Origin: Nitrosopumilus piranensis
Lineage (GTDB): Archaea; Thermoproteota; Nitrososphaeria; Nitrososphaerales; Nitrosopumilaceae
Reading direction: 5' to 3'
NCBI RefSeq assembly: GCF_000875775.1
Contig: NZ_CP010868.1
Coordinates: 1-64,000 of the forward strand
DNA length: 64,000 nt
How positions within the stretch are numbered: position 1 is the first letter of the stretch; the number at the start of each line of letters is the position of its first letter. Shown one piece after another: positions 1 to 64,000 of the stretch. Position numbers and translations under genes: made by a program. Below the pieces are notes generated by a model, which did no database searches, was not told where the DNA came from, and was given only the letters and a program-made list of their open reading frames with translations.

Positions 1-1172
1 GTAGAATCAACAGAGTCAGGGCAGCCGTCAGTGTCTTGGAAGCCATTGTAAGTTTCAGGTTGTGTTGGACATAAATCAACTGCATCAATAATTCCATCTT
101 TATCTGTATCAAGCTTATACATAGTACTGTCTGGACAACCATCAGCGTCTTGGAAGCCATTGTAAGTTTCAGGTTGTGTTGGACATAAATCTACATTATC
201 AATAATTCCATCACCGTCAGTATCAGCTGAAATTTTGTTATCTGCAACAAAGTCAGGGCAGCCGTCAGTGTCTTGGAATTTGTTATAAGTTTCAGGACTA
301 AATGGACAAGAATCATCATGATCTAATATTCCATCACCATCAACATCACCAGTAAGTTGTAATTGTAAAACATCAGGACAGCCGTCAGTGTCTTGGAATT
401 TGTTATAGTTTTCACGTTCTAGTGGACATGCATCTACATCATCAGGGATACCATCAAAGTCAGCATCAGGAGCTATAGTGCTTGTTACACCAGGAATATC
501 AGGGCAGCCGTCCCAATCTAAATTACCGTTATAATTTTCTGGCTCATCAATACATGCATCCCATCTATCTTCAATTCCATCACCATCAGTATCAGGGAAT
601 GCGTAAGCAGATAATGTAGAGTCAACAAAATCAGGGCAGCCGTCAGTGTCTTGGAATTGATTATAAGTTTCAGCTTCTAGTGGACATGAATCTTTTTTAT
701 CAGAAATTCCGTCTTGATCACTATCAATTACGGAACGATCATTTTCAGGGCAGCCGTCAGTGTCATCAATTCCGTTAAATGTTTCAGGTTGGTTTGGACA
801 AAAATCTAGATAATCAGGGAACCCATCACCGTCTGAATCTGCAACATTCTTTTGACCACTAGGGGAAATATCTGGACAGCCGTCATGATCTTGGAATCTA
901 TTGTAAGTCTCTTTTACAGTAGGACAGTTATCAACATGATCTTGAATACCATCATAATCAGCATCATACCAAGGGACAAAATCTGCAGGACATCCATCTA
1001 TATTATTACCATATTGAGGATCATAATCCTCTAGTAAATGAGGACACTCATCCATATCGTTTGGAACACCATCACCGTCTGAATCAATTGCTTTATTTGC
1101 ATAAACGCTTGGAGACATCCCTATAGTTAGTGTGAGTAAAAGTAAAAATCCTAAAAGAAAGTGTTGTTTCAT
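1..1172 (-). CDS. Secreted thrombospondin type 3-repeat protein (partial, cut by left edge)
   Basis: The reading frame is open from an ATG at 1172 to the left edge, so the C-terminus is missing. It opens with a signal peptide (MKQHFLLGFLLLL..., cleavage likely after SVYA near residue 26), followed by about ten units of the form DxDGDGIxDxxDxCPxxPExxNxxxDxDGCPD. Such Asp-rich loops bind calcium in thrombospondin type 3 repeats, so the protein is probably an extracellular calcium-binding structural or adhesive protein. It starts 11 bases after the stop of the longer paralogue at 1184-3619 and is probably co-transcribed with it. No anchor can be judged because the end is outside the window. Confidence 0.85.
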   Translation of the reverse strand, partial: MKQHFLLGFLLLLTLTIGMSPSVYANKAIDSDGDGVPNDMDECPHLLEDYDPQYGNNIDGCPADFVPWYDADYDGIQDHVDNCPTVKETYNRFQDHDGCPDISPSGQKNVADSDGDGFPDYLDFCPNQPETFNGIDDTDGCPENDRSVIDSDQDGISDKKDSCPLEAETYNQFQDTDGCPDFVDSTLSAYAFPDTDGDGIEDRWDACIDEPENYNGNLDWDGCPDIPGVTSTIAPDADFDGIPDDVDACPLERENYNKFQDTDGCPDVLQLQLTGDVDGDGILDHDDSCPFSPETYNKFQDTDGCPDFVADNKISADTDGDGIIDNVDLCPTQPETYNGFQDADGCPDSTMYKLDTDKDGIIDAVDLCPTQPETYNGFQDTDGCPDSVDS

Positions 1173-1183
1173 TTTATGAGCAC

Positions 1184-3619
1184 CTAAGAGTCTGGGCATC
1201 CATCAGTGTCGTTGTCACCGTCATAATCCTCTGGTTCAAGTGGGCACAAATCATTTTCATTGATAATGTCATCTAGATCAAGATCATGTTTGTATCTTGA
1301 TTGTTCAGGTACAATATCAGGACAACCGTCTCTATCACTGTATTTATTCCAAGTTTCTTTAAGGTTTGGACACAAATCAACATCATCATTTATTCCATCT
1401 CCATCACTGTCACTTGTCATGTTTCCGAGTGGCATTTCATCAGGGCAGCCGTCATAATCAACATAACGGTTCCATGTTTCATTTTGTGTTGGACACAAAT
1501 CCATCACGTCTGGAACACCATCACCGTCTGAATCAGGTTGCTTATCATCAATGTCAGGGCAGCCGTCAGTATCTTCAAATCCATTATAATTTTCTGCAAC
1601 TAATGGACACTGATCCTTGACATCAGAAATTCCATCATTATCAGAGTCTACTGCAAATGATTTAGAGATAGTATCAGGGCAGCCGTCGTCATCTTGGAAT
1701 TTATTCCAAGTTTCTTTTTGTGATGGACATGCATCAATTGCATCAGGAATGCCGTCTCTATCTCTGTCATGGCTTAAGATGTAATCATCAGGGCAGCCGT
1801 CTCTATCTAGAATACCATTAAATGTTTCAGGTTGGTTTGGACAATGATCATTGTAATCATTAATTCCATCTTTATCTGAATCTGGAGTACCTTTGTTATC
1901 AGATACAACATCAGGGCAGCCGTCTAGGTCTTGGAAGTTATTGTAAGTTTCTGGGTTTAATGGGCATTCATCAACTGAATCTAAAATACCGTCAAAATCA
2001 GAATCTAAACTAGTAATAAAATCAGGATAATCAGGACAGCCGTCTTCGTCTTGGTATCCATTATATCTTTCTCTATCTAATGGGCATTCATCAACTGAAT
2101 CTAAAATACCGTCAAAATCAGAGTCTGCATCAGATGGATTATCTGGGCAACCGTCATGATCATTATATCTATTCCAAGTTTCAGCTGTTGAAGGGCATTG
2201 ATCTATGTCATCCCTAATACCATCACCATCTGAATCTAGAACTGCAACATCAGGGCAGCCGTCAGTATCTTGATATCCATTTACGGTTTCAGGTTTGAGA
2301 GGACATTTGTCGGTTAAATCAGAAATACCGTCACCATCAAAATCAAATGCAGATTTACCTGAAATAGAATCAGGGCAACCGTCTTCGTCTTGGAAGTTAT
2401 TGTAAGTTTCTGGGTTTAATGGACATTTATCAGCTGCATCAAGTACACCATCTCTATCACGGTCCCCAGAACCATAATCATCAGGACAGCCGTCTCTATC
2501 TAAAACACCGTTAAATGTTTCAGGTTGGTTTGGACACAAATCATTATTATCAATAATTCCATCACCGTCAGTGTCAGTTGTACCTTTGTTATCTGAAACA
2601 AAGTCTGGACAACCGTCATAGTCTTTGAATTGATTGTAAGTTTCTTTTACGTTAGGACATTGATCAATACTATTAGGAATACCATCTTGGTCTGAATCAT
2701 TATCACTTGAGTAAGGAGGAATATCAGGACATCCATCTTCATCTTGGAATCCATTATATCTTTCAGGCTCTAAAGGACAAGCATCATCAATGTCTTTTAT
2801 TCTGTCACCATCTGCATCATTTAATGAACCAACAAATGATGGAGCAGAATCAGGACATCCATCATAATCAGCAAATCGATTAAAAGTTTCTGGTTCGTTA
2901 GGACAAATATCAAATTTGTCTGCTATTCCATCACCATCTTTATCAGAAAATGTAGTATCAAGTGCAACATCAGGACAACCATCAGTGTCCCTATAATCAT
3001 TAAACACTTCAGGCTCTAGTGGACATAAGTCAAGTGAATCTTTAATTCCATCATTATCTGTATCTGCAAAAGCAAGATCAGTTTTAGTATCAGGACAACC
3101 ATCTTCATCTTGGAATCGGTTGTAAGTTTCTGGGTTTAATGGACATTTATCAGCTGCATCAAGTACACCATCTCTATCACGGTCCCCAGAACCATAATCA
3201 TCAGGACAGCCGTCTCTATCTAAAACACCATTAAATGTTTCAGGTTGGTTTGGACACAAATCTTGAGTGTCAACAAATCCATCTCCATCAGAATCAGGCA
3301 ATCCACCTTTTCCACCTTGAGGGGAAAAATCAGGACAACCATCTTCATCTTGGAATCCATTATAACGTTCCTTAAGAGTTGGACATTGATCAATATGATC
3401 TTCTATTCCATCAAAGTCCTCATCATACCAGGGAACAAAGTTTGAGGGACAACCATCAATTGCACCTACATAATCTTCTCTCAGATTGGGACATAAATCA
3501 ACAGTATCATCAACACCATCTTTATCCAAGTCACCTGCTGCAAATGCTGGATTAATAGGCATGCTGGTTAAAGTCGTTATTAGTAACAATAGAAATGGTA
3601 AAGTATGTATTTTCTTCAA
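1184..3619 (-). CDS. Secreted thrombospondin type 3-repeat protein, 811 aa
   Basis: The protein has a signal peptide (residues 1 to about 27, ending PAFA) and then about 20 consecutive units of 35-45 residues ending in (D)GCPD. Each carries one or two DxDxDG calcium loops and two conserved cysteines, as in thrombospondin type 3 repeats. It stops right after the last unit, with no membrane anchor or sorting domain. The start is a TTG at 3619; a TATA-like stretch (minus strand GGTTTAATAAC) lies about 32 bases upstream. Some units are nearly identical at DNA level, pointing to recent internal duplication. The likely role is a rigid calcium-dependent surface or matrix protein; the partner is unknown. 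Confidence 0.85.
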   Translation of the reverse strand: MKKIHTLPFLLLLITTLTSMPINPAFAAGDLDKDGVDDTVDLCPNLREDYVGAIDGCPSNFVPWYDEDFDGIEDHIDQCPTLKERYNGFQDEDGCPDFSPQGGKGGLPDSDGDGFVDTQDLCPNQPETFNGVLDRDGCPDDYGSGDRDRDGVLDAADKCPLNPETYNRFQDEDGCPDTKTDLAFADTDNDGIKDSLDLCPLEPEVFNDYRDTDGCPDVALDTTFSDKDGDGIADKFDICPNEPETFNRFADYDGCPDSAPSFVGSLNDADGDRIKDIDDACPLEPERYNGFQDEDGCPDIPPYSSDNDSDQDGIPNSIDQCPNVKETYNQFKDYDGCPDFVSDNKGTTDTDGDGIIDNNDLCPNQPETFNGVLDRDGCPDDYGSGDRDRDGVLDAADKCPLNPETYNNFQDEDGCPDSISGKSAFDFDGDGISDLTDKCPLKPETVNGYQDTDGCPDVAVLDSDGDGIRDDIDQCPSTAETWNRYNDHDGCPDNPSDADSDFDGILDSVDECPLDRERYNGYQDEDGCPDYPDFITSLDSDFDGILDSVDECPLNPETYNNFQDLDGCPDVVSDNKGTPDSDKDGINDYNDHCPNQPETFNGILDRDGCPDDYILSHDRDRDGIPDAIDACPSQKETWNKFQDDDGCPDTISKSFAVDSDNDGISDVKDQCPLVAENYNGFEDTDGCPDIDDKQPDSDGDGVPDVMDLCPTQNETWNRYVDYDGCPDEMPLGNMTSDSDGDGINDDVDLCPNLKETWNKYSDRDGCPDIVPEQSRYKHDLDLDDIINENDLCPLEPEDYDGDNDTDGCPDS
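2400..3262. repeat. Internal duplicated blocks, 720 bases apart, in the TSP3-repeat gene
   Basis: The stretch at about 2400-2542 recurs at about 3120-3262 with one visible mismatch (accg versus acca) over about 140 bases. The offset is exactly 720 bases, or 240 codons. Another block of about 50 bases is shared between roughly 1956-2006 and 2076-2126. The neighbouring units are much more divergent, so these look like recent duplication or gene conversion within the repeat array. Confidence 0.8.
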
Positions 3620-3725
3620 TGCCTAAAATATTCCTGAGGATCCAGTTATTAAACCTCACTCTAAATTCACCTAAAAATATCAAATGTTTTGGGTAAATTT
3701 TCAATCTTGAAGAAAAAACTCGATC

Positions 3726-3735
3726 AATTTAAGTA
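3726..3735 (+). promoter_or_regulatory. TATA-like box for taw1
   Basis: The sequence AATTTAAGTA is centred about 27 bases before the ATG at 3758. That is the spacing expected for an archaeal leaderless transcript. No Shine-Dalgarno sequence is visible before the ATG. Confidence 0.45.
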
Positions 3736-3757
3736 AACCAAAACAAGATTTGGACAT

Positions 3758-4786
3758 ATGAGTTGCTCAGGTGAAATAATTGATGGAGAAGAGCAATTGA
3801 TTCAGATCAGGCCTGCAATATCTGCACAACTAAAAAAAGCAAAGTACGGTGTTTCTGATCACTCAACTGTAGAACTATGTCACTGGACAAAAAAATCATT
3901 CAAACATGAAGGTAATTGCTACAAACACAAGTTTTATGGAATTTCAACTCATAGGTGTATGGAATTTTCCCCAGCAGGAATGCATTGTGAGAATCGTTGT
4001 GTTTATTGTTGGAGACCAATGGAATTTTATGATTCATTAGAAATGAAACCAGAACAAGTTGCAGAACCTAAAGAAATTTTAACTAAACTAATGGCTGAAA
4101 GAAAAAAACTGATCAATGGATATTATGGAGATTCAAGAAATGATAAACAAAGATTAGATGAATCTTTACTTCCTAGCCACTATGCAATTTCACTTTCAGG
4201 AGAGCCTACAATGTATCCTAAATTACCAGAACTAATAAAATATCTAAACTCACTTCAAACAACAAAATCAATTTTTCTTGTTACAAACGGTCAAGAGCCA
4301 GACATGATTCAGAGATTACAAGACGAAGATGCATTACCTACACAATTGTATTTATCAACTAATGCAGCAGACTATAAATCGTTTTTGAAAATTAACAAGC
4401 CAAAATATGATGATTCATGGGAGAGATGGAATAGAACACTTGGTATGCTAAAACACCTAAACACACGAACTGTTCTACGAATTACATTGATCAGAGGATA
4501 TAATGATCAAAAAGACATGATTCCATTATTTGCTAAAATGTTTAGAGAATCAAGTCCTCATTTTATTGAAATAAAATCATACATGCATATTGGGCGTTCT
4601 ACAAACAGGTTAGAACATTCAAACATGTTAGAAATGGAAGAAGTAAAACAATTTAGTGAACAAATTACAAAACAGAGTAAAATATTCTCAGTGATGGATG
4701 AAAGTTTTGTTTCAAGAATTTCAATATTGCAAAATAATGAGAGATTTATCGATCGTTGGATTCCATCTTATGCAAATACCAGTTAG
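3758..4786 (+). CDS. taw1: S-adenosylmethionine-dependent tRNA 4-demethylwyosine synthase
   Basis: This is a radical SAM enzyme of wyosine biosynthesis. It condenses N1-methylguanosine at position 37 of tRNA-Phe with pyruvate to form the tricyclic 4-demethylwyosine. The radical-SAM cluster motif CENRCVYC (Cx3Cx2C) is seen around residues 77-84, followed by the WRPM segment typical of TYW1/Taw1, and SLSGEPTMYPKL near residue 146. At 342 residues it matches the stand-alone archaeal form, without the flavodoxin domain of eukaryotic TYW1. It converges on the downstream NTP pyrophosphatase gene, with about 40 bases of 3' overlap. Confidence 0.93.
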   Translation: MSCSGEIIDGEEQLIQIRPAISAQLKKAKYGVSDHSTVELCHWTKKSFKHEGNCYKHKFYGISTHRCMEFSPAGMHCENRCVYCWRPMEFYDSLEMKPEQVAEPKEILTKLMAERKKLINGYYGDSRNDKQRLDESLLPSHYAISLSGEPTMYPKLPELIKYLNSLQTTKSIFLVTNGQEPDMIQRLQDEDALPTQLYLSTNAADYKSFLKINKPKYDDSWERWNRTLGMLKHLNTRTVLRITLIRGYNDQKDMIPLFAKMFRESSPHFIEIKSYMHIGRSTNRLEHSNMLEMEEVKQFSEQITKQSKIFSVMDESFVSRISILQNNERFIDRWIPSYANTS

Positions 4787-5312
4787 AAAATTTTTTCAAA
4801 GATTTAAACCTATGAGATAAATCATTTTTGTTTTTCATTTCGGCAAATGTTTTTTTATAATTTTTTGGAATAAAAATTGGATCATAACCCCAGCCCATTC
4901 CATTTTGGGATTTTGAAACAGTTCCATCTAATTTTGCGTCAAAAGATTTCAGAATTTTTTTATCACAATAAGTAATGATTGATACAAATTTTGCTTTTCT
5001 TTTTGTTGTGAGAAGGTTTAAAATTCCTTTGTTGCCAATAGTTTTGAATACATATGAAGAATATGGACCTGGAAATCCATTTAAAGAATCAATGAATAAA
5101 CCATCATCTTCTATTATGATTGGTTTTTTGCATTTTGAAAATGCATCATATGCTTTTTTTTCTGCAATTTCTTTTAATGAAGTGGATTGAATTTCATCTA
5201 AACTTAATTTGAAAAAACCTAGTTTTATTCCAAATGAATTGAGAATACTTTTTGCTTCTTTGTATTTGTGGGAGTTTGAAGATACAAAATATAGATCAAA
5301 CGACTTGTGCAT
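4746..5312 (-). CDS. rdgB: XTP/dITP (non-canonical purine NTP) pyrophosphatase, Ham1/RdgB family
   Basis: The enzyme hydrolyses ITP, dITP and XTP to monophosphates, keeping deaminated purines out of DNA and RNA. Family hallmarks are the N-terminal SSNSHKYKEAK substrate-binding motif, IIEDDGLFIDSLNGFPGPYS in the middle, and GWGYDPIF followed by FAEM near the C-terminus. An upstream TTG at 5330 is in frame, but the ATG at 5312 (MHKSFDLYF) places the start at the usual distance from the first motif. It overlaps the end of bud32 by 17 bases, so the two are probably one transcript. Confidence 0.9.
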   Translation of the reverse strand: MHKSFDLYFVSSNSHKYKEAKSILNSFGIKLGFFKLSLDEIQSTSLKEIAEKKAYDAFSKCKKPIIIEDDGLFIDSLNGFPGPYSSYVFKTIGNKGILNLLTTKRKAKFVSIITYCDKKILKSFDAKLDGTVSKSQNGMGWGYDPIFIPKNYKKTFAEMKNKNDLSHRFKSLKKFSNWYLHKMESNDR

Positions 5313-5916
5313 ACCTACCACGACTTTCAATATCTGACACTAGTTTAGTAATTTTCACGTAGTTGGCATTTCCAACTACAGATTTGTATCCAAATAAGAA
5401 ATTCTTCCATGCAGGAATCATGATTTTTGCATGCGCGCTGTTTAGTATTTCTTTAATTAATCGCAGATCAACTGCATGATCCTCAGGTTTGATTGTATTT
5501 TGAGACAAACCAAAATCAATTACATAGACGTTATTTTTGAATAAAATAAAATTTGAAGTGGTTAAATCTCCATGCATAATACCGTTTTTATGAAGCATTC
5601 CAACAAGTTTTCCAATTGTCTTTGATAGTTGAATAATTTTTGATTCGGATAAATCATGAACTGGTTTTCCTTGAATTTCTTGCATAGTAATTGAAGTTTT
5701 TTCCAAGTTAACAAAATAAACAAGAGGTGTTGGAATTCCAAATGATTTTACTTGAGAAATTATTTGAGATTCTTTAATAGTTCGTTGCTTACGAATTTTT
5801 GAGTCAAGTAGTAGATTACGATAATTTTTTGTTTTTCTGATTTTTAAAATAGCAGGAGAATTATGCCAAATAGTTTTGTAGATGTCAGCCTCTGCTCCTT
5901 TCTTAATTAATTTCAT
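5296..5916 (-). CDS. bud32: KEOPS complex kinase/ATPase Bud32
   Basis: This is a small atypical kinase of the KEOPS complex, which supports Kae1 in threonylcarbamoylation of A37 in ANN-decoding tRNAs. The start MKLIKKGAEADIY carries the usual Bud32 N-terminal motif. The catalytic loop HGDLTTSNF and metal-binding DFG (VIDFGLSQ) are intact. An in-frame TTG at 5931 would add five residues, but the ATG at 5916 fits the family better. It is a separate gene, not fused to kae1 as in some archaea; kae1 lies about 350 bases away on the same strand, with a small gene on the other strand between them. Confidence 0.93.
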   Translation of the reverse strand: MKLIKKGAEADIYKTIWHNSPAILKIRKTKNYRNLLLDSKIRKQRTIKESQIISQVKSFGIPTPLVYFVNLEKTSITMQEIQGKPVHDLSESKIIQLSKTIGKLVGMLHKNGIMHGDLTTSNFILFKNNVYVIDFGLSQNTIKPEDHAVDLRLIKEILNSAHAKIMIPAWKNFLFGYKSVVGNANYVKITKLVSDIESRGRYAQVV

Positions 5917-5953
5917 TAACGTTATATTCAAATGAATTCAATAAAAATTAATC

Positions 5954-6277
5954 ATGGAAGAGGGTGAAAAAAGAATAAAACAAGAGGATTGTAGTGAAGA
6001 TGTTTTAGGTTCAGGTATTCTTACATTGACCAACAAAAGATTAGCTTTTGATAAAACTAGAGCAAGAATGATGGATTTCTCAAAACATATGGGAGATACC
6101 ATATTGAATGTAACATTAGATAATGTAACAAAAACGTGGAAAGAGGGATTACTAATGAAAAAAGTATGTTTTAATGCAAAAACAGATGACGGGGATAAAA
6201 CCTACAAGTTTGGAGTGTTTAACACAAAAAATTGGCTCAAAAGCATTGATGACGCAATTGCAAATTATGAAAATTAG
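5954..6277 (+). CDS. Small PH/GRAM-like protein of unknown function
   Basis: This 107-residue soluble protein lies divergently from bud32 and converges on kae1 with 4 bases of overlap. The pattern (GSGILTLTNKRLAFDK, then alternating hydrophobic strands and a C-terminal helix WLKSIDDAIANY) resembles bacterial PH-like or GRAM-like domains, in which a strand ending in LTNKRL is typical. No catalytic residues or membrane segments are visible. A role in KEOPS is not implied by its position alone. The fold assignment is inference. Confidence 0.7.
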   Translation: MEEGEKRIKQEDCSEDVLGSGILTLTNKRLAFDKTRARMMDFSKHMGDTILNVTLDNVTKTWKEGLLMKKVCFNAKTDDGDKTYKFGVFNTKNWLKSIDDAIANYEN

Positions 6278-7257
6278 TAATCAACTTTAACAGAATCTAA
6301 TCTCCAAGATTGTGTAACAAATGTATCTTTGAGTAAAGTTCCTTTCTTAACTTTAGATTCTAAAAGTCCTGTCCAACAAATTTGACTCCCACAGTCTCCA
6401 GCATATTTTAAGGGGACAACATAAAATTTAGAACCGTGTCGTTTACACACATCTTGCAGCATTTCAGATAATCTTTTGTTAGCAGCTACGCCACCTACAA
6501 TCATTAGTTCTTTTTTTCTTGTAAAAGACAAAGCACGCTCTACTGCTTCTGCAATCATTGCAAAAGCAGTTTCTTGAAGAGAATAACATGCATCAACTTG
6601 ATTTGTTTTTGCTACAGATTTTGTTGCAGAAAGTAATCCAGAAAATGAGACATCGTTTCCTTTAACTGAATAGGGCAACGTAACATAATTTGAGGATTTT
6701 GATGCTAATTCTTCTATGTTTTTTCCACAAGGAGATGCAAAACCTATTGATCTCCCAAATTGATCTAGCAGTTGACCCAAAGTGATATCCAAAGTTTCAC
6801 CAAATACTCTCCACTGTTTGTTTAGAAATGCCAAAAGCATTGTATGACCTCCAGAAACTAAAAGAACTAAAGGATTTCTTGCACCAGTTAGCAGTTTTCC
6901 TAATTCAATATGACCTAATGCATGATTAACAGGATAAATTGGAATTTTGTAAAAAGATGCCAGTGACCTTGCAACTACAGCTCCAACACGCAAACATGGA
7001 CCCAATCCAGGACCAGCAGCATAAGAGACAATATCTAAATCACTAATTTTGATATTTGCTTCATCAAGGCATTCAGATAGCACAGAAGAACTGTTTTCAA
7101 TATGATGCCGGGAGGCCTCTCTAGGATGAATTCCCTCTCCATCTGCAGGACGAAATATTTTTCGCACATCTGATAGAATCTTTCCTTTATTTCCCTTTTT
7201 TTCAATAACGGCACATGAAAATGTATGAGCTGTACTTTCGATTCCTAACCCTAACAT
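6274..7257 (-). CDS. kae1: tRNA threonylcarbamoyladenosine biosynthesis protein Kae1 (TsaD/Qri7 family)
   Basis: This is the catalytic subunit of KEOPS and transfers the threonylcarbamoyl group to A37 of tRNAs reading ANN codons. Visible hallmarks are the N-terminal GLGIESTAHTFSCAV nucleotide-binding strand, the metal-binding HxxxH in NHALGHIELG, VSGGHTML, the GGVAANKRL motif and the C-terminal metal ligand in AGDCGSQICWTG. The 327 residues are full length for an archaeal unfused Kae1. It lies one base after the YchF-type GTPase gene and is very likely co-transcribed with it. Confidence 0.95.
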   Translation of the reverse strand: MLGLGIESTAHTFSCAVIEKKGNKGKILSDVRKIFRPADGEGIHPREASRHHIENSSSVLSECLDEANIKISDLDIVSYAAGPGLGPCLRVGAVVARSLASFYKIPIYPVNHALGHIELGKLLTGARNPLVLLVSGGHTMLLAFLNKQWRVFGETLDITLGQLLDQFGRSIGFASPCGKNIEELASKSSNYVTLPYSVKGNDVSFSGLLSATKSVAKTNQVDACYSLQETAFAMIAEAVERALSFTRKKELMIVGGVAANKRLSEMLQDVCKRHGSKFYVVPLKYAGDCGSQICWTGLLESKVKKGTLLKDTFVTQSWRLDSVKVDY

Positions 7258-7258
7258 T

Positions 7259-8455
7259 TTATCCCCTACTTAGAGTTGAAACAATTTTGATCACATCACC
7301 ATTTTTTAGTTTTTGATCACCACTGATTCGTTGTTTTGTTTTACAGTCAATTGCATGTAAAAATCCTTTTGCTATATCAGCATGAATTAATCCTGCCAAG
7401 TCTTTTGCAGTTGAATCTTGTGGAAGTAGTTTAGCATCAGGTAGAATAACTCCATCCTTATTGGTAAATTTAGTTTCGTCTTCAACTGGATATACTACTA
7501 TAAAGTTGAGTGAATCAAAAACAGCAGTGTTTAAAATTTTTTGAATCCCAGTAGAAGGGATCTTTTCAAAGACTGTTTTAACTAAATCAAGTGCTTTTTG
7601 TTGAGGAGGTGCAATTTCTTTTCCTTCAGGAATTGTAAACCCTTCATCTCCCGAAGAATAATTTACAATACCGGCTTTTGATGCTTTGCGTAATAATAAT
7701 TCAGTTTCTGCACTACAAGGAATTACATTGTCATTAATTTTTTTAATTATATCAAGATCAGGACATAAATCAGCTTTGTTTGCAGCAATAATCATAGGTT
7801 TTGTATTTTTTCGTAGCTCTTTTGCAAATGCAACTATATCATCATCATTCCATTCTTTTGGATCCCGTGAGATAAAACCTAATTTTTGTAAAACATCCTG
7901 TACTTCAAAGTCTTTAATTCCCAAACCAGTAAATCGCTTTGCAATTCCATCTGTAAGTTTAGCTCTTTTTTGATGAATTTCTCTTGTAATTTTATCCCAT
8001 TCACGTTTTAAAATATCGGCAAACCATTGATCAAATTCATCTTGAACAAACTCCACATCTTCAAGAGGATTATGGGTTCCTGGTGGAACTGGTTGTCCCT
8101 GAATATCAGTGGTTCCAGCAATATCAACAACATGAATCAAAACTTCAGCTTGTCTTGCATCATCAAGAAATTGATTTCCTAACCCTTTTCCTTCATGTGC
8201 TCCAGGAACCAATCCAGCAATATCAATAAGTTTGACGGGAATGAATCTTGTTCCTTTAACACATAGATCATTTTGATGTTCAATTTTGAAATGTTTACAA
8301 GCACAATCAGCTTTTACATATGCAACTCCAATATTTGGCTCAATGGTTGTAAATGGGAAATTTCCTGAAGCAACAGGGGTTTCAGTAGCAGCTGAGAAAA
8401 AGGTAGATTTTCCAACATTTGCTTTACCTAGTAAACCAATTTGCAATGATCTCAA
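7259..8455 (-). CDS. ychF: YchF/OLA1-type GTP-binding protein with TGS domain
   Basis: This Obg-superfamily P-loop NTPase is thought to act on ribosomes or in translation-linked stress control. Walker A GKANVGKST is at about residues 10-18, DIAGLVPGAHEGKGLG gives the G3 region and ANKADL the G4 motif. A C-terminal TGS domain follows (VILPDAKLLPQDSTAKDLAG...). The archaeal form carries a cysteine-containing insert near residue 50. The start is a TTG at 8455; a second in-frame TTG at 8446 would give the usual short MQIGLLGK N-terminus. It is divergent from the AK6-like gene. Confidence 0.92.
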   Translation of the reverse strand: MRSLQIGLLGKANVGKSTFFSAATETPVASGNFPFTTIEPNIGVAYVKADCACKHFKIEHQNDLCVKGTRFIPVKLIDIAGLVPGAHEGKGLGNQFLDDARQAEVLIHVVDIAGTTDIQGQPVPPGTHNPLEDVEFVQDEFDQWFADILKREWDKITREIHQKRAKLTDGIAKRFTGLGIKDFEVQDVLQKLGFISRDPKEWNDDDIVAFAKELRKNTKPMIIAANKADLCPDLDIIKKINDNVIPCSAETELLLRKASKAGIVNYSSGDEGFTIPEGKEIAPPQQKALDLVKTVFEKIPSTGIQKILNTAVFDSLNFIVVYPVEDETKFTNKDGVILPDAKLLPQDSTAKDLAGLIHADIAKGFLHAIDCKTKQRISGDQKLKNGDVIKIVSTLSRG

Positions 8456-8494
8456 GAATTCAATTCTACTTATTAGTATTGCAGAAATCGTTTA

Positions 8495-9067
8495 ATGGCT
8501 ACATCACAAATTCATAGTGTGTCAATAGTCATTACAGGAAATCCAGGTGTTGGGAAACATACTATTGCAAAAGAGATTTCACAAAAAATGCAATTAGAAA
8601 TAATTGACATTAATCAAATTGCAAAAGATTCAGGATTATTTGAGGAAAATGATGAGTCAAATGACGTAGATGCCAAAAAATTAAAAGAAATTCTTGATAA
8701 AAAAAATTTAAACAAATGTATCATTGTAGGACATTTAGCACCATATGTTTTAGATAAAAATAGAGTTAGTGTAGTTATTATTTTGAGACGTAGTCCATAT
8801 GATTTAATCAAAGTCTACAAAGAAAGAGGATATTCAAATAAAAAAAGCAATGAAAACGCTAGTAGTGAAATTCTAGGAATTATTACATATGATGCAAAAA
8901 ACCAGTTCAAAGACAAAGTTGTACAAATTAATGTTAGCCAAAAAGAGATTCAAGACGTTCTAAATAAAGTAGAGTCAGCTGTTTCAGGCAACAAAGATTC
9001 TGAAGAAGTAGATTGGCTTGATTTAGTTACCAAAAATAATGATTTGAAAAAATTTTTTGTTGATTGA
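8495..9067 (+). CDS. AK6/Fap7-like nucleoside monophosphate kinase family protein
   Basis: This 190-residue P-loop protein resembles the Fap7/AK6 group, which has adenylate kinase or ATPase activity and helps mature the 18S/16S rRNA 3' end. The N-terminal loop ITGNPGVGKHT and the following helix and DINQIAKDSGL segment match the family, and a LID-like part (RRSPYDLIKVYKERGY) follows. The residue after the P-loop lysine is His rather than the usual Thr or Ser that holds magnesium. The C-terminal third (after about residue 150) is less familiar. It sits 19 bases before tgtA and is likely co-transcribed. Confidence 0.8.
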   Translation: MATSQIHSVSIVITGNPGVGKHTIAKEISQKMQLEIIDINQIAKDSGLFEENDESNDVDAKKLKEILDKKNLNKCIIVGHLAPYVLDKNRVSVVIILRRSPYDLIKVYKERGYSNKKSNENASSEILGIITYDAKNQFKDKVVQINVSQKEIQDVLNKVESAVSGNKDSEEVDWLDLVTKNNDLKKFFVD

Positions 9068-9086
9068 TTAAATAACGCCTTTTGGT

Positions 9087-10610
9087 TTGAAAATATACTT
9101 GTTTGAGATATCAAAAACAGATTTGGCAGGCCGTATAGGCACTATAGAGACAAACCACGGAAAAATTGAAACACCAGCTTATGTTCCAGTCATTCATCCA
9201 GTAAAGCAAACAATTCCTTCAAAAAAAATCAAATCAATTGGTTTTGATTTGGTAATTACAAATGCATACATTACTAGAAACAACTACGGAGACAAAGCAA
9301 TAGAAAAAGGAATTCACAAAATTATAGATTATGACAAAGGGATTATGACAGACTCTGGAGGTTATCAGGTTTTAGAGTATGGTGATGTTCCAGTTTCTCC
9401 AACAGAAATGGCAGATTTTGAAGAAGGGATTATGACAGATTTTGCAATTCCATTAGATAAACCAACAGGGTTTGGACTTCCAGTAAAAAAAGCAGAAGCA
9501 TATGTCAAGCATACTCTCAAAGTCTGCAAAGAAACTATTGATAATAGTAAAAACAATGGACAGATTTGGATTGGGCCAATACAAGGAGGAGAACATTTTG
9601 AACTTGTTGCAAAATCAACAAAAGGTTTGATCAAAATGGGTTACAAAATGTTGGCCTTAGGAAGTCCAGTTGAATTTATGGAGTCATATGAATATAGATT
9701 GTTAGCTCAAATGATTGTTGCAGCAAAAAAACAGATTCCACATAACATACCACTGCATCTTTTTGGTGCAGGACATCCATTAACTATTCCATTTGCAGTT
9801 GCCCTAGGTTGCGATACATTTGATTCAGCTTCATACATGCTATATGCAAAACAAAACAGGTACATTACAGAAGATGGGACACGATATTTATCAGATATAG
9901 TAGTATTTCCATGCAATTGCGAAGTATGCTCAAAGTATACTCCTGATGAGTTACGACAGTTAGAATCAACTGAGAAGATTAATCAGATTGCCATCCATAA
10001 TCTGTATGCAATAAAATTAGAAGTTGACAAGGTAAAGCAGGCAATTCATGAAGGTAGGTTATGGGAATATGTTATCAAAAAAGCAAGGGCACATCCAAAA
10101 TTATTTGAGATGGTAGAGGTTATGACAGAAAATGCAGAATTTCTTAAAATTGCAACCCCAAAATTCAAGGAAAGGGCAATTTTTCTATTTGATAAAGAGG
10201 ATCAATACAGGCCCGAGGTGCAGTCATTTCATGAGACAGTAAGGAAATTCAAATCAAAGAAAAAGAAACTGCTAATCACAAAAGAGTCATCAACAAAGCC
10301 AGGATACCTATCTCACCAATTTGTTAATCTATCAAAAAAACTCAAAGATTTTGATGAAACTCAAGTTTGTCAATATAATCCCCAGTTAGGATTAATTCCA
10401 ATTGAGATTTCAGACATTTTTCCTGCTGCTCATCATGAGACATCAAGGATGAATTTTGATCCTAAAGAATTCTTAGAGTTTGGAAAGACATGGAAGGTAT
10501 TTTTTGAAAATAATCAATTTGTAGAAATTCGATATGACAAAAAGGATAATTTCTTAAAATATTTTGTAAAAACATTGCCAAAAAAAATCAAGAGAAAATC
10601 TTTTTCATAA
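9087..10610 (+). CDS. tgtA: Archaeosine tRNA-guanine transglycosylase, lacking PUA domain
   Basis: The enzyme exchanges G15 in the tRNA D-loop for preQ0, the first step to archaeosine. The catalytic core is clear: MTDSGGYQVLEYG (active-site Asp), FGAGHPLTIPFAVALGCDTFDSASY (nucleophile Asp) and a zinc site CxCxxC...H in FPCNCEVCSKYT. The start is a TTG at 9087; no better in-frame ATG is nearby. The region after about residue 370 looks like the archaeal C-terminal extension, but the protein ends at 507 residues without an obvious PUA domain, whereas complete archaeal enzymes reach about 580. Confidence 0.92.
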   Translation: MKIYLFEISKTDLAGRIGTIETNHGKIETPAYVPVIHPVKQTIPSKKIKSIGFDLVITNAYITRNNYGDKAIEKGIHKIIDYDKGIMTDSGGYQVLEYGDVPVSPTEMADFEEGIMTDFAIPLDKPTGFGLPVKKAEAYVKHTLKVCKETIDNSKNNGQIWIGPIQGGEHFELVAKSTKGLIKMGYKMLALGSPVEFMESYEYRLLAQMIVAAKKQIPHNIPLHLFGAGHPLTIPFAVALGCDTFDSASYMLYAKQNRYITEDGTRYLSDIVVFPCNCEVCSKYTPDELRQLESTEKINQIAIHNLYAIKLEVDKVKQAIHEGRLWEYVIKKARAHPKLFEMVEVMTENAEFLKIATPKFKERAIFLFDKEDQYRPEVQSFHETVRKFKSKKKKLLITKESSTKPGYLSHQFVNLSKKLKDFDETQVCQYNPQLGLIPIEISDIFPAAHHETSRMNFDPKEFLEFGKTWKVFFENNQFVEIRYDKKDNFLKYFVKTLPKKIKRKSFS

Positions 10611-10612
10611 TT

Positions 10613-10627
10613 AAAAATAAGAAAAAA
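10613..10627 (-). terminator. T-rich terminator region after ferredoxin gene
   Basis: On the minus strand the bases following the ferredoxin stop include TTCTTTTTTCTTATTTTT. Archaeal transcription commonly ends at such oligo-T tracts. The tgtA gene ends just before it from the other side. Confidence 0.45.
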
Positions 10628-10648
10628 GAATGTGCTAAAAGAATCAGC

Positions 10649-10951
10649 TTATAGTGCTGCGTCTTCTGCCCAACCGTTAATGAAGACACCGTTTTTGTGA
10701 AGAGGTACTGGTTGTCCAGCAGTGTAATTCATTGGTCTCATCCAAAAGATTGATTTTGTTGGGCATACACCGATGCATGCACCATCAGAAATACATCTTT
10801 CTGGGTAGAAGACAAATGCTTTACCTCTCTTCCAGCCTTCAACTGGTTTTACTCTAAGGACATCTGGACCAAGAGTTGTACAGATTTCTACACATAGTGC
10901 ACATCCTATACATCTTTGTTCATCAATGTCTGGAAGTATTGCTATTGGCAT
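10649..10951 (-). CDS. Ferredoxin with two 4Fe-4S clusters, 100 aa
   Basis: This is a small soluble electron carrier. The first cluster motif CIGCALCVEIC (Cx2Cx2Cx3C) sits at about residues 15-25, and the second, CISDGACIGVCP, at about 53-64. The spacing between the clusters is longer than in clostridial ferredoxins, and the second motif is spread out, so one site could hold a modified cluster. It probably shuttles electrons for 2-oxoacid oxidoreductases or related enzymes. A strong TATA box lies 25-35 bases before the ATG, so it looks like a single-gene, leaderless, well-expressed unit. Confidence 0.9.
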   Translation of the reverse strand: MPIAILPDIDEQRCIGCALCVEICTTLGPDVLRVKPVEGWKRGKAFVFYPERCISDGACIGVCPTKSIFWMRPMNYTAGQPVPLHKNGVFINGWAEDAAL

Positions 10952-10975
10952 TACAAAACTAAGAGTGCTTGATTA

Positions 10976-10986
10976 CTATTTAAACC
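10976..10986 (-). promoter_or_regulatory. TATA box of ferredoxin gene
   Basis: The minus strand reads GGTTTAAATAG, centred about 30 bases before the ATG at 10951. This places the transcription start at or beside the start codon. Confidence 0.6.
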
Positions 10987-11054
10987 ATGATTGATATCCA
11001 TAACCCTGTTATGAAATTTGATCGTCAAAAATCATGCGCAGAATCTAGATTGAA

Positions 11055-11092
11055 AATTTTAAAAAACAAAAAGATAACGTGATAATCACGTT
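11055..11092 (-). terminator. Hairpin plus T-tract after the 70-aa gene
   Basis: A perfect 8-base inverted repeat (AACGTGAT / ATCACGTT, one-base loop) occupies 11076-11092, touching the stop codon of the gene at 11092. It is followed on the minus strand by ATCTTTTTGTTTTTT. The hairpin could also protect the mRNA 3' end. Confidence 0.55.
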
Positions 11093-11304
11093 TATTTTCT
11101 CATTGCGTCTATTTGACCAGAAGTAACCCAGTCAAGTAATTCTGCAGAAGATGGATTAAGGTCTGCCTTCTGATTCATCAGATTGTTAACCCAAATCCAG
11201 TTAATTTGGTTTAGGAGCGGTTTGTTTGCTTCGTCACCAGCACGTGTTTTAGCGACGACGGCTTGATCTTGTTGTCCTAACCATTCTTGGAAGCTTCTTC
11301 CCAT
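11092..11304 (-). CDS. Conserved-looking small protein, 70 aa, unknown function
   Basis: This small soluble protein has no recognised domain. It is mostly helical by pattern (MGRSFQEWLGQQDQAVVAK, then a Trp-rich NWIWVNNLMNQ stretch and SAELLDWVTSGQIDAM). It is free of cysteines and membrane segments. A good TATA box 28 bases before the ATG and a hairpin terminator right after the stop support a genuine, separately transcribed gene. Function cannot be assigned from the sequence. Confidence 0.7.
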   Translation of the reverse strand: MGRSFQEWLGQQDQAVVAKTRAGDEANKPLLNQINWIWVNNLMNQKADLNPSSAELLDWVTSGQIDAMRK

Positions 11305-11326
11305 GAGGATCGGATCTTAGCTTGCA

Positions 11327-11337
11327 CTAATTAAAGC
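11327..11337 (-). promoter_or_regulatory. TATA box of the 70-aa gene
   Basis: The minus strand reads GCTTTAATTAG, centred about 28 bases before the ATG at 11304. Confidence 0.5.
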
Positions 11338-11384
11338 TTTTGAAGATTCCATGTTAGGCATAATGATCGGTTTTTTGTCAAGAA

Positions 11385-11394
11385 GGTTTTAACG
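11385..11394 (+). promoter_or_regulatory. TATA-like box of the beta-CASP nuclease gene
   Basis: GGTTTTAACG is centred about 29 bases before the TTG at 11418. It supports that TTG as the true start of a leaderless mRNA. Confidence 0.4.
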
Positions 11395-11417
11395 TAGATG
11401 AAAATTCATTCTAATTC

Positions 11418-12683
11418 TTGAATGTTAAAGTTTTAGGTGCTGCAAACGAGGTTGGCAGATCAGGTTTTTTGGTAAATTGCAATGGAACAAATCTCTTGTT
11501 AGATTATGGGGTATTATTTGGAAGAAGGGGCACACCACCACAATACCCACTACATGTAAAACCAAAGGACTTGGATGCGATAATCATCACACATGCCCAT
11601 TTGGATCATTCTGGAAATGTTCCATCTCTTTTTGTAAGCGGAAATACTGATGTATATGCAACTCCACCAACATTTGATTTATCAAAATTATTAATTGAAG
11701 ATATGCTAAAAATTGAGAAAAATTCGCATCCATTTGACATACCTGAATTAAACAACATGATGAAAAATGCAAAAGAGATTGGGTTTAAACAAAAAATAAC
11801 CAAAGGTAATGCAACATTTGAGTTAAGAGAGTCTGGACATGTAATAGGTGGCAGCACTGTCTTGGTAGAATCTGAGAAGAAACGACTGTTCTATACAGGA
11901 GATATTAAAACAAATGGGTCAAGAATGCTTCGAGAGATGGATTTGGATATTGGTGAAATTGATATGTTGATTACTGAAAGTACCTATGCCATGACAGAAC
12001 AAAAACCAAGAAAAGAATCAGAAGCTGAACTAATAGAATTTGCAAATGAAGTAATGGATAAAAAAGGAATATTGTTTATTCCATCGTTTTCAGTTGAACG
12101 CTCTCAAGAGATTGCATGTATTTTAAAGAATGCAAATTTCAAACACAGAATCATTATGGATGGAATGGCATTAAAAGTAAATCAAATAATGTTTAAACAT
12201 CCAGAATACCTACGAGACCCAAAAATGTTTTCTGAAGCAATTAAAGGGGCAACTGCGATTACTGATCATGGAGAAAGAAAACGGGCAATGGATGAACCAT
12301 GTGTTGTAATTTCACCTGCAGGGATGTTGGTAGGAGGAAATGCAGTTTTCTACTTGCAACATCTTGCATTTGATGATAAAAATGGAATAGCCCTTGTGTC
12401 ATATCAAGGAGAAGGTACTCCTGGTAAAAAATTACTAGAAACAGGAAAGGTTTCAGCTAGAGGAAAAGACATCAGTGTAACTGCCCAAGTAAAACAATTT
12501 GAGTTTTCAGGTCATGCAGACAGAAATGAATTATTTGATATGATTAAAAAAATAAAAGGTAATCCCAAAGTATTGACAGTACACGGAGATTCTGAATCTT
12601 GTGATTCATTTGCACAAGAAATACATGAAAAGTTTGGATTAGAAGCATATTCTCCTGCAGTTAATGAAGAAATTGCTGTGTGA
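11418..12683 (+). CDS. Beta-CASP metallo-beta-lactamase ribonuclease (aCPSF2-like)
   Basis: This RNA-processing nuclease of the CPSF/RNase J superfamily has the metallo-beta-lactamase motif HAHLDHSG at about residue 56, further ligands in SGHVIGGS and FYTGDIK, and the beta-CASP motifs including EST and the late SGHADR histidine. At 421 residues and without the N-terminal KH domains of aCPSF1, it best fits the short archaeal aCPSF2 group, which acts in RNA 5'- or 3'-end processing. The start is a TTG at 11418; an ATG nearby is out of frame. The next gene begins at its stop codon. Confidence 0.88.
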   Translation: MNVKVLGAANEVGRSGFLVNCNGTNLLLDYGVLFGRRGTPPQYPLHVKPKDLDAIIITHAHLDHSGNVPSLFVSGNTDVYATPPTFDLSKLLIEDMLKIEKNSHPFDIPELNNMMKNAKEIGFKQKITKGNATFELRESGHVIGGSTVLVESEKKRLFYTGDIKTNGSRMLREMDLDIGEIDMLITESTYAMTEQKPRKESEAELIEFANEVMDKKGILFIPSFSVERSQEIACILKNANFKHRIIMDGMALKVNQIMFKHPEYLRDPKMFSEAIKGATAITDHGERKRAMDEPCVVISPAGMLVGGNAVFYLQHLAFDDKNGIALVSYQGEGTPGKKLLETGKVSARGKDISVTAQVKQFEFSGHADRNELFDMIKKIKGNPKVLTVHGDSESCDSFAQEIHEKFGLEAYSPAVNEEIAV

Positions 12684-12684
12684 A

Positions 12685-13527
12685 ATGCAAATAAAACAAA
12701 CAATAGATGTAGAAAATTCAATAAATAGTGGCCAAGTTTTTCTTTGGAGAAAAAATAATGATTTTTGGTACGGGGTTAATGGCCAAGATGTTCTTCAAAT
12801 AAACAGTAATGGAAAAATAGAATCTTTGAAAAATAACAATACAGATTTTTTTAGAAATAAAGATAATTTTGATGAGATAATTAAATCCATTTCAAAAGAT
12901 AAAACAGTGAAAACTGCTGTAGAAAAATTTGCAGGGTTACGAATCATAAACCAAGATCCTTTCCAATGCATAATTTCTTTTATTGTATCTTCTAATTCAA
13001 ATATTCAAAAAATTAAAAAAAGTCTAGAAAACATATCAGAAAAATTTGGAGAGAGTATAGAATACAAAAATCAAGAGTTTTTTTTATTTCCTAATGCAGA
13101 AACAATATCTAAAATATCAATGAATGAAATTAAAAAATGTGGTGTTGGTTATCGTGCCAAATTTATAAAAGAAGCTGCAAAAATGATTTCATCACAAAAA
13201 ATTGTAATTGAGGATTTGAAGACACTTAGTTATGTTGATGCAAAAAAGAAAATCTGTACCATCCCCGGAATAGGGAACAAAGTGGCAGATTGTATTTTGT
13301 TATTTTCTCTTGATAAATTAGAAGCATTTCCATTAGATAGATGGATGATTAGAATTTTAGAAAAATACTATTCAGATAAATTTCAACTATACACTAAAAC
13401 AATTACAGAAAAACAATATGAAAGTCTACATGAAAAAATTGTAGATTATTTTGGCCCATATGCAGGATATGCACAACAATTTCTCTTTAAAATGGAAAGA
13501 GAGAATTACCAAAAAAAGTGGCTGTAA
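12685..13527 (+). CDS. ogg: 8-oxoguanine DNA glycosylase/AP lyase (OGG1-like, HhH-GPD)
   Basis: This bifunctional base-excision repair enzyme removes 8-oxoguanine. The N-terminal part has the OGG1-like SGQVFLWRK segment. The helix-hairpin-helix (IPGIGNKVADCILL) carries the catalytic lysine at the OGG1 position, and the catalytic aspartate is in FPLDRWM. It is about 280 residues long, as in archaeal OGG enzymes. The ATG at 12685 lies one base after the preceding stop; an alternative ATG at 12664 would overlap that gene by 20 bases and add seven residues. It is likely co-transcribed with the beta-CASP nuclease. Confidence 0.9.
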   Translation: MQIKQTIDVENSINSGQVFLWRKNNDFWYGVNGQDVLQINSNGKIESLKNNNTDFFRNKDNFDEIIKSISKDKTVKTAVEKFAGLRIINQDPFQCIISFIVSSNSNIQKIKKSLENISEKFGESIEYKNQEFFLFPNAETISKISMNEIKKCGVGYRAKFIKEAAKMISSQKIVIEDLKTLSYVDAKKKICTIPGIGNKVADCILLFSLDKLEAFPLDRWMIRILEKYYSDKFQLYTKTITEKQYESLHEKIVDYFGPYAGYAQQFLFKMERENYQKKWL

Positions 13528-13538
13528 ACCCTTAAAAT
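13528..13538 (+). promoter_or_regulatory. TATA-like box upstream of tRNA-Arg
   Basis: ACCCTTAAAAT is centred about 27 bases before the 5' end of the mature tRNA. It overlaps the end of the ogg gene. Confidence 0.45.
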
Positions 13539-13560
13539 GGTAATTAATTGCTAGGTTTTT

Positions 13561-13635
13561 GGGCCCATAGCTCAGCATGGATAGAGTGTTGGACTTCTAA
13601 TCCAATGGTCAAGGGATCGAAGCCCTTTGGGCCCG
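13561..13635 (+). tRNA. tRNA-Arg (anticodon TCT)
   Basis: The cloverleaf folds cleanly. The acceptor is GGGCCCA with TGGGCCC, the D stem GCTC/GAGT, the anticodon stem TTGGA/TCCAA with loop CTTCTAA (anticodon TCT at 13596-13598), and the T stem AAGGG/CCCTT with loop ATCGAAG. The discriminator base is G. CCA is not encoded and there is no intron. It reads AGA and AGG arginine codons, the former likely common in this AT-rich genome. Confidence 0.96.
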
Positions 13636-13667
13636 CTTAACAAAATTATTTATTCTAACCTGAAGAT

Positions 13668-14027
13668 GTGTCTTTTGTGAAAGATATCGAATTCAAATTG
13701 AACTCAACTGATATTCATCCAAATTCTGAAATTAAAGGAACAGTATCTGTTTCATATCCTGGAAGATATGACGGAGTGGTAATCAACACACAGATTTTGG
13801 ATTCAAATGAGCATATTACTTACAAGTCATACAATGGAAAAACCATTTCAAATAATGTAGCAAGATTGTTTATCAACAAAGAGGTCATGGCAGACAATAA
13901 AGCAGAATTTACTGCACAGATAAAATTTGAACCAACTCAAGAGTATGAAGTAAAATTCAGAGCATCAATTATTGAGCAACATAAAGAAATTGAGAGCCAA
14001 ATAATTTTTGCTAAATATTCTAGCTAG
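13668..14027 (+). CDS. Hypothetical protein, 119 aa, beta-sandwich-like
   Basis: The gene starts at GTG 13668, about 30 bases after the tRNA, and converges on the plastocyanin gene with 4 bases of overlap. No signal peptide or membrane segment is visible. Alternating strands (FKLNSTDIHPNSEIKGTVSV, VVINTQILDSN, KAEFTAQIKFEP, EYEVKFRASII) suggest an Ig-like or arrestin-like beta-sandwich. No catalytic residues are recognised. Function is unknown; the fold guess is from pattern only. Confidence 0.65.
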   Translation: MSFVKDIEFKLNSTDIHPNSEIKGTVSVSYPGRYDGVVINTQILDSNEHITYKSYNGKTISNNVARLFINKEVMADNKAEFTAQIKFEPTQEYEVKFRASIIEQHKEIESQIIFAKYSS

Positions 14028-14488
14028 AATCTACTCTTTTCTACGATAATTGAGCCTTTCATCCATGGGTGTGGTTGGCAGTGATAGTGAACTTCCTGGG
14101 GTTCAGTAAATAGAAATTCATAGGTATCTCCAGGTTTTAGAACACCAGAAGAACCAAAGTCACCACTATAACCATCAGCATGTCTATGATCTGGAGTTAC
14201 AGTATGTGCTGTATCATCATTGTTAATCCACTTTACATTATTTGTAAAGGTTAGTAGAACCGTAGGATTGTTTGGCACATAATTCTCATTTCCCTCAATA
14301 ACAGCACCTGGAACTATTTCAATAATGAAAAATTCTTCTTCTGGATGCAAAATATGATCTGATACGGATGGTTTTGCCAAAGATTCTGGAAGATAAAATG
14401 AAGTGTAAAAGACAACAGTAGCAGACATGCCAACAATTAATGCAATTAATCCAATTCCATAAGCATGACTTGACGTTGGAGCACTCAT
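14024..14488 (-). CDS. Membrane-anchored plastocyanin-like blue copper protein
   Basis: This type I copper protein probably accepts electrons from the cytochrome bc complex and passes them to the terminal oxidase; thaumarchaea rely on such cupredoxins instead of cytochrome c. An N-terminal membrane helix lies at about residues 10-32, followed by one cupredoxin domain. The copper ligands are visible: His in DTAHTV, then Cys, His and Met in YHCQPHPWM. The ATG overlaps the end of the cytochrome b gene by 4 bases, so it is the third gene of the Rieske / cytochrome b / copper protein operon. Confidence 0.92.
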   Translation of the reverse strand: MSAPTSSHAYGIGLIALIVGMSATVVFYTSFYLPESLAKPSVSDHILHPEEEFFIIEIVPGAVIEGNENYVPNNPTVLLTFTNNVKWINNDDTAHTVTPDHRHADGYSGDFGSSGVLKPGDTYEFLFTEPQEVHYHCQPHPWMKGSIIVEKSRF

Positions 14489-16077
14489 AATTTTTTCACT
14501 CCATCTTGATCAGCGGTTCCAATATTTGAGTTATTATTTGCACCAACTCCTAAATCAGTTTGAGATTTTGGAGTAGGGATCTCAGGGGCCAACTCTTTTG
14601 GTTTTTCATCTGGTTTTGCATTATCTTCTGGAATTTCACTTTGCTCAGATGTTCCTTCAGGTTCAGCAAGTTTTGGTTTCTCATCTACCACTGGAACTGG
14701 AGGTGGTGGTGGAGCATTCTTTTGCTCGCTCAATCCATATCTATACACATGGAAGAATGCTGCAAAGACCAACAAGATAATTCCAATAAAGAATAATGAA
14801 ACATTCTTCATTCCTGTTAAAGCCGCATTGTATGCTGCTATGTTTAAGAACACTTGGAATGCTAATAATGCAATAAGTACCCAATTAATCCATTTTTCAG
14901 AGAGATTGATTGTAGCTACCTTCTTTGGACCAGTACTTTTTGCTAACTTAGATTTTCTTTCTGCCTCATTTGCAAGTTTGATCATCATGTATGTGAATCC
15001 AAATCCTAGTGGTACCAACAAAATCATTACAGAGTAGAAGAATATTGGATCAATTACCAAACGTTCTACCAATGGAATGGATATATCAGGTGAAATATAG
15101 AAGCCCCAGTAAGTTGTGACCATTATTTGGGCAAGACTAGTAATTCCAAATGCAGTAATAATTGGTCTTTCCCTCCAAGAGAATTTTTTGTATCTATCAA
15201 TGAATGGAATCAATACAAATGATATGATGAATATTAATGGCCAAAGCAGTCCCGTAACAAACTTGTCATATTGTGTCCTCATGAATGCGTAAATTCCAGT
15301 CAAATACCATTCAGGGACTGTAACACCAGGCGGTACCGTAGGCTCAAACTTGAATCCCATATCAATTGGGAATACACCACCTGTGATGAGAATGGCACCA
15401 CCTATTGCCATTACCATAGGTACATCAAACACTAAGAATCGTGGGAAGTGAACTGCCATCAATCCAAGCATTACTATCGGTAACAAGAATACATGTTGTG
15501 CATAGAATCTCAGCACAAAGTCTGAGAATCCACTACCAAGCGCCGCGTCACGAATTGTCGGGCCTGCAACAGGAATCGAAGTTGTCAGAGACGCTGCAAT
15601 ACTAATTGCAAGTTCTGCTCTTTCACTAAAAATAACATCATAACCAGTAAATGCTTCTAAGATAGTAACAACACCTAAAATGACACCAGTCATCCACAAA
15701 ACTTCATTTCTAATTTTGTATCGTCCACTAAAGTACTGATAATACATGTGAAGAACAGCTAAGAGGACCATAGCATTAGAACCATGATAGTGTATGTTTC
15801 TAATGTGGAAACCAAATGGGACCTCATCATTAATGAACTTGACACTATCCCATGCCCTATCTAATATCGGTTGATAGTAAAACATGAGCAGAGCTCCAGA
15901 AATTCCTAGAATAATAAACACAATGAATGTTAACATTCCCAAAAATCCAAATGGACTTACAAATCTTGCAGGAAATGAAAACTTGATTGCAGTAAAAATA
16001 GTTCTATCTACGCCATCCCATAACCAATAAAGGAATTCAACTACACCATTTCTTCTTTGCTCAAGCGAAACGGCCAT
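14485..16077 (-). CDS. Cytochrome b of the bc-type complex III
   Basis: This is the quinol-oxidising membrane subunit. Heme-ligand histidines appear in two helices (IHYHGSNAM...VLHMY, spacing 14; QHVFLLPI...AVHFPRF, spacing 15), a pattern matching cytochrome b6. The Qo-site VPEWY motif follows, and the subunit IV-like helices are fused in one chain. After the last helix comes a tail of about 85 residues rich in Pro, Glu and Lys (GLSEQKNAPPPPPVP...). A TTG at 16083 is two codons upstream; the ATG at 16077 is preferred. It overlaps the Rieske gene by 17 bases. Confidence 0.94.
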   Translation of the reverse strand: MAVSLEQRRNGVVEFLYWLWDGVDRTIFTAIKFSFPARFVSPFGFLGMLTFIVFIILGISGALLMFYYQPILDRAWDSVKFINDEVPFGFHIRNIHYHGSNAMVLLAVLHMYYQYFSGRYKIRNEVLWMTGVILGVVTILEAFTGYDVIFSERAELAISIAASLTTSIPVAGPTIRDAALGSGFSDFVLRFYAQHVFLLPIVMLGLMAVHFPRFLVFDVPMVMAIGGAILITGGVFPIDMGFKFEPTVPPGVTVPEWYLTGIYAFMRTQYDKFVTGLLWPLIFIISFVLIPFIDRYKKFSWRERPIITAFGITSLAQIMVTTYWGFYISPDISIPLVERLVIDPIFFYSVMILLVPLGFGFTYMMIKLANEAERKSKLAKSTGPKKVATINLSEKWINWVLIALLAFQVFLNIAAYNAALTGMKNVSLFFIGIILLVFAAFFHVYRYGLSEQKNAPPPPPVPVVDEKPKLAEPEGTSEQSEIPEDNAKPDEKPKELAPEIPTPKSQTDLGVGANNNSNIGTADQDGVKKL

Positions 16078-16666
16078 ATCCAATTACTCCATTATCATTT
16101 GCATTAAACTTTGGCGGTAAGATATACACCAATCCATCTGAATCAATTTCCAAAGTTAGTTTAGGTAAAGTGTTTGATGGTGCAGCCTGCACTGACGCAG
16201 GACCGACAAAAGCAGTTCCAGAAACTGGATCATACATACTTCCATGACAAGGACACTCTCCTCTTTTTCTTCCATCATCAGGCCAATATTTCCACAAACA
16301 CCAAAGATGCAAACAAATCATACTAAAAGCTCTAAATGCAGAGACGTCATTTTTCCCACCACCTAATTCTTCAGGAAGTCTAATAAACTGCCATTTACGA
16401 AATGCTTCTGCATCAAGTGCAGCATCTCCTGTTGCAGGATATGTAATAACTTCAGCATGATTTATTGGAAAAGTGTTAACATTAGCTTGAGTGCCATCAG
16501 GTAAAATTACAGGGACTTTTTCAAGAGATGCCTGATTTGGGTTTGGCATGAAATTTCCAAATGGGACAAATGGAGCAAAAGCTAAACCAGTTCCTGCGGC
16601 ACCCATCAACTTTAGAAAGTCTCTTCGGGATAATCCGGCAGACTTTTTCGTCCCCACCTCTGACAT
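16061..16666 (-). CDS. Rieske iron-sulfur protein of the bc-type complex
   Basis: This is the 2Fe-2S subunit moving electrons from quinol to the next carrier. The N-terminus has a twin-arginine motif (SRRDFLKLMGAAG) and a hydrophobic segment serving as Tat signal and anchor. Cluster ligands are in CLHLWCLW and CPCHGSMYDP (CxH...CxxH). The insert between the two motifs (KYWPDDGRKRGE) is longer than in many Rieske proteins. It is first in the operon with cytochrome b and the copper protein, and a TATA box sits about 30 bases before the ATG. Confidence 0.94.
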   Translation of the reverse strand: MSEVGTKKSAGLSRRDFLKLMGAAGTGLAFAPFVPFGNFMPNPNQASLEKVPVILPDGTQANVNTFPINHAEVITYPATGDAALDAEAFRKWQFIRLPEELGGGKNDVSAFRAFSMICLHLWCLWKYWPDDGRKRGECPCHGSMYDPVSGTAFVGPASVQAAPSNTLPKLTLEIDSDGLVYILPPKFNANDNGVIGYGRFA

Positions 16667-16690
16667 TCAAGCTGACGTACTCGCCAAATT

Positions 16691-16701
16691 GCTTATAAAC
16701 C
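16691..16701 (-). promoter_or_regulatory. TATA box of the Rieske-cytochrome b-copper protein operon
   Basis: The minus strand reads GGTTTATAAGC, centred 30 bases before the ATG at 16666, indicating a leaderless transcript. It lies in the 43-base gap after the protease gene. Confidence 0.65.
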
Positions 16702-16709
16702 TTGTTCAG

Positions 16710-19700
16710 TTACTGGGTAAATTTTTGTCTAAGGATAAAGATAGAAACAATTCCGATCGCAATTCCTATTGCTATTCCTAGTGCTATTCCTAGTGCTATT
16801 CCTGTTACAAATAACGAGTCTGATTCTTTAGAAGAAACTATCACATCTTTTGGAGGGGATTCTTCTAGGATATTTTTAGATATATTTTCAGAAATTATTT
16901 TTGACTCAGTAGAAGGTATTGAACTTGTAATTATTTCTGTATTTTGAGGAATAATTTCAGTAGAAATATTTGTAAATTTAGCTACCAATGTGATTGGTTC
17001 AGTTGTGGAATTTCCTCCAAACAAGGTAGAATGTGTCAGTAGTGTATAAGTACCAGTTTGGTTAATTGGTACATGCAACACAGTTGATGTATCATCTTTG
17101 TTTTTTACTGGGAAAAATCCTCCACCCTGACTAAATGGAGTGTTACCTAACCAATCAAGTGATGGCCATCCAAGAAAATGACCAAAGACACCAGAAGGTA
17201 CATTAGTTTGAATTATCTGGCCTAATGGATCCATAACAAATACAGCTAGATTTGTGTCATCACTAGTCCACGAAATTTCGATAGCTGCAGAGTTTACAAA
17301 TTCGTTTTGTATGTCAAAATAATATTGTCTCCAATCACCTGCCATGTAACGATTAACCATATCAAATGCACCTTTGGTATATCCATTTCCATAAAGAATA
17401 TCATCACTTTGTTTTCCTTTGATTATAATTGTAGAGTCATTTTCTGTTATTGATTTTTTAATTACAAAAGATACTGGTGCGTTTACTTCATGCGAATCAC
17501 TTTGAAAAGTTAGAAATCCTTGATATACGCCTGTTTCTAAATCAGTTGGAGTAACTAGAGTCACGTCTACTTTTGAAACATCATTTGGAGGCACAGTTAT
17601 TGTTTCATATTCTGGCCACAACATAGACCATTTATTATTTTGATAATAACTTGCTGAAAGTGTGTAATCCATTGATGTTGAATTTTGATTTGTGTTTCCC
17701 AACCAATATGAGTATCTTGTTGGAACAGGATAAACACCAACTAATGGAACACCATCAAATTTTTCATTTGGTTCTGAAATTCTGATTTCCTGAACTGTTC
17801 CCCATGATCCACCTCTATTTACCATAGAAATTTCATCACTGGCAATTTTTGTGTCATTGTTTTTATCAAGCCAATCATACAGATACAAGGAAGATATTTT
17901 GATATCATCTGCATAAACATCAGATGTTTTATTAAGAAATTGATTAAATGGAAAATTTACGTTTAGTATCATCAAAGAAGATTCTTTGGGAATGGGGTTT
18001 TCTTTTTCAAAAAAATCTCCTAGTTCTTTATGTTGCTTTACATCAGAAAGTTTTACATAATTTGGAATAAAGACGTCAGTTTTGTTAATTATAGAATCTT
18101 GTTGGCGCGGCGTTGTAGTTCCATTAAATTGATTATGTTTGATTAAAGACAGGGTTTTTGATTTTATATCAATTGAAATGGGATCATTGGTTGGATTTTC
18201 AATAGTAAAAGTTGTAGTAGTCCTGTCTCCTGCAGTTAATTGTCCAGCAAACCAACTAGTCATAGGAAATGAATGTGAAGGGAGATCAAATTTTTCAAAT
18301 CCCACTCCAGTAGAGTTGAAATTTTTTATTGAAGGTTCAACAATTTGTTTGATGTTTTCATATGATGCATTATTGTGTACGACAAACACATCATTTTTTC
18401 CATTGACATAGTCTAGAGCAGATTCAACATTTACCAAACCAGAACCCTGAGTGAAAGGATCATTGCTCATATCAGATGCAGTAGACATCAAGATATTTTT
18501 TATCAAAAAAGGATCATAGTTTAACGAATGTTTTGTCATCTCTTCAATTAAGATTGCTGCACTACCTGATACTAAAGGTGCTGCCATACTGGTACCTCCA
18601 AATAAGGAGAAGGATTCTTTCTTGGAATCTTTTTGAGTTTTTATTACATTTGAAGGAACAAATCCATGTGCACCAATACTCATAACATCAGGTTTTGGAT
18701 CACCAATTAGTGTAGGGCCCCTACTTGAAAAATCCACTACATGATTATAATGATCAGTGTTATTACCAAATCGAGGCTGATCTTTGAATGGGCCATATCC
18801 AACGAAAACATTGTTAGTGGTTGCCCCAACTGTAATACCAAAAGGAGATGCATTTGGCAATCCTATTGTTCCATATCCATGACCAGAATTTCCTGCACTA
18901 GACACCACTACAACTCCAGGATAATCATCATCTAGCGAATGTGGAGTTGCCAACATAGTTTGAATTAACGATAAGATATCTAATCCAGGTGCAGAATTAA
19001 ATGATGGAAAACTTGAAACCCCCCAGCTATTAGATATAATATCCACTCTAGGTTTTCCCGAAAATTTCCAACTGCTATTTTCATTTTCAAATCCTGCAGA
19101 CCATAGCCATGCAAAGACAGTATCTCCAAACCATAATGCCTTTACCGGCAAAATTTTTGCATCAGGAGCAATTCCCGTAATAGAATATTTTTTTGTGTTA
19201 TTGTAAATGTCATATATTTCTTGACCACGTGAGGTAATTGATGCAGCACTAGAAGTACCATGTCCCATGAAATCAGTCATTACACCAAAAAATTCACCAG
19301 CAGGATCTATTGGAGGTAAAAGTGTGCCATTAATTGCATTAAGTTTATCATCAATTTCAGTAGAGTTGTTTCTAATTACACCATAAACATCTAGAACTTT
19401 TGCACCAATTGTTCCAGCACTGTAATCATTTTTTCCATCATTGTTTGAGTCATAAACAAGAAATTCTTTTCCACTACCAAGTACAATTGGTTTTTCATCA
19501 GTAAAATCAAAGTCATAGTTTGGCTTTTGTCCTGATGGTAAATCAAATCGAGTATAATCTTCCCATGATGTACTTAAATCAGGAATTATTGTATCATAAA
19601 CTCCTGGAATAAAAGAATCAACTACAAGAACAGGTACTACTTGGATTTTTGCAAGAGATCCACTTAATCCACCCTGATACATTACACCAAGATGGTACTG

Positions 19701-20531
19701 CCCACTCTTTGATTTTATGTAATTCCTATTGTCTTGACCAATTTTCATATCATTAGTTAGTGTTCCATTAAAAATTGGAGAAGAACCAATCTGTGGAAAA
19801 AATGAATTATAAATTGGAATTTCACTGCCCTTTCCACCTTGAGACACATCAAGAAATACTCCATTTTTTGTGACATATGCTGATGAAGTCATGTGAGATG
19901 GAATTGGTTTACTGTAATTTCTTATAATCTCGTTATTATCAACATATGCAAAAAAGGTTGCATTTGTTAGAATAATCCCTTGTCCATCAGCATCAAGCAT
20001 TAAAGGATGATTGATATTGTCTCTTGCAAGAGAATGTTGAATATCTGGATTTGAGAAATCAACACCAGTATCCACAACTGCAATGACAGTTCCATTTCCT
20101 GAAGAATCATAGTTTTTTAGAGCAGCGCTTGAACCTGTTATTGTTCCAATTCTTGAGGCATCTAAAATTTTATCATTTGTTGAATGAAAATCTAGTTTGT
20201 AATCTTCAACTATATCATAACCCTTTGTAGTTAGTAGCGAGGCTGATTTTTCAGACAAGAGTGAGACGTAAAAAAATCCATAGTCAGATTGTACTCCATA
20301 TATTGAATTATTTTTTACAAATTCAGAGTTTTGTGAATTTGTTCCAAAAATCAGATAGCGCTTAAAGTTATTTTCAATAAAGAAATCAGAATCTATGTCA
20401 ATAATTCCAGAATCAAATTTGGGGGGGTTGTTTTGATTTTGAAAAAATACATCATCTCCAGTAAATGCATAAGAATTTGTCAAAAAAGACGAGAGAAGAA
20501 GTATTGAAAAGAAAATAGCCGCTTTGGGCAT
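16710..20531 (-). CDS. Large secreted subtilisin-like serine protease (S8) with C-terminal membrane anchor
   Basis: This 1273-residue extracellular protease starts at the ATG at 20531 (signal peptide MPKAAIFFSILLLSSFL...); the frame extends to a TTG at 20588 but that would bury the signal. Catalytic residues by this numbering are Asp154 (VVDTGVD), His424 (FMGHGTSS), oxyanion Asn548 (SSAGNSG) and Ser648 (GGTSMAAP). About 260 residues are inserted between Asp and His. The C-terminal half is beta-rich, and a Gly-Ile-Ala-rich membrane helix with a short RQKFTQ tail ends it. It is downstream of the stalk-like gene (31-base gap) and near the S-layer gene, so S-layer processing or turnover is plausible but unproven. 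Confidence 0.9.
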   Translation of the reverse strand: MPKAAIFFSILLLSSFLTNSYAFTGDDVFFQNQNNPPKFDSGIIDIDSDFFIENNFKRYLIFGTNSQNSEFVKNNSIYGVQSDYGFFYVSLLSEKSASLLTTKGYDIVEDYKLDFHSTNDKILDASRIGTITGSSAALKNYDSSGNGTVIAVVDTGVDFSNPDIQHSLARDNINHPLMLDADGQGIILTNATFFAYVDNNEIIRNYSKPIPSHMTSSAYVTKNGVFLDVSQGGKGSEIPIYNSFFPQIGSSPIFNGTLTNDMKIGQDNRNYIKSKSGQYHLGVMYQGGLSGSLAKIQVVPVLVVDSFIPGVYDTIIPDLSTSWEDYTRFDLPSGQKPNYDFDFTDEKPIVLGSGKEFLVYDSNNDGKNDYSAGTIGAKVLDVYGVIRNNSTEIDDKLNAINGTLLPPIDPAGEFFGVMTDFMGHGTSSAASITSRGQEIYDIYNNTKKYSITGIAPDAKILPVKALWFGDTVFAWLWSAGFENENSSWKFSGKPRVDIISNSWGVSSFPSFNSAPGLDILSLIQTMLATPHSLDDDYPGVVVVSSAGNSGHGYGTIGLPNASPFGITVGATTNNVFVGYGPFKDQPRFGNNTDHYNHVVDFSSRGPTLIGDPKPDVMSIGAHGFVPSNVIKTQKDSKKESFSLFGGTSMAAPLVSGSAAILIEEMTKHSLNYDPFLIKNILMSTASDMSNDPFTQGSGLVNVESALDYVNGKNDVFVVHNNASYENIKQIVEPSIKNFNSTGVGFEKFDLPSHSFPMTSWFAGQLTAGDRTTTTFTIENPTNDPISIDIKSKTLSLIKHNQFNGTTTPRQQDSIINKTDVFIPNYVKLSDVKQHKELGDFFEKENPIPKESSLMILNVNFPFNQFLNKTSDVYADDIKISSLYLYDWLDKNNDTKIASDEISMVNRGGSWGTVQEIRISEPNEKFDGVPLVGVYPVPTRYSYWLGNTNQNSTSMDYTLSASYYQNNKWSMLWPEYETITVPPNDVSKVDVTLVTPTDLETGVYQGFLTFQSDSHEVNAPVSFVIKKSITENDSTIIIKGKQSDDILYGNGYTKGAFDMVNRYMAGDWRQYYFDIQNEFVNSAAIEISWTSDDTNLAVFVMDPLGQIIQTNVPSGVFGHFLGWPSLDWLGNTPFSQGGGFFPVKNKDDTSTVLHVPINQTGTYTLLTHSTLFGGNSTTEPITLVAKFTNISTEIIPQNTEIITSSIPSTESKIISENISKNILEESPPKDVIVSSKESDSLFVTGIALGIALGIAIGIAIGIVSIFILRQKFTQ
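16753..16803. repeat. 12-base tandem repeats coding a Gly-Ile-Ala membrane helix
   Basis: Units such as cctagtgctatt and cctattgctatt are repeated in tandem near the 3' end of the protease gene. They encode four- to five-fold GIAL/GIAI in the C-terminal membrane segment. Unit gain or loss would keep the frame and change the helix length by four residues. Confidence 0.75.
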
Positions 20532-20562
20532 CAATGAATTTTTGTTTATTACGTTATTATAA

Positions 20563-21531
20563 CTATCTTCTTCGTGCCAATATTGCAATTTGTAATGCCA
20601 CTATAATTCCAATAGACGCAATGATTGGAAAGAGTAATGAATTTAGTTGAGAGGATGCTTCACTAATAAATTCCACAGAAGTAGAAATTGTTCCTGTGCT
20701 TTCATCTATCTTGGTACTTGCAGTTTCTAATGTAGTATCAAAACCTTCAATCTCAGATTTCAAAACATTTAGTTCTTTTGAGGTGTCATCTAAAATCGTA
20801 TTTAATCTAATTATTTGTTCAGATATCCCACCTAGATCTTGACTTAGAACATTTGTAGCAGCAGAGCCATGAGATGTAGTTCCTTGGCTAAAGGCTACAA
20901 CATGAAAGACATGAGTTCCCTCCTCAATAGGAGTATAATCTACATAGTATAATCCCTGATGCAAAGTTTTAAAGGAATTTGTTAAAGTGACAGAGATTCC
21001 TGAGGGCAAGTGGACATGTGTGGTTCCAAGTAATTGAGCAGGCTCATTTCCTATCAGTAATCCATCACTTGTTGTTTGGACAAATACTCTAATTGGTTGG
21101 TTAATTGCTGCAACTTCTGGTGCAAAGACTAAGGTGTTTACAACTCTCTGAACAGGTACATCAAGAAGTTCAGTAGTAGATGAAAATTGTACGTCAATTT
21201 TTTTTGAGATTCCATTTTGTTCGGTACTAATTACTTCAACAGTGTATGTCCCATATGGAAAATTGGTTGATGGTTGAGGCCACGTCAACAAGGAGTAGTT
21301 AAAAGAGCCATCAGGGTTGGTGGTTAATTGATCAAACTTTGCAATGGTTTCATCAGGTGCAAATAGTCTTAGAATTAGATTTTCTTCAGGTAAGCCAGTT
21401 CCATAAACTTGAAGATTATGTGAGGGCGCATAGACTTTGCTGTTAGTGGACACAACAAGGTCTGCATAAGAACTTGGAATTTGTACAATTAATAATATAG
21501 AAAAAATCAGAAACAAAATTTGAAATTTCAT
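20563..21531 (-). CDS. Secreted, coiled-coil, C-terminally membrane-anchored protein (possible S-layer stalk)
   Basis: The order of parts in this 322-residue protein is: signal peptide (residues 1 to about 23), beta-rich Ig-like region (about 24-225), a heptad-rich helical stretch (about 230-290, GISEQIIRLNTILDDTSKEL and on), a membrane helix (about 295-317) and an ARRR tail. This is the layout of an extracellular stalk anchored in the membrane. It lies directly downstream of the S-layer gene and 31 bases before the protease gene. No sequence-based family name is recognised. A role as S-layer anchor is inference from architecture and position. Confidence 0.8.
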   Translation of the reverse strand: MKFQILFLIFSILLIVQIPSSYADLVVSTNSKVYAPSHNLQVYGTGLPEENLILRLFAPDETIAKFDQLTTNPDGSFNYSLLTWPQPSTNFPYGTYTVEVISTEQNGISKKIDVQFSSTTELLDVPVQRVVNTLVFAPEVAAINQPIRVFVQTTSDGLLIGNEPAQLLGTTHVHLPSGISVTLTNSFKTLHQGLYYVDYTPIEEGTHVFHVVAFSQGTTSHGSAATNVLSQDLGGISEQIIRLNTILDDTSKELNVLKSEIEGFDTTLETASTKIDESTGTISTSVEFISEASSQLNSLLFPIIASIGIIVALQIAILARRR

Positions 21532-21605
21532 TTTAATTAATCGTTAATCTTCTCCTAGATATTACTTCTGGAAAAATTGTCTATAACTTTCGTTAAGAGG
21601 TATTC

Positions 21606-21620
21606 AAAAAAAGAAAAAAA
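21606..21620 (-). terminator. T-tract terminator of the S-layer gene
   Basis: On the minus strand the S-layer stop is followed after about 20 bases by CCCTTTTTTTCTTTTTTTG, an oligo-T tract of the kind used for archaeal termination. Confidence 0.6.
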
Positions 21621-21638
21621 GGGTAATGTGAACTAGTT

Positions 21639-24600
21639 TTAGCTTACGTTGACAGTTGTACTAACTGGTGGTGATAATGCCGTAGGATTATCTACTGATT
21701 CCCATACAAATGCTGTTGCAGTGTATGTGCCTGAGGCAGTTGGAATCCATGATAATGCTGGGCTGAATGATTGACCAGAAGATAGCGAACCTGTAATCCA
21801 TGCAAGTGAGACTGTGACACCGTTTGCATCCTGAATCTGTACCAAGTATGCAAATGATTGCTCTCTATCCTGACCATTTGCTAAGTCAGCGCTGATTTGT
21901 ACCTGTTGGTCAACGGAAACAGAGTCTAAGCTGTTACCGAATGCGTCAACGGTTCTCAAGTTAGCAGCTGGTGCTCTCTCGAGAGGTGGTACTACAGTGC
22001 CAATTAGTGAAGTGGCAGTAATATCAAGTTCATCTGCAGTTGTGTATGGATCAGGTAGTGTATTGTCCTCATATTCTGCGGTGACAGTGTCACCTTCTGA
22101 AACTCTGAGTCTGTGACCAGATGATTCATCAAGGGTTGTGAAGAACACAGTTCCCTCAAAGATTCCGGTTGCCTCATTAGTCTCAGTTACAGTGAGATCA
22201 ATACCTCCGGCATCGGAGTCAGACCACACATCGACATTGAAGTTGTCGACTGCTTCTGGATTAAAGTTCATGTCTGGATCAATTACTCTTATAACACCTG
22301 TTCCGCTTGCTGGGTAACTTGCTTCAAGCCATTGTACCTCACCAATGTTCCATCTGATAAGTGCAGAGCCTACGATTGTTTCATCCTCTGAGAACTCAAA
22401 GGAGATAGTAAGTCCGTCATCATCATCAGTTTCTATGAATCCATCGGTTGGACCTGTACCATCTGCAGATGTGCTTGCAAATGGACCTTCCTCAGTACCA
22501 TCACCGTCTGCATCGTGTTTGAATCCTGTAAGGATTACTTCACCTGTGAAGATGCCTGTGTCAGTACCAGTTTCGACGAGTTTGTACCTATCGATATCGA
22601 ATCCTCTAGTAGAGACCTTTATTGGATCACTGCTAGTTTCTCCGATTTCGTCAATTAGGTCACTGTCAAAGTTGTGATCTGGTGCGACAATGGTAATGTA
22701 TACTTTGTCAGTCCAGGTATAGACTTTTTGGTCAAGTTCCACAGTTGCTCCGAAGTTAGAAGTGTAGATTGTCAAGTTGACATCTTCATCTTCTTCACCT
22801 ACATAATCAGATCCGGATGGACCCCAATCGGTATACTCGAGGATAATTTCTTCTCCTCTTTCTAACTTGTCACCATTTAGTTCTTCAGGGATTTCGATGA
22901 CAATCTGGAAGATACCAGTGCTGTCACCTGTTTCTCTAAAGGCATCAGGTTCTGGGTCAAATGCTGCGGCTGCACCGGTAACACCTTTGTTACCCATGGT
23001 GGTAGTTGCGGCATCAGAGTCCCATTCGATCAAGTCCAAGTCATAGGTCTCAGCACTGTCATTGTCAAGATCAAAGTCTGGCTCAATGAGTGTTAAGATC
23101 ATGTCTGAACCGATAATGTATACGGATTTGTCGGATTGCAATACACCGTTTCTAAGGTCAAAGGTAGCAGAGTCTGTGACAGTGTTTGAGCTACCAGATG
23201 CATCAGCTGGGTCTGTGTATTCTACTTGGAGAATATCTCCTTGTAGGATACAGAAGTCCTCACCATCGTATGTATCTGAAACATCAAATCTGTCTTCTGT
23301 GTTACCTGTTGCAGTCTCGGTTTCATCAGTTCCTAACAATGCATATGTTGGATTGTTAGGACACAATGGAGAGGCTGGACCATCAGTGAATTTAACAGTT
23401 ACATCCAGTTCGAATATACCTGCATCTGGTGCGATTTCAGTAATTGGGCCAAAGACTCTGATTGCATCTTCTACTGTAGATGATAATGCAGTTGTTGCAA
23501 TTTTACCATTAACAGCAGCAGAACCAGCAGTTCCGAGAACGACAGTGTTAGAACCTCTTATTACAGAAATCTTAACAGGGCCGTCACCGTTTGCGTCAGC
23601 GGCTTCATTAATTGTATCTTCACCAGCGGGGTTTATGTCAAAGTCTGGATCATTTACTCTTACGTGAATTGTTAGATCTCCACTTGGGATTTCAAATCCT
23701 GATCCAATGTTATTGGTACCGATTCCGGTAGCATGTATTGGGAATAGTGATCTGCCACTTGGGGTAGATGCACTAGATGTGAAATCACCAGATGTTCCGA
23801 ATGGAACTGGATAGACAGTTCTATCAAGACTTACTGAACCGGTGTTTGCTCTAACACCTGCTGAATCGCCAACTTCGACGATTTCACCAGATGCATCTCT
23901 AAAGTCAACATAATTGACTTCAATATCAAGTCCGGTTGTTGTTTCTAGGTCACCTTTCCATTTGTATGGAGAACCACCAGATGATGGATCAGCATCGGTT
24001 ACTCTACACCATTTTGATGGAATCTGGAAGTCACCAATAAAGACACCAGTTGCAATTCCTGTTTCAACTAGAGTAAATCCAGTTGCACCAAGTCCTGTAT
24101 CTGAAATGTTGGCATCGGAGAATTCTTTTTCACAATCATCGGAGTTGTCGCCGGTTACGTCACCAGCACCTGTTGGGGTGGACCATCGAACATCATCAAA
24201 TGTGATATCTAATAATCTACCTAAGTCACCAAAGGAGAGGTCGGTAGTTAAACCGGTCTTTCCTACCGTGTCATAAGTAGTATCAGCAGTAGAAGTTACT
24301 ACTGTAAAGATATCAATAAGATCAGAGTCTACGTTAAGATCTAAGTCTTCTAAGGTAATTACTACAGTGTCAGCAGTCTTGTATGAATCTTGATTGAATG
24401 AAACAATACCAGAGTGGCTTGGAGCCTCTTCTTGATCAGATACTGGGGTTACAACACCATCTGCACCTCGATCATTGTATGAGACTCTTACTGCATCTTC
24501 ATCGGTTAGATCCTCAATTACTATGAATGAAGGATCATTTGCGATTGGTGATAAACCAGAGTATGTAGCCTCAGTTAAGATATTGAGTTGATTAACCATG

Positions 24601-26849
24601 ACATATTCAAGTGAACCCTCAAAGGTACTTGTGTTGTCACCTGTTTCTTCAGCTTCAATTCTTACGATTTGGTTAGCAACTCTTTCGGTAGATTGTACAC
24701 CATCATCAGTGAAACCAAATGAGAAGAAGTCTACTACTATTACTTCACCGTCAGAACTTGGAGTAAATCCAGCTGCTACGGAATTCAATAGTACTAAACC
24801 AACAAAGTCAGTATCACTTGCTGCATCTAATGCAGTTTGAATAGTTGACTCTTCAGATGAACTAAATACATGTAGATCTTGTGAACTAAGACCTGTTGTT
24901 AATGCGACTACTGTTGTGTCGCCAGTTTTTTCAGTATTTAATACATCTGCACCATCGGAGACACCATCTTCTTCGTTAATGATTGCATCATTATCGATAA
25001 GAAGGAATGCATTCCAGGTTCCAGTAGTAGACAAACTTCTCACATCAATGTTAAGAAGATTGAATCCATTGAAACTAGTAGCACCCTTAAAGGTATCTTC
25101 AAAGTCTGATACTGTTGTTTTATAATCAATAAAGACTGAGTCTACTGCAGTTGTTTCATCTGATGTGACTATTGCTCTATGGCTGAAAGCTTGAACTTTT
25201 GTAGTTGTATCTTGTTGTGATGCTATTGCATATCCAGGTAGAGCTGTGCCACCTGATGGATCTGCAGCTGCATCATTTTCAATATCTACAAATACAAATT
25301 CTGCTTTTGCACTAGAGCCGGTTCCTACTTCGCCAATTGTAAATGGATCACCAGTACTTAGTGCTGGGATTAAATCTACACTTACCTTATTAAGATCCAA
25401 GTCTTCATCTGATCTGCTGTTTTTGTTGGCATCACTATCAACAATAATAACTGGAATCTCTTCACCAGAGTTCCATTCATCATCGTTAGTTTGAATGTCA
25501 ACAGTTGCAAAGCCGAATCCTACAAGAATTGTCGTTGGGGTCTCATTATAATCAATTGATGCAGAGGTTCCCCTCTTTGCATCTGATGTGATTTTAAGAG
25601 CGGATACATCTGATTCATCATATGTACCAAATACACCGCTGTTTGGACCCTGTTCTGTAATTGTAACTGGGAAATCACCTGCGAGATTATCTGCTGCTGT
25701 CTGGAAGTTTAATCCGTCATTGGTATCTGTTTTACCAGTTGTTAATTCAATGGCAGAGTCACCATTATCTTGAACGGTGAGTACTTCAGTACCAGAGTTT
25801 TGAGCATCATCGTTGATGATTAGTATACAGTTGTCTTCACACATTAAGTCACTTAATTTAGTGGCAGTAAGTAAGTTGTCGTCTGTATTTCCATCAGTAT
25901 CACCGACTGCATTACCATTCTCGTCGAATACTTGGTAGTTAGTACTTTTTGCAGTACTTAATGTACCAAATGTCCAAGAATCTTCATCGGTTGGGTCAAT
26001 GTTCAACCACAAATCAGTTATTGTGGCATGAACTTGAGCACTTTGTGGATATACAGTTCTGTCTAATGAGATATTAGCAAAGTTTTCGACAGTATCAAAT
26101 GTGAGTGTTGTTGTTTGAACACCACCACCTTTGTTATACTGTACTACTACGTTACCAGAAACTGTGAAATCATAGAGTTGAATGATTGGCCAGAAATCAC
26201 CATCAATGCCGATTTGACCGACACCAGCGTCTCCTGGTTTAGTTGTATTTGGAGATTTTGCTTCTCTTACAACATTCATTTCATTCTCAGTGGTTGCAGA
26301 TACTGCTGTACCTGTAGAACCAGCGTTAGCACAGGTGGTTGCACCTGAATCGATTGTACCGAGTCCATCGACACCAGCACAATCAGCTTTATCAGGAATA
26401 GCAACACCTACGGTATCACCGAATGTTACAGTTTTACCACTTGCTCCTAGGTTAGTAGATTTTCCGACGAATTCACCAAAGTCAAGACCTTCACCATCAT
26501 TAGTTACAGTAGAATCTGCAATTTGTGCTTGGCTTTTGTCTGCAAAGTAACCATACCAGTTACCATCGACGGCTTGTACCATTCTAAGTATTTGGCCGTT
26601 TATTGTAACATCTGGTTCACCTTTTGCCTCATCTGTGTCATTAATGTCTGAGTCAATTACAACGACCTCAATTACTTGAGGACCTGACATGTAGTTGTCA
26701 AACTGTGAGTTTTCTGCGGAAACAAATAGGTTGGCGTTGGCTGCATGAGCAGCAGGCATTACACCTGGAACTGCAAATGTCAGTCCACCGGCAACCATAA
26801 TTGTCATTAATGTAAGACTAGTTATTTTACGTCCTATTTCGTTATTCAT
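21639..26849 (-). CDS. slaA: S-layer protein, Nitrosopumilus type, 1736 aa
   Basis: This is the main lattice protein of the cell envelope. A signal peptide (residues 1 to about 36, ending AAHA) is followed by a long Asp/Glu-rich beta chain of repeated Ig-like domains. Each repeat has a strand such as SLDRTVYP or KVYTWTDKVYITI, a D(x)N/D segment and the recurring ETGxxTGIFxG motif (seen at least seven times). There is no C-terminal anchor. Size and features match the S-layer protein known from Nitrosopumilus maritimus, whose acidic lattice has been proposed to funnel ammonium ions. The gene is clearly richer in G and C than its neighbours, as expected for a very highly expressed gene. Confidence 0.93.
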   Translation of the reverse strand: MNNEIGRKITSLTLMTIMVAGGLTFAVPGVMPAAHAANANLFVSAENSQFDNYMSGPQVIEVVVIDSDINDTDEAKGEPDVTINGQILRMVQAVDGNWYGYFADKSQAQIADSTVTNDGEGLDFGEFVGKSTNLGASGKTVTFGDTVGVAIPDKADCAGVDGLGTIDSGATTCANAGSTGTAVSATTENEMNVVREAKSPNTTKPGDAGVGQIGIDGDFWPIIQLYDFTVSGNVVVQYNKGGGVQTTTLTFDTVENFANISLDRTVYPQSAQVHATITDLWLNIDPTDEDSWTFGTLSTAKSTNYQVFDENGNAVGDTDGNTDDNLLTATKLSDLMCEDNCILIINDDAQNSGTEVLTVQDNGDSAIELTTGKTDTNDGLNFQTAADNLAGDFPVTITEQGPNSGVFGTYDESDVSALKITSDAKRGTSASIDYNETPTTILVGFGFATVDIQTNDDEWNSGEEIPVIIVDSDANKNSRSDEDLDLNKVSVDLIPALSTGDPFTIGEVGTGSSAKAEFVFVDIENDAAADPSGGTALPGYAIASQQDTTTKVQAFSHRAIVTSDETTAVDSVFIDYKTTVSDFEDTFKGATSFNGFNLLNIDVRSLSTTGTWNAFLLIDNDAIINEEDGVSDGADVLNTEKTGDTTVVALTTGLSSQDLHVFSSSEESTIQTALDAASDTDFVGLVLLNSVAAGFTPSSDGEVIVVDFFSFGFTDDGVQSTERVANQIVRIEAEETGDNTSTFEGSLEYVMVNQLNILTEATYSGLSPIANDPSFIVIEDLTDEDAVRVSYNDRGADGVVTPVSDQEEAPSHSGIVSFNQDSYKTADTVVITLEDLDLNVDSDLIDIFTVVTSTADTTYDTVGKTGLTTDLSFGDLGRLLDITFDDVRWSTPTGAGDVTGDNSDDCEKEFSDANISDTGLGATGFTLVETGIATGVFIGDFQIPSKWCRVTDADPSSGGSPYKWKGDLETTTGLDIEVNYVDFRDASGEIVEVGDSAGVRANTGSVSLDRTVYPVPFGTSGDFTSSASTPSGRSLFPIHATGIGTNNIGSGFEIPSGDLTIHVRVNDPDFDINPAGEDTINEAADANGDGPVKISVIRGSNTVVLGTAGSAAVNGKIATTALSSTVEDAIRVFGPITEIAPDAGIFELDVTVKFTDGPASPLCPNNPTYALLGTDETETATGNTEDRFDVSDTYDGEDFCILQGDILQVEYTDPADASGSSNTVTDSATFDLRNGVLQSDKSVYIIGSDMILTLIEPDFDLDNDSAETYDLDLIEWDSDAATTTMGNKGVTGAAAAFDPEPDAFRETGDSTGIFQIVIEIPEELNGDKLERGEEIILEYTDWGPSGSDYVGEEDEDVNLTIYTSNFGATVELDQKVYTWTDKVYITIVAPDHNFDSDLIDEIGETSSDPIKVSTRGFDIDRYKLVETGTDTGIFTGEVILTGFKHDADGDGTEEGPFASTSADGTGPTDGFIETDDDDGLTISFEFSEDETIVGSALIRWNIGEVQWLEASYPASGTGVIRVIDPDMNFNPEAVDNFNVDVWSDSDAGGIDLTVTETNEATGIFEGTVFFTTLDESSGHRLRVSEGDTVTAEYEDNTLPDPYTTADELDITATSLIGTVVPPLERAPAANLRTVDAFGNSLDSVSVDQQVQISADLANGQDREQSFAYLVQIQDANGVTVSLAWITGSLSSGQSFSPALSWIPTASGTYTATAFVWESVDNPTALSPPVSTTVNVS

Positions 26850-26875
26850 GTTATTGACATTTTTCTTTAAAGTTT

Positions 26876-26886
26876 GTATTTAAGCC
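26876..26886 (-). promoter_or_regulatory. TATA box of the S-layer gene
   Basis: The minus strand reads GGCTTAAATAC, centred about 32 bases before the ATG at 26849. The predicted start of transcription is within a few bases of the ATG, so the leader is very short. Confidence 0.6.
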
Positions 26887-26911
26887 TAATGGACGAATTG
26901 TCCACAATTAG
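26886..26911. promoter_or_regulatory. Inverted-repeat element abutting the S-layer TATA box
   Basis: TGGAC GAATT GTCCA (26890-26904) is a perfect 5-base dyad, flanked by a second, slightly offset CTAAT...ATTAG pair. It lies directly upstream of the TATA/BRE position, where archaeal activators or repressors often bind. The rest of the 280-base gap to 27129 is AT-rich and holds no recognisable gene. Confidence 0.45.
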
Positions 26912-27129
26912 AACATTTTTTGAAGTTTTTTTATGCCTGATTCGATTTAGTTATAATAATTTGATCGCTTGTTGTAATATTTACATTTTTATGACTATTT
27001 TGGGGCTCTAAACCAAAAATATTATCTATCAAATAAAATATCTTGAAATTATTATAAAGTTTTTTCTGTTTTTTGATTCAGATGATCTTAATAGAAAGCA
27101 TGATAATTGCACAAAATCCTTGAGAATCA

Positions 27130-28014
27130 ATGAATATTTTGATTACTGGAGGAGCAGGTTTTGTTGGACGATATTTAGCAAAATCTTTTAGTCAACACAA
27201 AATTACAATTTTTGATAATTTTTCAAACAGTTCACAAAATGATATTTCAAATATTCATTTCATACAAGGTGATATCTTAGACTATGAGACTTTGTTAAAA
27301 TCAAGTAAAGGAACAGATGTTATGATTCACTTGGCAGCAAAAACAGATGTGTTTGAATCAGTTACCAACCCAGAAGACACAATGAATGTTAATGTTAATG
27401 GAACAATCAATGTTTTAAAGTGTTGCAAACAAAATAAAATAAAGAAAATAGTTTTTGCATCATCAGCTGCAGTATACGGTAATTGTGATCAATTACCAAT
27501 AAATGAAAAAACAATTACAAAACCTACATCACCATACGGTCAAAGTAAGTTACAAGCAGAAAATGAAATAAAGAAATTTGCAAAAGAATTTGGAATAGAA
27601 TATGTAATTTTAAGAATGTTTAATGTTTATGGAAAAGGACAAAACATACAGTATGCAGGAGTCATTACAAAATTTTTAGAAAATATTTCAAGAGATAAAG
27701 AGATTTTAATTTACGGAGATGGAAAACAGACAAGAGATTTTATTTCAATAAATGACATAGTTGATGCATATTCGTGTGCATTAGAATCAAAAATTAGTGG
27801 AACATATAACATTGCATCAGGAAAATCAACATCAATAAATGAACTTGCAAAAACTATGTTAGATGTATTTAATAAAAAACTAGAGATAAAACATGAAAAA
27901 GAGAAAGAGGGAGATATCAAATATAGTTTAGCAGATGTATCCTTGGCACAAAAAGAAATTGGTTTTGCTGCAAAAAGAAAACTAAGAGATGAATTAATAT
28001 CTATCTCGAATTAA
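27130..28014 (+). CDS. NAD-dependent nucleotide-sugar epimerase/dehydratase (GalE-like extended SDR)
   Basis: This enzyme probably interconverts a nucleotide sugar, for example UDP-glucose/galactose-type 4-epimerisation. The Rossmann motif GGAGFVG is at the N-terminus, SSAAVYG carries the catalytic Ser region, and SPYGQSK gives YxxxK. RDFISINDIVDAY is the typical C-terminal substrate-side motif. At 294 residues it is slightly shorter than GalE. It is the first gene of the glycan cluster after the S-layer gene and converges with the next gene, overlapping by 21 bases. Confidence 0.9.
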   Translation: MNILITGGAGFVGRYLAKSFSQHKITIFDNFSNSSQNDISNIHFIQGDILDYETLLKSSKGTDVMIHLAAKTDVFESVTNPEDTMNVNVNGTINVLKCCKQNKIKKIVFASSAAVYGNCDQLPINEKTITKPTSPYGQSKLQAENEIKKFAKEFGIEYVILRMFNVYGKGQNIQYAGVITKFLENISRDKEILIYGDGKQTRDFISINDIVDAYSCALESKISGTYNIASGKSTSINELAKTMLDVFNKKLEIKHEKEKEGDIKYSLADVSLAQKEIGFAAKRKLRDELISISN

Positions 28015-28866
28015 ATTAGCCATAGAAAATAAGATAATTGCAGTAACAGACAATATTGCACCTAGTAAAAATAATACAACAGACCCAAGCAATGATCCAT
28101 AAAATACAGTTTGTTCGCTGAGATATGCATCTAAGAATATTCCACCTAAAATAATTCCTGCAATTAATAATACAATTCCAGGAATTCCATAAAATTGAAC
28201 GGGATGTTTTATTGAGACATACTTTAGAGTATTCATCAGTACAGAAACACCATGAGGAACAGAGTGCTGATCTGATGTATCACCTTGATACGAAATAGTT
28301 ACAGGAACTTCAGCAACCGATAATCCTTTGTTTGAAATTTTTAGTAAAATCTCAGTTGATACAGACATTCCTTGTTCTGTAGGATGAATTGCATCAATTG
28401 CAACTTTAGAATATGCTCTAAATCCAGATTGAGAATCAGTTACTTTGAAGTTTGTTCCATAATTTGAAGCTGATGTAATAATTTTGATTCCAGATTTTCT
28501 ATATCCAGATACATCAGTTGAGTCATCTAAGAATCTAGAACCAACTGCAACATCAACATTGTGAGCAGTAATTGCATCTACCAATAGTGGAATTTGTTCT
28601 GGGTTGTGTTGTCCATCGCCATCCAAAGTTATCATAATCTGAGCATTTTCTTTTCTTGCATAATCAAATAGTGTTGCAATAGCTGCTCCATATCCCTGAT
28701 TCTTTTGTGAGATTACAATTGCACCAGCGTCTTTTGCAATCTTTGCAGTTGCATCAGTAGAACCATCATCGCAAACTACAACTTGATCAACATGCGGGAG
28801 TGATTTTTTAACAACATCTTCTATGTAGGTTTCTTCATTAAATGCAGGAATACATGCCAGTTTCAT
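27994..28866 (-). CDS. Family 2 glycosyltransferase with C-terminal membrane helices (DPM1-like)
   Basis: The N-terminal GT-A domain (CIPAFNEETYIEDVV, CDDGSTDAT, DGDGQHNPEQIP) matches dolichol-phosphate mannose or glucose synthases. Two membrane helices at about residues 222-245 and 253-283 follow. The predicted role is to load a sugar onto the lipid carrier dolichol phosphate at the cytoplasmic face, feeding N-glycosylation or surface glycans. It shows less AT-rich codon use than the genes further right, so it may be part of the older core. Confidence 0.9.
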   Translation of the reverse strand: MKLACIPAFNEETYIEDVVKKSLPHVDQVVVCDDGSTDATAKIAKDAGAIVISQKNQGYGAAIATLFDYARKENAQIMITLDGDGQHNPEQIPLLVDAITAHNVDVAVGSRFLDDSTDVSGYRKSGIKIITSASNYGTNFKVTDSQSGFRAYSKVAIDAIHPTEQGMSVSTEILLKISNKGLSVAEVPVTISYQGDTSDQHSVPHGVSVLMNTLKYVSIKHPVQFYGIPGIVLLIAGIILGGIFLDAYLSEQTVFYGSLLGSVVLFLLGAILSVTAIILFSMANLIRDRY

Positions 28867-28902
28867 TTTGATTTTATCAAAGAATTACCATTATGTAAAT
28901 AA

Positions 28903-30078
28903 TTACTTTTGAAGTTCGTTAAAAAATTCAATGTAAGATTGAACTATATGTTTCCAGTCATAGTTGTTTTTTACATAATCAAAGCCATTTTGCCCCAAAT
29001 TTTGTGATACATTAGGATTGTTGAGAAAGTAATTCAGGCATGCCTCAAATTCTAAATAATTTTCAAAATATAATCCGCCATTGCTTTCTAAACAGAAATG
29101 CTTTGTAACAGAGCATTTACCATTAACTAACACAGGGGTTTTGTTTGTCCAAGATTCCATTATTACTCTTGAAAAACTTTCATTAATAGATGGGAGACAT
29201 AAAAATAATGCTGAAGAATATGCATTGTTTAATTCTTCACGAGTTAAAAACACATCAAGTATATTTTTTGAAAACTGTGATGGAATATCAACAGTCCCTT
29301 TACCAGTTAGAACAAGTTTTAAATCAGAATTATTTTTTTTTAAATATGTACAAAAATAATCAATTAGTAAAGAAGTGTTTTTTTGATTATCTTTTCTTCC
29401 AGCACATAAAATAAATTTATCAAGATTATATTTTTCTTTAAAATTTTGTAACGAAGTTTCTTTCTTAATAAAATCTATTCCCTCTCCAAGTATCTTATTT
29501 TGAGAAATTTTTGTAAGAGATGATGCAAATTGTTTTTCAGGTAAAGAATTAAAAGATATTGCTCTAACTTTGGAAAGCATTTCTTTAACAAGATTCATTT
29601 TTGCATATCCCTCATCATGAATACAAGGAATCAAAACAGAACGGTCAGGGTGAATCTGATAACCAAAAAATGTTGTCCCATACAAATAAGGTATAAAAAT
29701 AAATAGACTAGTAGAATCTTTTTTAATTGCATTTAACAAATCTTTACTGTTAATATTATTTTTAAAAAAATCTTTTTCTTCTTGTATTGAGATCTTTTGT
29801 AAAGAAATTATTTTGTGATTAATAGAATCAAAGAGAGATTTGTTACGTTTGTCTAATCTAAATCTATGAACAGGTATTTTATTTTCTAAATATTTGCCGG
29901 GTTTAAGATCATCTTTCCATTCTCCTTGAAATTGTTTAGAACATGTTGTATAAACTTCGACATCTAATCCAGAGTCACGTAGATGTTCTGCAAGTGTTTT
30001 GCATTGAATTTCTGCCCCACCTGTTGCATCTTTTCCATACCATGGAATAACAAATATAATTTTTTGAGAAAAAGTCAT
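28903..30078 (-). CDS. Family 4-like (GT-B) glycosyltransferase
   Basis: The 391-residue protein has two Rossmann-like halves. The N-terminus VIPWYGKDATGGAEIQ holds the acceptor side, and the C-terminal half has CAGRKDNQKN, VLTGKG and the donor-binding CLPSINESFSRVIMESW motif with the two glutamates of EX7E-type retaining enzymes. It probably transfers a sugar from a nucleotide donor to a lipid-linked glycan. It is in a run of minus-strand genes with the two FkbM methyltransferases. Confidence 0.87.
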   Translation of the reverse strand: MTFSQKIIFVIPWYGKDATGGAEIQCKTLAEHLRDSGLDVEVYTTCSKQFQGEWKDDLKPGKYLENKIPVHRFRLDKRNKSLFDSINHKIISLQKISIQEEKDFFKNNINSKDLLNAIKKDSTSLFIFIPYLYGTTFFGYQIHPDRSVLIPCIHDEGYAKMNLVKEMLSKVRAISFNSLPEKQFASSLTKISQNKILGEGIDFIKKETSLQNFKEKYNLDKFILCAGRKDNQKNTSLLIDYFCTYLKKNNSDLKLVLTGKGTVDIPSQFSKNILDVFLTREELNNAYSSALFLCLPSINESFSRVIMESWTNKTPVLVNGKCSVTKHFCLESNGGLYFENYLEFEACLNYFLNNPNVSQNLGQNGFDYVKNNYDWKHIVQSYIEFFNELQK

Positions 30079-30086
30079 TTTTCAGC

Positions 30087-31034
30087 CTAAATATTGGATT
30101 TTCGGGTTAAGTAGACATTTGCAACTTGTGGAGGAATGATTTGTTTGATCAATTCAGATTTACTTATAGATTTCAAGGAGCTTGTGTTTTCATCAATCAT
30201 GTATAATTGAAATCCCATCTCAGAAAGGGGATCTAAAAGATCATCAGGAGTCGTATCAGAAAAATTTAGTGTGAATGGATTGTATTCAAAGACAATATCA
30301 ATATTTTTATTTTCAAGTGTGTTTTTCATACCTTCAAAGATAAGAGGTTCTTGTCCTTCAGCATCAATAAAAATCAGATCAATGTTTTTTTTCTCATTTT
30401 TTAAAAAATCATCAACGGTAATTGTTGGGACTTTAATTTCGTTTAATTGTGGAAATTTTTTTTTTGAAATAAAGTTGTGTAATGAACTTCCTCCAGTCAA
30501 GAGAGTTGCAAAATCAGTTTTATTTGAAACTGCTTTTGATTCAACTTGAACATTTTGAAATCCATTTGAATCAATATTTTTTTTCAAAAGTTCTACTGTT
30601 TTTGGAAATGGTTCAAATGCAAACACTTTACCTTCAGGACCTATTTGTCTTGCAGCTAAAAGCGTAAAGTAACCAATGTTAGCTCCAATATTGATTACAT
30701 TCATTCCTTTTTTTAGAATTTTCTTTAGAAAATTTGTTGTTCCTGGTTCATATTCTACTACAAGATACGTTTCAATTGCAACTTTATCATTGCAATCGAG
30801 AGATAAAGTATTTTCAGCAAGTGTAATACTAATAGTTTCGGTTTTTGGATCATATGCTTGCTTTTTTAATTCTAAAAGTTCGGCCTCCTTAGAGAATTTA
30901 ATTTTATTAAACAAGCCTTCAAAGTTTAAACCTGAATCAATTTGATTATTCCAGTAATCAATTTCAACTTGATTTGGGGTACGATCTAAAAATAATTCAT
31001 ATAATTTTGTGATTTGTTGAGTCAAGTCACTCAT
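30087..31034 (-). CDS. FkbM-family methyltransferase with N-terminal DUF4214-like segment
   Basis: This S-adenosylmethionine-dependent O-methyltransferase probably methylates a sugar hydroxyl in the glycan. The start ATG at 31034 is chosen over a TTG at 31043. An N-terminal part (ITKLYELFLDRTPNQVEIDYW) looks like DUF4214. The SAM-binding motif NIGANIGYFTLLAA is followed by FEPFP and the family DLIFIDAEGQE. A stretch of 69 residues is identical to the next FkbM protein because the two genes share a 208-base perfect repeat. Confidence 0.87.
   Translation of the reverse strand: MSDLTQQITKLYELFLDRTPNQVEIDYWNNQIDSGLNFEGLFNKIKFSKEAELLELKKQAYDPKTETISITLAENTLSLDCNDKVAIETYLVVEYEPGTTNFLKKILKKGMNVINIGANIGYFTLLAARQIGPEGKVFAFEPFPKTVELLKKNIDSNGFQNVQVESKAVSNKTDFATLLTGGSSLHNFISKKKFPQLNEIKVPTITVDDFLKNEKKNIDLIFIDAEGQEPLIFEGMKNTLENKNIDIVFEYNPFTLNFSDTTPDDLLDPLSEMGFQLYMIDENTSSLKSISKSELIKQIIPPQVANVYLTRKSNI
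30546..30753. repeat. 208-base direct repeat, copy 1
   Basis: This segment is identical, as far as can be read base by base, to 31514-31721. It lies inside the SAM-binding region of the FkbM gene at 30087. Sequence on both sides diverges at once. Confidence 0.93.
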
Positions 31035-31054
31035 AGTCGTCAATATACCATATA

Positions 31055-32515
31055 CTATATAATTTCAGATATGTGTTTTGTTAAAAATAAAGTTGCAGTA
31101 TTAGGAAATTTCATTTTTAATAATTCATTTTTGATATAGGTTTTAGGCATTCCATCTGCATCAATGATTTGTATGTTAAAATCAAGTTTTTCTAGTTTTT
31201 CTAAAAATTCACTCCCGCTAGTACCTGCAATTTTTAGTGTATGTGGGTTATATTCTGTAAGGATTTGTATTGGCGCATTTTTTTCAAGGGATTTTTTCAT
31301 ACCATCAAATATTCTAGACTCATATCCTTCTGCATCCATTATAATAAAATCAATTTGGGCAGATTCATCAAAATAATCATCAATAGTAGTAGTAATAATT
31401 TCTAGATAATCATATTCATTGGGAGGAGCAGGTGTTACAAAATTGTGCCCACTATCAGATTTTAATGCAAGAAAAGAATTTTCTTTTCTATCAGATACTG
31501 CCAAAGTAATAATTTGAACATTTTGAAATCCATTTGAATCAATATTTTTTTTCAAAAGTTCTACTGTTTTTGGAAATGGTTCAAATGCAAACACTTTACC
31601 TTCAGGACCTATTTGTCTTGCAGCTAAAAGCGTAAAGTAACCAATGTTAGCTCCAATATTGATTACATTCATTCCTTTTTTTAGAATTTTCTTTAGAAAA
31701 TTTGTTGTTCCTGGTTCATATAGTTCATTATTTGAAAATGGTTCTAGATAATTTTTGTCATTAAAATTAAAATGAATTATTTGATTATCAATTTTTTTGT
31801 AACAAAATGTATCATCATACATCATAATACCTTTTGTACTAAGTTCATTTTTCAATACTTTTTTTGCCTCATCCGATTTTTTTATTATCATAAGTTGTTT
31901 GTAAACAGGATCATCCATAAAATCATATTCAAATAATTGTTTTAACTCTGAAGAAGTTGGATCTCTTTTTAGATAGTAATGATATGCATTAAAGATAGTT
32001 AAGAGATCAATTCTAACAGAATCACTTTCAAGTTTATCGATTCTTAGTTGATGTTTAAGTTCAATAGAATCTAGAATTTTTTTTAGTCCATTTACTGATC
32101 TCGTTATATTAATATTAAATTTAATTTGTTTGTCCACAATAGGATTTAATGCAAATCGTACTTCATTTTGTATTAAATTTCTAAATTTTAAAACTAATTT
32201 TCTAATGAGTTTTGGTTTGAATGTGTCAATTTTGTTTATTGTTTGAATATCATAAGACAAATTTGCTTGAATAAGATTTTCATCAAAATCATCATTAAAG
32301 ATATTTAAATTATTCTTTTTTTGTTCTTTTGAAACTACAGCATCAAGTTCAGCAACACGCTCTAAATTTTTAGAATCAAGGTGAGATAATTGTTCTTGAT
32401 ATCTTGATGAAGCTAATGAAATAATATTTTCAGAGGTAATTTTTGAAGGTTGTGAGGAATTTTGAATTTGATTTTTTATTTCATCCATAATTTTTTTGAC
32501 TTCATTTTCAATCAT
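31055..32515 (-). CDS. FkbM-family methyltransferase with long helical N-terminus
   Basis: The C-terminal half of this 486-residue protein is an FkbM methyltransferase (NIGANIGYFTLLAA, FEPFP, DFIIMDAEGYES). The first 170 or so residues are charged and helical, probably coiled coil (KKIMDEIKNQIQNS, ELDAVVSKEQKKNN), followed by a DUF4214-like part (IFNAYHYYLKRDPTSSEL). The N-terminal part may hold it to a glycan assembly complex. It starts 11 bases after the upstream glycosyltransferase stop and 20 bases precede the next methyltransferase, so all are likely one transcript. Confidence 0.87.
   Translation of the reverse strand: MIENEVKKIMDEIKNQIQNSSQPSKITSENIISLASSRYQEQLSHLDSKNLERVAELDAVVSKEQKKNNLNIFNDDFDENLIQANLSYDIQTINKIDTFKPKLIRKLVLKFRNLIQNEVRFALNPIVDKQIKFNINITRSVNGLKKILDSIELKHQLRIDKLESDSVRIDLLTIFNAYHYYLKRDPTSSELKQLFEYDFMDDPVYKQLMIIKKSDEAKKVLKNELSTKGIMMYDDTFCYKKIDNQIIHFNFNDKNYLEPFSNNELYEPGTTNFLKKILKKGMNVINIGANIGYFTLLAARQIGPEGKVFAFEPFPKTVELLKKNIDSNGFQNVQIITLAVSDRKENSFLALKSDSGHNFVTPAPPNEYDYLEIITTTIDDYFDESAQIDFIIMDAEGYESRIFDGMKKSLEKNAPIQILTEYNPHTLKIAGTSGSEFLEKLEKLDFNIQIIDADGMPKTYIKNELLKMKFPNTATLFLTKHISEII
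31514..31721. repeat. 208-base direct repeat, copy 2
   Basis: This is the identical partner of 30546-30753, in the same orientation, offset by 968 bases. Recombination between the copies would delete 968 bases and join the front of the longer FkbM gene in frame to the end of the shorter one. Confidence 0.93.
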
Positions 32516-32525
32516 GATTCATTAC

Positions 32526-33602
32526 CTATGAAATTGATTTAAGAACTAATTCAATGTTATTTTTTAATAGAATTGTTGCTTTTTCATTATTAAAATTCAT
32601 CAATCTTTCATTTTGTTGTTTAATGATTTGTTCTTTCAACAAATCATCTGACATTAGAATATCAATAATTTGAGCAATTTCACCAAATTTTTTGTGATTA
32701 ACTAAGATTCCTGAGCCCCCCAGAGTATCGGGAACAGCACCTGCATTAAAAGCAATTATTGGAACATGAAAATGCATAGATTCCACAAGTGGAATACAAA
32801 ATCCCTCATGTTCACTCATACATACAAATACATCAGATATCTCAAAATATGACTTTAATTCTTTATCTGAAAGTGTTTCAATTGAAACAACATCTTCATT
32901 ATTGATTTTTAGTTTTTTCTTTAATTTTTCTAATTTTTTAACATATTTTTCTACAGACCAGCTTCCACCAAGTAAAAATAGTTTTGATTTTGGATTAAAT
33001 ATTTTATAATATGCAAATATTTTCAAAATATCTTCTACTTTTTTATTTGGTGAACGTCTACCTACAAAAATAATGTTAGTAGTATCATTATAAGAATCTA
33101 AAATTTGTTGATCCAAATTTATTTTATTGAATCTTTCCAAGTTTAAGAAATATTGCATATCAAGAATTGTTTTAAATCCATAAGATGTTAATTCATTTTT
33201 GTTATATCCTGATGCAGCCATTGCATATTCAAACGAATTAGATAAGATTTTGAGTTGGTCTCGTCCTTGCTCCAGTTCAGATACAAGTGTTTGATCATAT
33301 TCTACAAAGAATTTTGAAGGAGTTATGTTATGATAAAATAATAATTTTGGTTGATCAATTCTTGATAGAAATTTTGCCAATTCAGAACCAATAGAATGAT
33401 GATAAATTATTAAGTCATTTTTTTGAGGGGTATATTCAGTGAAAGGTTTTGTTATTGATTTGGTAGGATCTATTTGTTTTTCAACAAAGATTTCAGAATT
33501 ATAACCGAAGTTGACAATAGATTTTTGCATTTCAAGCACCGTTTCTCCTATTGCATCGTGTCTTGCCAATACCGGAAGGAATTGATGTATTGTTTGTTTC
33601 AA
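32526..33602 (-). CDS. Family 4 (GT-B) glycosyltransferase
   Basis: The 358-residue protein starts with TTG (MKQTIHQFLPVLARHDAIG). The N-terminal half has the acceptor-side fold with YHHSIGSE; the C-terminal donor half has FVGRRSPNKK, FLLGGSW and the retaining-enzyme motif SEHEGFCIPLVESM (EX7E). It is probably a mannosyl- or related transferase acting on a lipid-linked glycan. It is divergent from the ABC exporter genes across 113 bases. Confidence 0.88.
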   Translation of the reverse strand: MKQTIHQFLPVLARHDAIGETVLEMQKSIVNFGYNSEIFVEKQIDPTKSITKPFTEYTPQKNDLIIYHHSIGSELAKFLSRIDQPKLLFYHNITPSKFFVEYDQTLVSELEQGRDQLKILSNSFEYAMAASGYNKNELTSYGFKTILDMQYFLNLERFNKINLDQQILDSYNDTTNIIFVGRRSPNKKVEDILKIFAYYKIFNPKSKLFLLGGSWSVEKYVKKLEKLKKKLKINNEDVVSIETLSDKELKSYFEISDVFVCMSEHEGFCIPLVESMHFHVPIIAFNAGAVPDTLGGSGILVNHKKFGEIAQIIDILMSDDLLKEQIIKQQNERLMNFNNEKATILLKNNIELVLKSIS

Positions 33603-33638
33603 ATCAGTTCTTTTTTTGAAAGTATAGTCTTAATAAAA

Positions 33639-33660
33639 ATTGCATAAAAATTAATGCAAT
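33639..33660. promoter_or_regulatory. Inverted repeat in divergent promoter region
   Basis: ATTGCAT and ATGCAAT form a 7-base dyad with an 8-base AT spacer, placed between the divergent glycosyltransferase and ABC exporter genes. It could be an operator controlling either side. In such AT-rich DNA chance occurrence is possible. Confidence 0.3.
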
Positions 33661-33715
33661 ATGAGCCTAGATATAATACGAAACTGTGATAAATTAGTCA
33701 GTAGGCATAAATTAG

Positions 33716-34492
33716 ATGAATGAAGAAATCAAAGAAATTCTTAGTTTCAAATCATTAATCTTTACCTTTGCAGTTATGGATTTAAAGCTCAGGTATAGGA
33801 ATTCAATTTTAGGTATTGCGTGGTCATTTCTCGAACCATTATTCATTTTATCCATACTAAATTTAGTTTTTAGTACAATTCTACTAAACAATATTGAATA
33901 TTTTCCAATTTTTCTAATTCTTAGTCTGGTAATGTACAATATGTTTACTCGAAGTACATCAATGTCTACAGAAAGTATGTTATCAAAAGCTACCATCATA
34001 AAATCAGTTTATCTCAAACGAGAAATTTTTGCAATATCATCTACAATAACTGCATTTTTGATGATGTTGATAGAATTTTCAATTGTAATTGTATTCATAG
34101 GAGTGTTTCAATTTACACCAACAGTTACTAGTTTAGCAATTCCTTTGTTAGTGATTCTACTTTTCGTATTTTCATTAGGTATTTCGCTTCCACTATCTGC
34201 CTTAAATGTAAGATTTAGGGATACCCGAATAATTTGGACAGTATTACTCCAAGCATTGTTTTTCCTTACTCCAATATTTTATGAAATTGATTTTCTTCCA
34301 GAATCAATTGCTCAATTTGTAAAATTAAATCCACTTGCATTAATTATGGAGTTAGGTCATAATGCACTTTTGTATAACACATGGCCAAATATATCAGATT
34401 TAAGCTATATCATAGTGACAAGTTTTGCCTCATTATTTGTAGGATGGACAATATTTAGAAAGATGAACAAAAAGATTGATGAAGTAATATGA
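33716..34492 (+). CDS. ABC-2 type polysaccharide export permease (Wzm/TagG-like)
   Basis: This 258-residue membrane protein has about six helices, the N-terminal LKLRYRNSILGIAWSFLEP motif typical of O-antigen and teichoic acid export permeases, and LNVRFRDTRIIW between helices. It should pair with the ATPase encoded next (start codon overlapping its stop by 4 bases) to move a lipid-linked glycan across the membrane. The pairing and order match bacterial wzm-wzt operons. Confidence 0.92.
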   Translation: MNEEIKEILSFKSLIFTFAVMDLKLRYRNSILGIAWSFLEPLFILSILNLVFSTILLNNIEYFPIFLILSLVMYNMFTRSTSMSTESMLSKATIIKSVYLKREIFAISSTITAFLMMLIEFSIVIVFIGVFQFTPTVTSLAIPLLVILLFVFSLGISLPLSALNVRFRDTRIIWTVLLQALFFLTPIFYEIDFLPESIAQFVKLNPLALIMELGHNALLYNTWPNISDLSYIIVTSFASLFVGWTIFRKMNKKIDEVI

Positions 34493-35850
34493 TTGAAAAC
34501 AAAAATAACATAATTAAATCAAAGGAAAAAATTTTTCAATTTAACTCAAATTTGGATATTAAAGAATTAGATAATTCAAAAGAATTCAATTTTGAAGAAA
34601 ATGAAAAATTCTCCATAAGTTTATGGGTTAAATTTTATGGAAAACAGTATGGTTCAGCTCTATCAAAGATGAATGATGATAAATCTGATATGTTTAAGGG
34701 GTGGGATGTTAGATTTCATGTTGAAAATGAAGAACAAAAGATAATTTTTTACATGAACAATAATTATCCGAGTAATTGTTTAATACATCAAACAGGGCCT
34801 ATTAATGAAATTGGAGATTACAAATGGCATCATTTGGTTTTTGCCTTTAATGGATTAACAGAAGCTGGAAGTTTAGAGATTTTTATTGATGGAGTTAAAA
34901 CAGAAGTATACTGTACAGGAAATTCTTTAAAAGAAAATTTTTCAAATATGCATCCAATTACAATGGGGGGTAGATTCAAAGATAAAAATCATTTTAATGG
35001 AAAAATATGTAAGATTAGAATAATAAAAAATAAGTTAAGCATTGATGAAATTTTAAAAATTTCTAAAGAAGTACCGTTGGAAGAAAATAATAAAAAAATA
35101 GAAATTATTAAAGATGAAATTGTTCTAAAAGCATCTAATATTACAAGAAATTTTAGAATACATCAAGAAAACGATGATGAAGTGTTTAGAAAACTTAGAT
35201 CAATTATAACAAAAAAAACAGGATATAAGGATTTGAATGTTCTTAACGATATTTCTTTTGAATTAAAAAAAGGCGAAGTGTTAGGGATTTTAGGTAGAAA
35301 TGGTTCAGGAAAAAGCACACTTTTAAAAATTTTAGGTAAAATTATGAATCCTACATCAGGAGAAATAGAAGTTCATGGAAGAATCTCATCTTTTATATCA
35401 ATAGGTGCAGGGTTTCATCCCGAGATCTCTGCAGCACAAAACATCGTTTTGTATGGAGTTATTTTAGGATTAAAAAAACATGAAATGGAGCAAAAGATTG
35501 ATGAAGTAATACGATTTGCAGAGTTAGAAGGCTTCGAGAATTCACGAATAAAGGATTTTTCTACAGGAATGCTTATGAGACTAGCATTATCTACTGCACT
35601 ATGTGTGGACCCAGACATTCTTCTAATCGATGAAGTGTTATCTGTTGGAGATTATTCATTTCAGGAAAAAAGTAATAAAGCGTTTCAACTTATAAAGAAA
35701 TCAGGAAAATCAATAATATTTGTTAGTCATAATTTAAGACAATTAGAAGAGTTTTGTGACAGGGTCATTTTGTTGGAAAATGGAAAAATTATTGATTCAG
35801 GTAAACCAGAAAAAGTAATAGAGTCATATGTAAAATTAATGAAAAAATAA
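34489..35850 (+). CDS. LamG-like domain fused to polysaccharide ABC exporter ATPase (Wzt-like)
   Basis: Residues about 30-190 form a LamG/concanavalin-like jelly roll (ISLWVKFYG, KWHHLVFAF, LEIFIDGV, FNGKICKIRI are family signatures). Residues about 211-453 are the exporter ATPase with Walker A GRNGSGKST near 269-277, signature DFSTGMLMRL, Walker B ILLIDEVLSVGD and switch His in FVSHN. Bacterial Wzt proteins carry their glycan-recognition domain at the C-terminus; here that tail is absent and the LamG-like domain is at the front, with no signal peptide, so it is cytoplasmic. It may select the glycan for export. It overlaps the permease gene by 4 bases. Confidence 0.9.
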   Translation: MIENKNNIIKSKEKIFQFNSNLDIKELDNSKEFNFEENEKFSISLWVKFYGKQYGSALSKMNDDKSDMFKGWDVRFHVENEEQKIIFYMNNNYPSNCLIHQTGPINEIGDYKWHHLVFAFNGLTEAGSLEIFIDGVKTEVYCTGNSLKENFSNMHPITMGGRFKDKNHFNGKICKIRIIKNKLSIDEILKISKEVPLEENNKKIEIIKDEIVLKASNITRNFRIHQENDDEVFRKLRSIITKKTGYKDLNVLNDISFELKKGEVLGILGRNGSGKSTLLKILGKIMNPTSGEIEVHGRISSFISIGAGFHPEISAAQNIVLYGVILGLKKHEMEQKIDEVIRFAELEGFENSRIKDFSTGMLMRLALSTALCVDPDILLIDEVLSVGDYSFQEKSNKAFQLIKKSGKSIIFVSHNLRQLEEFCDRVILLENGKIIDSGKPEKVIESYVKLMKK

Positions 35851-35907
35851 TATCATGATAAAAATATCATACATAAAAATAAATAATATGTTCTTAATTT
35901 TGTTCAT

Positions 35908-36480
35908 ATGAAAATTTTTTCACAGAATTTAACTAACTATGGAATAGACATTCCATCAGATGTAATTTTTAGAATAAATTTAGCATGGATAAACAACATA
36001 AATGAACTCAAAAAAATTCTAACAAAACATAATAAACACAAAATATTTTTAGACTTACCAATAAATAGAACAAAACCACCATCTAATAGTTATTCATTAA
36101 AAGAAATAATCCATGTTTTAAATAATTTTTCTAATGTAAAATATTTAGCAATTTCCAATGTTGAGACTGCAGATGATTTAAAAAAATATTTTGAGTATAT
36201 CCCGAAAAATCTTAATATTGTACCAAAAATTGAAAGTCCAAAAGGAGTAAACAACATCAAAGAGATTACAGATATTTTGATTAGTGAACATAAAGTGGTA
36301 ATGTTAGATCATGATGATCTTTTCTCATCCATGTTAAAATCTAATGAAAACCCTATTAAATTCAAGTCATATGTATCAAATTTAGTAAATTTTTGTGAAA
36401 AAAACAACATTATTCTTCTAAGAACCATAGGTGTCATATTTGGCAATGAAGAAAAACGTACTACGCAATACATAAAATAA
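35908..36480 (+). CDS. TIM-barrel-like protein, pyruvate kinase/HpcH aldolase-related, 190 aa
   Basis: Segments such as KIFLDLPINRTKPP, YLAISNVETADDLKKY, NIVPKIESPKGVNNI and VVMLDHDDLFSS line up in order with the barrel strands of pyruvate kinase or HpcH/citrate lyase beta enzymes, which use a KIE motif and acidic metal ligands. At 190 residues it is too short for a whole barrel of that type, and glycine-rich active-site loops are missing. It may be a small aldolase or lyase making a pyruvyl-type substituent, or a non-catalytic relative. It lies between the exporter and the sulfotransferase. Confidence 0.65.
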   Translation: MKIFSQNLTNYGIDIPSDVIFRINLAWINNINELKKILTKHNKHKIFLDLPINRTKPPSNSYSLKEIIHVLNNFSNVKYLAISNVETADDLKKYFEYIPKNLNIVPKIESPKGVNNIKEITDILISEHKVVMLDHDDLFSSMLKSNENPIKFKSYVSNLVNFCEKNNIILLRTIGVIFGNEEKRTTQYIK

Positions 36481-36514
36481 AACATTATTATTTCATTACA
36501 ATATTTTTTGGTAA

Positions 36515-37873
36515 ATGGATAGTCCCATTCAAATAGAATATAAATTAAGAGACAAAGACACTTTATATTTTCTCCACATACCAAAGACTGCAGGGGGGAC
36601 ATTAATTTCATATCTTGATGAAAATTTTGATCTTGATCAAATATGTCGCAAACATTATTGGAGTGAGTGGTTTGATGATATTCCAAGAGATTTTTCTAGA
36701 TATAGGTTATACAGAGGAGAATTAGGTGTAAGTCTCAACAAATTTCTAAATAAAAAACCAATGTATTTAACAGTATTAAGAGATCCATTAAAACGCACAA
36801 TATCTCATTTTGAAACACTCAGAAGAGTACTAGGTCCTGCAGTTATAGATTTTTTTTCAAAATCAAACGAAATATCAGATTTTATCACAGATCCACATTA
36901 TGGTTTGATGCTAAAAAATGTACAAACACGCTATCTTAGTTTAGAGTTAGATGTTCCAAAAATTTTGGAATCAATAGAATATAGATCAAAAGATTTTTTG
37001 ATAGAATCTATATCAGAATTTTTATCACCAAATTTATCTGATAGTGAATTAATTCAAATTGCGAAAAAAAATCTAGCATCAAGTGCATTTGTAGGAATTG
37101 TTGAAAAATTTGAAGAATCATTATTTTTGTTATATTATACTTTTGGTTGGAAACCAAAAAAGACAAATTTACAAAAAAACAAATCAAATACTCCGATAAA
37201 CCAAAAAGAAATATCAGAAAAAACAATATCAAAAATATTAGATTTTAATAAATTAGATAAGGAATTATATGAGTATGGAAAAAATATTTTTGAAAAACGT
37301 TATTCATTAATGGTAAATACATTAAAAGAAAAATATTATGAATCAAAATTTAACAATATTTCATTTAATGAAATGATGTACGAATTATTAGAGAAAAATT
37401 ACGAAGAAAGGACTTATAGAGATACAAATAATACAAATCAAATAGAACTTTATTTTCATAAAAAACTAGTAGGCACTGGGTGGCATTCTAGGGAAAATCA
37501 CAATGATACTGGAAAAATTTTTAGATGGACAGGACCAGAAAAAATATCTACAATAGATTTACCACTTTCTAGAGAAAATGATTTGATAATTGAATTTCGT
37601 GTTTTAATGTCCATAACTCCAGAAATATTAAAAAATTTGAAAGTCAAAATTAATAATTATGAAATTAATCTTAAGATTTTATTTAATAATCAAGGAATCA
37701 CAACATTTCAAGGAATAATCTCAAAACATATTTTGCAAAATGGAAAAAATTTTTCTGTTTTGTCATTTCATGTTCCAAAAACTCTTAGTCCGCATGACAT
37801 TAACAAAAATTTAGCAGATAAAAGAAAAATTGGGATGGCAATAGATTATATTAAAATTAAATCAATTGTTTAA
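36515..37873 (+). CDS. Sulfotransferase with C-terminal jelly-roll-like domain
   Basis: The N-terminal half (residues about 10-270) is a PAPS-dependent sulfotransferase of the heparan sulfate 2-O type, with FLHIPKTAGGT as the 5'-phosphosulfate loop and VLRDPLKRTISHF as the 3'-phosphate site. The last 130 or so residues are beta-rich and end in FHVPKTLSPHDINKN...KIGMAIDYIKI, a tail pattern found on many glycan-cluster enzymes. It probably sulfates a sugar in the surface glycan. Such acidic substitution would fit a marine cell wall. Confidence 0.85.
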   Translation: MDSPIQIEYKLRDKDTLYFLHIPKTAGGTLISYLDENFDLDQICRKHYWSEWFDDIPRDFSRYRLYRGELGVSLNKFLNKKPMYLTVLRDPLKRTISHFETLRRVLGPAVIDFFSKSNEISDFITDPHYGLMLKNVQTRYLSLELDVPKILESIEYRSKDFLIESISEFLSPNLSDSELIQIAKKNLASSAFVGIVEKFEESLFLLYYTFGWKPKKTNLQKNKSNTPINQKEISEKTISKILDFNKLDKELYEYGKNIFEKRYSLMVNTLKEKYYESKFNNISFNEMMYELLEKNYEERTYRDTNNTNQIELYFHKKLVGTGWHSRENHNDTGKIFRWTGPEKISTIDLPLSRENDLIIEFRVLMSITPEILKNLKVKINNYEINLKILFNNQGITTFQGIISKHILQNGKNFSVLSFHVPKTLSPHDINKNLADKRKIGMAIDYIKIKSIV

Positions 37874-37885
37874 AAAAAATAGAAA

Positions 37886-38698
37886 TTAAAAATTAATATA
37901 ATTTTTTGAAAGTTTTGTTACTAGTGGTTTTAATTTAAAAATTAGTAAAGTTGGAAAAATGAAATATGTTCCAATGTTGATCAAAATTACAATAATTCCA
38001 TATATCATAACTTCTTCATTAGAATTTGCAAACGACATTACATGCAAACTAGATATCATTGGAGCAATACCAATCTTTATCATTTCTTTGAAAATTGGAT
38101 TTTCTCTTTGATAGTCTGCCACAGAAGGTGAAAAAGAGTAGTAAAATTTATTGAATTTTTCAATAAAAAATGCACCAGATTCAGTGTTCATTATTTTGTT
38201 ATCTCTAATTTCTCTTAGAAATTGGATTTGTGGAGCCATTTCAGTATCATATGTGGCACTTGCGATAAGACAACCTCCACCCTCAGAATTAGTATTTGTA
38301 GAATTTTGTTTTATTGTTGGTTCCAAATCTAATTTGATTGAAGTAATAGGAAGTGTGATAGGACCATCTTTGGTTAATACAGTACCAAGAATGTCATAAA
38401 TTCCTGAACCATCTGGAGAAAACCTACCATGAGTATAGTTTGCATAAAATAATAATTCAAAGTGGCCATCTGGATGAACTTCTACCATTCTACTTAAACT
38501 AGAGTATCCAGAAGGAGAGAATATTTCGACAGCTATTTTATTTTCATATAATTTTTCATTTACTTGTCCTTTGATTTGAATTAGATCAGTCATTTTAAAA
38601 CTATGAGAATCACTGTTATCGATTATTGAGATGGAGTATGCATTTGTAATAAATATTGAAAAACTAAGTAAGAAAAATATCAAAAGAAATAATTTCAT
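37886..38698 (-). CDS. Secreted protein with CFI-box-like domain and C-terminal membrane helix
   Basis: Residues 1-23 are a signal peptide, a beta-rich domain follows (about 25-130), and then GGCLIASATYDTEMAPQIQFL with the downstream REIRDNKIM and FNKFYYSFSPSVADY. This is the CFI-box-CTERM domain often seen at the C-termini of surface proteins in thaumarchaea. A membrane helix near residues 235-258 ends it. The domain's job is not firmly known; cell-surface anchoring is likely. It is oriented against its neighbours. Confidence 0.85.
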   Translation of the reverse strand: MKLFLLIFFLLSFSIFITNAYSISIIDNSDSHSFKMTDLIQIKGQVNEKLYENKIAVEIFSPSGYSSLSRMVEVHPDGHFELLFYANYTHGRFSPDGSGIYDILGTVLTKDGPITLPITSIKLDLEPTIKQNSTNTNSEGGGCLIASATYDTEMAPQIQFLREIRDNKIMNTESGAFFIEKFNKFYYSFSPSVADYQRENPIFKEMIKIGIAPMISSLHVMSFANSNEEVMIYGIIVILINIGTYFIFPTLLIFKLKPLVTKLSKNYINF

Positions 38699-38773
38699 TT
38701 ATTCATTGTAATTAGAGTAATAATTAATTCTATTGATAGTCAGAAATAATAATGTAAAAAAAATAATGATTTT

Positions 38774-39409
38774 ATGAAATTTTCATTAATAAAAACGCTA
38801 TTTCAAAACAGGAAAAAATCATTATTTAGAAATGAAGGGAGTTTTAATTTAATCAAATATTTTGTAAAATTAAAACTAGGAGAAATTTCAGGAGATATAT
38901 ATAAATTTGAAAACAAAGAGAAAATTGATTTTGATGAAAGTTTATGTGAAGCTACAAATCAATGGCTTGATAAATCAATCAAAAATATGTTAATGAAAAT
39001 AAATCTGAATAATACTATTATTTTTGATGAAGAAAAAGGATATGAAAATGTAGGGACTGGTTTTATTTTTGTACCATTTCTATTTAATAAAGTCATAGCA
39101 TTCACTCAAAAAGAAGCATATGTATATTTCAAAATAGATGAAAAAAAATCATATACACTAAAAATTAATTGTATATCTATTCCAAAAACTAAAGTTTGTG
39201 TCAAAATAAACAACATAGTAATTGATGCATTTAACATTAATTCATTATCAGTTTTAGAAAAAAATGTCAAAATTAAATCAGACTTGGTAGAAGATAAAAT
39301 TTTAAAAATTGCCATCATAGTTGAAAAATGTTGGTCTCCAAATTATATTTTTGAAGAAATACCAAATTATCCTTTAGGAATAGGTATTGAAAAAATAGAA
39401 ATTTCATAG
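38774..39409 (+). CDS. Unknown protein with jelly-roll-like tail, 211 aa
   Basis: The first 60 residues are charged and AT-biased with no known motif. The rest is beta-rich and ends WSPNYIFEEIPNYPLGIGIEKIEI, the same kind of tail as the sulfotransferase at 36515. Without a catalytic domain, it may be a stand-alone sugar-binding subunit or a remnant of a larger enzyme. It converges on the next glycosyltransferase with 6 bases of overlap. Confidence 0.6.
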   Translation: MKFSLIKTLFQNRKKSLFRNEGSFNLIKYFVKLKLGEISGDIYKFENKEKIDFDESLCEATNQWLDKSIKNMLMKINLNNTIIFDEEKGYENVGTGFIFVPFLFNKVIAFTQKEAYVYFKIDEKKSYTLKINCISIPKTKVCVKINNIVIDAFNINSLSVLEKNVKIKSDLVEDKILKIAIIVEKCWSPNYIFEEIPNYPLGIGIEKIEIS

Positions 39410-40591
39410 TTTAGAAATTTCAGTACAAATATTTTCAAAAATCTTTACGTTTTTTTCAAGATCATATTTTGATAATAATTTTTTAAAGCCATGTTCACCA
39501 AATTCATCTCTAAGATTTTTATGGAAAAGTTTTTTGAGTGCTTGACTAAGTTTTATTGGTTCATTAAATGGAACCAAAATACCATTTTTTCCATCATCTA
39601 TTACTTCTTTAACTGCATCAATTTCACAACCAATAACGGGTTTATGAAATAACCATGCTTCAAGATAAACGATTCCAAAAGACTCAGATTTTGAAGGCAT
39701 TACAAAAATATCACAAGAATGGAAATAAGACCATTTTTCATTTTCAGAGACTTTATCAATATTAAAAATGTGTTTTTTAACTTTTGAATTCAATTTAGAA
39801 TAATATTGTTCAAATACAGTTGTAGAAGGCCCTACAAATGTGAAATAGATGTTATGATTTTCAGAAATCAAAATTTTTGCAGATTCAATTAGATCAATTA
39901 CGCCTTTTTCTGTAGATTTTCTACCTACAAAAAGAACTAAAATAGAATCGGAGTCCAAGTTTAATTTCTTTCTGACATTAAAAAGATCAGATTTGTTTAT
40001 GGAAGTAATTATCCCAGGTGGATTAACAAATACTTTTTCATCATCAACATATTTTTTTATCATAGATTTTTCTCGTTTAGTATTTACAACAATAGCATCA
40101 GACTGAGATAAAAGAGACAATTTTGTAGCATTAAGATAAAGAAAAGGAAATTGTAGATGAAGATGTGGAATTAATATGAATGGGATATTATTTATTTTAG
40201 AATAAAATACAGATGGGATTAAATGATCATATGGAAAAGAAGTTCCAATAATTAGGTCATATTTTTTTTGTGGGTGATTAAGAAATTTCCAAAGATCTAT
40301 AGAAAATGGCCCAGGTTGAGAAATAGGAAAATGTTGTGAAAAATAATTTTCAGGAATTTTATCAGGAGTTGTAATAGAAAATCTTTGTACAGAATAAGGT
40401 TTTGATGGTAAAGATACATTTTGTTTCTTAGAATCATTCCAAAAGGCATCAAGTTCTATAGCATCAGTTGTTACAACATCAACCTCATGTTTTTGAGATA
40501 AATAATCAACATATTTTTCTGCCAATTGTTCAGAACCACCTAATGCAGGGGAAAATCTTTGAACTAAAAACAAAATTTTTAGATTAGACAT
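39404..40591 (-). CDS. Family 4 (GT-B) glycosyltransferase
   Basis: The N-terminal VQRFSPALGGSEQLAEKY is the classical acceptor-side motif of GT4 enzymes. LFVGRKSTEKG and the retaining-enzyme donor motif PSKSESFGIVYLEAW (EX7E), followed by IGCEIDAVKEVI, define the C-terminal half. The 395 residues are full length. It probably adds a hexose or deoxyhexose in glycan assembly. The TylF-like methyltransferase lies 16 bases upstream in the same direction. Confidence 0.9.
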   Translation of the reverse strand: MSNLKILFLVQRFSPALGGSEQLAEKYVDYLSQKHEVDVVTTDAIELDAFWNDSKKQNVSLPSKPYSVQRFSITTPDKIPENYFSQHFPISQPGPFSIDLWKFLNHPQKKYDLIIGTSFPYDHLIPSVFYSKINNIPFILIPHLHLQFPFLYLNATKLSLLSQSDAIVVNTKREKSMIKKYVDDEKVFVNPPGIITSINKSDLFNVRKKLNLDSDSILVLFVGRKSTEKGVIDLIESAKILISENHNIYFTFVGPSTTVFEQYYSKLNSKVKKHIFNIDKVSENEKWSYFHSCDIFVMPSKSESFGIVYLEAWLFHKPVIGCEIDAVKEVIDDGKNGILVPFNEPIKLSQALKKLFHKNLRDEFGEHGFKKLLSKYDLEKNVKIFENICTEISKL

Positions 40592-40607
40592 GTATAATTT
40601 TTGAGAA

Positions 40608-41432
40608 TTAATTATAATAAATTGCCTGTGCCGTAGGCAGTTTCATTAAAATTCCAGGTTTATCAGAAAAAAATTCGTCAATGGCTTTTTTTGTATCATA
40701 ATAAGGGGCCCAACCATAGTCATCAAATAGAATAACTCCACCAGGAGCAAGTTTTGGTAAAAAGAATTCTAGAGAATCAATAGTAGGTGCTGTTGCGTTT
40801 AGATCAATGTGTAGGTATCTAATGGAATCAGGGGAATCAGGGTGGGAATTGAATGTGGATGGAATGTATCCTTTGTGAAAAACTATTTGTTTCTTGAATT
40901 CAGATAGATTATTTTTTGTTCGCTCAAAATCTAATTCAGCATATTTACCTTCAGAATCTAATTCCGATTCAAGCAAACGATCTTTTTTCATAGCAGCCCA
41001 TGCATCGTATAAATGCATAGAAAAGTCACTAGTTCTTAATGGATAGTTTGCAATTTCACGCATAGTAAAAAAAGAAGTAATACCATCACCAACACCACAT
41101 TCTACAAAATTATATTCGTTAGATTTTGCAAACTTCAAAGCATGTAAAGTTGCAGTTCTTACAATCCAATGCCTCCATCTTAATTCATCTAAAGTGTTTT
41201 CGTTCATTCTAAAAGATTTACTAAAATTAAAATTCTGAACATCTTCACATGTTTTGTTAAAAATTTTTCCAGAATATTCATCATTCCAAGGAAGTTCATG
41301 TTCTGTTTTCATTCCCCAACCAGTAAATTTTGCACCAATCAAATTCTTATGATAGTAATCAAATGCATACGGTTTAAGAAATGGTATTTTTTCGCTCAAA
41401 AAAGTAGCAAATTTAATGATTTTTTTATTCAA
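40608..41432 (-). CDS. TylF/macrocin-like sugar O-methyltransferase
   Basis: This class I SAM methyltransferase is related to TylF and the MTase_24 group that methylate sugar hydroxyls. The SAM-binding loop is FVECGVGDGITSFF; HLYDAWAAM follows, HIDLNATAPT carries the acidic metal ligands and LAPGGVILFDDYGW is the family hallmark. The start is a TTG at 41432; no ATG is suitably placed. The broken gene at 43250-43690 belongs to the same broad family. Confidence 0.85.
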   Translation of the reverse strand: MNKKIIKFATFLSEKIPFLKPYAFDYYHKNLIGAKFTGWGMKTEHELPWNDEYSGKIFNKTCEDVQNFNFSKSFRMNENTLDELRWRHWIVRTATLHALKFAKSNEYNFVECGVGDGITSFFTMREIANYPLRTSDFSMHLYDAWAAMKKDRLLESELDSEGKYAELDFERTKNNLSEFKKQIVFHKGYIPSTFNSHPDSPDSIRYLHIDLNATAPTIDSLEFFLPKLAPGGVILFDDYGWAPYYDTKKAIDEFFSDKPGILMKLPTAQAIYYN

Positions 41433-41494
41433 ATATTACAAATTTTTGTAAAAGACAGATTTATGTATTTATCTACTTGAAATGAATATAACAA

Positions 41495-43234
41495 ATGACA
41501 AAAACCAATATTCTCAATAAAAAAATGTTCATAATTGCAGAGATTGCAAATACACACGAAGGATCTATAAATAAATTACATGAAATAGTGAATAAAGCAA
41601 TCAAAACAAAAACAGATGCAATAAAATTCCAACTTTTTACAGCTAAAGAATTATTAGTAAAAAATCATTCAGAATACGAATCATTTAAAAAATTAGAATT
41701 CTCAAATTCTGAATGGTTAAAAGTTTTCAAAAAAATAAAAAAACATCATGTAAAAATTTGTGCAGATGTGTTTAGTAAAGAAAGAGCTGCATTTGCACAT
41801 AAAGCAGGAATAGATATTTTTAAAATTCATTCTTCAGATATGAATAATTATGAATTAATTGATTATATTGCAAGTACACAAAAACCAATTTTATTATCAT
41901 GTTCAGGATGCAAACTAAATGAGATAGATAACGCAATTAATCGAATTAAAATAAAAGGAAAATCACAAATTATTTTGATGCATGGATTTCAAGCCTTTCC
42001 AACAAAAATTAACAAAATTGAATTAAATAGAATCAAAAATTTCCAAAAAAGATACGATTTGCCAGTAGGATATATGGATCATATTGATGGAGGCTCAAAA
42101 TTAGCAAAAATTATTCCGTTGATTGCTATGGGGACAGGTGCGTTTGTTATTGAGAAACACATCACTAGAAACAGGTCATTAAAAGAAGATGATTATGAAT
42201 CCTCAATCAATCCAGATGAGTTTACTGAAATGGTAAAATTGTTACGTAAAACTGAGAAAATATTAGGAAATGATTCATTTGAACTAAGTCAGGAAGAGCA
42301 AGAATATAGAAAGAAGATGAAAAAGATTCCCGTTGCAAAAAGGACAATCAAAAAAGGACAAAAAATTAAGAAAAGAGACATCAATTTGTTGAGATATGAA
42401 AATTATGTAGAAGAACTAAACGTACTAGATATAATCGATAGTGTTGCAAAAAAAACAATTTTGAAAGATAATCCATTTAACATGAAAAATATAGAAAAAA
42501 AGAATAAAGTTGTAGCTGTACTCGCATGTAGAGTTGAATCAGCACGACTATTTGCAAAACCTATGCAATTTGTAGATAATAGAAGAATTTTAGATTCAAT
42601 GATTTCTCAATTGAAAAAATCAAAATCAATTGCTGAAATTATCTTAGCAATAAGTGAAAATCCAGGTAATGAGGTTTTTATTGATTATGCTAGAAAAAAT
42701 AAGCTCAAATTTGTCATAGGGGATGATACTGATGTTTTACAAAGAATGATAAAAGCAGGTGAGCATACGAATGCAGATATTATTTTTCGAGTAACAACTG
42801 AAGATCCGTTTGTCTATTGGGAAATAATTGATTTAGTAATAAGTGATCATTTAAAGAAAAATGCAGATTTCACATATACTGTAGATTTACCAAATGGAAT
42901 AGGTTTTGAATTAATAAATCTCGAATCTTTGAAATTTTCACATAAAAATGGAAATAAGAGGACCAGGAGTGAATTAGTTACAGAGTATATTTTCCAAAAT
43001 AAATCTCAATTTAAAATTAATAAATATAATGTAAAAAAACAATTAAGAAGACCTGATATTCGACTAACAGTAGATTTTCCTGAAGATTTGATACTAGTTA
43101 GAGAAATTATGTCAAAATTAAAAAATAAAAAAATTCCAAGATTTCAAGAAATTTTAGAGACATTAAATAAAAATCCTGAATTATTAGAGATTAACGATAA
43201 ACATAATGAAGAAGCTTATAGAAATTGGTTGTAA
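41495..43234 (+). CDS. NeuB-type nonulosonate synthase fused to SpsF-like cytidylyltransferase
   Basis: Residues about 8-265 are a NeuB/SpsE-type synthase barrel (IIAEIANTHEGS, IKFQLFTAKELL, MDHIDGG, EKHITRNRS), which joins phosphoenolpyruvate to an amino sugar. Residues about 280-335 look like an SAF (antifreeze-like) domain (VAKRTIKKGQKIKKRDI). Residues about 340-579 are an SpsF/KdsB-like cytidylyltransferase (VAVLACRVESARLFAKPM, RVTTEDPFV). One protein thus could make and activate a sialic-acid-like sugar. The synthase lacks part of the classical arginine and tyrosine set that I can place with confidence, so the exact substrate is open. Confidence 0.87.
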   Translation: MTKTNILNKKMFIIAEIANTHEGSINKLHEIVNKAIKTKTDAIKFQLFTAKELLVKNHSEYESFKKLEFSNSEWLKVFKKIKKHHVKICADVFSKERAAFAHKAGIDIFKIHSSDMNNYELIDYIASTQKPILLSCSGCKLNEIDNAINRIKIKGKSQIILMHGFQAFPTKINKIELNRIKNFQKRYDLPVGYMDHIDGGSKLAKIIPLIAMGTGAFVIEKHITRNRSLKEDDYESSINPDEFTEMVKLLRKTEKILGNDSFELSQEEQEYRKKMKKIPVAKRTIKKGQKIKKRDINLLRYENYVEELNVLDIIDSVAKKTILKDNPFNMKNIEKKNKVVAVLACRVESARLFAKPMQFVDNRRILDSMISQLKKSKSIAEIILAISENPGNEVFIDYARKNKLKFVIGDDTDVLQRMIKAGEHTNADIIFRVTTEDPFVYWEIIDLVISDHLKKNADFTYTVDLPNGIGFELINLESLKFSHKNGNKRTRSELVTEYIFQNKSQFKINKYNVKKQLRRPDIRLTVDFPEDLILVREIMSKLKNKKIPRFQEILETLNKNPELLEINDKHNEEAYRNWL

Positions 43235-43249
43235 AAACCGTTTTAAAAA

Positions 43250-43690
43250 AATTGAATTTTAATCCAAAATCTAGAAGTCTTGAATGTATTATTAGAAGAA
43301 TATTTGGAGATAAAACTAGTAAAATTCTCGGAGGATTAAGAGAAAATACAATTAAAGGATGTTTTACAATATTTTAGCATTTCAGGAAACAAGATGAAAA
43401 ATAGATGATCTCCTTTTGGAAATTATTATGAATTTGGTATAGGTAAAGGAATTACTTTGTATAGATATTTGAGAGCATTAGATTCTTTCGTTAAAAGAAA
43501 AAAATTGATTCATCAAAATTTAATATATATGGATTTGATACATTTGAAGGTCTTCTTCATAGCAAAAATAAAGTGGATGTAAATATAGCTTGGAAAAAAG
43601 GTGATTTTGCTGCAGACATGATTAAGAGGAAAAACATTTGTGTATTCTAAAAAAGAATTTGAGTACATATGAAATAGTTCAAAATTATTT
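43250..43690 (+). pseudogene. Broken TylF-like methyltransferase gene
   Basis: This 450-base gap between genes holds coding-like pieces in changing frames. First comes KKLNFNPKSRSLECIIRRIF (about 43251-43310) running into a stop near 43378. Next is FGNYYEFGIGKGITLYRYL (43415-43471), a SAM-binding loop of the TylF/MTase_24 family, preceded by an in-frame TGA at 43406. Then IYGFDTFEGL and AWKKGDFAADM follow (about 43526-43622) in another frame, and KKNLSTYEIVQNYF in a third. The order matches an intact family member, so at least two frameshifts and a stop have destroyed it. The last bases overlap the end of the next gene. Confidence 0.75.
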
Positions 43691-44998
43691 TTTATTTTTA
43701 GTTGGAGGAATTTTCATTGTCCATATAGTTTTTGGTAAAGAGCCTTCTAGATGTGAAGAATAATCTTCGTTAGAAATTTTTTCTGAAATAAATTTACATA
43801 CAGATTCTAAATTGCTTAATGTAAAATCAATATCATCCATTGTATGTGAAAATGAATGAAATACAACACCAGGAGACATAAAAATTCCACGTTTCACCAT
43901 TTCTTGTAAAAACAATCCTTTCAACGAGTCAGAAGGTTGATTTTTTGTATCATAACATTCCAATTTCATCCTAATGGGATATCCAATCATTTTTGCGTTC
44001 AAATTATAGGAATCTGTTATTTTATTCCAACCTTCAAATAACTTAATTCCATTTTCCCAACATTTTGAAATCGTGTTTTTTTCTTTCATTTCAGTAATAA
44101 CAGCTTTTGTTCCGGCTAATGAAAGAGTTTCACTGTTATTTGTTGATGAAACCCATAATTCATCAAATGCTTTCATAAATTCAGCAGGTCCAGTAATTGC
44201 ACTAATTGGCAATCCATTACCCATTCCTTTTCCAAAACAAACCATATCACCCTTAATGTTGAAATATTTTTGTCCTCCTTGAAGTGAAAATCTAAAACCA
44301 GTTACAATTTCATCTAAAATTAGTAATGAGTTATTTGAATCAGCTATCTTTCTAACATTAATTAAAAAATCATTAGAAGGTTTTTGATACACAGTGGGTT
44401 CAAGTACAATGGCAGCAATTTCTTCAGGATTATCCTCAAAAATTTGTTCTAAACCGGAAATATCATTATATTCAAAAATTTTAATTAGATCTCGATTAAA
44501 AAAAGGTACACCTCCATCACGACTTACCATTGCAGCTTGCCAATCATGCCACACACCACCACTGCCACAATAAGCAATTTTATCACGTTTTGTAATATGT
44601 CGTGCAGCTCTAACAGCCCCAGTTACAGCATTAGAACCAGATTTCTCAAACTTTACTAATTCAGCATGAGGTATAGTTTGTAGCATTAATTCTGAAGTTT
44701 CAACTTCCAAAGGATGAGGCAATGAGAATAAAATTCCACTTTTTAATTGGTCAATAATTGCATCATTAACAGGTTTGTAGTTATATCCAAGGGTAATAGG
44801 ACCAATTCCACACAAATAATCAAGAAAATCATTACCATCAACATCAATAAAATGAGAACCGTTTGCCGATTGCACATATACAGGATAAACTCCCTCAATA
44901 AATGCAGGTGCAGCTCTACTGAAAGTACCAGTTAAATGAGGAATTGCTTTTTTTGCACGTTCTTTAAGTTGGTTAGATTTTGTAAGATCATGAGCCAT
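43685..44998 (-). CDS. Class III aminotransferase, HemL-like (glutamate-1-semialdehyde aminomutase family)
   Basis: This 437-residue PLP enzyme has SGSNAVTGAVRAARH for phosphate binding, LLILDEIVTGFRF with the pyridine-nitrogen Asp, and CFGKGMGNGLPISAITG with the PLP lysine. Sequence is like HemL, but the position inside a nonulosonate block suggests it aminates a keto-sugar rather than making tetrapyrroles. A true hemL would normally sit with other heme genes. The ATG at 44998 is clear. Confidence 0.87.
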   Translation of the reverse strand: MAHDLTKSNQLKERAKKAIPHLTGTFSRAAPAFIEGVYPVYVQSANGSHFIDVDGNDFLDYLCGIGPITLGYNYKPVNDAIIDQLKSGILFSLPHPLEVETSELMLQTIPHAELVKFEKSGSNAVTGAVRAARHITKRDKIAYCGSGGVWHDWQAAMVSRDGGVPFFNRDLIKIFEYNDISGLEQIFEDNPEEIAAIVLEPTVYQKPSNDFLINVRKIADSNNSLLILDEIVTGFRFSLQGGQKYFNIKGDMVCFGKGMGNGLPISAITGPAEFMKAFDELWVSSTNNSETLSLAGTKAVITEMKEKNTISKCWENGIKLFEGWNKITDSYNLNAKMIGYPIRMKLECYDTKNQPSDSLKGLFLQEMVKRGIFMSPGVVFHSFSHTMDDIDFTLSNLESVCKFISEKISNEDYSSHLEGSLPKTIWTMKIPPTKNKK

Positions 44999-45070
44999 GA
45001 AAGACTTTTTTACATATACTAATTAACGGTTTTCATAAACTTAATACAATAAAATTTTTAGGTATAGATA

Positions 45071-45601
45071 ATGATTGATAAGAATATTGAAATAAAAACG
45101 GAAAGATTAATCTTAAGAGAATTAAAAGAGAAAGACATTACTGAAAAATATATTAATGCATTAAATGATGAGGAGGTAATTAGATTTATTGAAGCACGTT
45201 ATAAAAAATGGGATTTTGAATCAATAAAAAAATATGTAATGAAATCTATAACAGACGAATATTCTATACTTGTAGGAATTTTCTTTCAAAACAACCACAT
45301 AGGGAACATCCATTTAATTAATTTCAATGCAATACACAAACGATGTGATTTAGGAATAATAATTTTTGATAAAAATTTTTGGAAAAAAGGTATCGCATAC
45401 GAAGCACTTTCTTCTATAACAAATCATTACATTGAATCAAATATTCTTCATAAAATATGTGCAGATTATAATGAATTGAATGTCAATTCAGAGAAGCTTT
45501 TTGCTAAATGTGGATATAAAAAAGAAGGTAAATTTGTAGAACATATATTATTTGAAGGGAAATTTGTAGATTCTATCAGAGTATCGAAAATTAAAGAATA
45601 A
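45071..45601 (+). CDS. GNAT-family N-acetyltransferase (RimJ/PseH-like)
   Basis: The 176-residue acetyl-CoA-dependent transferase has LILRELKEKDI at the front, the acetyl-CoA-binding strand and loop region LGIIIFDKNFWKKGIAYEAL, and a C-terminal NSEKLFAKCGYKKEGKF typical of RimJ/RimL-like enzymes. In this setting it probably acetylates an amino group of the nonulosonate precursor made with the neighbouring aminotransferase. The Gly-rich pyrophosphate loop is partly replaced (FWKKGIA), as in several sugar acetyltransferases. Confidence 0.85.
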   Translation: MIDKNIEIKTERLILRELKEKDITEKYINALNDEEVIRFIEARYKKWDFESIKKYVMKSITDEYSILVGIFFQNNHIGNIHLINFNAIHKRCDLGIIIFDKNFWKKGIAYEALSSITNHYIESNILHKICADYNELNVNSEKLFAKCGYKKEGKFVEHILFEGKFVDSIRVSKIKE

Positions 45602-45652
45602 ACAAAATATACGCCTAAAAACACCTTTAAAGGAAAATTTAGAATAAAAATT

Positions 45653-46450
45653 ATGAATGTAAAAAAATTATTTGATCTTTCAAATAAAGTGGTTGTGATA
45701 ACAGGAGGAGCAGGACTGTTAGGTTCACAATATGCAGAGGGATTAACACAAGCAGGTGCAAATGTGATTATAGCAGATACAAATTTTGAAGCATGTAAAA
45801 AAATTGCTAAGAAATTAGATCAAATATATGATAAAAATTCTATGCCAATAAAATTAGACATAACAAATAAGAAATCAATAGATGGGATGGTAAATAAGAT
45901 ATTAAAAAAATATTCAAAAATTGATGTTTTAATTAATAATGCAGCAATACAGGGTAATCCAAAACTACGAACTACTTCTTTTGAAGAATTTCCAGAATCC
46001 GAATGGGGAAAAGCATTGGATGTCAACTTAACTGGGATGTTTTTGTGTTGTCAGAAAATTGGAAAGGTCATGGTAAAACAAAAGAAAGGAGTAATAATCA
46101 ATGTTTCTTCAACATATGGGATTGTTGCACCAGATCAAAGAATATATGGTAAAAGCGGACAAAATGCAGCTGCATTTTATTCAGCTACAAAAAGTGGTGT
46201 ACTAAATTTTACACGATATTTAGCATCATATTGGAATGGAAAAGGAATTAGAGTGAATACTCTTTCTCCAGGAGGAGTAGAAAAAGGTCAAGAAAAAGAA
46301 TTTGTAAAAAAATATTCTGCTAAAACAATGTTAGGAAGAATGGCTCGTAAAGATGAATATGTTGGAGCTATAATATTCCTAGCATCTGATGCATCATCAT
46401 ACATGACAGGTTCCAATTTGATAGTGGATGGAGGGTGGACTGCATGGTAA
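45653..46450 (+). CDS. Short-chain dehydrogenase/reductase
   Basis: This 265-residue classical SDR has TGGAGLLGSQYAEGL for NAD(P) binding, LINNAAIQG, catalytic Ser in NVSSTYG and YSATK for the catalytic Tyr and Lys. The C-terminal LASDASSYMTGSNLIVDGGWTAW is the usual tetramer end. It resembles oxidoreductases next to legionaminate-type synthesis genes (such as PtmA), so a role in preparing a keto intermediate is plausible. It converges on the next gene with a 9-base gap. Confidence 0.9.
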   Translation: MNVKKLFDLSNKVVVITGGAGLLGSQYAEGLTQAGANVIIADTNFEACKKIAKKLDQIYDKNSMPIKLDITNKKSIDGMVNKILKKYSKIDVLINNAAIQGNPKLRTTSFEEFPESEWGKALDVNLTGMFLCCQKIGKVMVKQKKGVIINVSSTYGIVAPDQRIYGKSGQNAAAFYSATKSGVLNFTRYLASYWNGKGIRVNTLSPGGVEKGQEKEFVKKYSAKTMLGRMARKDEYVGAIIFLASDASSYMTGSNLIVDGGWTAW

Positions 46451-46459
46451 CTATTCTAG

Positions 46460-48076
46460 TTAGATTTTTTGATCATCAAATTTAGTATTGATAATTCTAA
46501 TGATTTCATGAACTCCATTTAATAGATCGTGTTTTTCAAGATTTTTACGTAATTCTAGTCTAAAATCATAATCCATCATTTTGATTATTGCATTTTGAAA
46601 AGATTTCATAGTAAGATTATTTATCGATCCTAAGTGAATTGCACCACCTGAAATTCTTGAAAATTTATGTAATTCTTCTCTTTCATGAACTGAAACTGTG
46701 ATCATAGGCACCTTAAGTGAAGCAATTTCAAAAACAGTTCTGCCATTAGCTGTTATCACAAAATCAGATTCACGAATATATTTTGCCATTATATCAGATT
46801 GTTCAATAATTCTCACATTTTGTGAATTTTGGTTCATTTGGAAAACCAATTTTTTAATTTTATTTTTATGAGCATTTCCCATTCCCAAAATAACAACAAT
46901 TTTTTGTTTAAAATTATTTTTTGATAGTAATTCTAAAACAGGCAAAGTCAAATTTTGAGGATCAGTTCCACCAAAAGTTAATAAAATATTTTTTACTTTT
47001 TTTCTAATTGGTTTACTATGTAAAATTCTAAATTCATCACGAACACAAGCATAATTACTTCCGAAAAATTTACGAGGTTTAGTTTTATTTGTTACATATA
47101 TTGGATTAAAAACTAAATCAGCTAAATCACTTCCAGGACCTAAATCTTCAAAATTAACTATAAATGAATTAGATTTACGCAATTTCTTCATGTACGATGT
47201 TGTAGTATAAAGAATATCATTGAAAATCAGATCGGGTTTAAAGTTTTGTAAAATGCCATTAAATTCTTTGTTATTTGAGTAAAATTTTACTTTATACAAT
47301 TGTTTACGAAGTTTTTGATGTCCAAGATTTTTACTTTTTTCCATAACAATTAGAATTTCATTATTTCGTAAGTAGTTTAGAATAGTAATCATGTTATAGA
47401 CATGACCTAATCCAATTTTATTAGAACCGTTAACACAAACAAGTATTTTTCTCCTGTTGAGGATTTTTTCTATTTGTTCTAAATCATGATAATTTTTAGC
47501 TATAAATCCCTCAGTAGGAGAAAGTTTAATGCCTACATAAGAAGGATTGAATTTTTTATTTTTAAGAAAATATTGAATATCAAAACCAAAAATAGTTCTA
47601 GAGCTAACAATATTTTCTTGCACAGATAATTTACTTAAATTGTGTTTAAGAGAAGATTTTGTAAAAGTATCAGAATTTTCAACATATCCAGTAACGGTAT
47701 GATTTTTTGAGATTTTGGGGAAAAATTTTCGAATAGTATTTTTTTCAATTAATGGCAAATCTGAAAAAATAACTAAACATTTTTTATAATTAAAATTTGA
47801 TTCTTTGAATGCATCTAAAGCATTTTTGATGATTTTTTCAGAATTAGATAAGTTAGTATCTTTTAAAAAAATTACATTAGGGGTATATTGTAAAGAAACT
47901 TCTTGAATTGCTTCAGAATCGGTTACAACAAAAACATCGGCACATTTTGCATCAATACATGTTCTTAAAACATAATACAGTAATGGATTGTTATTTACAA
48001 GACGTAGATTGTGTTGAGAAATATTTTTGTTATTACTAAATGCAGGAATTAAAATAAGATTGGTAGTTTTTTTCAT
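46460..48076 (-). CDS. CMP-nonulosonate synthetase-like domain fused to PseG-like sugar hydrolase/transferase
   Basis: Residues 1-220 resemble a NeuA/PseF cytidylyltransferase (ILIPAFSNNKNISQHNLRLV, VVTDSEAI, FSDLPLI). The usual Arg and Gly of the first loop are changed (PAFSNNK in place of PARxGSK), which may affect activity. Residues about 225-535 are a PseG/MurG-like GT-B domain (GSNKIGLGHVYNM, LLTFGGTDPQN, VITANGRTVFEIASL). In pseudaminate synthesis PseG removes UDP before PseI acts, so the fusion joins an early and a late step. The gene ends 3 bases before the NeuB-type gene starts, in the same direction. Confidence 0.87.
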   Translation of the reverse strand: MKKTTNLILIPAFSNNKNISQHNLRLVNNNPLLYYVLRTCIDAKCADVFVVTDSEAIQEVSLQYTPNVIFLKDTNLSNSEKIIKNALDAFKESNFNYKKCLVIFSDLPLIEKNTIRKFFPKISKNHTVTGYVENSDTFTKSSLKHNLSKLSVQENIVSSRTIFGFDIQYFLKNKKFNPSYVGIKLSPTEGFIAKNYHDLEQIEKILNRRKILVCVNGSNKIGLGHVYNMITILNYLRNNEILIVMEKSKNLGHQKLRKQLYKVKFYSNNKEFNGILQNFKPDLIFNDILYTTTSYMKKLRKSNSFIVNFEDLGPGSDLADLVFNPIYVTNKTKPRKFFGSNYACVRDEFRILHSKPIRKKVKNILLTFGGTDPQNLTLPVLELLSKNNFKQKIVVILGMGNAHKNKIKKLVFQMNQNSQNVRIIEQSDIMAKYIRESDFVITANGRTVFEIASLKVPMITVSVHEREELHKFSRISGGAIHLGSINNLTMKSFQNAIIKMMDYDFRLELRKNLEKHDLLNGVHEIIRIINTKFDDQKI

Positions 48077-48078
48077 AG

Positions 48079-49137
48079 TTATTCAATATCATCCCATTGA
48101 ATTGGGATATCTTCCTCAATATCTTTTTTAGCTGTAGAATTAACGACTTTATCTAAAAATTTAGGATAAATTCCAGTTGCAGGTCTCTTAACGTCCAACA
48201 TATATTTAGAAATTTTAGTACCCTTAGGAATATTTTGGGTAGATACAATACTTCTTCTGGCATATTTTATAGATTCTTTTTCACAATTGAAATCATTTCT
48301 AATATCAGAACCCTTGGAAATTTTTGCAATGTTTAAACCATTAACTAAATCAATAAAATCTGCAGGATCTAGAGACAGCCAATGATCAGGACTACGATCT
48401 AATGTTTTATCAAACGTAAAATGTTTCTCAATAACTTTAGAGCCATAAAAAGTTGAAAATAATGCAGCCAAAATTCCGGGTGTGTGATCAGAGTATCCAA
48501 TTACTAATGAAGGATATTCTTGAGTAAGCTTTTGAATCATATCTAAATTAGCATCTTCAAATTTAGTGGGATATGAAGTCATACAATGCATTAAAACAAT
48601 ATTTTGATTTCCAGAATCTTGAATTGTGTTAATAGCTTCTTTAATTTCTAAATCAGAAGCCATTCCAGTAGATAAAAAAATAGGAAGTTGCTTTGATGCA
48701 ATATGTTTGATTAATGGTATGTGAGTCAAATCGGCTGAAGCAATTTTGAACGCAGGAACATCTAAAGAATATAAAAGATCAACAGATTTTTCATCAAATG
48801 GAGTTGAAAAACAGGTAATTTGTTTTTCATTTGCATATTCAAAAATTTGTTTCCAATCATCATTTGCTAAATTATCAAGTTTGGAAAATACATCAAATTG
48901 AGATTCATGTTTTTTGTTATCATCCCAATATTTTGGAGCAGTTTTTGTAGATAATTTACCAGCTTTATATGTTTGGAATTTTATAGAATGTGCTTTTCCA
49001 TCAACAGCAGCATCAATCAGTTTGAAAGCTTTGTTTAAATTACCGTCATGATTTGCTCCCGCTTCAGCAATAGTATAACAAGGATTATCATCACCAATCT
49101 TTGTTCCATCAATAGTTATTTCGGGCACACCACACAT
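48079..49137 (-). CDS. NeuB-family nonulosonate synthase (PseI/LegI-like)
   Basis: This 352-residue enzyme condenses phosphoenolpyruvate with a hexosamine to a nine-carbon sugar acid. Motifs are CYTIAEAGANHDGN, IKFQTYKAGKLST, VIGYSDHTPGI and VIEKHFTFDKTLDRSPDHWLSLDP. A C-terminal SAF domain (ARRSIVSTQNIPKGTKIS...) completes the usual length. It is far closer to the standard PseI/LegI form than the fused protein at 41495, so it is likely the main synthase. The PseG-containing gene is 3 bases downstream. Confidence 0.93.
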   Translation of the reverse strand: MCGVPEITIDGTKIGDDNPCYTIAEAGANHDGNLNKAFKLIDAAVDGKAHSIKFQTYKAGKLSTKTAPKYWDDNKKHESQFDVFSKLDNLANDDWKQIFEYANEKQITCFSTPFDEKSVDLLYSLDVPAFKIASADLTHIPLIKHIASKQLPIFLSTGMASDLEIKEAINTIQDSGNQNIVLMHCMTSYPTKFEDANLDMIQKLTQEYPSLVIGYSDHTPGILAALFSTFYGSKVIEKHFTFDKTLDRSPDHWLSLDPADFIDLVNGLNIAKISKGSDIRNDFNCEKESIKYARRSIVSTQNIPKGTKISKYMLDVKRPATGIYPKFLDKVVNSTAKKDIEEDIPIQWDDIE

Positions 49138-49178
49138 AAGATTGACAATTATTTAATTTTAGATCTTTGAAAATAATT

Positions 49179-50342
49179 TCATACAAATATTTTGAATGTA
49201 CGTTTATGCATTAATGATAGAAAAACAGCTTCAGTTATTTCGGATAAAAGAAATGATATAGCCAAACCCATAGTTCCAAATTGGCCTCCAAGAACAATTA
49301 TTCCTAGAATTAACACGCCCAAATGTAAGCCTGAGCCAATTATTACAATTTTACTCATTTCATTTCCTAAAAATCTTGAAGCGTTTAATCTAGAGATCAT
49401 ATGGGGAATTATAGCAAATGCCATAATTGAAACAAACATAATCGAGGTAGAAAACTCATCAAATAGCAGTGGTAAAATAATTGGTGCAAGAATTGAAACT
49501 AATACAGCAAATAATACAGATAAAATAATAGCACCAGTCTTTACTTTTCTAGTAGAAATTTTTTTGGCATCACGAGGTTGGACAAAGCTATGAATTACAA
49601 TAGGAAAAATGTACATAAATGCAACAATTTGTCCTGCTAGTTCATAATTACCTAAAATTTCAAATCCATGAATAGGAGAAATAATTAATCTATCCATATA
49701 CCCATAACCCACTCGAGTAATCCAGAGAGCATAATTGTTTAACATAAATTTGAATCTAGGTTTTATTAGAGAAAAATCAATTTTTGATTCTTTAAAACTA
49801 AAAATTATTCTAGGGATAAAAAACAAATTGGATAATCCAATTCCTAAAAGCAATCCAGAAATATCAAAAACATGATACAATCCTATAGATAAAACAACGA
49901 ATGAAATTCTTTGAGTGAAAATATATTTTGAGTATGATTTGTATTGTTGTTTTGCTAAAAGTTCATTTGTTGCTAAATTTGAAATCGATAAAGATAGGAT
50001 AAGTAAGCTTATTACAAAATCATTTAGAAAAATAAATGCAATCACAGATCCTATGAAACAAGAAAAAAGTGATATTATACCAATTACAGGGAAAATTTTA
50101 ACCCCTTTTGGAATGTAAATTAAGATTATACTTCCTCCACCAAAAAAACATAATGCAAAAATTATGTTAGATATAGAATAGAGATAACTTAATTCACCAT
50201 ATTTTTCAGGGCCTAAAAGAGGTGCAATATAAAGAAAAAATAATCCACTTATCAGACTTGCAGAATAAATAGTAATTCCCAATAATCCTAAATTTTTAGA
50301 TTCACGTATGATAGATTTCAAAGATTCCCATAAATTTGTCAT
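49179..50342 (-). CDS. Wzx-type oligosaccharide flippase (MOP superfamily)
   Basis: A hydrophobic 387-residue protein with about ten to twelve membrane helices. The N-terminal LIYSASLISGLFFLYIAPL and GPEKYGELSYLYSIS match the Polysacc_synt family, which flips lipid-linked oligosaccharides to the outside. It is slightly short for the family (usually 400-480), perhaps missing the last helices. It gives the cluster a second export route beside the ABC exporter. Confidence 0.88.
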   Translation of the reverse strand: MTNLWESLKSIIRESKNLGLLGITIYSASLISGLFFLYIAPLLGPEKYGELSYLYSISNIIFALCFFGGGSIILIYIPKGVKIFPVIGIISLFSCFIGSVIAFIFLNDFVISLLILSLSISNLATNELLAKQQYKSYSKYIFTQRISFVVLSIGLYHVFDISGLLLGIGLSNLFFIPRIIFSFKESKIDFSLIKPRFKFMLNNYALWITRVGYGYMDRLIISPIHGFEILGNYELAGQIVAFMYIFPIVIHSFVQPRDAKKISTRKVKTGAIILSVLFAVLVSILAPIILPLLFDEFSTSIMFVSIMAFAIIPHMISRLNASRFLGNEMSKIVIIGSGLHLGVLILGIIVLGGQFGTMGLAISFLLSEITEAVFLSLMHKRTFKIFV

Positions 50343-50409
50343 AATCTAGATTAATTCAATAAGAATAATTACTTATGGATAAAAACTCTTGTTTACATTA
50401 AAAATAGAA

Positions 50410-51261
50410 TTATTCTTTAGTAAATTTAGATAAGACGTATTGTAATTCATCATTAATTATTCTACCATAGCCACTAACATGTAATTTTAAAATTGAATTA
50501 AAATTTTTGAAAATAAATTTGATTCCAAATAGTTCAATACACCATTTTAGAAATGGGACAAACATAAAGAGTAATTCAAGTCTATCAATCTTATAGAGGT
50601 TTTTAAAAATTTCATAACTCCTTGCCGAAGAAGATTCTCCCAGAGCAGAACGGTGAAACAATATTTCATCAATCACATTTAGTTCACCAAATTTCAAAAT
50701 AGCCAAAATAATTGAAAGATCCCATGGAAGATGATGAAAATATACAGATTGTTTTAAACAGTCTGTTCTAAAAATTGAATAGATCGCAGTAGATTCAGCT
50801 AGTTTCAGATATGTTGAAAAACGTTGTTCATAGTTTCCTCTAGCAGGAATTACAGGTAAAAATATTGGATCTTTTGCATATCGATTAGTAGAATTTCCAA
50901 AAAAATCAACTTTACTAATACTTCCAACAGTATTAGGATCAGATTCTAAAACTTGAATATTTTTTTCAATAAAAGAATCTTCCCAAAGATCATCATCTGC
51001 TGCCCACATAAAATATTGTGAAGTTGCATTTTCTAAAACATATGAAAAATTTTTCAATGGACCAATATTTTTATCTTGTCTGTAATACTTTATTCTCGAA
51101 TCTTTTTTTGCATACTCTCTACAAATTTTTTCTGTGTTATCATTTGAAGCATTATCCGATATTATTAACTCAAAATCTGTAAATGTTTGGTTTAACAATG
51201 AATTAATGGATTTTTCTATGGATTTCTCTCCGTTATAGACAGGTAATCCTATTGAAAGCAT
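50410..51261 (-). CDS. Family 2 glycosyltransferase (copy a)
   Basis: This 283-residue inverting GT-A enzyme has GLPVYNGEKSIEKSINSLL at the N-terminus, SDNASNDNT for donor binding, a metal-binding WAADDDLW (DxD-like) and a C-terminal helical part. The first 66 codons are base-for-base identical to copy b at 55470, and a further 62-base block (50914-50975) is also identical; the rest differs, suggesting another acceptor or donor. It begins 12 bases after the epimerase stop, so it is probably expressed from the heptose operon. Confidence 0.9.
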   Translation of the reverse strand: MLSIGLPVYNGEKSIEKSINSLLNQTFTDFELIISDNASNDNTEKICREYAKKDSRIKYYRQDKNIGPLKNFSYVLENATSQYFMWAADDDLWEDSFIEKNIQVLESDPNTVGSISKVDFFGNSTNRYAKDPIFLPVIPARGNYEQRFSTYLKLAESTAIYSIFRTDCLKQSVYFHHLPWDLSIILAILKFGELNVIDEILFHRSALGESSSARSYEIFKNLYKIDRLELLFMFVPFLKWCIELFGIKFIFKNFNSILKLHVSGYGRIINDELQYVLSKFTKE

Positions 51262-51265
51262 GATT
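51062..51265. repeat. 204-base inverted repeat, left arm
   Basis: The minus strand here is identical to the plus strand at 55466-55669. It covers four bases before the ATG and the first 66 codons of glycosyltransferase copy a. The inner ends of the two arms enclose exactly 4200 bases (51266-55465). Confidence 0.95.
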
Positions 51266-51273
51266 TACAAATA

Positions 51274-52290
51274 TTATAATATCCTATCATTAATCATTAA
51301 TTCTTTTTTCAATTCTATATCATTTTCAATGTGTTTATACCAATCTAAAGTGATTGTTTTTAGTGATGTATCTACAGTATTGTTTTGTAATGAATCAAAT
51401 AGTTCTTTAACTCCATCAATTAGTGAAAAATTTACCTTAAATCCAGTAATATTATGAATTTTATCAAATGAAAGGGAATATGACCTATGATCGTTGTTAT
51501 CGCCAAGCTCTACTTCACATTTAGGGTTAAGTGCATTTTTAATTTCATAAGCTAATTCACCCATAGAATAATTTTGATTATTATCTCCAACATTAAAAAT
51601 TTGGCCAGAAATATCATTTATTTTTGCATTTAGAATTGATTTGTATGCATTAACTGCATCTTTAATATGTATAAATGGTCGAGTGTTATTTTTACCTCTT
51701 ACAGTAATCTTTCCATTTTGAAATAAATCTAAGACCATACTATTAACAGAAATATCAAATCTCATTCTAGGAGAAACGCCAAAGATACTTGAAAATCTTA
51801 ATGCAGTTACTGAAAAAGAATCATCATTAAGTTTCATAGAATCAATTTCTGCATTTCTATTAGCTTTAGAGTATGAAGTTAATGGAAAAACAGAAAAAGT
51901 TTCATTTGCAATTTTTTCTTGTTTTCCATAAATACTTGCACTGGATGCTAAAATATACTGTTTTACACCTTTATTCTTACTTTCCAAAGCAACTCTAGCC
52001 CTTCCCAAATGATTAATTTCAAATGTTTTTTCAGGATTTAACTCTCCAATCGGATCATTTGACAATGCAGCTAAATCCAATACAACATCTACATCATCAA
52101 GAATTGAAGGGTCAAACCATCTAATATCATCTTTAAGCAATTCTAAACGATCATTTTGTAGATTTTTAAAAAATTTATCACCAAAAAAGAATCGATCTAG
52201 ACATTTGATATGATATCCATCGTTAAGTAATTGTGGAATTAATACTGAACCTACATATCCAGCACCTCCAGTTATGAAAATTTTCTTCAT
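51274..52290 (-). CDS. NAD-dependent nucleotide-sugar epimerase/dehydratase (extended SDR)
   Basis: The N-terminal ITGGAGYVGSVLI binds NAD, LAALSNDPIGE and SSASIYG are in place, and FIHIKDAVNAY is the usual later motif. The Tyr-x3-Lys site reads Y-S-K-A-N, so asparagine occupies the normal lysine position while another lysine sits two places earlier. Some bacterial relatives that I recall share this YxKAN form. It lies with the heptose genes and probably epimerises or reduces the activated heptose, but this is inference. Confidence 0.87.
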   Translation of the reverse strand: MKKIFITGGAGYVGSVLIPQLLNDGYHIKCLDRFFFGDKFFKNLQNDRLELLKDDIRWFDPSILDDVDVVLDLAALSNDPIGELNPEKTFEINHLGRARVALESKNKGVKQYILASSASIYGKQEKIANETFSVFPLTSYSKANRNAEIDSMKLNDDSFSVTALRFSSIFGVSPRMRFDISVNSMVLDLFQNGKITVRGKNNTRPFIHIKDAVNAYKSILNAKINDISGQIFNVGDNNQNYSMGELAYEIKNALNPKCEVELGDNNDHRSYSLSFDKIHNITGFKVNFSLIDGVKELFDSLQNNTVDTSLKTITLDWYKHIENDIELKKELMINDRIL

Positions 52291-52346
52291 TTTGAAATAT
52301 TATTTTTAGACTTATTAATTATAGTTACTTTTTAAAGAAAAATTTA

Positions 52347-52820
52347 TCATTTCAATATGGTATTAACTGCATTTTCTAAAAAATATTCAGATTTTATCTT
52401 TTTTGTGTTACAACCCATTTTCTCTCCAGCTAAAATATCGGATTCACTATCACCAATAAACCAACTATTTTTAAAATCAATATCAAATTGGGTTGCAGCT
52501 AATTCTAATAAACCAGTTTTTGGTTTACGACAACCACATTTTTCATCTGGCCTATGAGGACAATAAAAGAAACCATCTATTTTCATCTCTAATTTAGATT
52601 GTATTTTTTCATGTATTGCTTGTATTTTTTGATGAGTACTTAAACCACGATTTATTACAGATTGATTAGTTATCACAATTACAAGATAATTATTTTGTTT
52701 AATTTTTTTTATAATAGTATCAAGATTAGGTAAAATTTCTAATTCTTCAACATTTTTGACATAATCGCTCCTTTTTTTATTAATAACTCCATCACGATCT
52801 AAAAAAAATACTTTATTCAT
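52347..52820 (-). CDS. gmhB: D-glycero-manno-heptose 1,7-bisphosphate phosphatase-like HAD protein
   Basis: A 157-residue HAD phosphatase of the GmhB/histidinol-phosphatase group. The nucleophile and acid/base aspartates are in FLDRDGVINKK, ITNQS gives the second motif, and the zinc loop CPHRPDEKCGCRKPKTG is typical of GmhB. The lysine of motif III is in this zinc-loop region and IGDSESDI supplies the late acidic residues. It would remove the 7-phosphate of heptose 1,7-bisphosphate. The stop of gmhA is 2 bases upstream. Confidence 0.9.
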   Translation of the reverse strand: MNKVFFLDRDGVINKKRSDYVKNVEELEILPNLDTIIKKIKQNNYLVIVITNQSVINRGLSTHQKIQAIHEKIQSKLEMKIDGFFYCPHRPDEKCGCRKPKTGLLELAATQFDIDFKNSWFIGDSESDILAGEKMGCNTKKIKSEYFLENAVNTILK

Positions 52821-52822
52821 TT

Positions 52823-53416
52823 TTAATTATATTTGAATTGAGGATTTCCTAATTTTCTAATGGTAGAAACAATTCCGTGACACAATAAAACATGTTGTGA
52901 TTCAATTGTTAGCATATCAGTACTTGGAACACGAATACATAAATCGCAATATTGTTTCATTTTTCCACCTAAGGAACCAGAAAATCCGATACATTTTACA
53001 TGATTTTTTTTACAGAATTTTAAAGCTGAAATAAGATTTTTTGAATTACCACTACCACTAAAAGCAATTACAACATCCCCATTAGAAACAGTATTTTTTA
53101 GTTGTTCAATAAATATACGATCATAAGAAACATCATTTGACCATGCAAGAATTACAGGAATATTATCTGTTAAGGAAAATGCTTGAAATCTTTTTTTGTC
53201 TTTTATAATTGCTGTTTTTAATAAATCTGAAACAAAATGAGAGGCAGTAGAACCTGAACCGCCATTTCCCATTGTAAAAATTTTTTTGCCATTATTTCTT
53301 GCTTTTATTAGTAAACGGATCAAGTCTTCTAGGTCTTTAGAATTTTTTGTGATGTTGGACACGCATATTTTTTGTTCGTCTAAAAATGAATGTAAAATAG
53401 GCTCAATTTTCTTCAT
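52823..53416 (-). CDS. gmhA: Sedoheptulose 7-phosphate isomerase-like SIS protein
   Basis: This 197-residue SIS-domain isomerase of the GmhA group converts sedoheptulose 7-phosphate to glycero-manno-heptose 7-phosphate. TMGNGGSGSTASHFVSDL is the substrate-binding loop, IAFSGSGNSKNL the second phosphate site, and ESQHVLLCHGI the C-terminal helix with the catalytic Glu and His. The usual SAADAQH of bacterial GmhA is SGSTASH here. It is in one run with gmhB and the kinase. Confidence 0.9.
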   Translation of the reverse strand: MKKIEPILHSFLDEQKICVSNITKNSKDLEDLIRLLIKARNNGKKIFTMGNGGSGSTASHFVSDLLKTAIIKDKKRFQAFSLTDNIPVILAWSNDVSYDRIFIEQLKNTVSNGDVVIAFSGSGNSKNLISALKFCKKNHVKCIGFSGSLGGKMKQYCDLCIRVPSTDMLTIESQHVLLCHGIVSTIRKLGNPQFKYN

Positions 53417-53455
53417 GAGTTTTTGCTATTAATCTTAATTATAAGGATTGTTGAT

Positions 53456-54493
53456 TTAGTTTTGATTCTGAGTTTTATTGGACATGTATGCAATTTCAGG
53501 ACCTTTATCATATAGGTTAAAATCTATATGTTTTAATTTCATACTTTCCAATTTGTGAATTAGTTTTTGTTGATTCTTTTTTTCACAATAAAATAGCATA
53601 TGTCCGCCACCACCAGCACCAGTCAATTTACCACCTGTTGCACCATTTTTTATTGCTATTTGATAAATTTTATCAATTTTACTATTTGAAACACCTTTTA
53701 CAAATTCTCTTTTTTTCAGCCAAGATTTATTTAAAATTTCACCAAATTTGGTAATATCATTATTTCGTAATGAATCATGCATTTCTTGACATAATAACTT
53801 CACTTGATTTAGAGAATTGATAATCACTTTGTCTTTATTTTTGATTCTAGATAATTGTTGTGATAAAATACTTGTACTATTTCTTGTATCTCCAACAAAA
53901 AATAAAATTAAATTTTGATCTAGTTTCTTTAATGTGGGTTTATTTATTTTGATTTTTTCTACTTTAATTTTTTCTTTATTGAAAGTGATATATTTTAATC
54001 CGCCATAAGATGCAATATACTCATCTTGTTTACCAATAGGCATTTTTAATAATTTTCTACCAATATGAAATGAATCCTCTGCAATTTGACTTTTTGAAAT
54101 TTTTTTCTGTTTTATTTTATGTATAGTATAAACTAGATTTACAGTTAATGAACCAGAACCTCCAAGGCCTGAACCACCAGGAACATCACTAGCTACAATA
54201 ACATTAACTCCCTGTTTAAATTTCAAATATTTGATAACGGCTACTGCCAATTCTGAGCCAGTTTCAATCTTGATTTTACTATATTTTGTTGGTTTGTAAT
54301 GTGCTTCAAAATCAGGAGAAAATGCTTGAAATGAGTCATCATATCTTGGATGAAATATAGCATAAGTGAATTTTGATATGGTGCTAGTTAGAACATTTCC
54401 GCCGAATTCATTGAAGTATTCAGGCATGTCAGTTCCCCCTCCTGAGAAACTTATTCTAACAGGGGTTGATCCAATAATCACAAAATATCTCAC
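53456..54493 (-). CDS. hddA: GHMP kinase, D-glycero-alpha-D-manno-heptose 7-phosphate kinase-like
   Basis: This GHMP-family kinase resembles HddA, which phosphorylates heptose 7-phosphate at C1. TPVRISFSGGGTDMPEYF opens it, GGSGLGGSGSLTVNL is the ATP loop, and KLTGAGGGGHMLFY the C-terminal motif. The open frame starts at GTG 54493; a GTG four codons later (54481, VIIGSTPVRI) gives the usual HddA start. It is the second gene of the minus-strand heptose run, after the RmlD-like gene. Confidence 0.9.
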   Translation of the reverse strand: MRYFVIIGSTPVRISFSGGGTDMPEYFNEFGGNVLTSTISKFTYAIFHPRYDDSFQAFSPDFEAHYKPTKYSKIKIETGSELAVAVIKYLKFKQGVNVIVASDVPGGSGLGGSGSLTVNLVYTIHKIKQKKISKSQIAEDSFHIGRKLLKMPIGKQDEYIASYGGLKYITFNKEKIKVEKIKINKPTLKKLDQNLILFFVGDTRNSTSILSQQLSRIKNKDKVIINSLNQVKLLCQEMHDSLRNNDITKFGEILNKSWLKKREFVKGVSNSKIDKIYQIAIKNGATGGKLTGAGGGGHMLFYCEKKNQQKLIHKLESMKLKHIDFNLYDKGPEIAYMSNKTQNQN

Positions 54494-54514
54494 ATTGGAC
54501 TCATTTATTTTTCT

Positions 54515-55420
54515 TTAATTTTGTTTCTTGTAATCTAATTTATGAGAATTTTCAACTAGAAAAGAAATTCCTTTTTTTATATCACAAAATTCATAATCAA
54601 TAATTTTTTCCAATTTTGATGAATCAAGACATGTTTTTTTTGGCCTAGGCGCTTCTTGTTTTTTTTGTTCAGAAGTTACAGGAAGGATAAGTTTCGAATC
54701 AAAACCAAATTGAGAAGAGATTTCTTTTGCAAATTCATATCGATTTAAACAAGTTTTTCCAGTTGCATGAAACAAACCAGAAACATCCTTAGAGATAATT
54801 TTTAGAATGGAAATTGCTAGATCATCAACTAATGTGGGAGTGTTAAATTGATCAACATGAGGATCGACTATTTTATTTTGAATTAAGTTACCTATTATCC
54901 AATTTGTAAATCTAGATTTTTTATGATTTCCATAAATTACTGATGTTCTCAAGATTACGTTATTTTTTTCACATAAGACAATTTTTTCAGCATTTAATTT
55001 TGTTAAGCCATAGTAATTAATGGGGTTTGGAAGATCTTTTTCAACATATTTTAGATCAGTTTTACCATCAAACACAGCATCAGTTGAAAAATAAATTAGT
55101 TTTGAATTTATTTTTGAACAAATGTCAGTGATAATTTTTGTTGTTTTTACGTGTAAATTGTTTGCGATTTCTGGATTTTTTTCACATAAATCAACACTAG
55201 GGTGTGCTACAGTGTTTATTACTACATCAGGTTCTAAATTTTTAATTAAATCAATTATATCTTGTTCATTATCTAATAAATTCAATTGTGATGTTTGAAC
55301 ATTTTGTTTTTCAAATGGATTTGTATTATATGTAACATGTAATTCGTAATCATCTGCATATTCTAATAGAGTACTTCCAACTAATCCACTCCCCCCAATT
55401 ATTAATAATTTTTTTGTCAT
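54515..55420 (-). CDS. RmlD-like dTDP/NDP-4-keto-sugar reductase
   Basis: A 301-residue extended SDR of the RmlD_sub_bind group: IIGGSGLVGSTLLEY for NAD(P), VVINTVAHPSVDLCE, YFSTDAVFDG and YYGLTKLNAE with the catalytic Tyr and Lys. It may reduce a 4-keto nucleotide sugar, possibly of the heptose pathway. It is the first gene of the minus-strand run 55420-51274 and its promoter faces away from glycosyltransferase copy b across 49 bases. Confidence 0.88.
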   Translation of the reverse strand: MTKKLLIIGGSGLVGSTLLEYADDYELHVTYNTNPFEKQNVQTSQLNLLDNEQDIIDLIKNLEPDVVINTVAHPSVDLCEKNPEIANNLHVKTTKIITDICSKINSKLIYFSTDAVFDGKTDLKYVEKDLPNPINYYGLTKLNAEKIVLCEKNNVILRTSVIYGNHKKSRFTNWIIGNLIQNKIVDPHVDQFNTPTLVDDLAISILKIISKDVSGLFHATGKTCLNRYEFAKEISSQFGFDSKLILPVTSEQKKQEAPRPKKTCLDSSKLEKIIDYEFCDIKKGISFLVENSHKLDYKKQN

Positions 55421-55439
55421 AAATTACAGTAAATGTGAT

Positions 55440-55449
55440 TTTTTATAAT
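55440..55449 (+). promoter_or_regulatory. TATA box of glycosyltransferase copy b
   Basis: TTTTTATAAT is centred about 25 bases before the ATG at 55470. It lies just inside the segment bounded by the 204-base inverted repeats, so inversion would move it in front of copy a. Confidence 0.5.
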
Positions 55450-55465
55450 CCTTAGTTTTTTAAGT

Positions 55466-55669
55466 AATCATGCTTTCAATAGGATTACCTGTCTATAACG
55501 GAGAGAAATCCATAGAAAAATCCATTAATTCATTGTTAAACCAAACATTTACAGATTTTGAGTTAATAATATCGGATAATGCTTCAAATGATAACACAGA
55601 AAAAATTTGTAGAGAGTATGCAAAAAAAGATTCGAGAATAAAGTATTACAGACAAGATAAAAATATTGG
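55466..55669. repeat. 204-base inverted repeat, right arm
   Basis: This is the partner of 51062-51265, in opposite orientation and identical throughout. It covers four bases before the ATG and the first 66 codons of glycosyltransferase copy b. A second 62-base identical block follows at 55756-55817, matching 50914-50975. Confidence 0.95.
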
Positions 55670-56333
55670 ATTTATAAAAAATTATGAATATGTGTTAAAA
55701 CAATCTGAAAAGAAATATTTTATGTTTACATCAGATCATGACATTAAAGAAAAAACTTTTATTGAAAAAAATATTCAAGTTTTAGAATCTGATCCTAATA
55801 CTGTTGGAAGTATTAGTGAAATTGATTTTTATGGAAATGAAAAAGAATTAAAAATTAGATATCGAGGAAAAGGGAATTATAAAATAAAGGAAAAATATCG
55901 TTTTGTTCATCCAGCAAAGGGTTCATTTCAAGATAAATTTGTTTTTTATTTAAATTTCATGGAATCATCAATGTTATACGGAATATTCAGAAGAAAAGAA
56001 TTACAAAATTGCATAGGGTTTCACCATCAGCCATGGGACTTAATGGTAATTTTAAGGATTTTAGAATATGGGGATTTACATGTAATTGATGAAATTTTAC
56101 TTCACAGATTTGTAGGTGGTCTATCATCTAAAGATATATACAAAAATTTGCGAGGAGAAAAATTCAGTAGAATAGAATTATTATTTATGTTCGCCCCATT
56201 TTTTAGATATGTGATAAATCAATTTGGTTTTGGGTTTTTCATCAAAAATTTCAAAATAATGATAAAATTATGTATTAGAGGACATGGAAGAATAATTCTA
56301 GATAATTTTAGAAAGATGAGAGATTTATTTTAA
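55470..56333 (+). CDS. Family 2 glycosyltransferase (copy b)
   Basis: This 287-residue GT-A enzyme has the same first 66 residues as copy a (GLPVYNGEKSIEK..., SDNASNDNT). It then differs: the metal site reads TSDHDIKE instead of AADDDLWE, and the C-terminal acceptor-side part is distinct. The two enzymes probably add different sugars or use different acceptors. It has its own TATA box and converges with the next epimerase gene (9 bases of overlap). Confidence 0.9.
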   Translation: MLSIGLPVYNGEKSIEKSINSLLNQTFTDFELIISDNASNDNTEKICREYAKKDSRIKYYRQDKNIGFIKNYEYVLKQSEKKYFMFTSDHDIKEKTFIEKNIQVLESDPNTVGSISEIDFYGNEKELKIRYRGKGNYKIKEKYRFVHPAKGSFQDKFVFYLNFMESSMLYGIFRRKELQNCIGFHHQPWDLMVILRILEYGDLHVIDEILLHRFVGGLSSKDIYKNLRGEKFSRIELLFMFAPFFRYVINQFGFGFFIKNFKIMIKLCIRGHGRIILDNFRKMRDLF

Positions 56334-57224
56334 AGACATGTCCTGAAGTGTCATTCGTATTCCATCTTTTAGGGACAATGAGGGTTTCCAATGTGTAATT
56401 TTGTATAATAATGATAAATCAACATGTGCATCACGTAAAGAATCATGAAAACCAAAATTGCTTTTAAAAATAAGATTTTCTTTTTTTTGGTTTAGTTGAG
56501 ACCAAAATTCCAAAATAAAATGTTGTAATGAAATCATTTTCCCACTACCTAAATTCACAGTAAAAGAATGATTTTGTTCAAGTAATAATTTTATTCCAAA
56601 AATAACTTCAGATATATGAATACAATCACGAAAAATATTTCCAGGATCAACTATAGCTTTTTGATTAGTAGAAGCTGCATTATACAAATAATTAATCAAA
56701 GAAGTAGGTCTTTGTCCAGAACCATAGCTATTGCATAATCTAATATGAATAAAGGATTGATTGGAATGTTTCTGTTTGTTTAACCCATAATTTGCTACAA
56801 AATATTTACCTTTACCATAATTTGTTAGAGTTCCTTTTGGGATTGAATGTTCAGAAAGTAATCTATTTTTTTCGCCATATTCTTCAACAGAGCCAATAAA
56901 AATAAATTTTTGTAAACCATGTTCAAAAAAACTATCTATAAGATTTTTAGAAATCAAAACATTTTCTTTTAGATGAACAGATGATGAAGGATTTTCCATA
57001 TCTCCCCAACCCAAATGAATAAAAATATCAGGTATACCAAATTTAGATATTAAAGAATCTATTTCGGAACGATCTTGAAAATTTAATTTAAAATGATTAT
57101 GAGTGGTTGGAAGTAATGTATTGTTATGATGAGATAAGCACGTAATATCATAAAAATTTTTTAAATAATTGTACAAGTGTTTTCCTATAAATCCAGAGCT
57201 GCCACTAATCCATAAACGAGCCAT
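56325..57224 (-). CDS. NAD-dependent nucleotide-sugar epimerase/reductase (extended SDR)
   Basis: The start ATG at 57224 (MARLWISGSSGFIGKHLY) is preferred over a GTG at 57236. Motifs are SGSSGFIG for NAD, IGSVEEYG, YGKGK for catalytic Tyr and Lys, and DCIHISEVIFGI late in the chain. It resembles reductases and epimerases acting on CDP- or GDP-deoxyhexoses. It lies 12 bases or so downstream of the SDR gene, and both run away from the E1 block. Confidence 0.87.
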   Translation of the reverse strand: MARLWISGSSGFIGKHLYNYLKNFYDITCLSHHNNTLLPTTHNHFKLNFQDRSEIDSLISKFGIPDIFIHLGWGDMENPSSSVHLKENVLISKNLIDSFFEHGLQKFIFIGSVEEYGEKNRLLSEHSIPKGTLTNYGKGKYFVANYGLNKQKHSNQSFIHIRLCNSYGSGQRPTSLINYLYNAASTNQKAIVDPGNIFRDCIHISEVIFGIKLLLEQNHSFTVNLGSGKMISLQHFILEFWSQLNQKKENLIFKSNFGFHDSLRDAHVDLSLLYKITHWKPSLSLKDGIRMTLQDMSLK

Positions 57225-57248
57225 AGAATAAATCACTCATAAAAATAT

Positions 57249-57971
57249 CTAAAAATCAATTCGCCCTACACGAACTTCTTCAACAAATAGTTGTTTTTCA
57301 TATACAATAAGATCTAGAATAAATTTAGATAATTCTGTTGGAGTGACAAATGAATCATAGTTTAGTTGTTTGTTATTTTTAATCACAATTTTACCCATAT
57401 CAGTTTGAAGAGGCCCAGGAGCAACAAAAAAAACACGTACATTATACTTTGAAAATTCTTGTACTAAAGATTTTGAGAATCCCAATAATGCAAATTTTGT
57501 AGAACAGTAAATAGATTGATTTTCAATTCCCCTATACGCTGCTGCAGAACCAATATTGACAATACGTCCCCATCGATTTTTTTTCATATCATGACCAAAT
57601 TTGTTACAAAGAACATAAGGAGCTTTGACATTAACAGAAAAACTTTTTTCAAAATCATCTAAGGAGGAAGAAAGCATAGATTTTGGATAAAAAATTGCGG
57701 CATTGTTAATGATTATATCAACTGTGCCAAAGTCGTGTCTGATTTTTTTGATGAGTTTTTGTATATCAGAGTTTTTTGTGAAATCAGCAACAAATGATGA
57801 AGTGCGCACATTAGAGAAATTTTGAATTTTTTTTTCTAATTTTATAAGAGACGATTTTCGAGTTGATGTCAAAAATAGATTGAACCCCATTTTTGCCAAT
57901 AACAGAGATAATTCTGTACCTAAACCACCTGTGGCACCAGTTATAAGACAATTTTTTCCTTTAAAGTTCAT
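57249..57971 (-). CDS. Short-chain dehydrogenase/reductase
   Basis: A classical SDR of 240 residues: ITGATGGLGTELSLL for NAD(P), INNAAIFYP, NIGSAAAYRG with the catalytic Ser and IYCSTK with Tyr and Lys. The open frame reaches 58028, but the ATG at 57971 (MNFKGKNCLITGATGG) is the natural start. The C-terminus VEEVRVGRIDF is a common end in sugar-cluster SDRs. The substrate is not evident. Confidence 0.88.
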   Translation of the reverse strand: MNFKGKNCLITGATGGLGTELSLLLAKMGFNLFLTSTRKSSLIKLEKKIQNFSNVRTSSFVADFTKNSDIQKLIKKIRHDFGTVDIIINNAAIFYPKSMLSSSLDDFEKSFSVNVKAPYVLCNKFGHDMKKNRWGRIVNIGSAAAYRGIENQSIYCSTKFALLGFSKSLVQEFSKYNVRVFFVAPGPLQTDMGKIVIKNNKQLNYDSFVTPTELSKFILDLIVYEKQLFVEEVRVGRIDF

Positions 57972-58070
57972 ATTTTTTTTCTGTGTCACAATATAAAAAA
58001 ATGAATTAATTATATAAAATTCTAGCACATTATATCTCAGTATAAATAATCAATTTATACGCACAATAAC

Positions 58071-58949
58071 ATGATTATTGTTACTGGTTCAGAAAGTTTT
58101 GTAGGTAGAAATTTAATTAAAAAATTATTAGAAAATAATAAAAAAATAATGGGTGTTGATTTAGTTGAAGATAAATCTCAACATTATGAATATGTAAAAA
58201 AAGACATACGGGACAAAACGTTACTTGATTCAATCCCAGATAATGCAGAAGCATTAATTCACTTAGCAGCATTATCAAGTGATCCAATGTGCAAAGGGAA
58301 AAGTTATGATTGTTTTGATGTTAATGTAATGGGTACACTTAATTTAATTGATATAGGAAAAAAGAAAAATATCAAACAATTCATTTTTGCTTCAACAGAA
58401 TGGGTTTATGAAGGATTCCAAGGTAATGAAGAAAAAGATGAAAATTCAAAAATCGATATTTCAGAACATACATCAGAATATGCGTTGTCAAAACTAGTTT
58501 CAGAAATTAATCTTAAACAAGAAAATCAAAATGGCCTATCTAATATTACTATTTTGAGATTTGGAATAATTTATGGTCCTAGAAAAAATAATTGGTCAGC
58601 ATTTGAATCTATAGCCAGTGCGGTAAAGAATTCAGATAATGTTTCTGTAGGTTCATTAAAAACTGGAAGGAGATTTATTCATGTGAATGATATTTGTGAT
58701 GGCATAATTAGTTCTTTGAATCTTACAGGTATCAATACAATAAATTTATCCGGAAATAAAATTATAACTTTAGAAGATATAATAGATACATCTCAAAAAA
58801 TTTTTAAGAAAAAAGTGAAAATTAGTGAAAAAAATTCTGAGAATGTAAGCATACGTAACCCTTCAAATGAAAAAGCAAAAAAGTTGTTAAAATGGGAACC
58901 AAAAATAGGACTAGAAGAAGGAATTAAAAACATAAAGGAATTTCTCTAA
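58071..58949 (+). CDS. NAD-dependent nucleotide-sugar epimerase/dehydratase
   Basis: A 292-residue extended SDR: VTGSESFVGRNLI replaces the usual GGxGxxG with a less glycine-rich loop, LAALSSDPMCKG follows, ASTEWVYEG holds the catalytic Ser or Thr region and YALSK the Tyr and Lys. RRFIHVNDICDGI is typical. It is first in a plus-strand run with the E1 pair and an FkbM methyltransferase (gaps of 6, -4 and -4 bases), so these four genes very likely form an operon. Confidence 0.88.
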   Translation: MIIVTGSESFVGRNLIKKLLENNKKIMGVDLVEDKSQHYEYVKKDIRDKTLLDSIPDNAEALIHLAALSSDPMCKGKSYDCFDVNVMGTLNLIDIGKKKNIKQFIFASTEWVYEGFQGNEEKDENSKIDISEHTSEYALSKLVSEINLKQENQNGLSNITILRFGIIYGPRKNNWSAFESIASAVKNSDNVSVGSLKTGRRFIHVNDICDGIISSLNLTGINTINLSGNKIITLEDIIDTSQKIFKKKVKISEKNSENVSIRNPSNEKAKKLLKWEPKIGLEEGIKNIKEFL

Positions 58950-58955
58950 AAAGAT

Positions 58956-59882
58956 ATGGAACAAAATGAAAGAAAGAAAATAGCAAAAAATGTGTTATAT
59001 ATTAGAATTTCACAAATGTTAATCAATGAAGATTATAAAGAAAAAAAATTTAAAATTCCGATTCATTTAGCCTTAGGACATGAATCTATTAGCATAGCAG
59101 TTTCAAAAATTATGAAAGAATCAGACAAACTGATTTTAACTCACAGAAACGTAGCTTACAATCTTGCAAGATCCGGAAAATTAAAGCCAATTTTAGATGA
59201 ATACTATTTAAAATCAAGTGGACTAATGCAAGGGAAAACTGGATCTATGAATTTAACAAATCCTAAAGAGGGAATAATTTATTCTTCAAGTATCTTGGGA
59301 AATAATTTTGCAGTAGCAACTGGAATTTCATTTGCTGAAAAAATGAAAGATGGAGGAATAACAATAGTGTTGGGAGGAGATGGATCATTAGAAGAAGGTA
59401 CATTTCATGAAAGTTTGCTTATGTTCAAAAGTTTGGATTTGAGTACATTAATGATAATTGAAAATAATGAATGGTCTATGTCTACACGAATACATGAACG
59501 TAGACATCCAATAAATTTAGAAAAATTTGCTGAGGCATATGACATAAAATTTGTACGAATTTCAGGTAATGATCCTTTTGACTATATTGAAAAATTAGAA
59601 AAACTAAGAGATATTTCATTGAAAACAAAATCACCTATATTAATTGAGGTTATGGTTAATACGTTAGGGGATTGGATTTTAAAAACTCCAGAAATTCCAG
59701 ATGGAAAATTTGTAAACTATCATGCAGGACCAACTCCAAGTATTGATCTGAAAAAATGTCAAATAAAAATTAAAAATAATGTAGATGATCCAATATTTGT
59801 ATTAGAAAAATATTTTGATGAAAATGAAATATCAAAAATTGCTGAAGAAACACTCAGAGAATTGAAGGAAGAGATTAAATGA
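58956..59882 (+). CDS. Thiamine diphosphate-dependent E1 alpha-like subunit
   Basis: This 308-residue protein is like the alpha subunit of pyruvate or acetoin dehydrogenase E1. LALGHESISIA, THRNVAYNLARSG and GGDGSLEEGTFHE...IENNEWS (GDG-x-N thiamine motif) are all present. The chain is shorter than standard E1 alpha. No E2 or E3 gene is nearby, and the partner beta-like gene overlaps by 4 bases. Inside a sugar operon it may form an activated aldehyde for branched-sugar synthesis. Confidence 0.88.
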   Translation: MEQNERKKIAKNVLYIRISQMLINEDYKEKKFKIPIHLALGHESISIAVSKIMKESDKLILTHRNVAYNLARSGKLKPILDEYYLKSSGLMQGKTGSMNLTNPKEGIIYSSSILGNNFAVATGISFAEKMKDGGITIVLGGDGSLEEGTFHESLLMFKSLDLSTLMIIENNEWSMSTRIHERRHPINLEKFAEAYDIKFVRISGNDPFDYIEKLEKLRDISLKTKSPILIEVMVNTLGDWILKTPEIPDGKFVNYHAGPTPSIDLKKCQIKIKNNVDDPIFVLEKYFDENEISKIAEETLRELKEEIK

Positions 59883-60820
59883 AATATATTGAAACTGTAA
59901 ATGATCAAATAAAAAATATTGTTTCCAAGGAAGATAATTTAGTATTATTTGGACAGAATATTAGTGCAGGTTCTTGCATAGGGGGATTAACAAGAGGAAT
60001 GAATGTCAAGACAACAAGTAAAGTGATTAATTCTACAAATTCAGAAAATACATTATGTGGTTTTGGATTCGGATTGATGCTAAATGAGGTTTCATCAGTT
60101 TTTTTTATGAAACAATTAGATTTTTTACTTCTAGGCATAGATCAATTAGTAAATACATTCAACAACATAAGAAACACAAATTCCGATCTTAAATCATCAT
60201 TCACCATTATGCCTGTAATAGTCGATAATGGATTTCAAGGGCCTCAATCTAGTTTAAACAATTTTGCAGATTTTTGCTCCATAGCTAGAATTCCAGGATA
60301 TGCTATTTCTACAAAATATGAAACAGAAAAAATTATTGGAACTAAATTGGTTTCCAAAGGATTCAGAATTCTAGGAATAAGTCAAAGATTAGTAAATACT
60401 GAAATTATAGACATAAATCCAATAAAAGAAAATTCAGATTTTTCAGTAGTTAAATATACAGATGGATGTGATGTTACAATTGTTTGTTTCAATTTTTCAT
60501 TTGAAAAAGGAATAGTAATTCAAAAAGAATTAGAAAAAAATGGAATATCATCAAGTATATTTAATGTTACATCAATGACTCCATGTAATTGGAAACACAT
60601 AATAGATAATGTGAAAATTACAAATAAAATAATAGTAATTGATGATAGTAAAAGTGAAAATTTACTTTGTTATAATTTAATTTCAGAGATACATGATAAA
60701 TGTCATTTAAAAAAGAAGATTATCTTAACAAAAGAAATTTTATCAAATTGGTTATGTCCCATTCCAGATGAAATGAAAGTAGATGTAAAAGAGATCGTAA
60801 ACATATTAAAAGAAAAATGA
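59879..60820 (+). CDS. Thiamine diphosphate-dependent E1 beta-like subunit
   Basis: This 313-residue transketolase-like beta subunit pairs with the alpha-like protein. NSENTLCGFGFGLML carries the conserved glutamate that activates thiamine, and FFMKQLDFLLLGIDQLVN, VIDDSKSENL follow the fold in order. Compared with pyruvate dehydrogenase beta (about 325) it is nearly full length but divergent. It is followed, with 4 bases of overlap, by the FkbM gene. Confidence 0.85.
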   Translation: MKYIETVNDQIKNIVSKEDNLVLFGQNISAGSCIGGLTRGMNVKTTSKVINSTNSENTLCGFGFGLMLNEVSSVFFMKQLDFLLLGIDQLVNTFNNIRNTNSDLKSSFTIMPVIVDNGFQGPQSSLNNFADFCSIARIPGYAISTKYETEKIIGTKLVSKGFRILGISQRLVNTEIIDINPIKENSDFSVVKYTDGCDVTIVCFNFSFEKGIVIQKELEKNGISSSIFNVTSMTPCNWKHIIDNVKITNKIIVIDDSKSENLLCYNLISEIHDKCHLKKKIILTKEILSNWLCPIPDEMKVDVKEIVNILKEK

Positions 60821-61686
60821 TAACTGAGATAGAAAAAAAAATTCTTGAAAAACAAAATAATCTTAATAGTAGATCATTAATAAAAATGGGATTTAATAAT
60901 CCAAAAATAGCAACAAAATTACTTTTTGAGAGATTAAGATATAGATATTCAAAATTTCCAAAAAAAGTAGAAATTAGTCTTTTTTCAAATGATAAAATGA
61001 TAGTAGTGTTACCAGAAAGAGTTTCAGAATTTTTGTATTATTTTAAATTTTTTGAATATGGATTAACACGTATTTTATTAGAATATTTAAAACCTGGAAT
61101 GATTTTTTGTGATGTAGGAGCTCATTTTGGTTATTTTTCAATTTTAGCCTCAAATATTGTAGGAAAATCTGGTCAAGTACATTCTTTCGAACCAACAAAA
61201 AGTAGTTTTGATATTCTTAGAACTAATCTAAAACAAGAAAATAATTTTGTTAATAACATAGCATGTTGGTCAAAAAATTCAGAATTAGAATTTAATGATT
61301 TTGGAATAGTTCATTCAGCATTCAATAGCTTTACAAAGCCAAAACTAAAAAATAATGACATAAAAGAAAATAAAAATAAAATAAAATCTGTCAGATTAGA
61401 TAGTTATTTTGAAAATCAAGTACCAGATTTTGTTAAAATTGATGCAGAATCTGCAGAATTAGAAATTTTAAAAGGAATGGAAAAAATTTTTGTAAAAAAA
61501 CTACCATTAATCACAATTGAGGTTGGGGATTCATTTTCAGAAATTCCAGAAAGTAAAAAAACTATTGAGTTTCTATTGGAAAAAAATTATAATTGTTTTG
61601 AATTTAAAAATGGAAGGTTTTCCAAACATAAAATTAAAGAGACGTATGGTTATGATAATTTGTTATTCACACCACAAATGAAATAA
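60817..61686 (+). CDS. FkbM-family methyltransferase
   Basis: A 289-residue SAM-dependent methyltransferase with DVGAHFGYFSILAS, HSFEPTKSSFDIL and DFVKIDAESAELEILKGM, the hallmark FkbM order. It probably O-methylates a sugar of the glycan. It is last in the plus-strand operon and its stop touches the end of the next, opposing gene. It is not part of the 208-base repeat pair. Confidence 0.9.
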   Translation: MITEIEKKILEKQNNLNSRSLIKMGFNNPKIATKLLFERLRYRYSKFPKKVEISLFSNDKMIVVLPERVSEFLYYFKFFEYGLTRILLEYLKPGMIFCDVGAHFGYFSILASNIVGKSGQVHSFEPTKSSFDILRTNLKQENNFVNNIACWSKNSELEFNDFGIVHSAFNSFTKPKLKNNDIKENKNKIKSVRLDSYFENQVPDFVKIDAESAELEILKGMEKIFVKKLPLITIEVGDSFSEIPESKKTIEFLLEKNYNCFEFKNGRFSKHKIKETYGYDNLLFTPQMK

Positions 61687-62214
61687 TTATTTAACAAATT
61701 GTAATTGTTTATCTTTTTCAGAAATTATAGTTGGAGTAAGAGGCCAACAAATATTTAATTTTGGATCATTCCATCTAATCCCATTACTTGATTGGGGAAC
61801 ATATTCATGAGACATTTGATAAAATAATTCAGTATTATCCTCTAATGTTTGAAATCCTAAAGCAAAACCTTCCGGGACATATAACATTTTGAGATTTTCT
61901 GATGACAAAGTAATTCCAAACCATTGTAAATAAGTTTTTGAATCAACACGTAAATCGACTGCAACTTCATATACACTGCCTTTCACACATCTAACTAGTT
62001 TTGATTCCTCATGAGGTGCTTTCTGAAAATGCATGCCTCGGATAGTGCCTTTTTTAGCATTAAATGAAATATTGCATTGGACAAGATTTGAATTAAGTTT
62101 GTTTTGTTCAAATATTTTTTTATCCCAAGATCTAGCAAAAAATCCTCGTTCGTCAGTCAGTTTTTTAATTTCTATAACAAATACATCTTTAAGCGGGGTT
62201 TCAGTAAAAATCAT
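61687..62214 (-). CDS. rfbC: RmlC-like NDP-4-keto-sugar 3,5-epimerase
   Basis: A 175-residue cupin of the dTDP-4-dehydrorhamnose 3,5-epimerase family. RGFFARSWDK opens the substrate region, TIRGMHFQ contains the catalytic His, VAVDLRVDS the paired Asp, and ALGFQTLEDNTELFYQMSHEY the later Tyr region. The length is normal. It overlaps the C-methyltransferase gene by 4 bases and is third in the RfbF / methyltransferase / epimerase run, which indicates synthesis of a CDP-linked, C-methylated deoxysugar. Confidence 0.92.
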   Translation of the reverse strand: MIFTETPLKDVFVIEIKKLTDERGFFARSWDKKIFEQNKLNSNLVQCNISFNAKKGTIRGMHFQKAPHEESKLVRCVKGSVYEVAVDLRVDSKTYLQWFGITLSSENLKMLYVPEGFALGFQTLEDNTELFYQMSHEYVPQSSNGIRWNDPKLNICWPLTPTIISEKDKQLQFVK

Positions 62215-63455
62215 GAGATTATTTCAACCTCAGGAATCAGTACAATAAATTTTCCACCCCAATTTCGAATAAATTGCAATTGTTCAATAATTTCATCTTT
62301 TAAATTCCATGCTAAAATAACTACATAATCAGGGTTTGTTTCTGAAATTTTTTCAGGTGAAAAAATTGGAATTCCCGTTCCAGGTAAAAACAACCCTTGT
62401 TTATATGGATCTAAATCAACAGTATAATCTAGAAAATCAGTTCCAATTCCACAATAATTCAACAAAGTATTTGCTTTTGCAGGAGCGCCATAACCAACAA
62501 TAGTTTTAGATTCATTTTTAATTTGTTTAAAAAATGTCCAAATATTCTGTTTAATATTAATAATATGGTCCTGATAATTCTCATATGTAATTAATTTTGG
62601 AATACCAAATTTTTCTTCTAACTTTAATTGCTTTGAAACAGATGTCTTTAAAGAAATTGTTTGGTTATTTTTATGCTTGATAAATAGTCGTAAAGATCCC
62701 CCATGAATAGTAAATTCTTCAACATCAAAAATGTCCAAATCACAATGTGAGAAAATTTTTTGTAATGTGAATAATGAAAAATATGAGAAATGTTCATGAT
62801 AAATCATGTCAAATTCTGTTTTTTCAATCATTTGTGACAAATAAGCAGAAAATTGAATTATCAAAACACCATTATCGTTTAATAATTTTTTTAATCCTTT
62901 AACAAAATCTAACAAATTAGGAACATGAGGTAATACATTAAATGCAATCAAAATATCAGCTTTCTGTTTTACAGAAATTACTTCAGAAGCAGTTTGTTCA
63001 CCAAAGAATTTTGAGATAGTGGGAATACCTTTTTCTTCTGCAATTTTTGCAATATTTTTTGCAGGTTCTATTCCTAAAACAGGTATACCATTATTTTTGA
63101 AAAATTGCAACATATACCCATCATTACTTGCAATCTCTATAACATGATTTTTTTCATCTAGTTTAAATCTTTTAATTGTATTCATGACAAATTCTTGAAT
63201 GTGATGGATCCATGTTTTTGAAAATGATGAGTGATATGCATATTCTTCAAAAATGTTTTGAGGTTTTTCAAATTCATCAGTTTGAACCAAAAAACAGTTT
63301 TCGCACACATATGCTTTAAGAGGATAAAATGTTTCAGGTTTTTCTAAATTATCTGAGTTAAGATAAGAATTTGCAAGAGGGGTTTTCCCTAGATCAGCAA
63401 AAATATGTTTTAATGAAGAATTACAAAAACGACAATTCAATTCCACAATCTCCAT
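62211..63455 (-). CDS. SAM-dependent sugar C-methyltransferase (NovU/EvaC/TylC3-like)
   Basis: This 414-residue enzyme family methylates C3 of NDP-4-keto-deoxysugars. The N-terminal zinc domain has CRFC and CENC; EIASNDGYMLQFF binds SAM, YHEHFSYFSLFTL is the family hallmark, and GYGAPAKANTLLNYCGI starts the C-terminal Rossmann-like domain. The ATG at 63455 (MEIVELNCRFC) is chosen; an ATG at 63476 adds seven residues and increases overlap with the upstream gene to 40 bases. Confidence 0.92.
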   Translation of the reverse strand: MEIVELNCRFCNSSLKHIFADLGKTPLANSYLNSDNLEKPETFYPLKAYVCENCFLVQTDEFEKPQNIFEEYAYHSSFSKTWIHHIQEFVMNTIKRFKLDEKNHVIEIASNDGYMLQFFKNNGIPVLGIEPAKNIAKIAEEKGIPTISKFFGEQTASEVISVKQKADILIAFNVLPHVPNLLDFVKGLKKLLNDNGVLIIQFSAYLSQMIEKTEFDMIYHEHFSYFSLFTLQKIFSHCDLDIFDVEEFTIHGGSLRLFIKHKNNQTISLKTSVSKQLKLEEKFGIPKLITYENYQDHIINIKQNIWTFFKQIKNESKTIVGYGAPAKANTLLNYCGIGTDFLDYTVDLDPYKQGLFLPGTGIPIFSPEKISETNPDYVVILAWNLKDEIIEQLQFIRNWGGKFIVLIPEVEIIS

Positions 63456-64000
63456 TTTGCATTGTTTGAGTCCCATAATTTATTCAAATAATTTTTATCA
63501 CTTAATGTGTCCATAGGTTGATAAAAATCAACATGTTTAAACGCAGAGAGATTTTCTTCACAAGCCAATTTTTCTAAAGGAGTTTTTTCCCAAACAGTAT
63601 TATCCCCTTCTATATAATCAAAAATATCAGGTTCTAAAACAAAATAACCACCATTAACCCAAACATTTTCTAAAGGCGGTTTTTCTCTAAACTCAACAAC
63701 AAGGTTTTCTTTTAATTGTAAAATTCCATATTTTTCATTAGGATGACATGCAGTTACTGTAGCAAGTAATTGATGTTTTTTATGAAAATTTATCAAATCA
63801 GAAATATTTACGTTGTTTAATGTATCACCATAAGTAAAACAAAAGGTATTTTGATCAACATATTTTTGAACTCTCTTTAATCTTCCACCAGTCATTGTTT
63901 CAAGTCCGGTGTCAATAGCAATAACATTCCAAGACTCATCAAAAGATTTTACATATTCTTGAATCATATTTGATTTATAACCACAACATATCACAAAATC
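63437..64000 (-). CDS. rfbF: Glucose-1-phosphate cytidylyltransferase (partial, cut by right edge)
   Basis: The frame is open to the right edge, so the N-terminus is missing; no true start is in the window. The visible part reads DFVICCGYKSNMIQEYV, DTGLETMTGGRLKRV, FTYGDTLNN and NGGYFVLEPDIFDYI, all characteristic of RfbF, which makes CDP-glucose from CTP and glucose 1-phosphate. The expected partner, CDP-glucose 4,6-dehydratase (RfbG), is not in the window and may lie to the right. Confidence 0.9.
   Translation of the reverse strand, partial: DFVICCGYKSNMIQEYVKSFDESWNVIAIDTGLETMTGGRLKRVQKYVDQNTFCFTYGDTLNNVNISDLINFHKKHQLLATVTACHPNEKYGILQLKENLVVEFREKPPLENVWVNGGYFVLEPDIFDYIEGDNTVWEKTPLEKLACEENLSAFKHVDFYQPMDTLSDKNYLNKLWDSNNAKWRLWN

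Follow-up and report, generated by a model that had tools for sequence, protein, structure and literature searches.

What does a LamG-like domain do at the front of the ATPase of a glycan exporter? In the first 64 kb of the Nitrosopumilus piranensis genome (GCF_000875775.1, NZ_CP010868.1, positions 1-64,000; hereafter the window), a first-pass annotation had described an open reading frame in which a LamG jelly-roll precedes an ABC ATPase and had read this order of domains as a different solution to chain recognition. The frame lies at 34489-35850 on the forward strand and encodes 453 aa, exactly as annotated, and its parts and the permease gene upstream are as follows.

33716-34492, + strand: Wzm-type permease (ABC2_membrane), upstream of the fused gene and overlapping it by 4 bp
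34489-35850, + strand: fused gene for LamG, linker, and Wzt/TagH-type ABC ATPase, 453 aa, ATG start
34588-35052, + strand: Laminin_G_3 domain, residues 34-188, from Pfam and the structure model
35053-35109, + strand: linker, residues 189-207
35110-35847, + strand: Wzt-type nucleotide-binding domain (NBD), residues 208-453, ending where standalone Wzts end

The ATG of the fused gene lies on the stop codon of the permease gene in a 4-bp ATGA overlap, which is the usual sign of translational coupling.

The ATPase half is matched by Pfam ABC_tran at residues 252-383 (87.7 bits, cut-off 25) and carries motifs that we take to be a Walker A (GRNGSGKST), a signature-like sequence (FSTGM), a Walker B (DILLIDE), and an H-loop (VSHN). 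By sequence and by fold, the nearest solved relatives are the Aquifex WzmWzt and TagH NBDs, with 195.8 bits for Aquifex Wzt in the sequence comparison and 44% identity for 6an5 in the fold search, and the best NCBIfam scores are those of TagH and Wzt/RfbE, every one far under its cut-off. With an NBD this close to Wzt and TagH and an adjacent ABC2 permease in a glycan locus, the fused protein is a Wzt/TagH-type glycan-exporter ATPase, for which export activity is predicted. The C-terminal extension beyond the ATPase is 0 relative to the Wzt profile, and Pfam matches no C-terminal jelly-roll CBD, in agreement with the annotated lack of a C-terminal domain; the defining CBD of CBD-dependent Wzts is absent from the fused protein, which may nonetheless work like one of them. 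In a tree of 29 ATPase cores, from which L095 was left out as a duplicate of L027, the window's row sits in an unresolved fork and has a long end branch (0.89 vs. a median of 0.37).

The N-terminal half matches Laminin_G_3 (PF13385) at residues 34-188 with 52.3 bits against a curated cut-off of 27.6, which bears out the jelly-roll first placed at residues 30-190, and the three LamG signatures named with it (SLWVKF, KWHHLVFAF, and EIFIDGV) are all present; the Pentaxin profile also matches, below its cut-off. Structure prediction, suggested earlier as a check, yielded a confidently folded LamG/concanavalin-like domain for residues 1-205 (pLDDT 81.6, pTM 0.83; model built with 54 diverse viral LamG rows). 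The domain is formed in the full-length model as well (pLDDT 72.7, pTM 0.47). There, the linker, of low confidence from residue 199 on, is uncertain, as are parts of the ATPase, and the model therefore does not fix how the two domains are placed relative to each other. The LamG core residues W46, W113, G160, and G171 are kept despite an identity of 15-24% to 12 aligned LamG relatives.

Structural comparison of the residues 1-205 model with VIA-align placed CBM40 modules first, with those of the NanB sialidase leading and those of R. gnavus, leech, and NanC behind (Z 17-18.4, including 2vw1 with Z 18.4, rmsd 2.9, and 176 aligned residues, and 6er4 with Z 17.7), with scores tied with those of clostridial neurotoxin binding domains and PAPP-A; PAPP-A is also the top Foldseek match. 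Since protein binders such as PAPP-A and neurexin match the model as well as the CBMs do, the LamG fold does not by itself prove sugar binding. No solved Wzt C-terminal CBD was among the best 50 VIA-align matches, which is no argument against a shared jelly-roll ancestry. The CBM40 profile PF02973 gave no match to the N-terminal domain at E-values up to 10, and its search of 299 Bacillota genomes returned weak, partial matches only. According to the parts of the source consulted, CBM40 modules bind sialic acid via Glu126, Arg128, and Arg204 in R. gnavus numbering (PMC5736709). A PDB search with one weak PF02973 match recovered CBM40 C-terminal stretches too short to map ligand residues, and a hand alignment was ambiguous, the R after the GG/GA position being common among the 12 LamG relatives; D73/R75 and R162/K164 may be counterparts of the ligand residues, as a guess by hand.

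The fusion has so far a single example. Among 250 genomes of the family, 27 Wzt-like matches were found in 26 genomes, and LamG stands in front only in the window's. A search of 300 genomes of the order for both domains recovered only the window's own protein, with 22 genomes matching at E-values up to 1e-30 and one match covering residues 1-199. Neither viral contigs nor a genome-contig collection yielded a fused relative, the latter containing one relative with the ATPase only, and none of the 5000 best plasmid records covered 80% of the fused-protein query. Such single-protein scans detect close relatives only, and a bacterial fusion with a very different LamG could escape them. The LamG part alone matched 1 of 95 genomes of the genus (the window's own), 3 of 200 family genomes and 4 of 369 phylum genomes, the window's own included in both, and nothing in phages; the best non-self match by E-value in the family and phylum scans has 27% identity. 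The other matches look secreted by eye, with a signal-like N-terminus in G035 and G229 and a metalloprotease-like sequence in G073, and this genome's two further LamG proteins likewise begin with signal-like sequences. Inspection by eye shows no signal peptide on the fused protein, as had been annotated. Since the remaining LamG proteins inspected, whether from this genome or from relatives, are by eye of a secreted type, the window's LamG looks repurposed, and an extracellular-type domain appears to have moved once onto a cytoplasmic ATPase, as far as these collections show. The literature search found no report pairing Wzt with LamG, or CBM40 and an ABC transporter with Wzt, although a CBM census on ABC transporters may describe variants; within the literature searched, the LamG-fronted Wzt is not a described Wzt variant.

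Extensions of at least 60 aa were measured on 28 archaeal Wzt frames, 27 from the family and one from another family of the order. Seven of these carry an extension, and the remaining 21 have none. In addition to the N-terminal LamG of the window, the modules are an N-terminal TPR (L094), a C-terminal YNCE-like beta-propeller (L093, 6916-8598), a C-terminal Sulfotransfer_3 domain (L095/L027), a C-terminal DUF4214-like tail (L097, 21.3 bits, below the cut-off of 23.2), a similarly long tail with no Pfam match (L096), and, in the other family, a C-terminal methyltransferase-like stretch (L098, a weak match of 19 bits with a cut-off of 27). A recognised Wzt C-terminal domain occurs in none of the seven. 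Modules are mounted in front in two of the seven, the window's and L094's, so that N-terminal modules are rare yet not limited to the window. In a Bacillota control, 53 Wzt matches were found in 45 of 199 genomes; none of the 30 examined has an N-terminal extension of at least 60 aa (the largest is 38, counted stop to stop), and 16 have a C-terminal extension of 156 aa or more. The architecture behind the proposed different solution to chain recognition is as first described, and the role suggested with it, a cytoplasmic reading of the finished glycan, would suit both fold and locus, but LamG is one among several modules added to this ATPase rather than a unique device. The missing C-terminal domain does not by itself call for a substitute, since the absence of any added domain is the norm among the related Wzts (21 of 28).

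Several features were observed beside the extended Wzts. Next to the propeller-bearing Wzt of L093 is a sulfotransferase-like protein with a coiled-coil stretch (both by eye, without a Pfam match). Near the TPR-fronted Wzt, L094 encodes a 1226-aa protein (447-4127) that combines a coiled coil and two GT2 domains with an N-terminus resembling a kinase (by eye), a layout that recalls the Klebsiella O7 terminator as far as the consulted parts of its description go (PMC11231755); a methyltransferase-like gene (4111-5148, by eye) adjoins it. A motif of approximately 40 aa (LY..R.DL...FPEV..G.Y..L..WA) recurs in the glycan-assembly enzymes L093 9553-11130, L094 447-4127, and L094 5367-6431; it has no Pfam match in L093 9553-11130 and is possibly a shared docking module like DUF4214.

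The genes around the fusion belong to a glycan locus and include the following.

28903-30078, - strand: glycosyltransferase (Glycos_transf_1)
30087-31043, - strand: DUF4214 with FkbM methyltransferase
31055-32515, - strand: candidate chain terminator with the N-terminal region shared with syntenic loci, a DUF4214-like stretch (by eye), and an FkbM methyltransferase
32526-33602, - strand: glycosyltransferase (Glycos_transf_1)
36515-37873, + strand: Sulfotransfer_2 family protein with an extra C-terminal region
38774-39409, + strand: 211-aa protein without a Pfam match, conserved near Wzm/Wzt in L096 and L097
39404-40591, - strand: glycosyltransferase conserved in the syntenic loci
41495-43234, + strand: NeuB with cytidylyltransferase, for nonulosonic-acid (sialic-acid-like) precursor synthesis
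46460-48076, - strand: cytidylyltransferase fusion
48079-49137, - strand: second NeuB

The locus also encodes a TylF-like methyltransferase and sugar-nucleotide enzymes (SIS, HAD, GHMP kinase, and RmlD-type), and the DUF4214 match on a window methyltransferase scores 25.4 bits. The adjacent FkbM methyltransferases 30087-31043 and 31055-32515 share 53% identity over 237 aa with a near-identical block of approximately 70 aa inside, which suggests recent duplication or gene conversion. The 211-aa protein 38774-39409, which has homologues in L096 (33%) and L097 (35%), may act as a separate part for sugar binding or capping. The sulfotransferase 36515-37873 continues for approximately 200 residues past its Pfam match, and its closest relative seen is in L119 (39% over 448 aa).

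Two of the related loci, L096 and L097, are syntenic with the window. Both have homologues of 39404-40591, 38774-39409, and the N-terminal region of 31055-32515, and L096 additionally has homologues of 32526-33602 and 28903-30078. The N-terminal region of 31055-32515 resembles coiled-coil proteins of L096 and L097 (41% over 73 aa and 32% over 146 aa), and in both of these it leads into obvious heptad repeats. In L096, a run of N follows, and beyond it lie further repeats, a stretch that by eye resembles DUF4214, and a methyltransferase; in L097, the contig ends within the protein. Chain terminators of capped ABC-export systems are laid out in this way, according to the consulted parts of PMC11231755. 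The crude heptad score flagged no long coil in the window's candidate. The Wzts of L096 and L097 end in DUF4214-like tails, whereas the window's Wzt starts with LamG. A rule linking added modules to coiled-coil terminators was considered and is not supported, as a coiled-coil protein occurs in 15 of 27 loci (17 proteins), namely in 4 of the 6 loci whose Wzt has a module and in 11 of the 21 whose Wzt has none; this score is a crude heptad count with no shuffled control, and misses are undercounted where loci are cut by contig ends. With most relatives lacking a module and 11 of 21 of these having coiled-coil neighbours in the sequence covered, a fused reader is not obligatory.

Starting from what is directly observed, namely the gene, its fusion, the class of its fold, its locus, and the differing modules that related Wzts carry, we infer a putative function in which LamG takes over the task of the Wzt C-terminal domain by binding, in the cytoplasm, either the glycan or its cap; this is the most likely of the readings considered, and we hold the case for it to be evenly balanced. 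The fused protein would be the ATPase that drives a Wzm/Wzt-type exporter, and the substrate would be a lipid-linked surface glycan that is assembled, and then modified at its end, in the cytoplasm. The N-terminal LamG/CBM-fold domain, having no signal sequence and being joined to the NBD, would remain cytoplasmic and bind the glycan, most likely at the modified non-reducing end. Binding would bring the completed chain to the transporter and couple cap recognition to ATP hydrolysis, and the chain would be threaded into Wzm as the ATPases close. In the consulted parts of PMC9445017, the Wzt CBD is essential for capped export and still works in trans, so a reader could serve equally well from the N-terminal side. 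The cluster also contains NeuB genes, which makes an acidic nonulosonic sugar an attractive candidate for the ligand. Against a reader role stands the fact that no relative shares the fusion in the collections searched, which thus give no sign of conservation across species.

A different and, in our view, unlikely function for the LamG domain is that of a docking module for a glycan-assembly partner, such as the terminator methyltransferase, which would cluster synthesis with export without any reading of sugar. Other modules on the related Wzts are protein-binding (TPR) or enzymes (Sulfotransfer_3), DUF4214 occurs on a window methyltransferase and weakly, below its cut-off, on the L097 Wzt, suggesting shared assembly modules, and LamG folds bind proteins too, as the PAPP-A and neurexin matches indicate. 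However, for a beta-sandwich of this class that is attached to a glycan exporter, sugar binding is the simplest role, the top structural rows in VIA-align are CBM40, and the analysis turned up no partner protein for the LamG domain.

The glycan-reading function could also be one instance of a wider pattern, although we find this extension quite unlikely as a whole. In these archaea, the ABC exporter of capped glycans would have no fixed recognition domain, and lineages would add LamG, TPR, propeller, sulfotransferase, methyltransferase, or DUF4214 modules at either end, each matched to its own terminator; in the window, LamG would recognise a nonulosonic (sialic-acid-like) chain end produced by the NeuB/cytidylyltransferase genes 6-14 kb away.

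It is distinctly improbable that the fusion is recent, neutral, or transitional, an extracellular-type LamG having been joined in frame to Wzt with no essential role. The fusion is a singleton among the 27 family Wzts, its N-terminal domain has no close relative (27% identity at best), its ATPase lies on a long end branch, and the GC content of the LamG part (0.247) is below that of the ATPase part (0.293). Other genes of the locus, however, span much of the same GC range (sulfotransferase, 0.254; glycosyltransferase, 0.275), the coupling to wzm is exact at 4 bp, and neutral drift would destroy a fold core that is instead conserved at such low identity to its relatives.

That the fusion is a start-site or assembly artefact, with a standalone ATPase as the real gene and the LamG part belonging to something else, is hardly credible. 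Most relatives are standalone, and a TTG (codon 197) or a GTG (codon 232) could in principle start the ATPase; no other alternative start codon lies shortly ahead of the ATPase core or where it begins. Against an artefact, one unbroken open frame crosses both parts with no in-frame ATG between codons 159 and 286 (codons 160-285), the start codon of the fused gene overlaps the stop of wzm, and the genome, 99.86% complete, is assembled as one contig of 1.71 Mb. The first-pass annotation had itself raised an error not shared by relatives as an objection; no relative does share the fusion, but the frame, the overlap, and the fold argue for it, and we take it as real.

How a finished chain is sensed is understood, in the literature consulted, from bacterial Wzts that carry a C-terminal domain. 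With a lectin-fold domain at the opposite end, and in a group in which the modules on Wzt vary, the window's protein offers a direct test of whether the position and fold of the reader matter or merely the delivery of the chain end to the ATPase, and the LamG-Wzt would provide a handle on surface-glycan export in ammonia-oxidising archaea. The closest known system is the Wzt of Aquifex aeolicus and E. coli O9a, which, in the consulted parts of PMC9445017, shares the ABC2-type Wzm/Wzt exporter and a cytoplasmic beta-sandwich joined to the ATPase, with the NBD closest; there, the CBD is C-terminal and couples recognition to ATP hydrolysis, as proposed for LamG here, whereas the window's protein has an N-terminal LamG/CBM40-like domain and no C-terminal domain. 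TagH/TarH and short Wzts resemble the NBD in length and sequence, but the window's protein has an extra N-terminal part of 207 residues. The six other extended archaeal Wzts (L094, L093, L095/L027, L096, L097, and L098) have the same ATPase group and one added module each, but the modules differ and are C-terminal in five of the six. The CBM40 modules of sialidases are the best-ranked fold match, tied with the neurotoxin binding domains and PAPP-A, but they sit on secreted enzymes, according to the consulted parts of PMC5736709, whereas the window's domain has no PF02973 match and is probably held in the cytoplasm on its ATPase.

Follow-up and report, generated by a model that had tools for sequence, protein, structure and literature searches.

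The window analysed here, the first 64 kb of the AT-rich genome (G000; 1.713 Mb, single contig) of a marine ammonia-oxidising archaeon, probably a Nitrosopumilus by its gene content, contains two family-2 glycosyltransferase (GT) genes, GTa and GTb, which share identical tracts in opposite orientation on the two sides of a putative heptose-sugar operon. Judged from the sequence, these tracts almost certainly result from recent homologous exchange (gene conversion) between what appear to be old GT2 paralogues standing head to head around the operon. A fuller explanation, in which the pair is homogenised by conversion and host recombination also flips the operon, has in our estimate an even chance of being correct.

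A perfect inverted repeat on the 5' ends of the two divergent GT genes had been described in the initial annotation, and it is exact, each 204-nt arm comprising 4 upstream nucleotides, 66 codons and 2 further nucleotides. The arms are 100% complementary, lie 4200 nt apart, and are the only two copies of this 204-mer found by a search of the whole 1.713-Mb single-contig genome. A second identical tract, absent from that annotation, lies further inside both genes; an exact search found one copy of the 62-mer on each strand. The homology between GTa and GTb is a mosaic in which the 204-nt tract is followed by about 90 nt (about 30 codons) of divergent sequence, the 62-nt tract, and divergence to the end of the genes. 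In the gene alignment the runs of identical codons number 66 and then 20. Outside the tracts, DNA identity is about 59%, 85 of 190 residues match, and the same codon is used at 46 of 82 common residues. With the rate taken from these outside regions, an unbroken match over 65 and over 20 synonymously variable codons has a probability of about 5e-17 and 1e-5, respectively, rough values in which codons are treated as independent. Since the tracts contain no synonymous change, protein-level selection cannot account for them, while recent DNA exchange can; and with genes only about 59% identical elsewhere, the exchange must have been between old paralogues and not the sequel of a recent duplication. 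No Rfam match was found at the locus.

As its plain alternative to a switch, the initial annotation had offered recent gene conversion or duplication. The data demand gene conversion, and the codon test rejects recent duplication. Trees of the N-terminal and C-terminal parts of the GTs, built separately with FastTree, do join GTa directly to GTb in the C-terminal tree, with a support of 0.986, as a recent duplication of one GT followed by fast 3' divergence would, yet the two have only 44% of residues in common there, their synonymous codons are near random, the tracts are free of synonymous change, and a divergent stretch separates the two identical tracts. In a second genome with a similar pair, described below, the C-terminal halves do not clearly group together. 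Recently duplicated copies would be uniformly alike, so this origin is scarcely credible. Inverted repeats are a possible source of assembler error, and an artefact of this kind could in principle have produced the arms; the two tracts with divergence between them, the two open reading frames, and the same layout with other sequence in a second single-contig genome make it negligible. Segmental gene conversion between paralogues likewise yields two identical tracts inside divergent genes, and the tracts here are bounded by saturated divergence; a recurrent head-to-head layout around an operon is, in contrast, not predicted by conversion alone.

The features of the locus are listed in Table 1. 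The presence of five minus-strand genes between the arms was confirmed, while the names RmlD, HddA, GmhA, and GmhB are best-family matches below the NCBIfam equivalog cut-offs. Orthologues of the HddA-like gene are located beside GmhA/GmhB in one relative (G093) and beside RmlD in another (G054).

Table 1. Coordinates of the glycosyltransferase pair, the genes between its members, and related features (positions in the window unless L039, a locus of genome G004, is given)
Feature	Position	Strand	Evidence or remark
GTa, family-2 glycosyltransferase, 283 aa	50410-51261	-	PF00535 6e-31; last gene of heptose operon
Second identical tract in GTa	50914-50975	-	62 nt, codons about 97-116
Inverted-repeat arm 1	51062-51265	-	4 upstream nt + GTa 5' end (66 codons + 2 nt)
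NAD-dependent sugar epimerase/dehydratase	51274-52290	-	PF01370 9.9e-31
GmhB-like HAD phosphatase (heptose bisphosphatase)	52347-52820	-	NCBIfam PRK08942 2.2e-45, below equivalog cut-off
GmhA-like sedoheptulose-7-phosphate isomerase	52823-53416	-	NCBIfam PRK13936 1.2e-31, below cut-off
HddA-like heptose-7-phosphate kinase (GHMP)	53456-54472	-	NCBIfam HddA 6.8e-54, below cut-off
RmlD-like reductase	54515-55420	-	PF04321 3.9e-61; first gene of operon
TATA-like run in 49-nt divergent intergenic region	55440-55449		sequence; putative function
Inverted-repeat arm 2	55466-55669	+	4 upstream nt + GTb 5' end
GTb, family-2 glycosyltransferase, 287 aa	55470-56333	+	PF00535 1.1e-27; divergent from operon
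Second identical tract in GTb	55756-55817	+	62 nt
FkbM 208-nt identical direct repeat	30546-30753 and 31514-31721	-	same island as GT pair
G004 GT2 gene 1	L039:2901-3842	-	same GT subfamily as GTa/GTb, head to head
G004 inner gene, radical-SAM-type	L039:3929-5899	+	putative, judged from its sequence
G004 GT2 gene 2	L039:5926-6837	+	same GT subfamily, head to head

The exchange between the two GT genes would be carried out by the RadA/Hjc recombination of the cell itself. As GTa and GTb lie in opposite orientation, some exchanges would be resolved as crossovers inverting the 4.2-kb operon, with GTb then standing at the operon end and GTa behind the divergent promoter. Were the crossover to fall in the second tract, the middle segments with the DXD region would be swapped as well. 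The DXD-bearing segment and the C-terminal half, presumed to govern the choice of acceptor, have remained different in the two proteins. Inversion had been predicted earlier to leave both proteins intact, to make GTb the last gene of the operon, and to move a TATA-like element in front of GTa. This was borne out when a crossover within the arms was simulated: both proteins were unchanged, GTb instead of GTa followed the heptose operon, and GTa now had the divergent intergenic region in front of it. The TATA-like run in this region is about 20 nt from the start codons of both RmlD and GTb, and is possibly a bidirectional leaderless promoter. A second TATA-like run is present in the operon end and the 12-nt spacer preceding GTa. 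Because such runs precede both GTs, both genes may be transcribed in either state, a flip may have little effect, and the on/off effect proposed in the initial annotation is not assured; inversion would more likely shift the relative dose of the two GTs. The proposed switch of the transferase made with the heptose enzymes thus agrees with the anatomy and the simulated rearrangement, and is weakened on the side of expression. A sigma-70 promoter scan of the locus, a promoter type wrong for an archaeon, gave no more matches than shuffled sequence.

No recombinase gene was found near the locus with the profiles of tyrosine (PF00589) and serine (PF00239) recombinases. The latter profile has no match in the genome; the former has matches elsewhere, the nearest at 425.8 kb, about 370 kb away. 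Genes of the RadA/Rad51 family and Hjc are present. A site-specific inversion system, in which a dedicated tyrosine or serine recombinase would act in trans on short sites inside the arms, could draw on the tyrosine recombinase genes elsewhere in the genome. It is nevertheless very improbable given the distance of about 370 kb, the missing serine recombinase match, the length of the arms (204 nt instead of 10-40 nt) and their position almost wholly within coding sequence, and the different arm sequence in the second genome. Should the segment invert, this would probably be the work of the homologous recombination of the host.

A comparable pair is present in this second genome, G004, of the same genus (1.56 Mb, single contig). 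Its arms span 338 nt with 95% identity and contain two series of identical codons, 62 and 32 long, with a short divergent stretch between them. The two proteins are 97% identical in the region of the first tract and only 34% identical in their C-terminal halves, each of which is nearer to a third GT encoded 11 kb away (40-41%) than to its partner. The pair is joined at 0.999 in the N-terminal tree, and in the C-terminal tree one copy groups with the third GT with weak support (0.706). The arm sequences differ between the two genomes. In both, the inner gene or operon heads toward one GT and is divergent from the other, the spacer before the former being 12 nt in G000 and 26 nt, to the longest open reading frame, in G004. 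The GT subfamily occurs in 12 of the 330 genomes of the class, with more than one copy in G000 and G004 only, and both of these carry a homogenised inverted pair. The recurrence is independent and strengthens the idea of inversion.

The same island of the window also holds two adjacent FkbM methyltransferase genes on the minus strand (30087-31043 and 31055-32515), which share a 208-nt identical tract in direct orientation and are much more diverged in the rest. As this direct pair has been homogenised where inversion is impossible, the identity of the tracts alone is no proof of flipping. It is compatible with gene conversion only, in which non-crossover exchange homogenises the conserved donor-binding front of the GTs and there is no relevant flipping. 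We rate this reading at a little less than even; it gains from the two-tract mosaic, a classic signature of conversion, from the same signature in the two FkbM genes (30.5-31.7 kb), and from the lack of an invertase nearby. It is at odds with the fact that exactly this inverted layout, with the pair flanking an operon, recurs in both multi-copy genomes, of which there are just two. Moreover, some crossovers normally occur alongside conversion between inverted copies. The original reading of the segment as invertible is accordingly supported by the anatomy and by the recurrent layout, and loses ground through the direct FkbM pair and the absence of a neighbouring invertase. On sequence grounds, inversion of the 4.2-kb segment at an appreciable rate in populations comes just short of an even chance.

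The survey of repeat pairs covered glycan islands of the genus and family totalling 1.07 Mb (one assembly per species) and a 0.4-Mb control consisting of 20 evenly spaced 20-kb stretches of G000. Beyond the pairs of G000 and G004, no further inverted pair above 85% identity was found in these islands and control. An inverted pair of 85% identity over 175 nt, in the 3' part of a GT4-type gene, lies in G009 (L069, 5751-5925 and 11198-11372); it was rejected as a locus of the same kind, one copy being merely a fragment. Direct pairs were commoner than inverted ones and were mostly tandem repeats. One of them, a 610-nt identical direct repeat in G000 (C1:1357421-1358030 and 1358517-1359126; L117:7421-8030 and 8517-9126), sits in two genes whose products are Lys/Pro/Ala-rich repeat proteins with KPAE-type repeats. 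A relative with flipped gene order was sought among 95 species of the genus, none of which has a full-length GTa homologue above about 44% identity. G093 and G054 each have the heptose operon with one GT, and are uninformative on orientation because of the single GT and the rearranged locus. A scan of further genome contigs for GT homologues gave distant bacterial GTs only.

Phase variation by DNA inversion is well known in bacteria. In Campylobacter fetus, a segment of several kb at the sap locus reportedly flips by recombination within coding 5' ends. As in the GT pair, the sap genes are inverted surface-gene paralogues with identical 5' ends whose proteins stay intact after the flip; the GT pair shares with them the identical inverted 5' coding arms, found also in G004, and the intact proteins in the simulated inversion. 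At sap, however, one promoter moves and the other copies are silent, while both GTs may be transcribed either way; and inversion is proven there, in a bacterium, whereas here it is plausible, in an archaeon, with a biosynthetic operon as the inner segment. For the inversion of sap, which encodes S-layer protein, a passage of PMC5634654 cites Ray et al. 2000. The type I hsdS loci of S. pneumoniae (PMC4948785) also have inverted repeats within the coding sequence of neighbouring paralogues, and exchange there brings conserved and variable parts of the proteins together in new combinations. They differ in having one main expressed allele to which the partners supply variants, instead of two full-length genes, and in that one inversion needs the local recombinase PsrA, whereas the GT pair has no local recombinase and has an intervening operon. 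Invertons, or gene-altering programmed inversions (Milman et al. 2023, as cited in PMC11892184), resemble the GT pair in involving inverted gene pairs at surface-structure loci; described across bacteria, they typically combine short repeats, usually outside coding sequence, with an adjacent recombinase, while the GT pair has 204-nt arms inside genes and no recombinase gene at the locus.

A small read-based survey that included six archaeal samples found no inversions in archaea (PMC5903667), and according to a 2025 review the archaeal distribution of phase variation by DNA inversion is still to be mapped (PMC11868660). If inversion holds, a locus of this type is, as far as could be found, apparently undescribed in this archaeal group. 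A recombinase-free inversion pair that recurs at glycan loci in abundant marine archaea would be a tangible case open to testing, and could plausibly help cells to escape viruses or grazers attaching to sugars on their surface. That the locus is a selected surface-glycan switch seems rather unlikely. Glycoproteomics of N. piranensis, one species of this genus and not necessarily the one analysed here, revealed no clear N-glycan (PMC12153357), which speaks against the fuller explanation. We are similarly doubtful of the broader proposal that in ammonia-oxidising archaea RadA-driven inversion between homogenised GTs serves as a recombinase-free reversible surface-glycan switch, recurring with different inner operons in Nitrosopumilus-like species. 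Under conversion only, the pairs would show that the front ends of GTs are kept alike while their acceptor parts diversify.

Several other genes of the window deserve mention. An S-layer-like protein of 1736 aa (21639-26849, minus strand) has a signal-like N-terminus and 9 N-X-S/T sequons; its gene lies about 25 kb away from the two GT genes, and the protein is likely a target of the glycan pathway or else a neighbour of it. Within the island of the GT pair, an apparent fusion of a PseF-like cytidylyltransferase with a PseG-like hydrolase (46460-48076, minus strand) adjoins a NeuB/PseI-like synthase, and together they would constitute a nonulosonic-acid pathway. At the very beginning of the window, a repeat-rich open frame of at least 811 aa (1-3620, minus strand) contains many degenerate internal direct repeats that are 63-95% alike.
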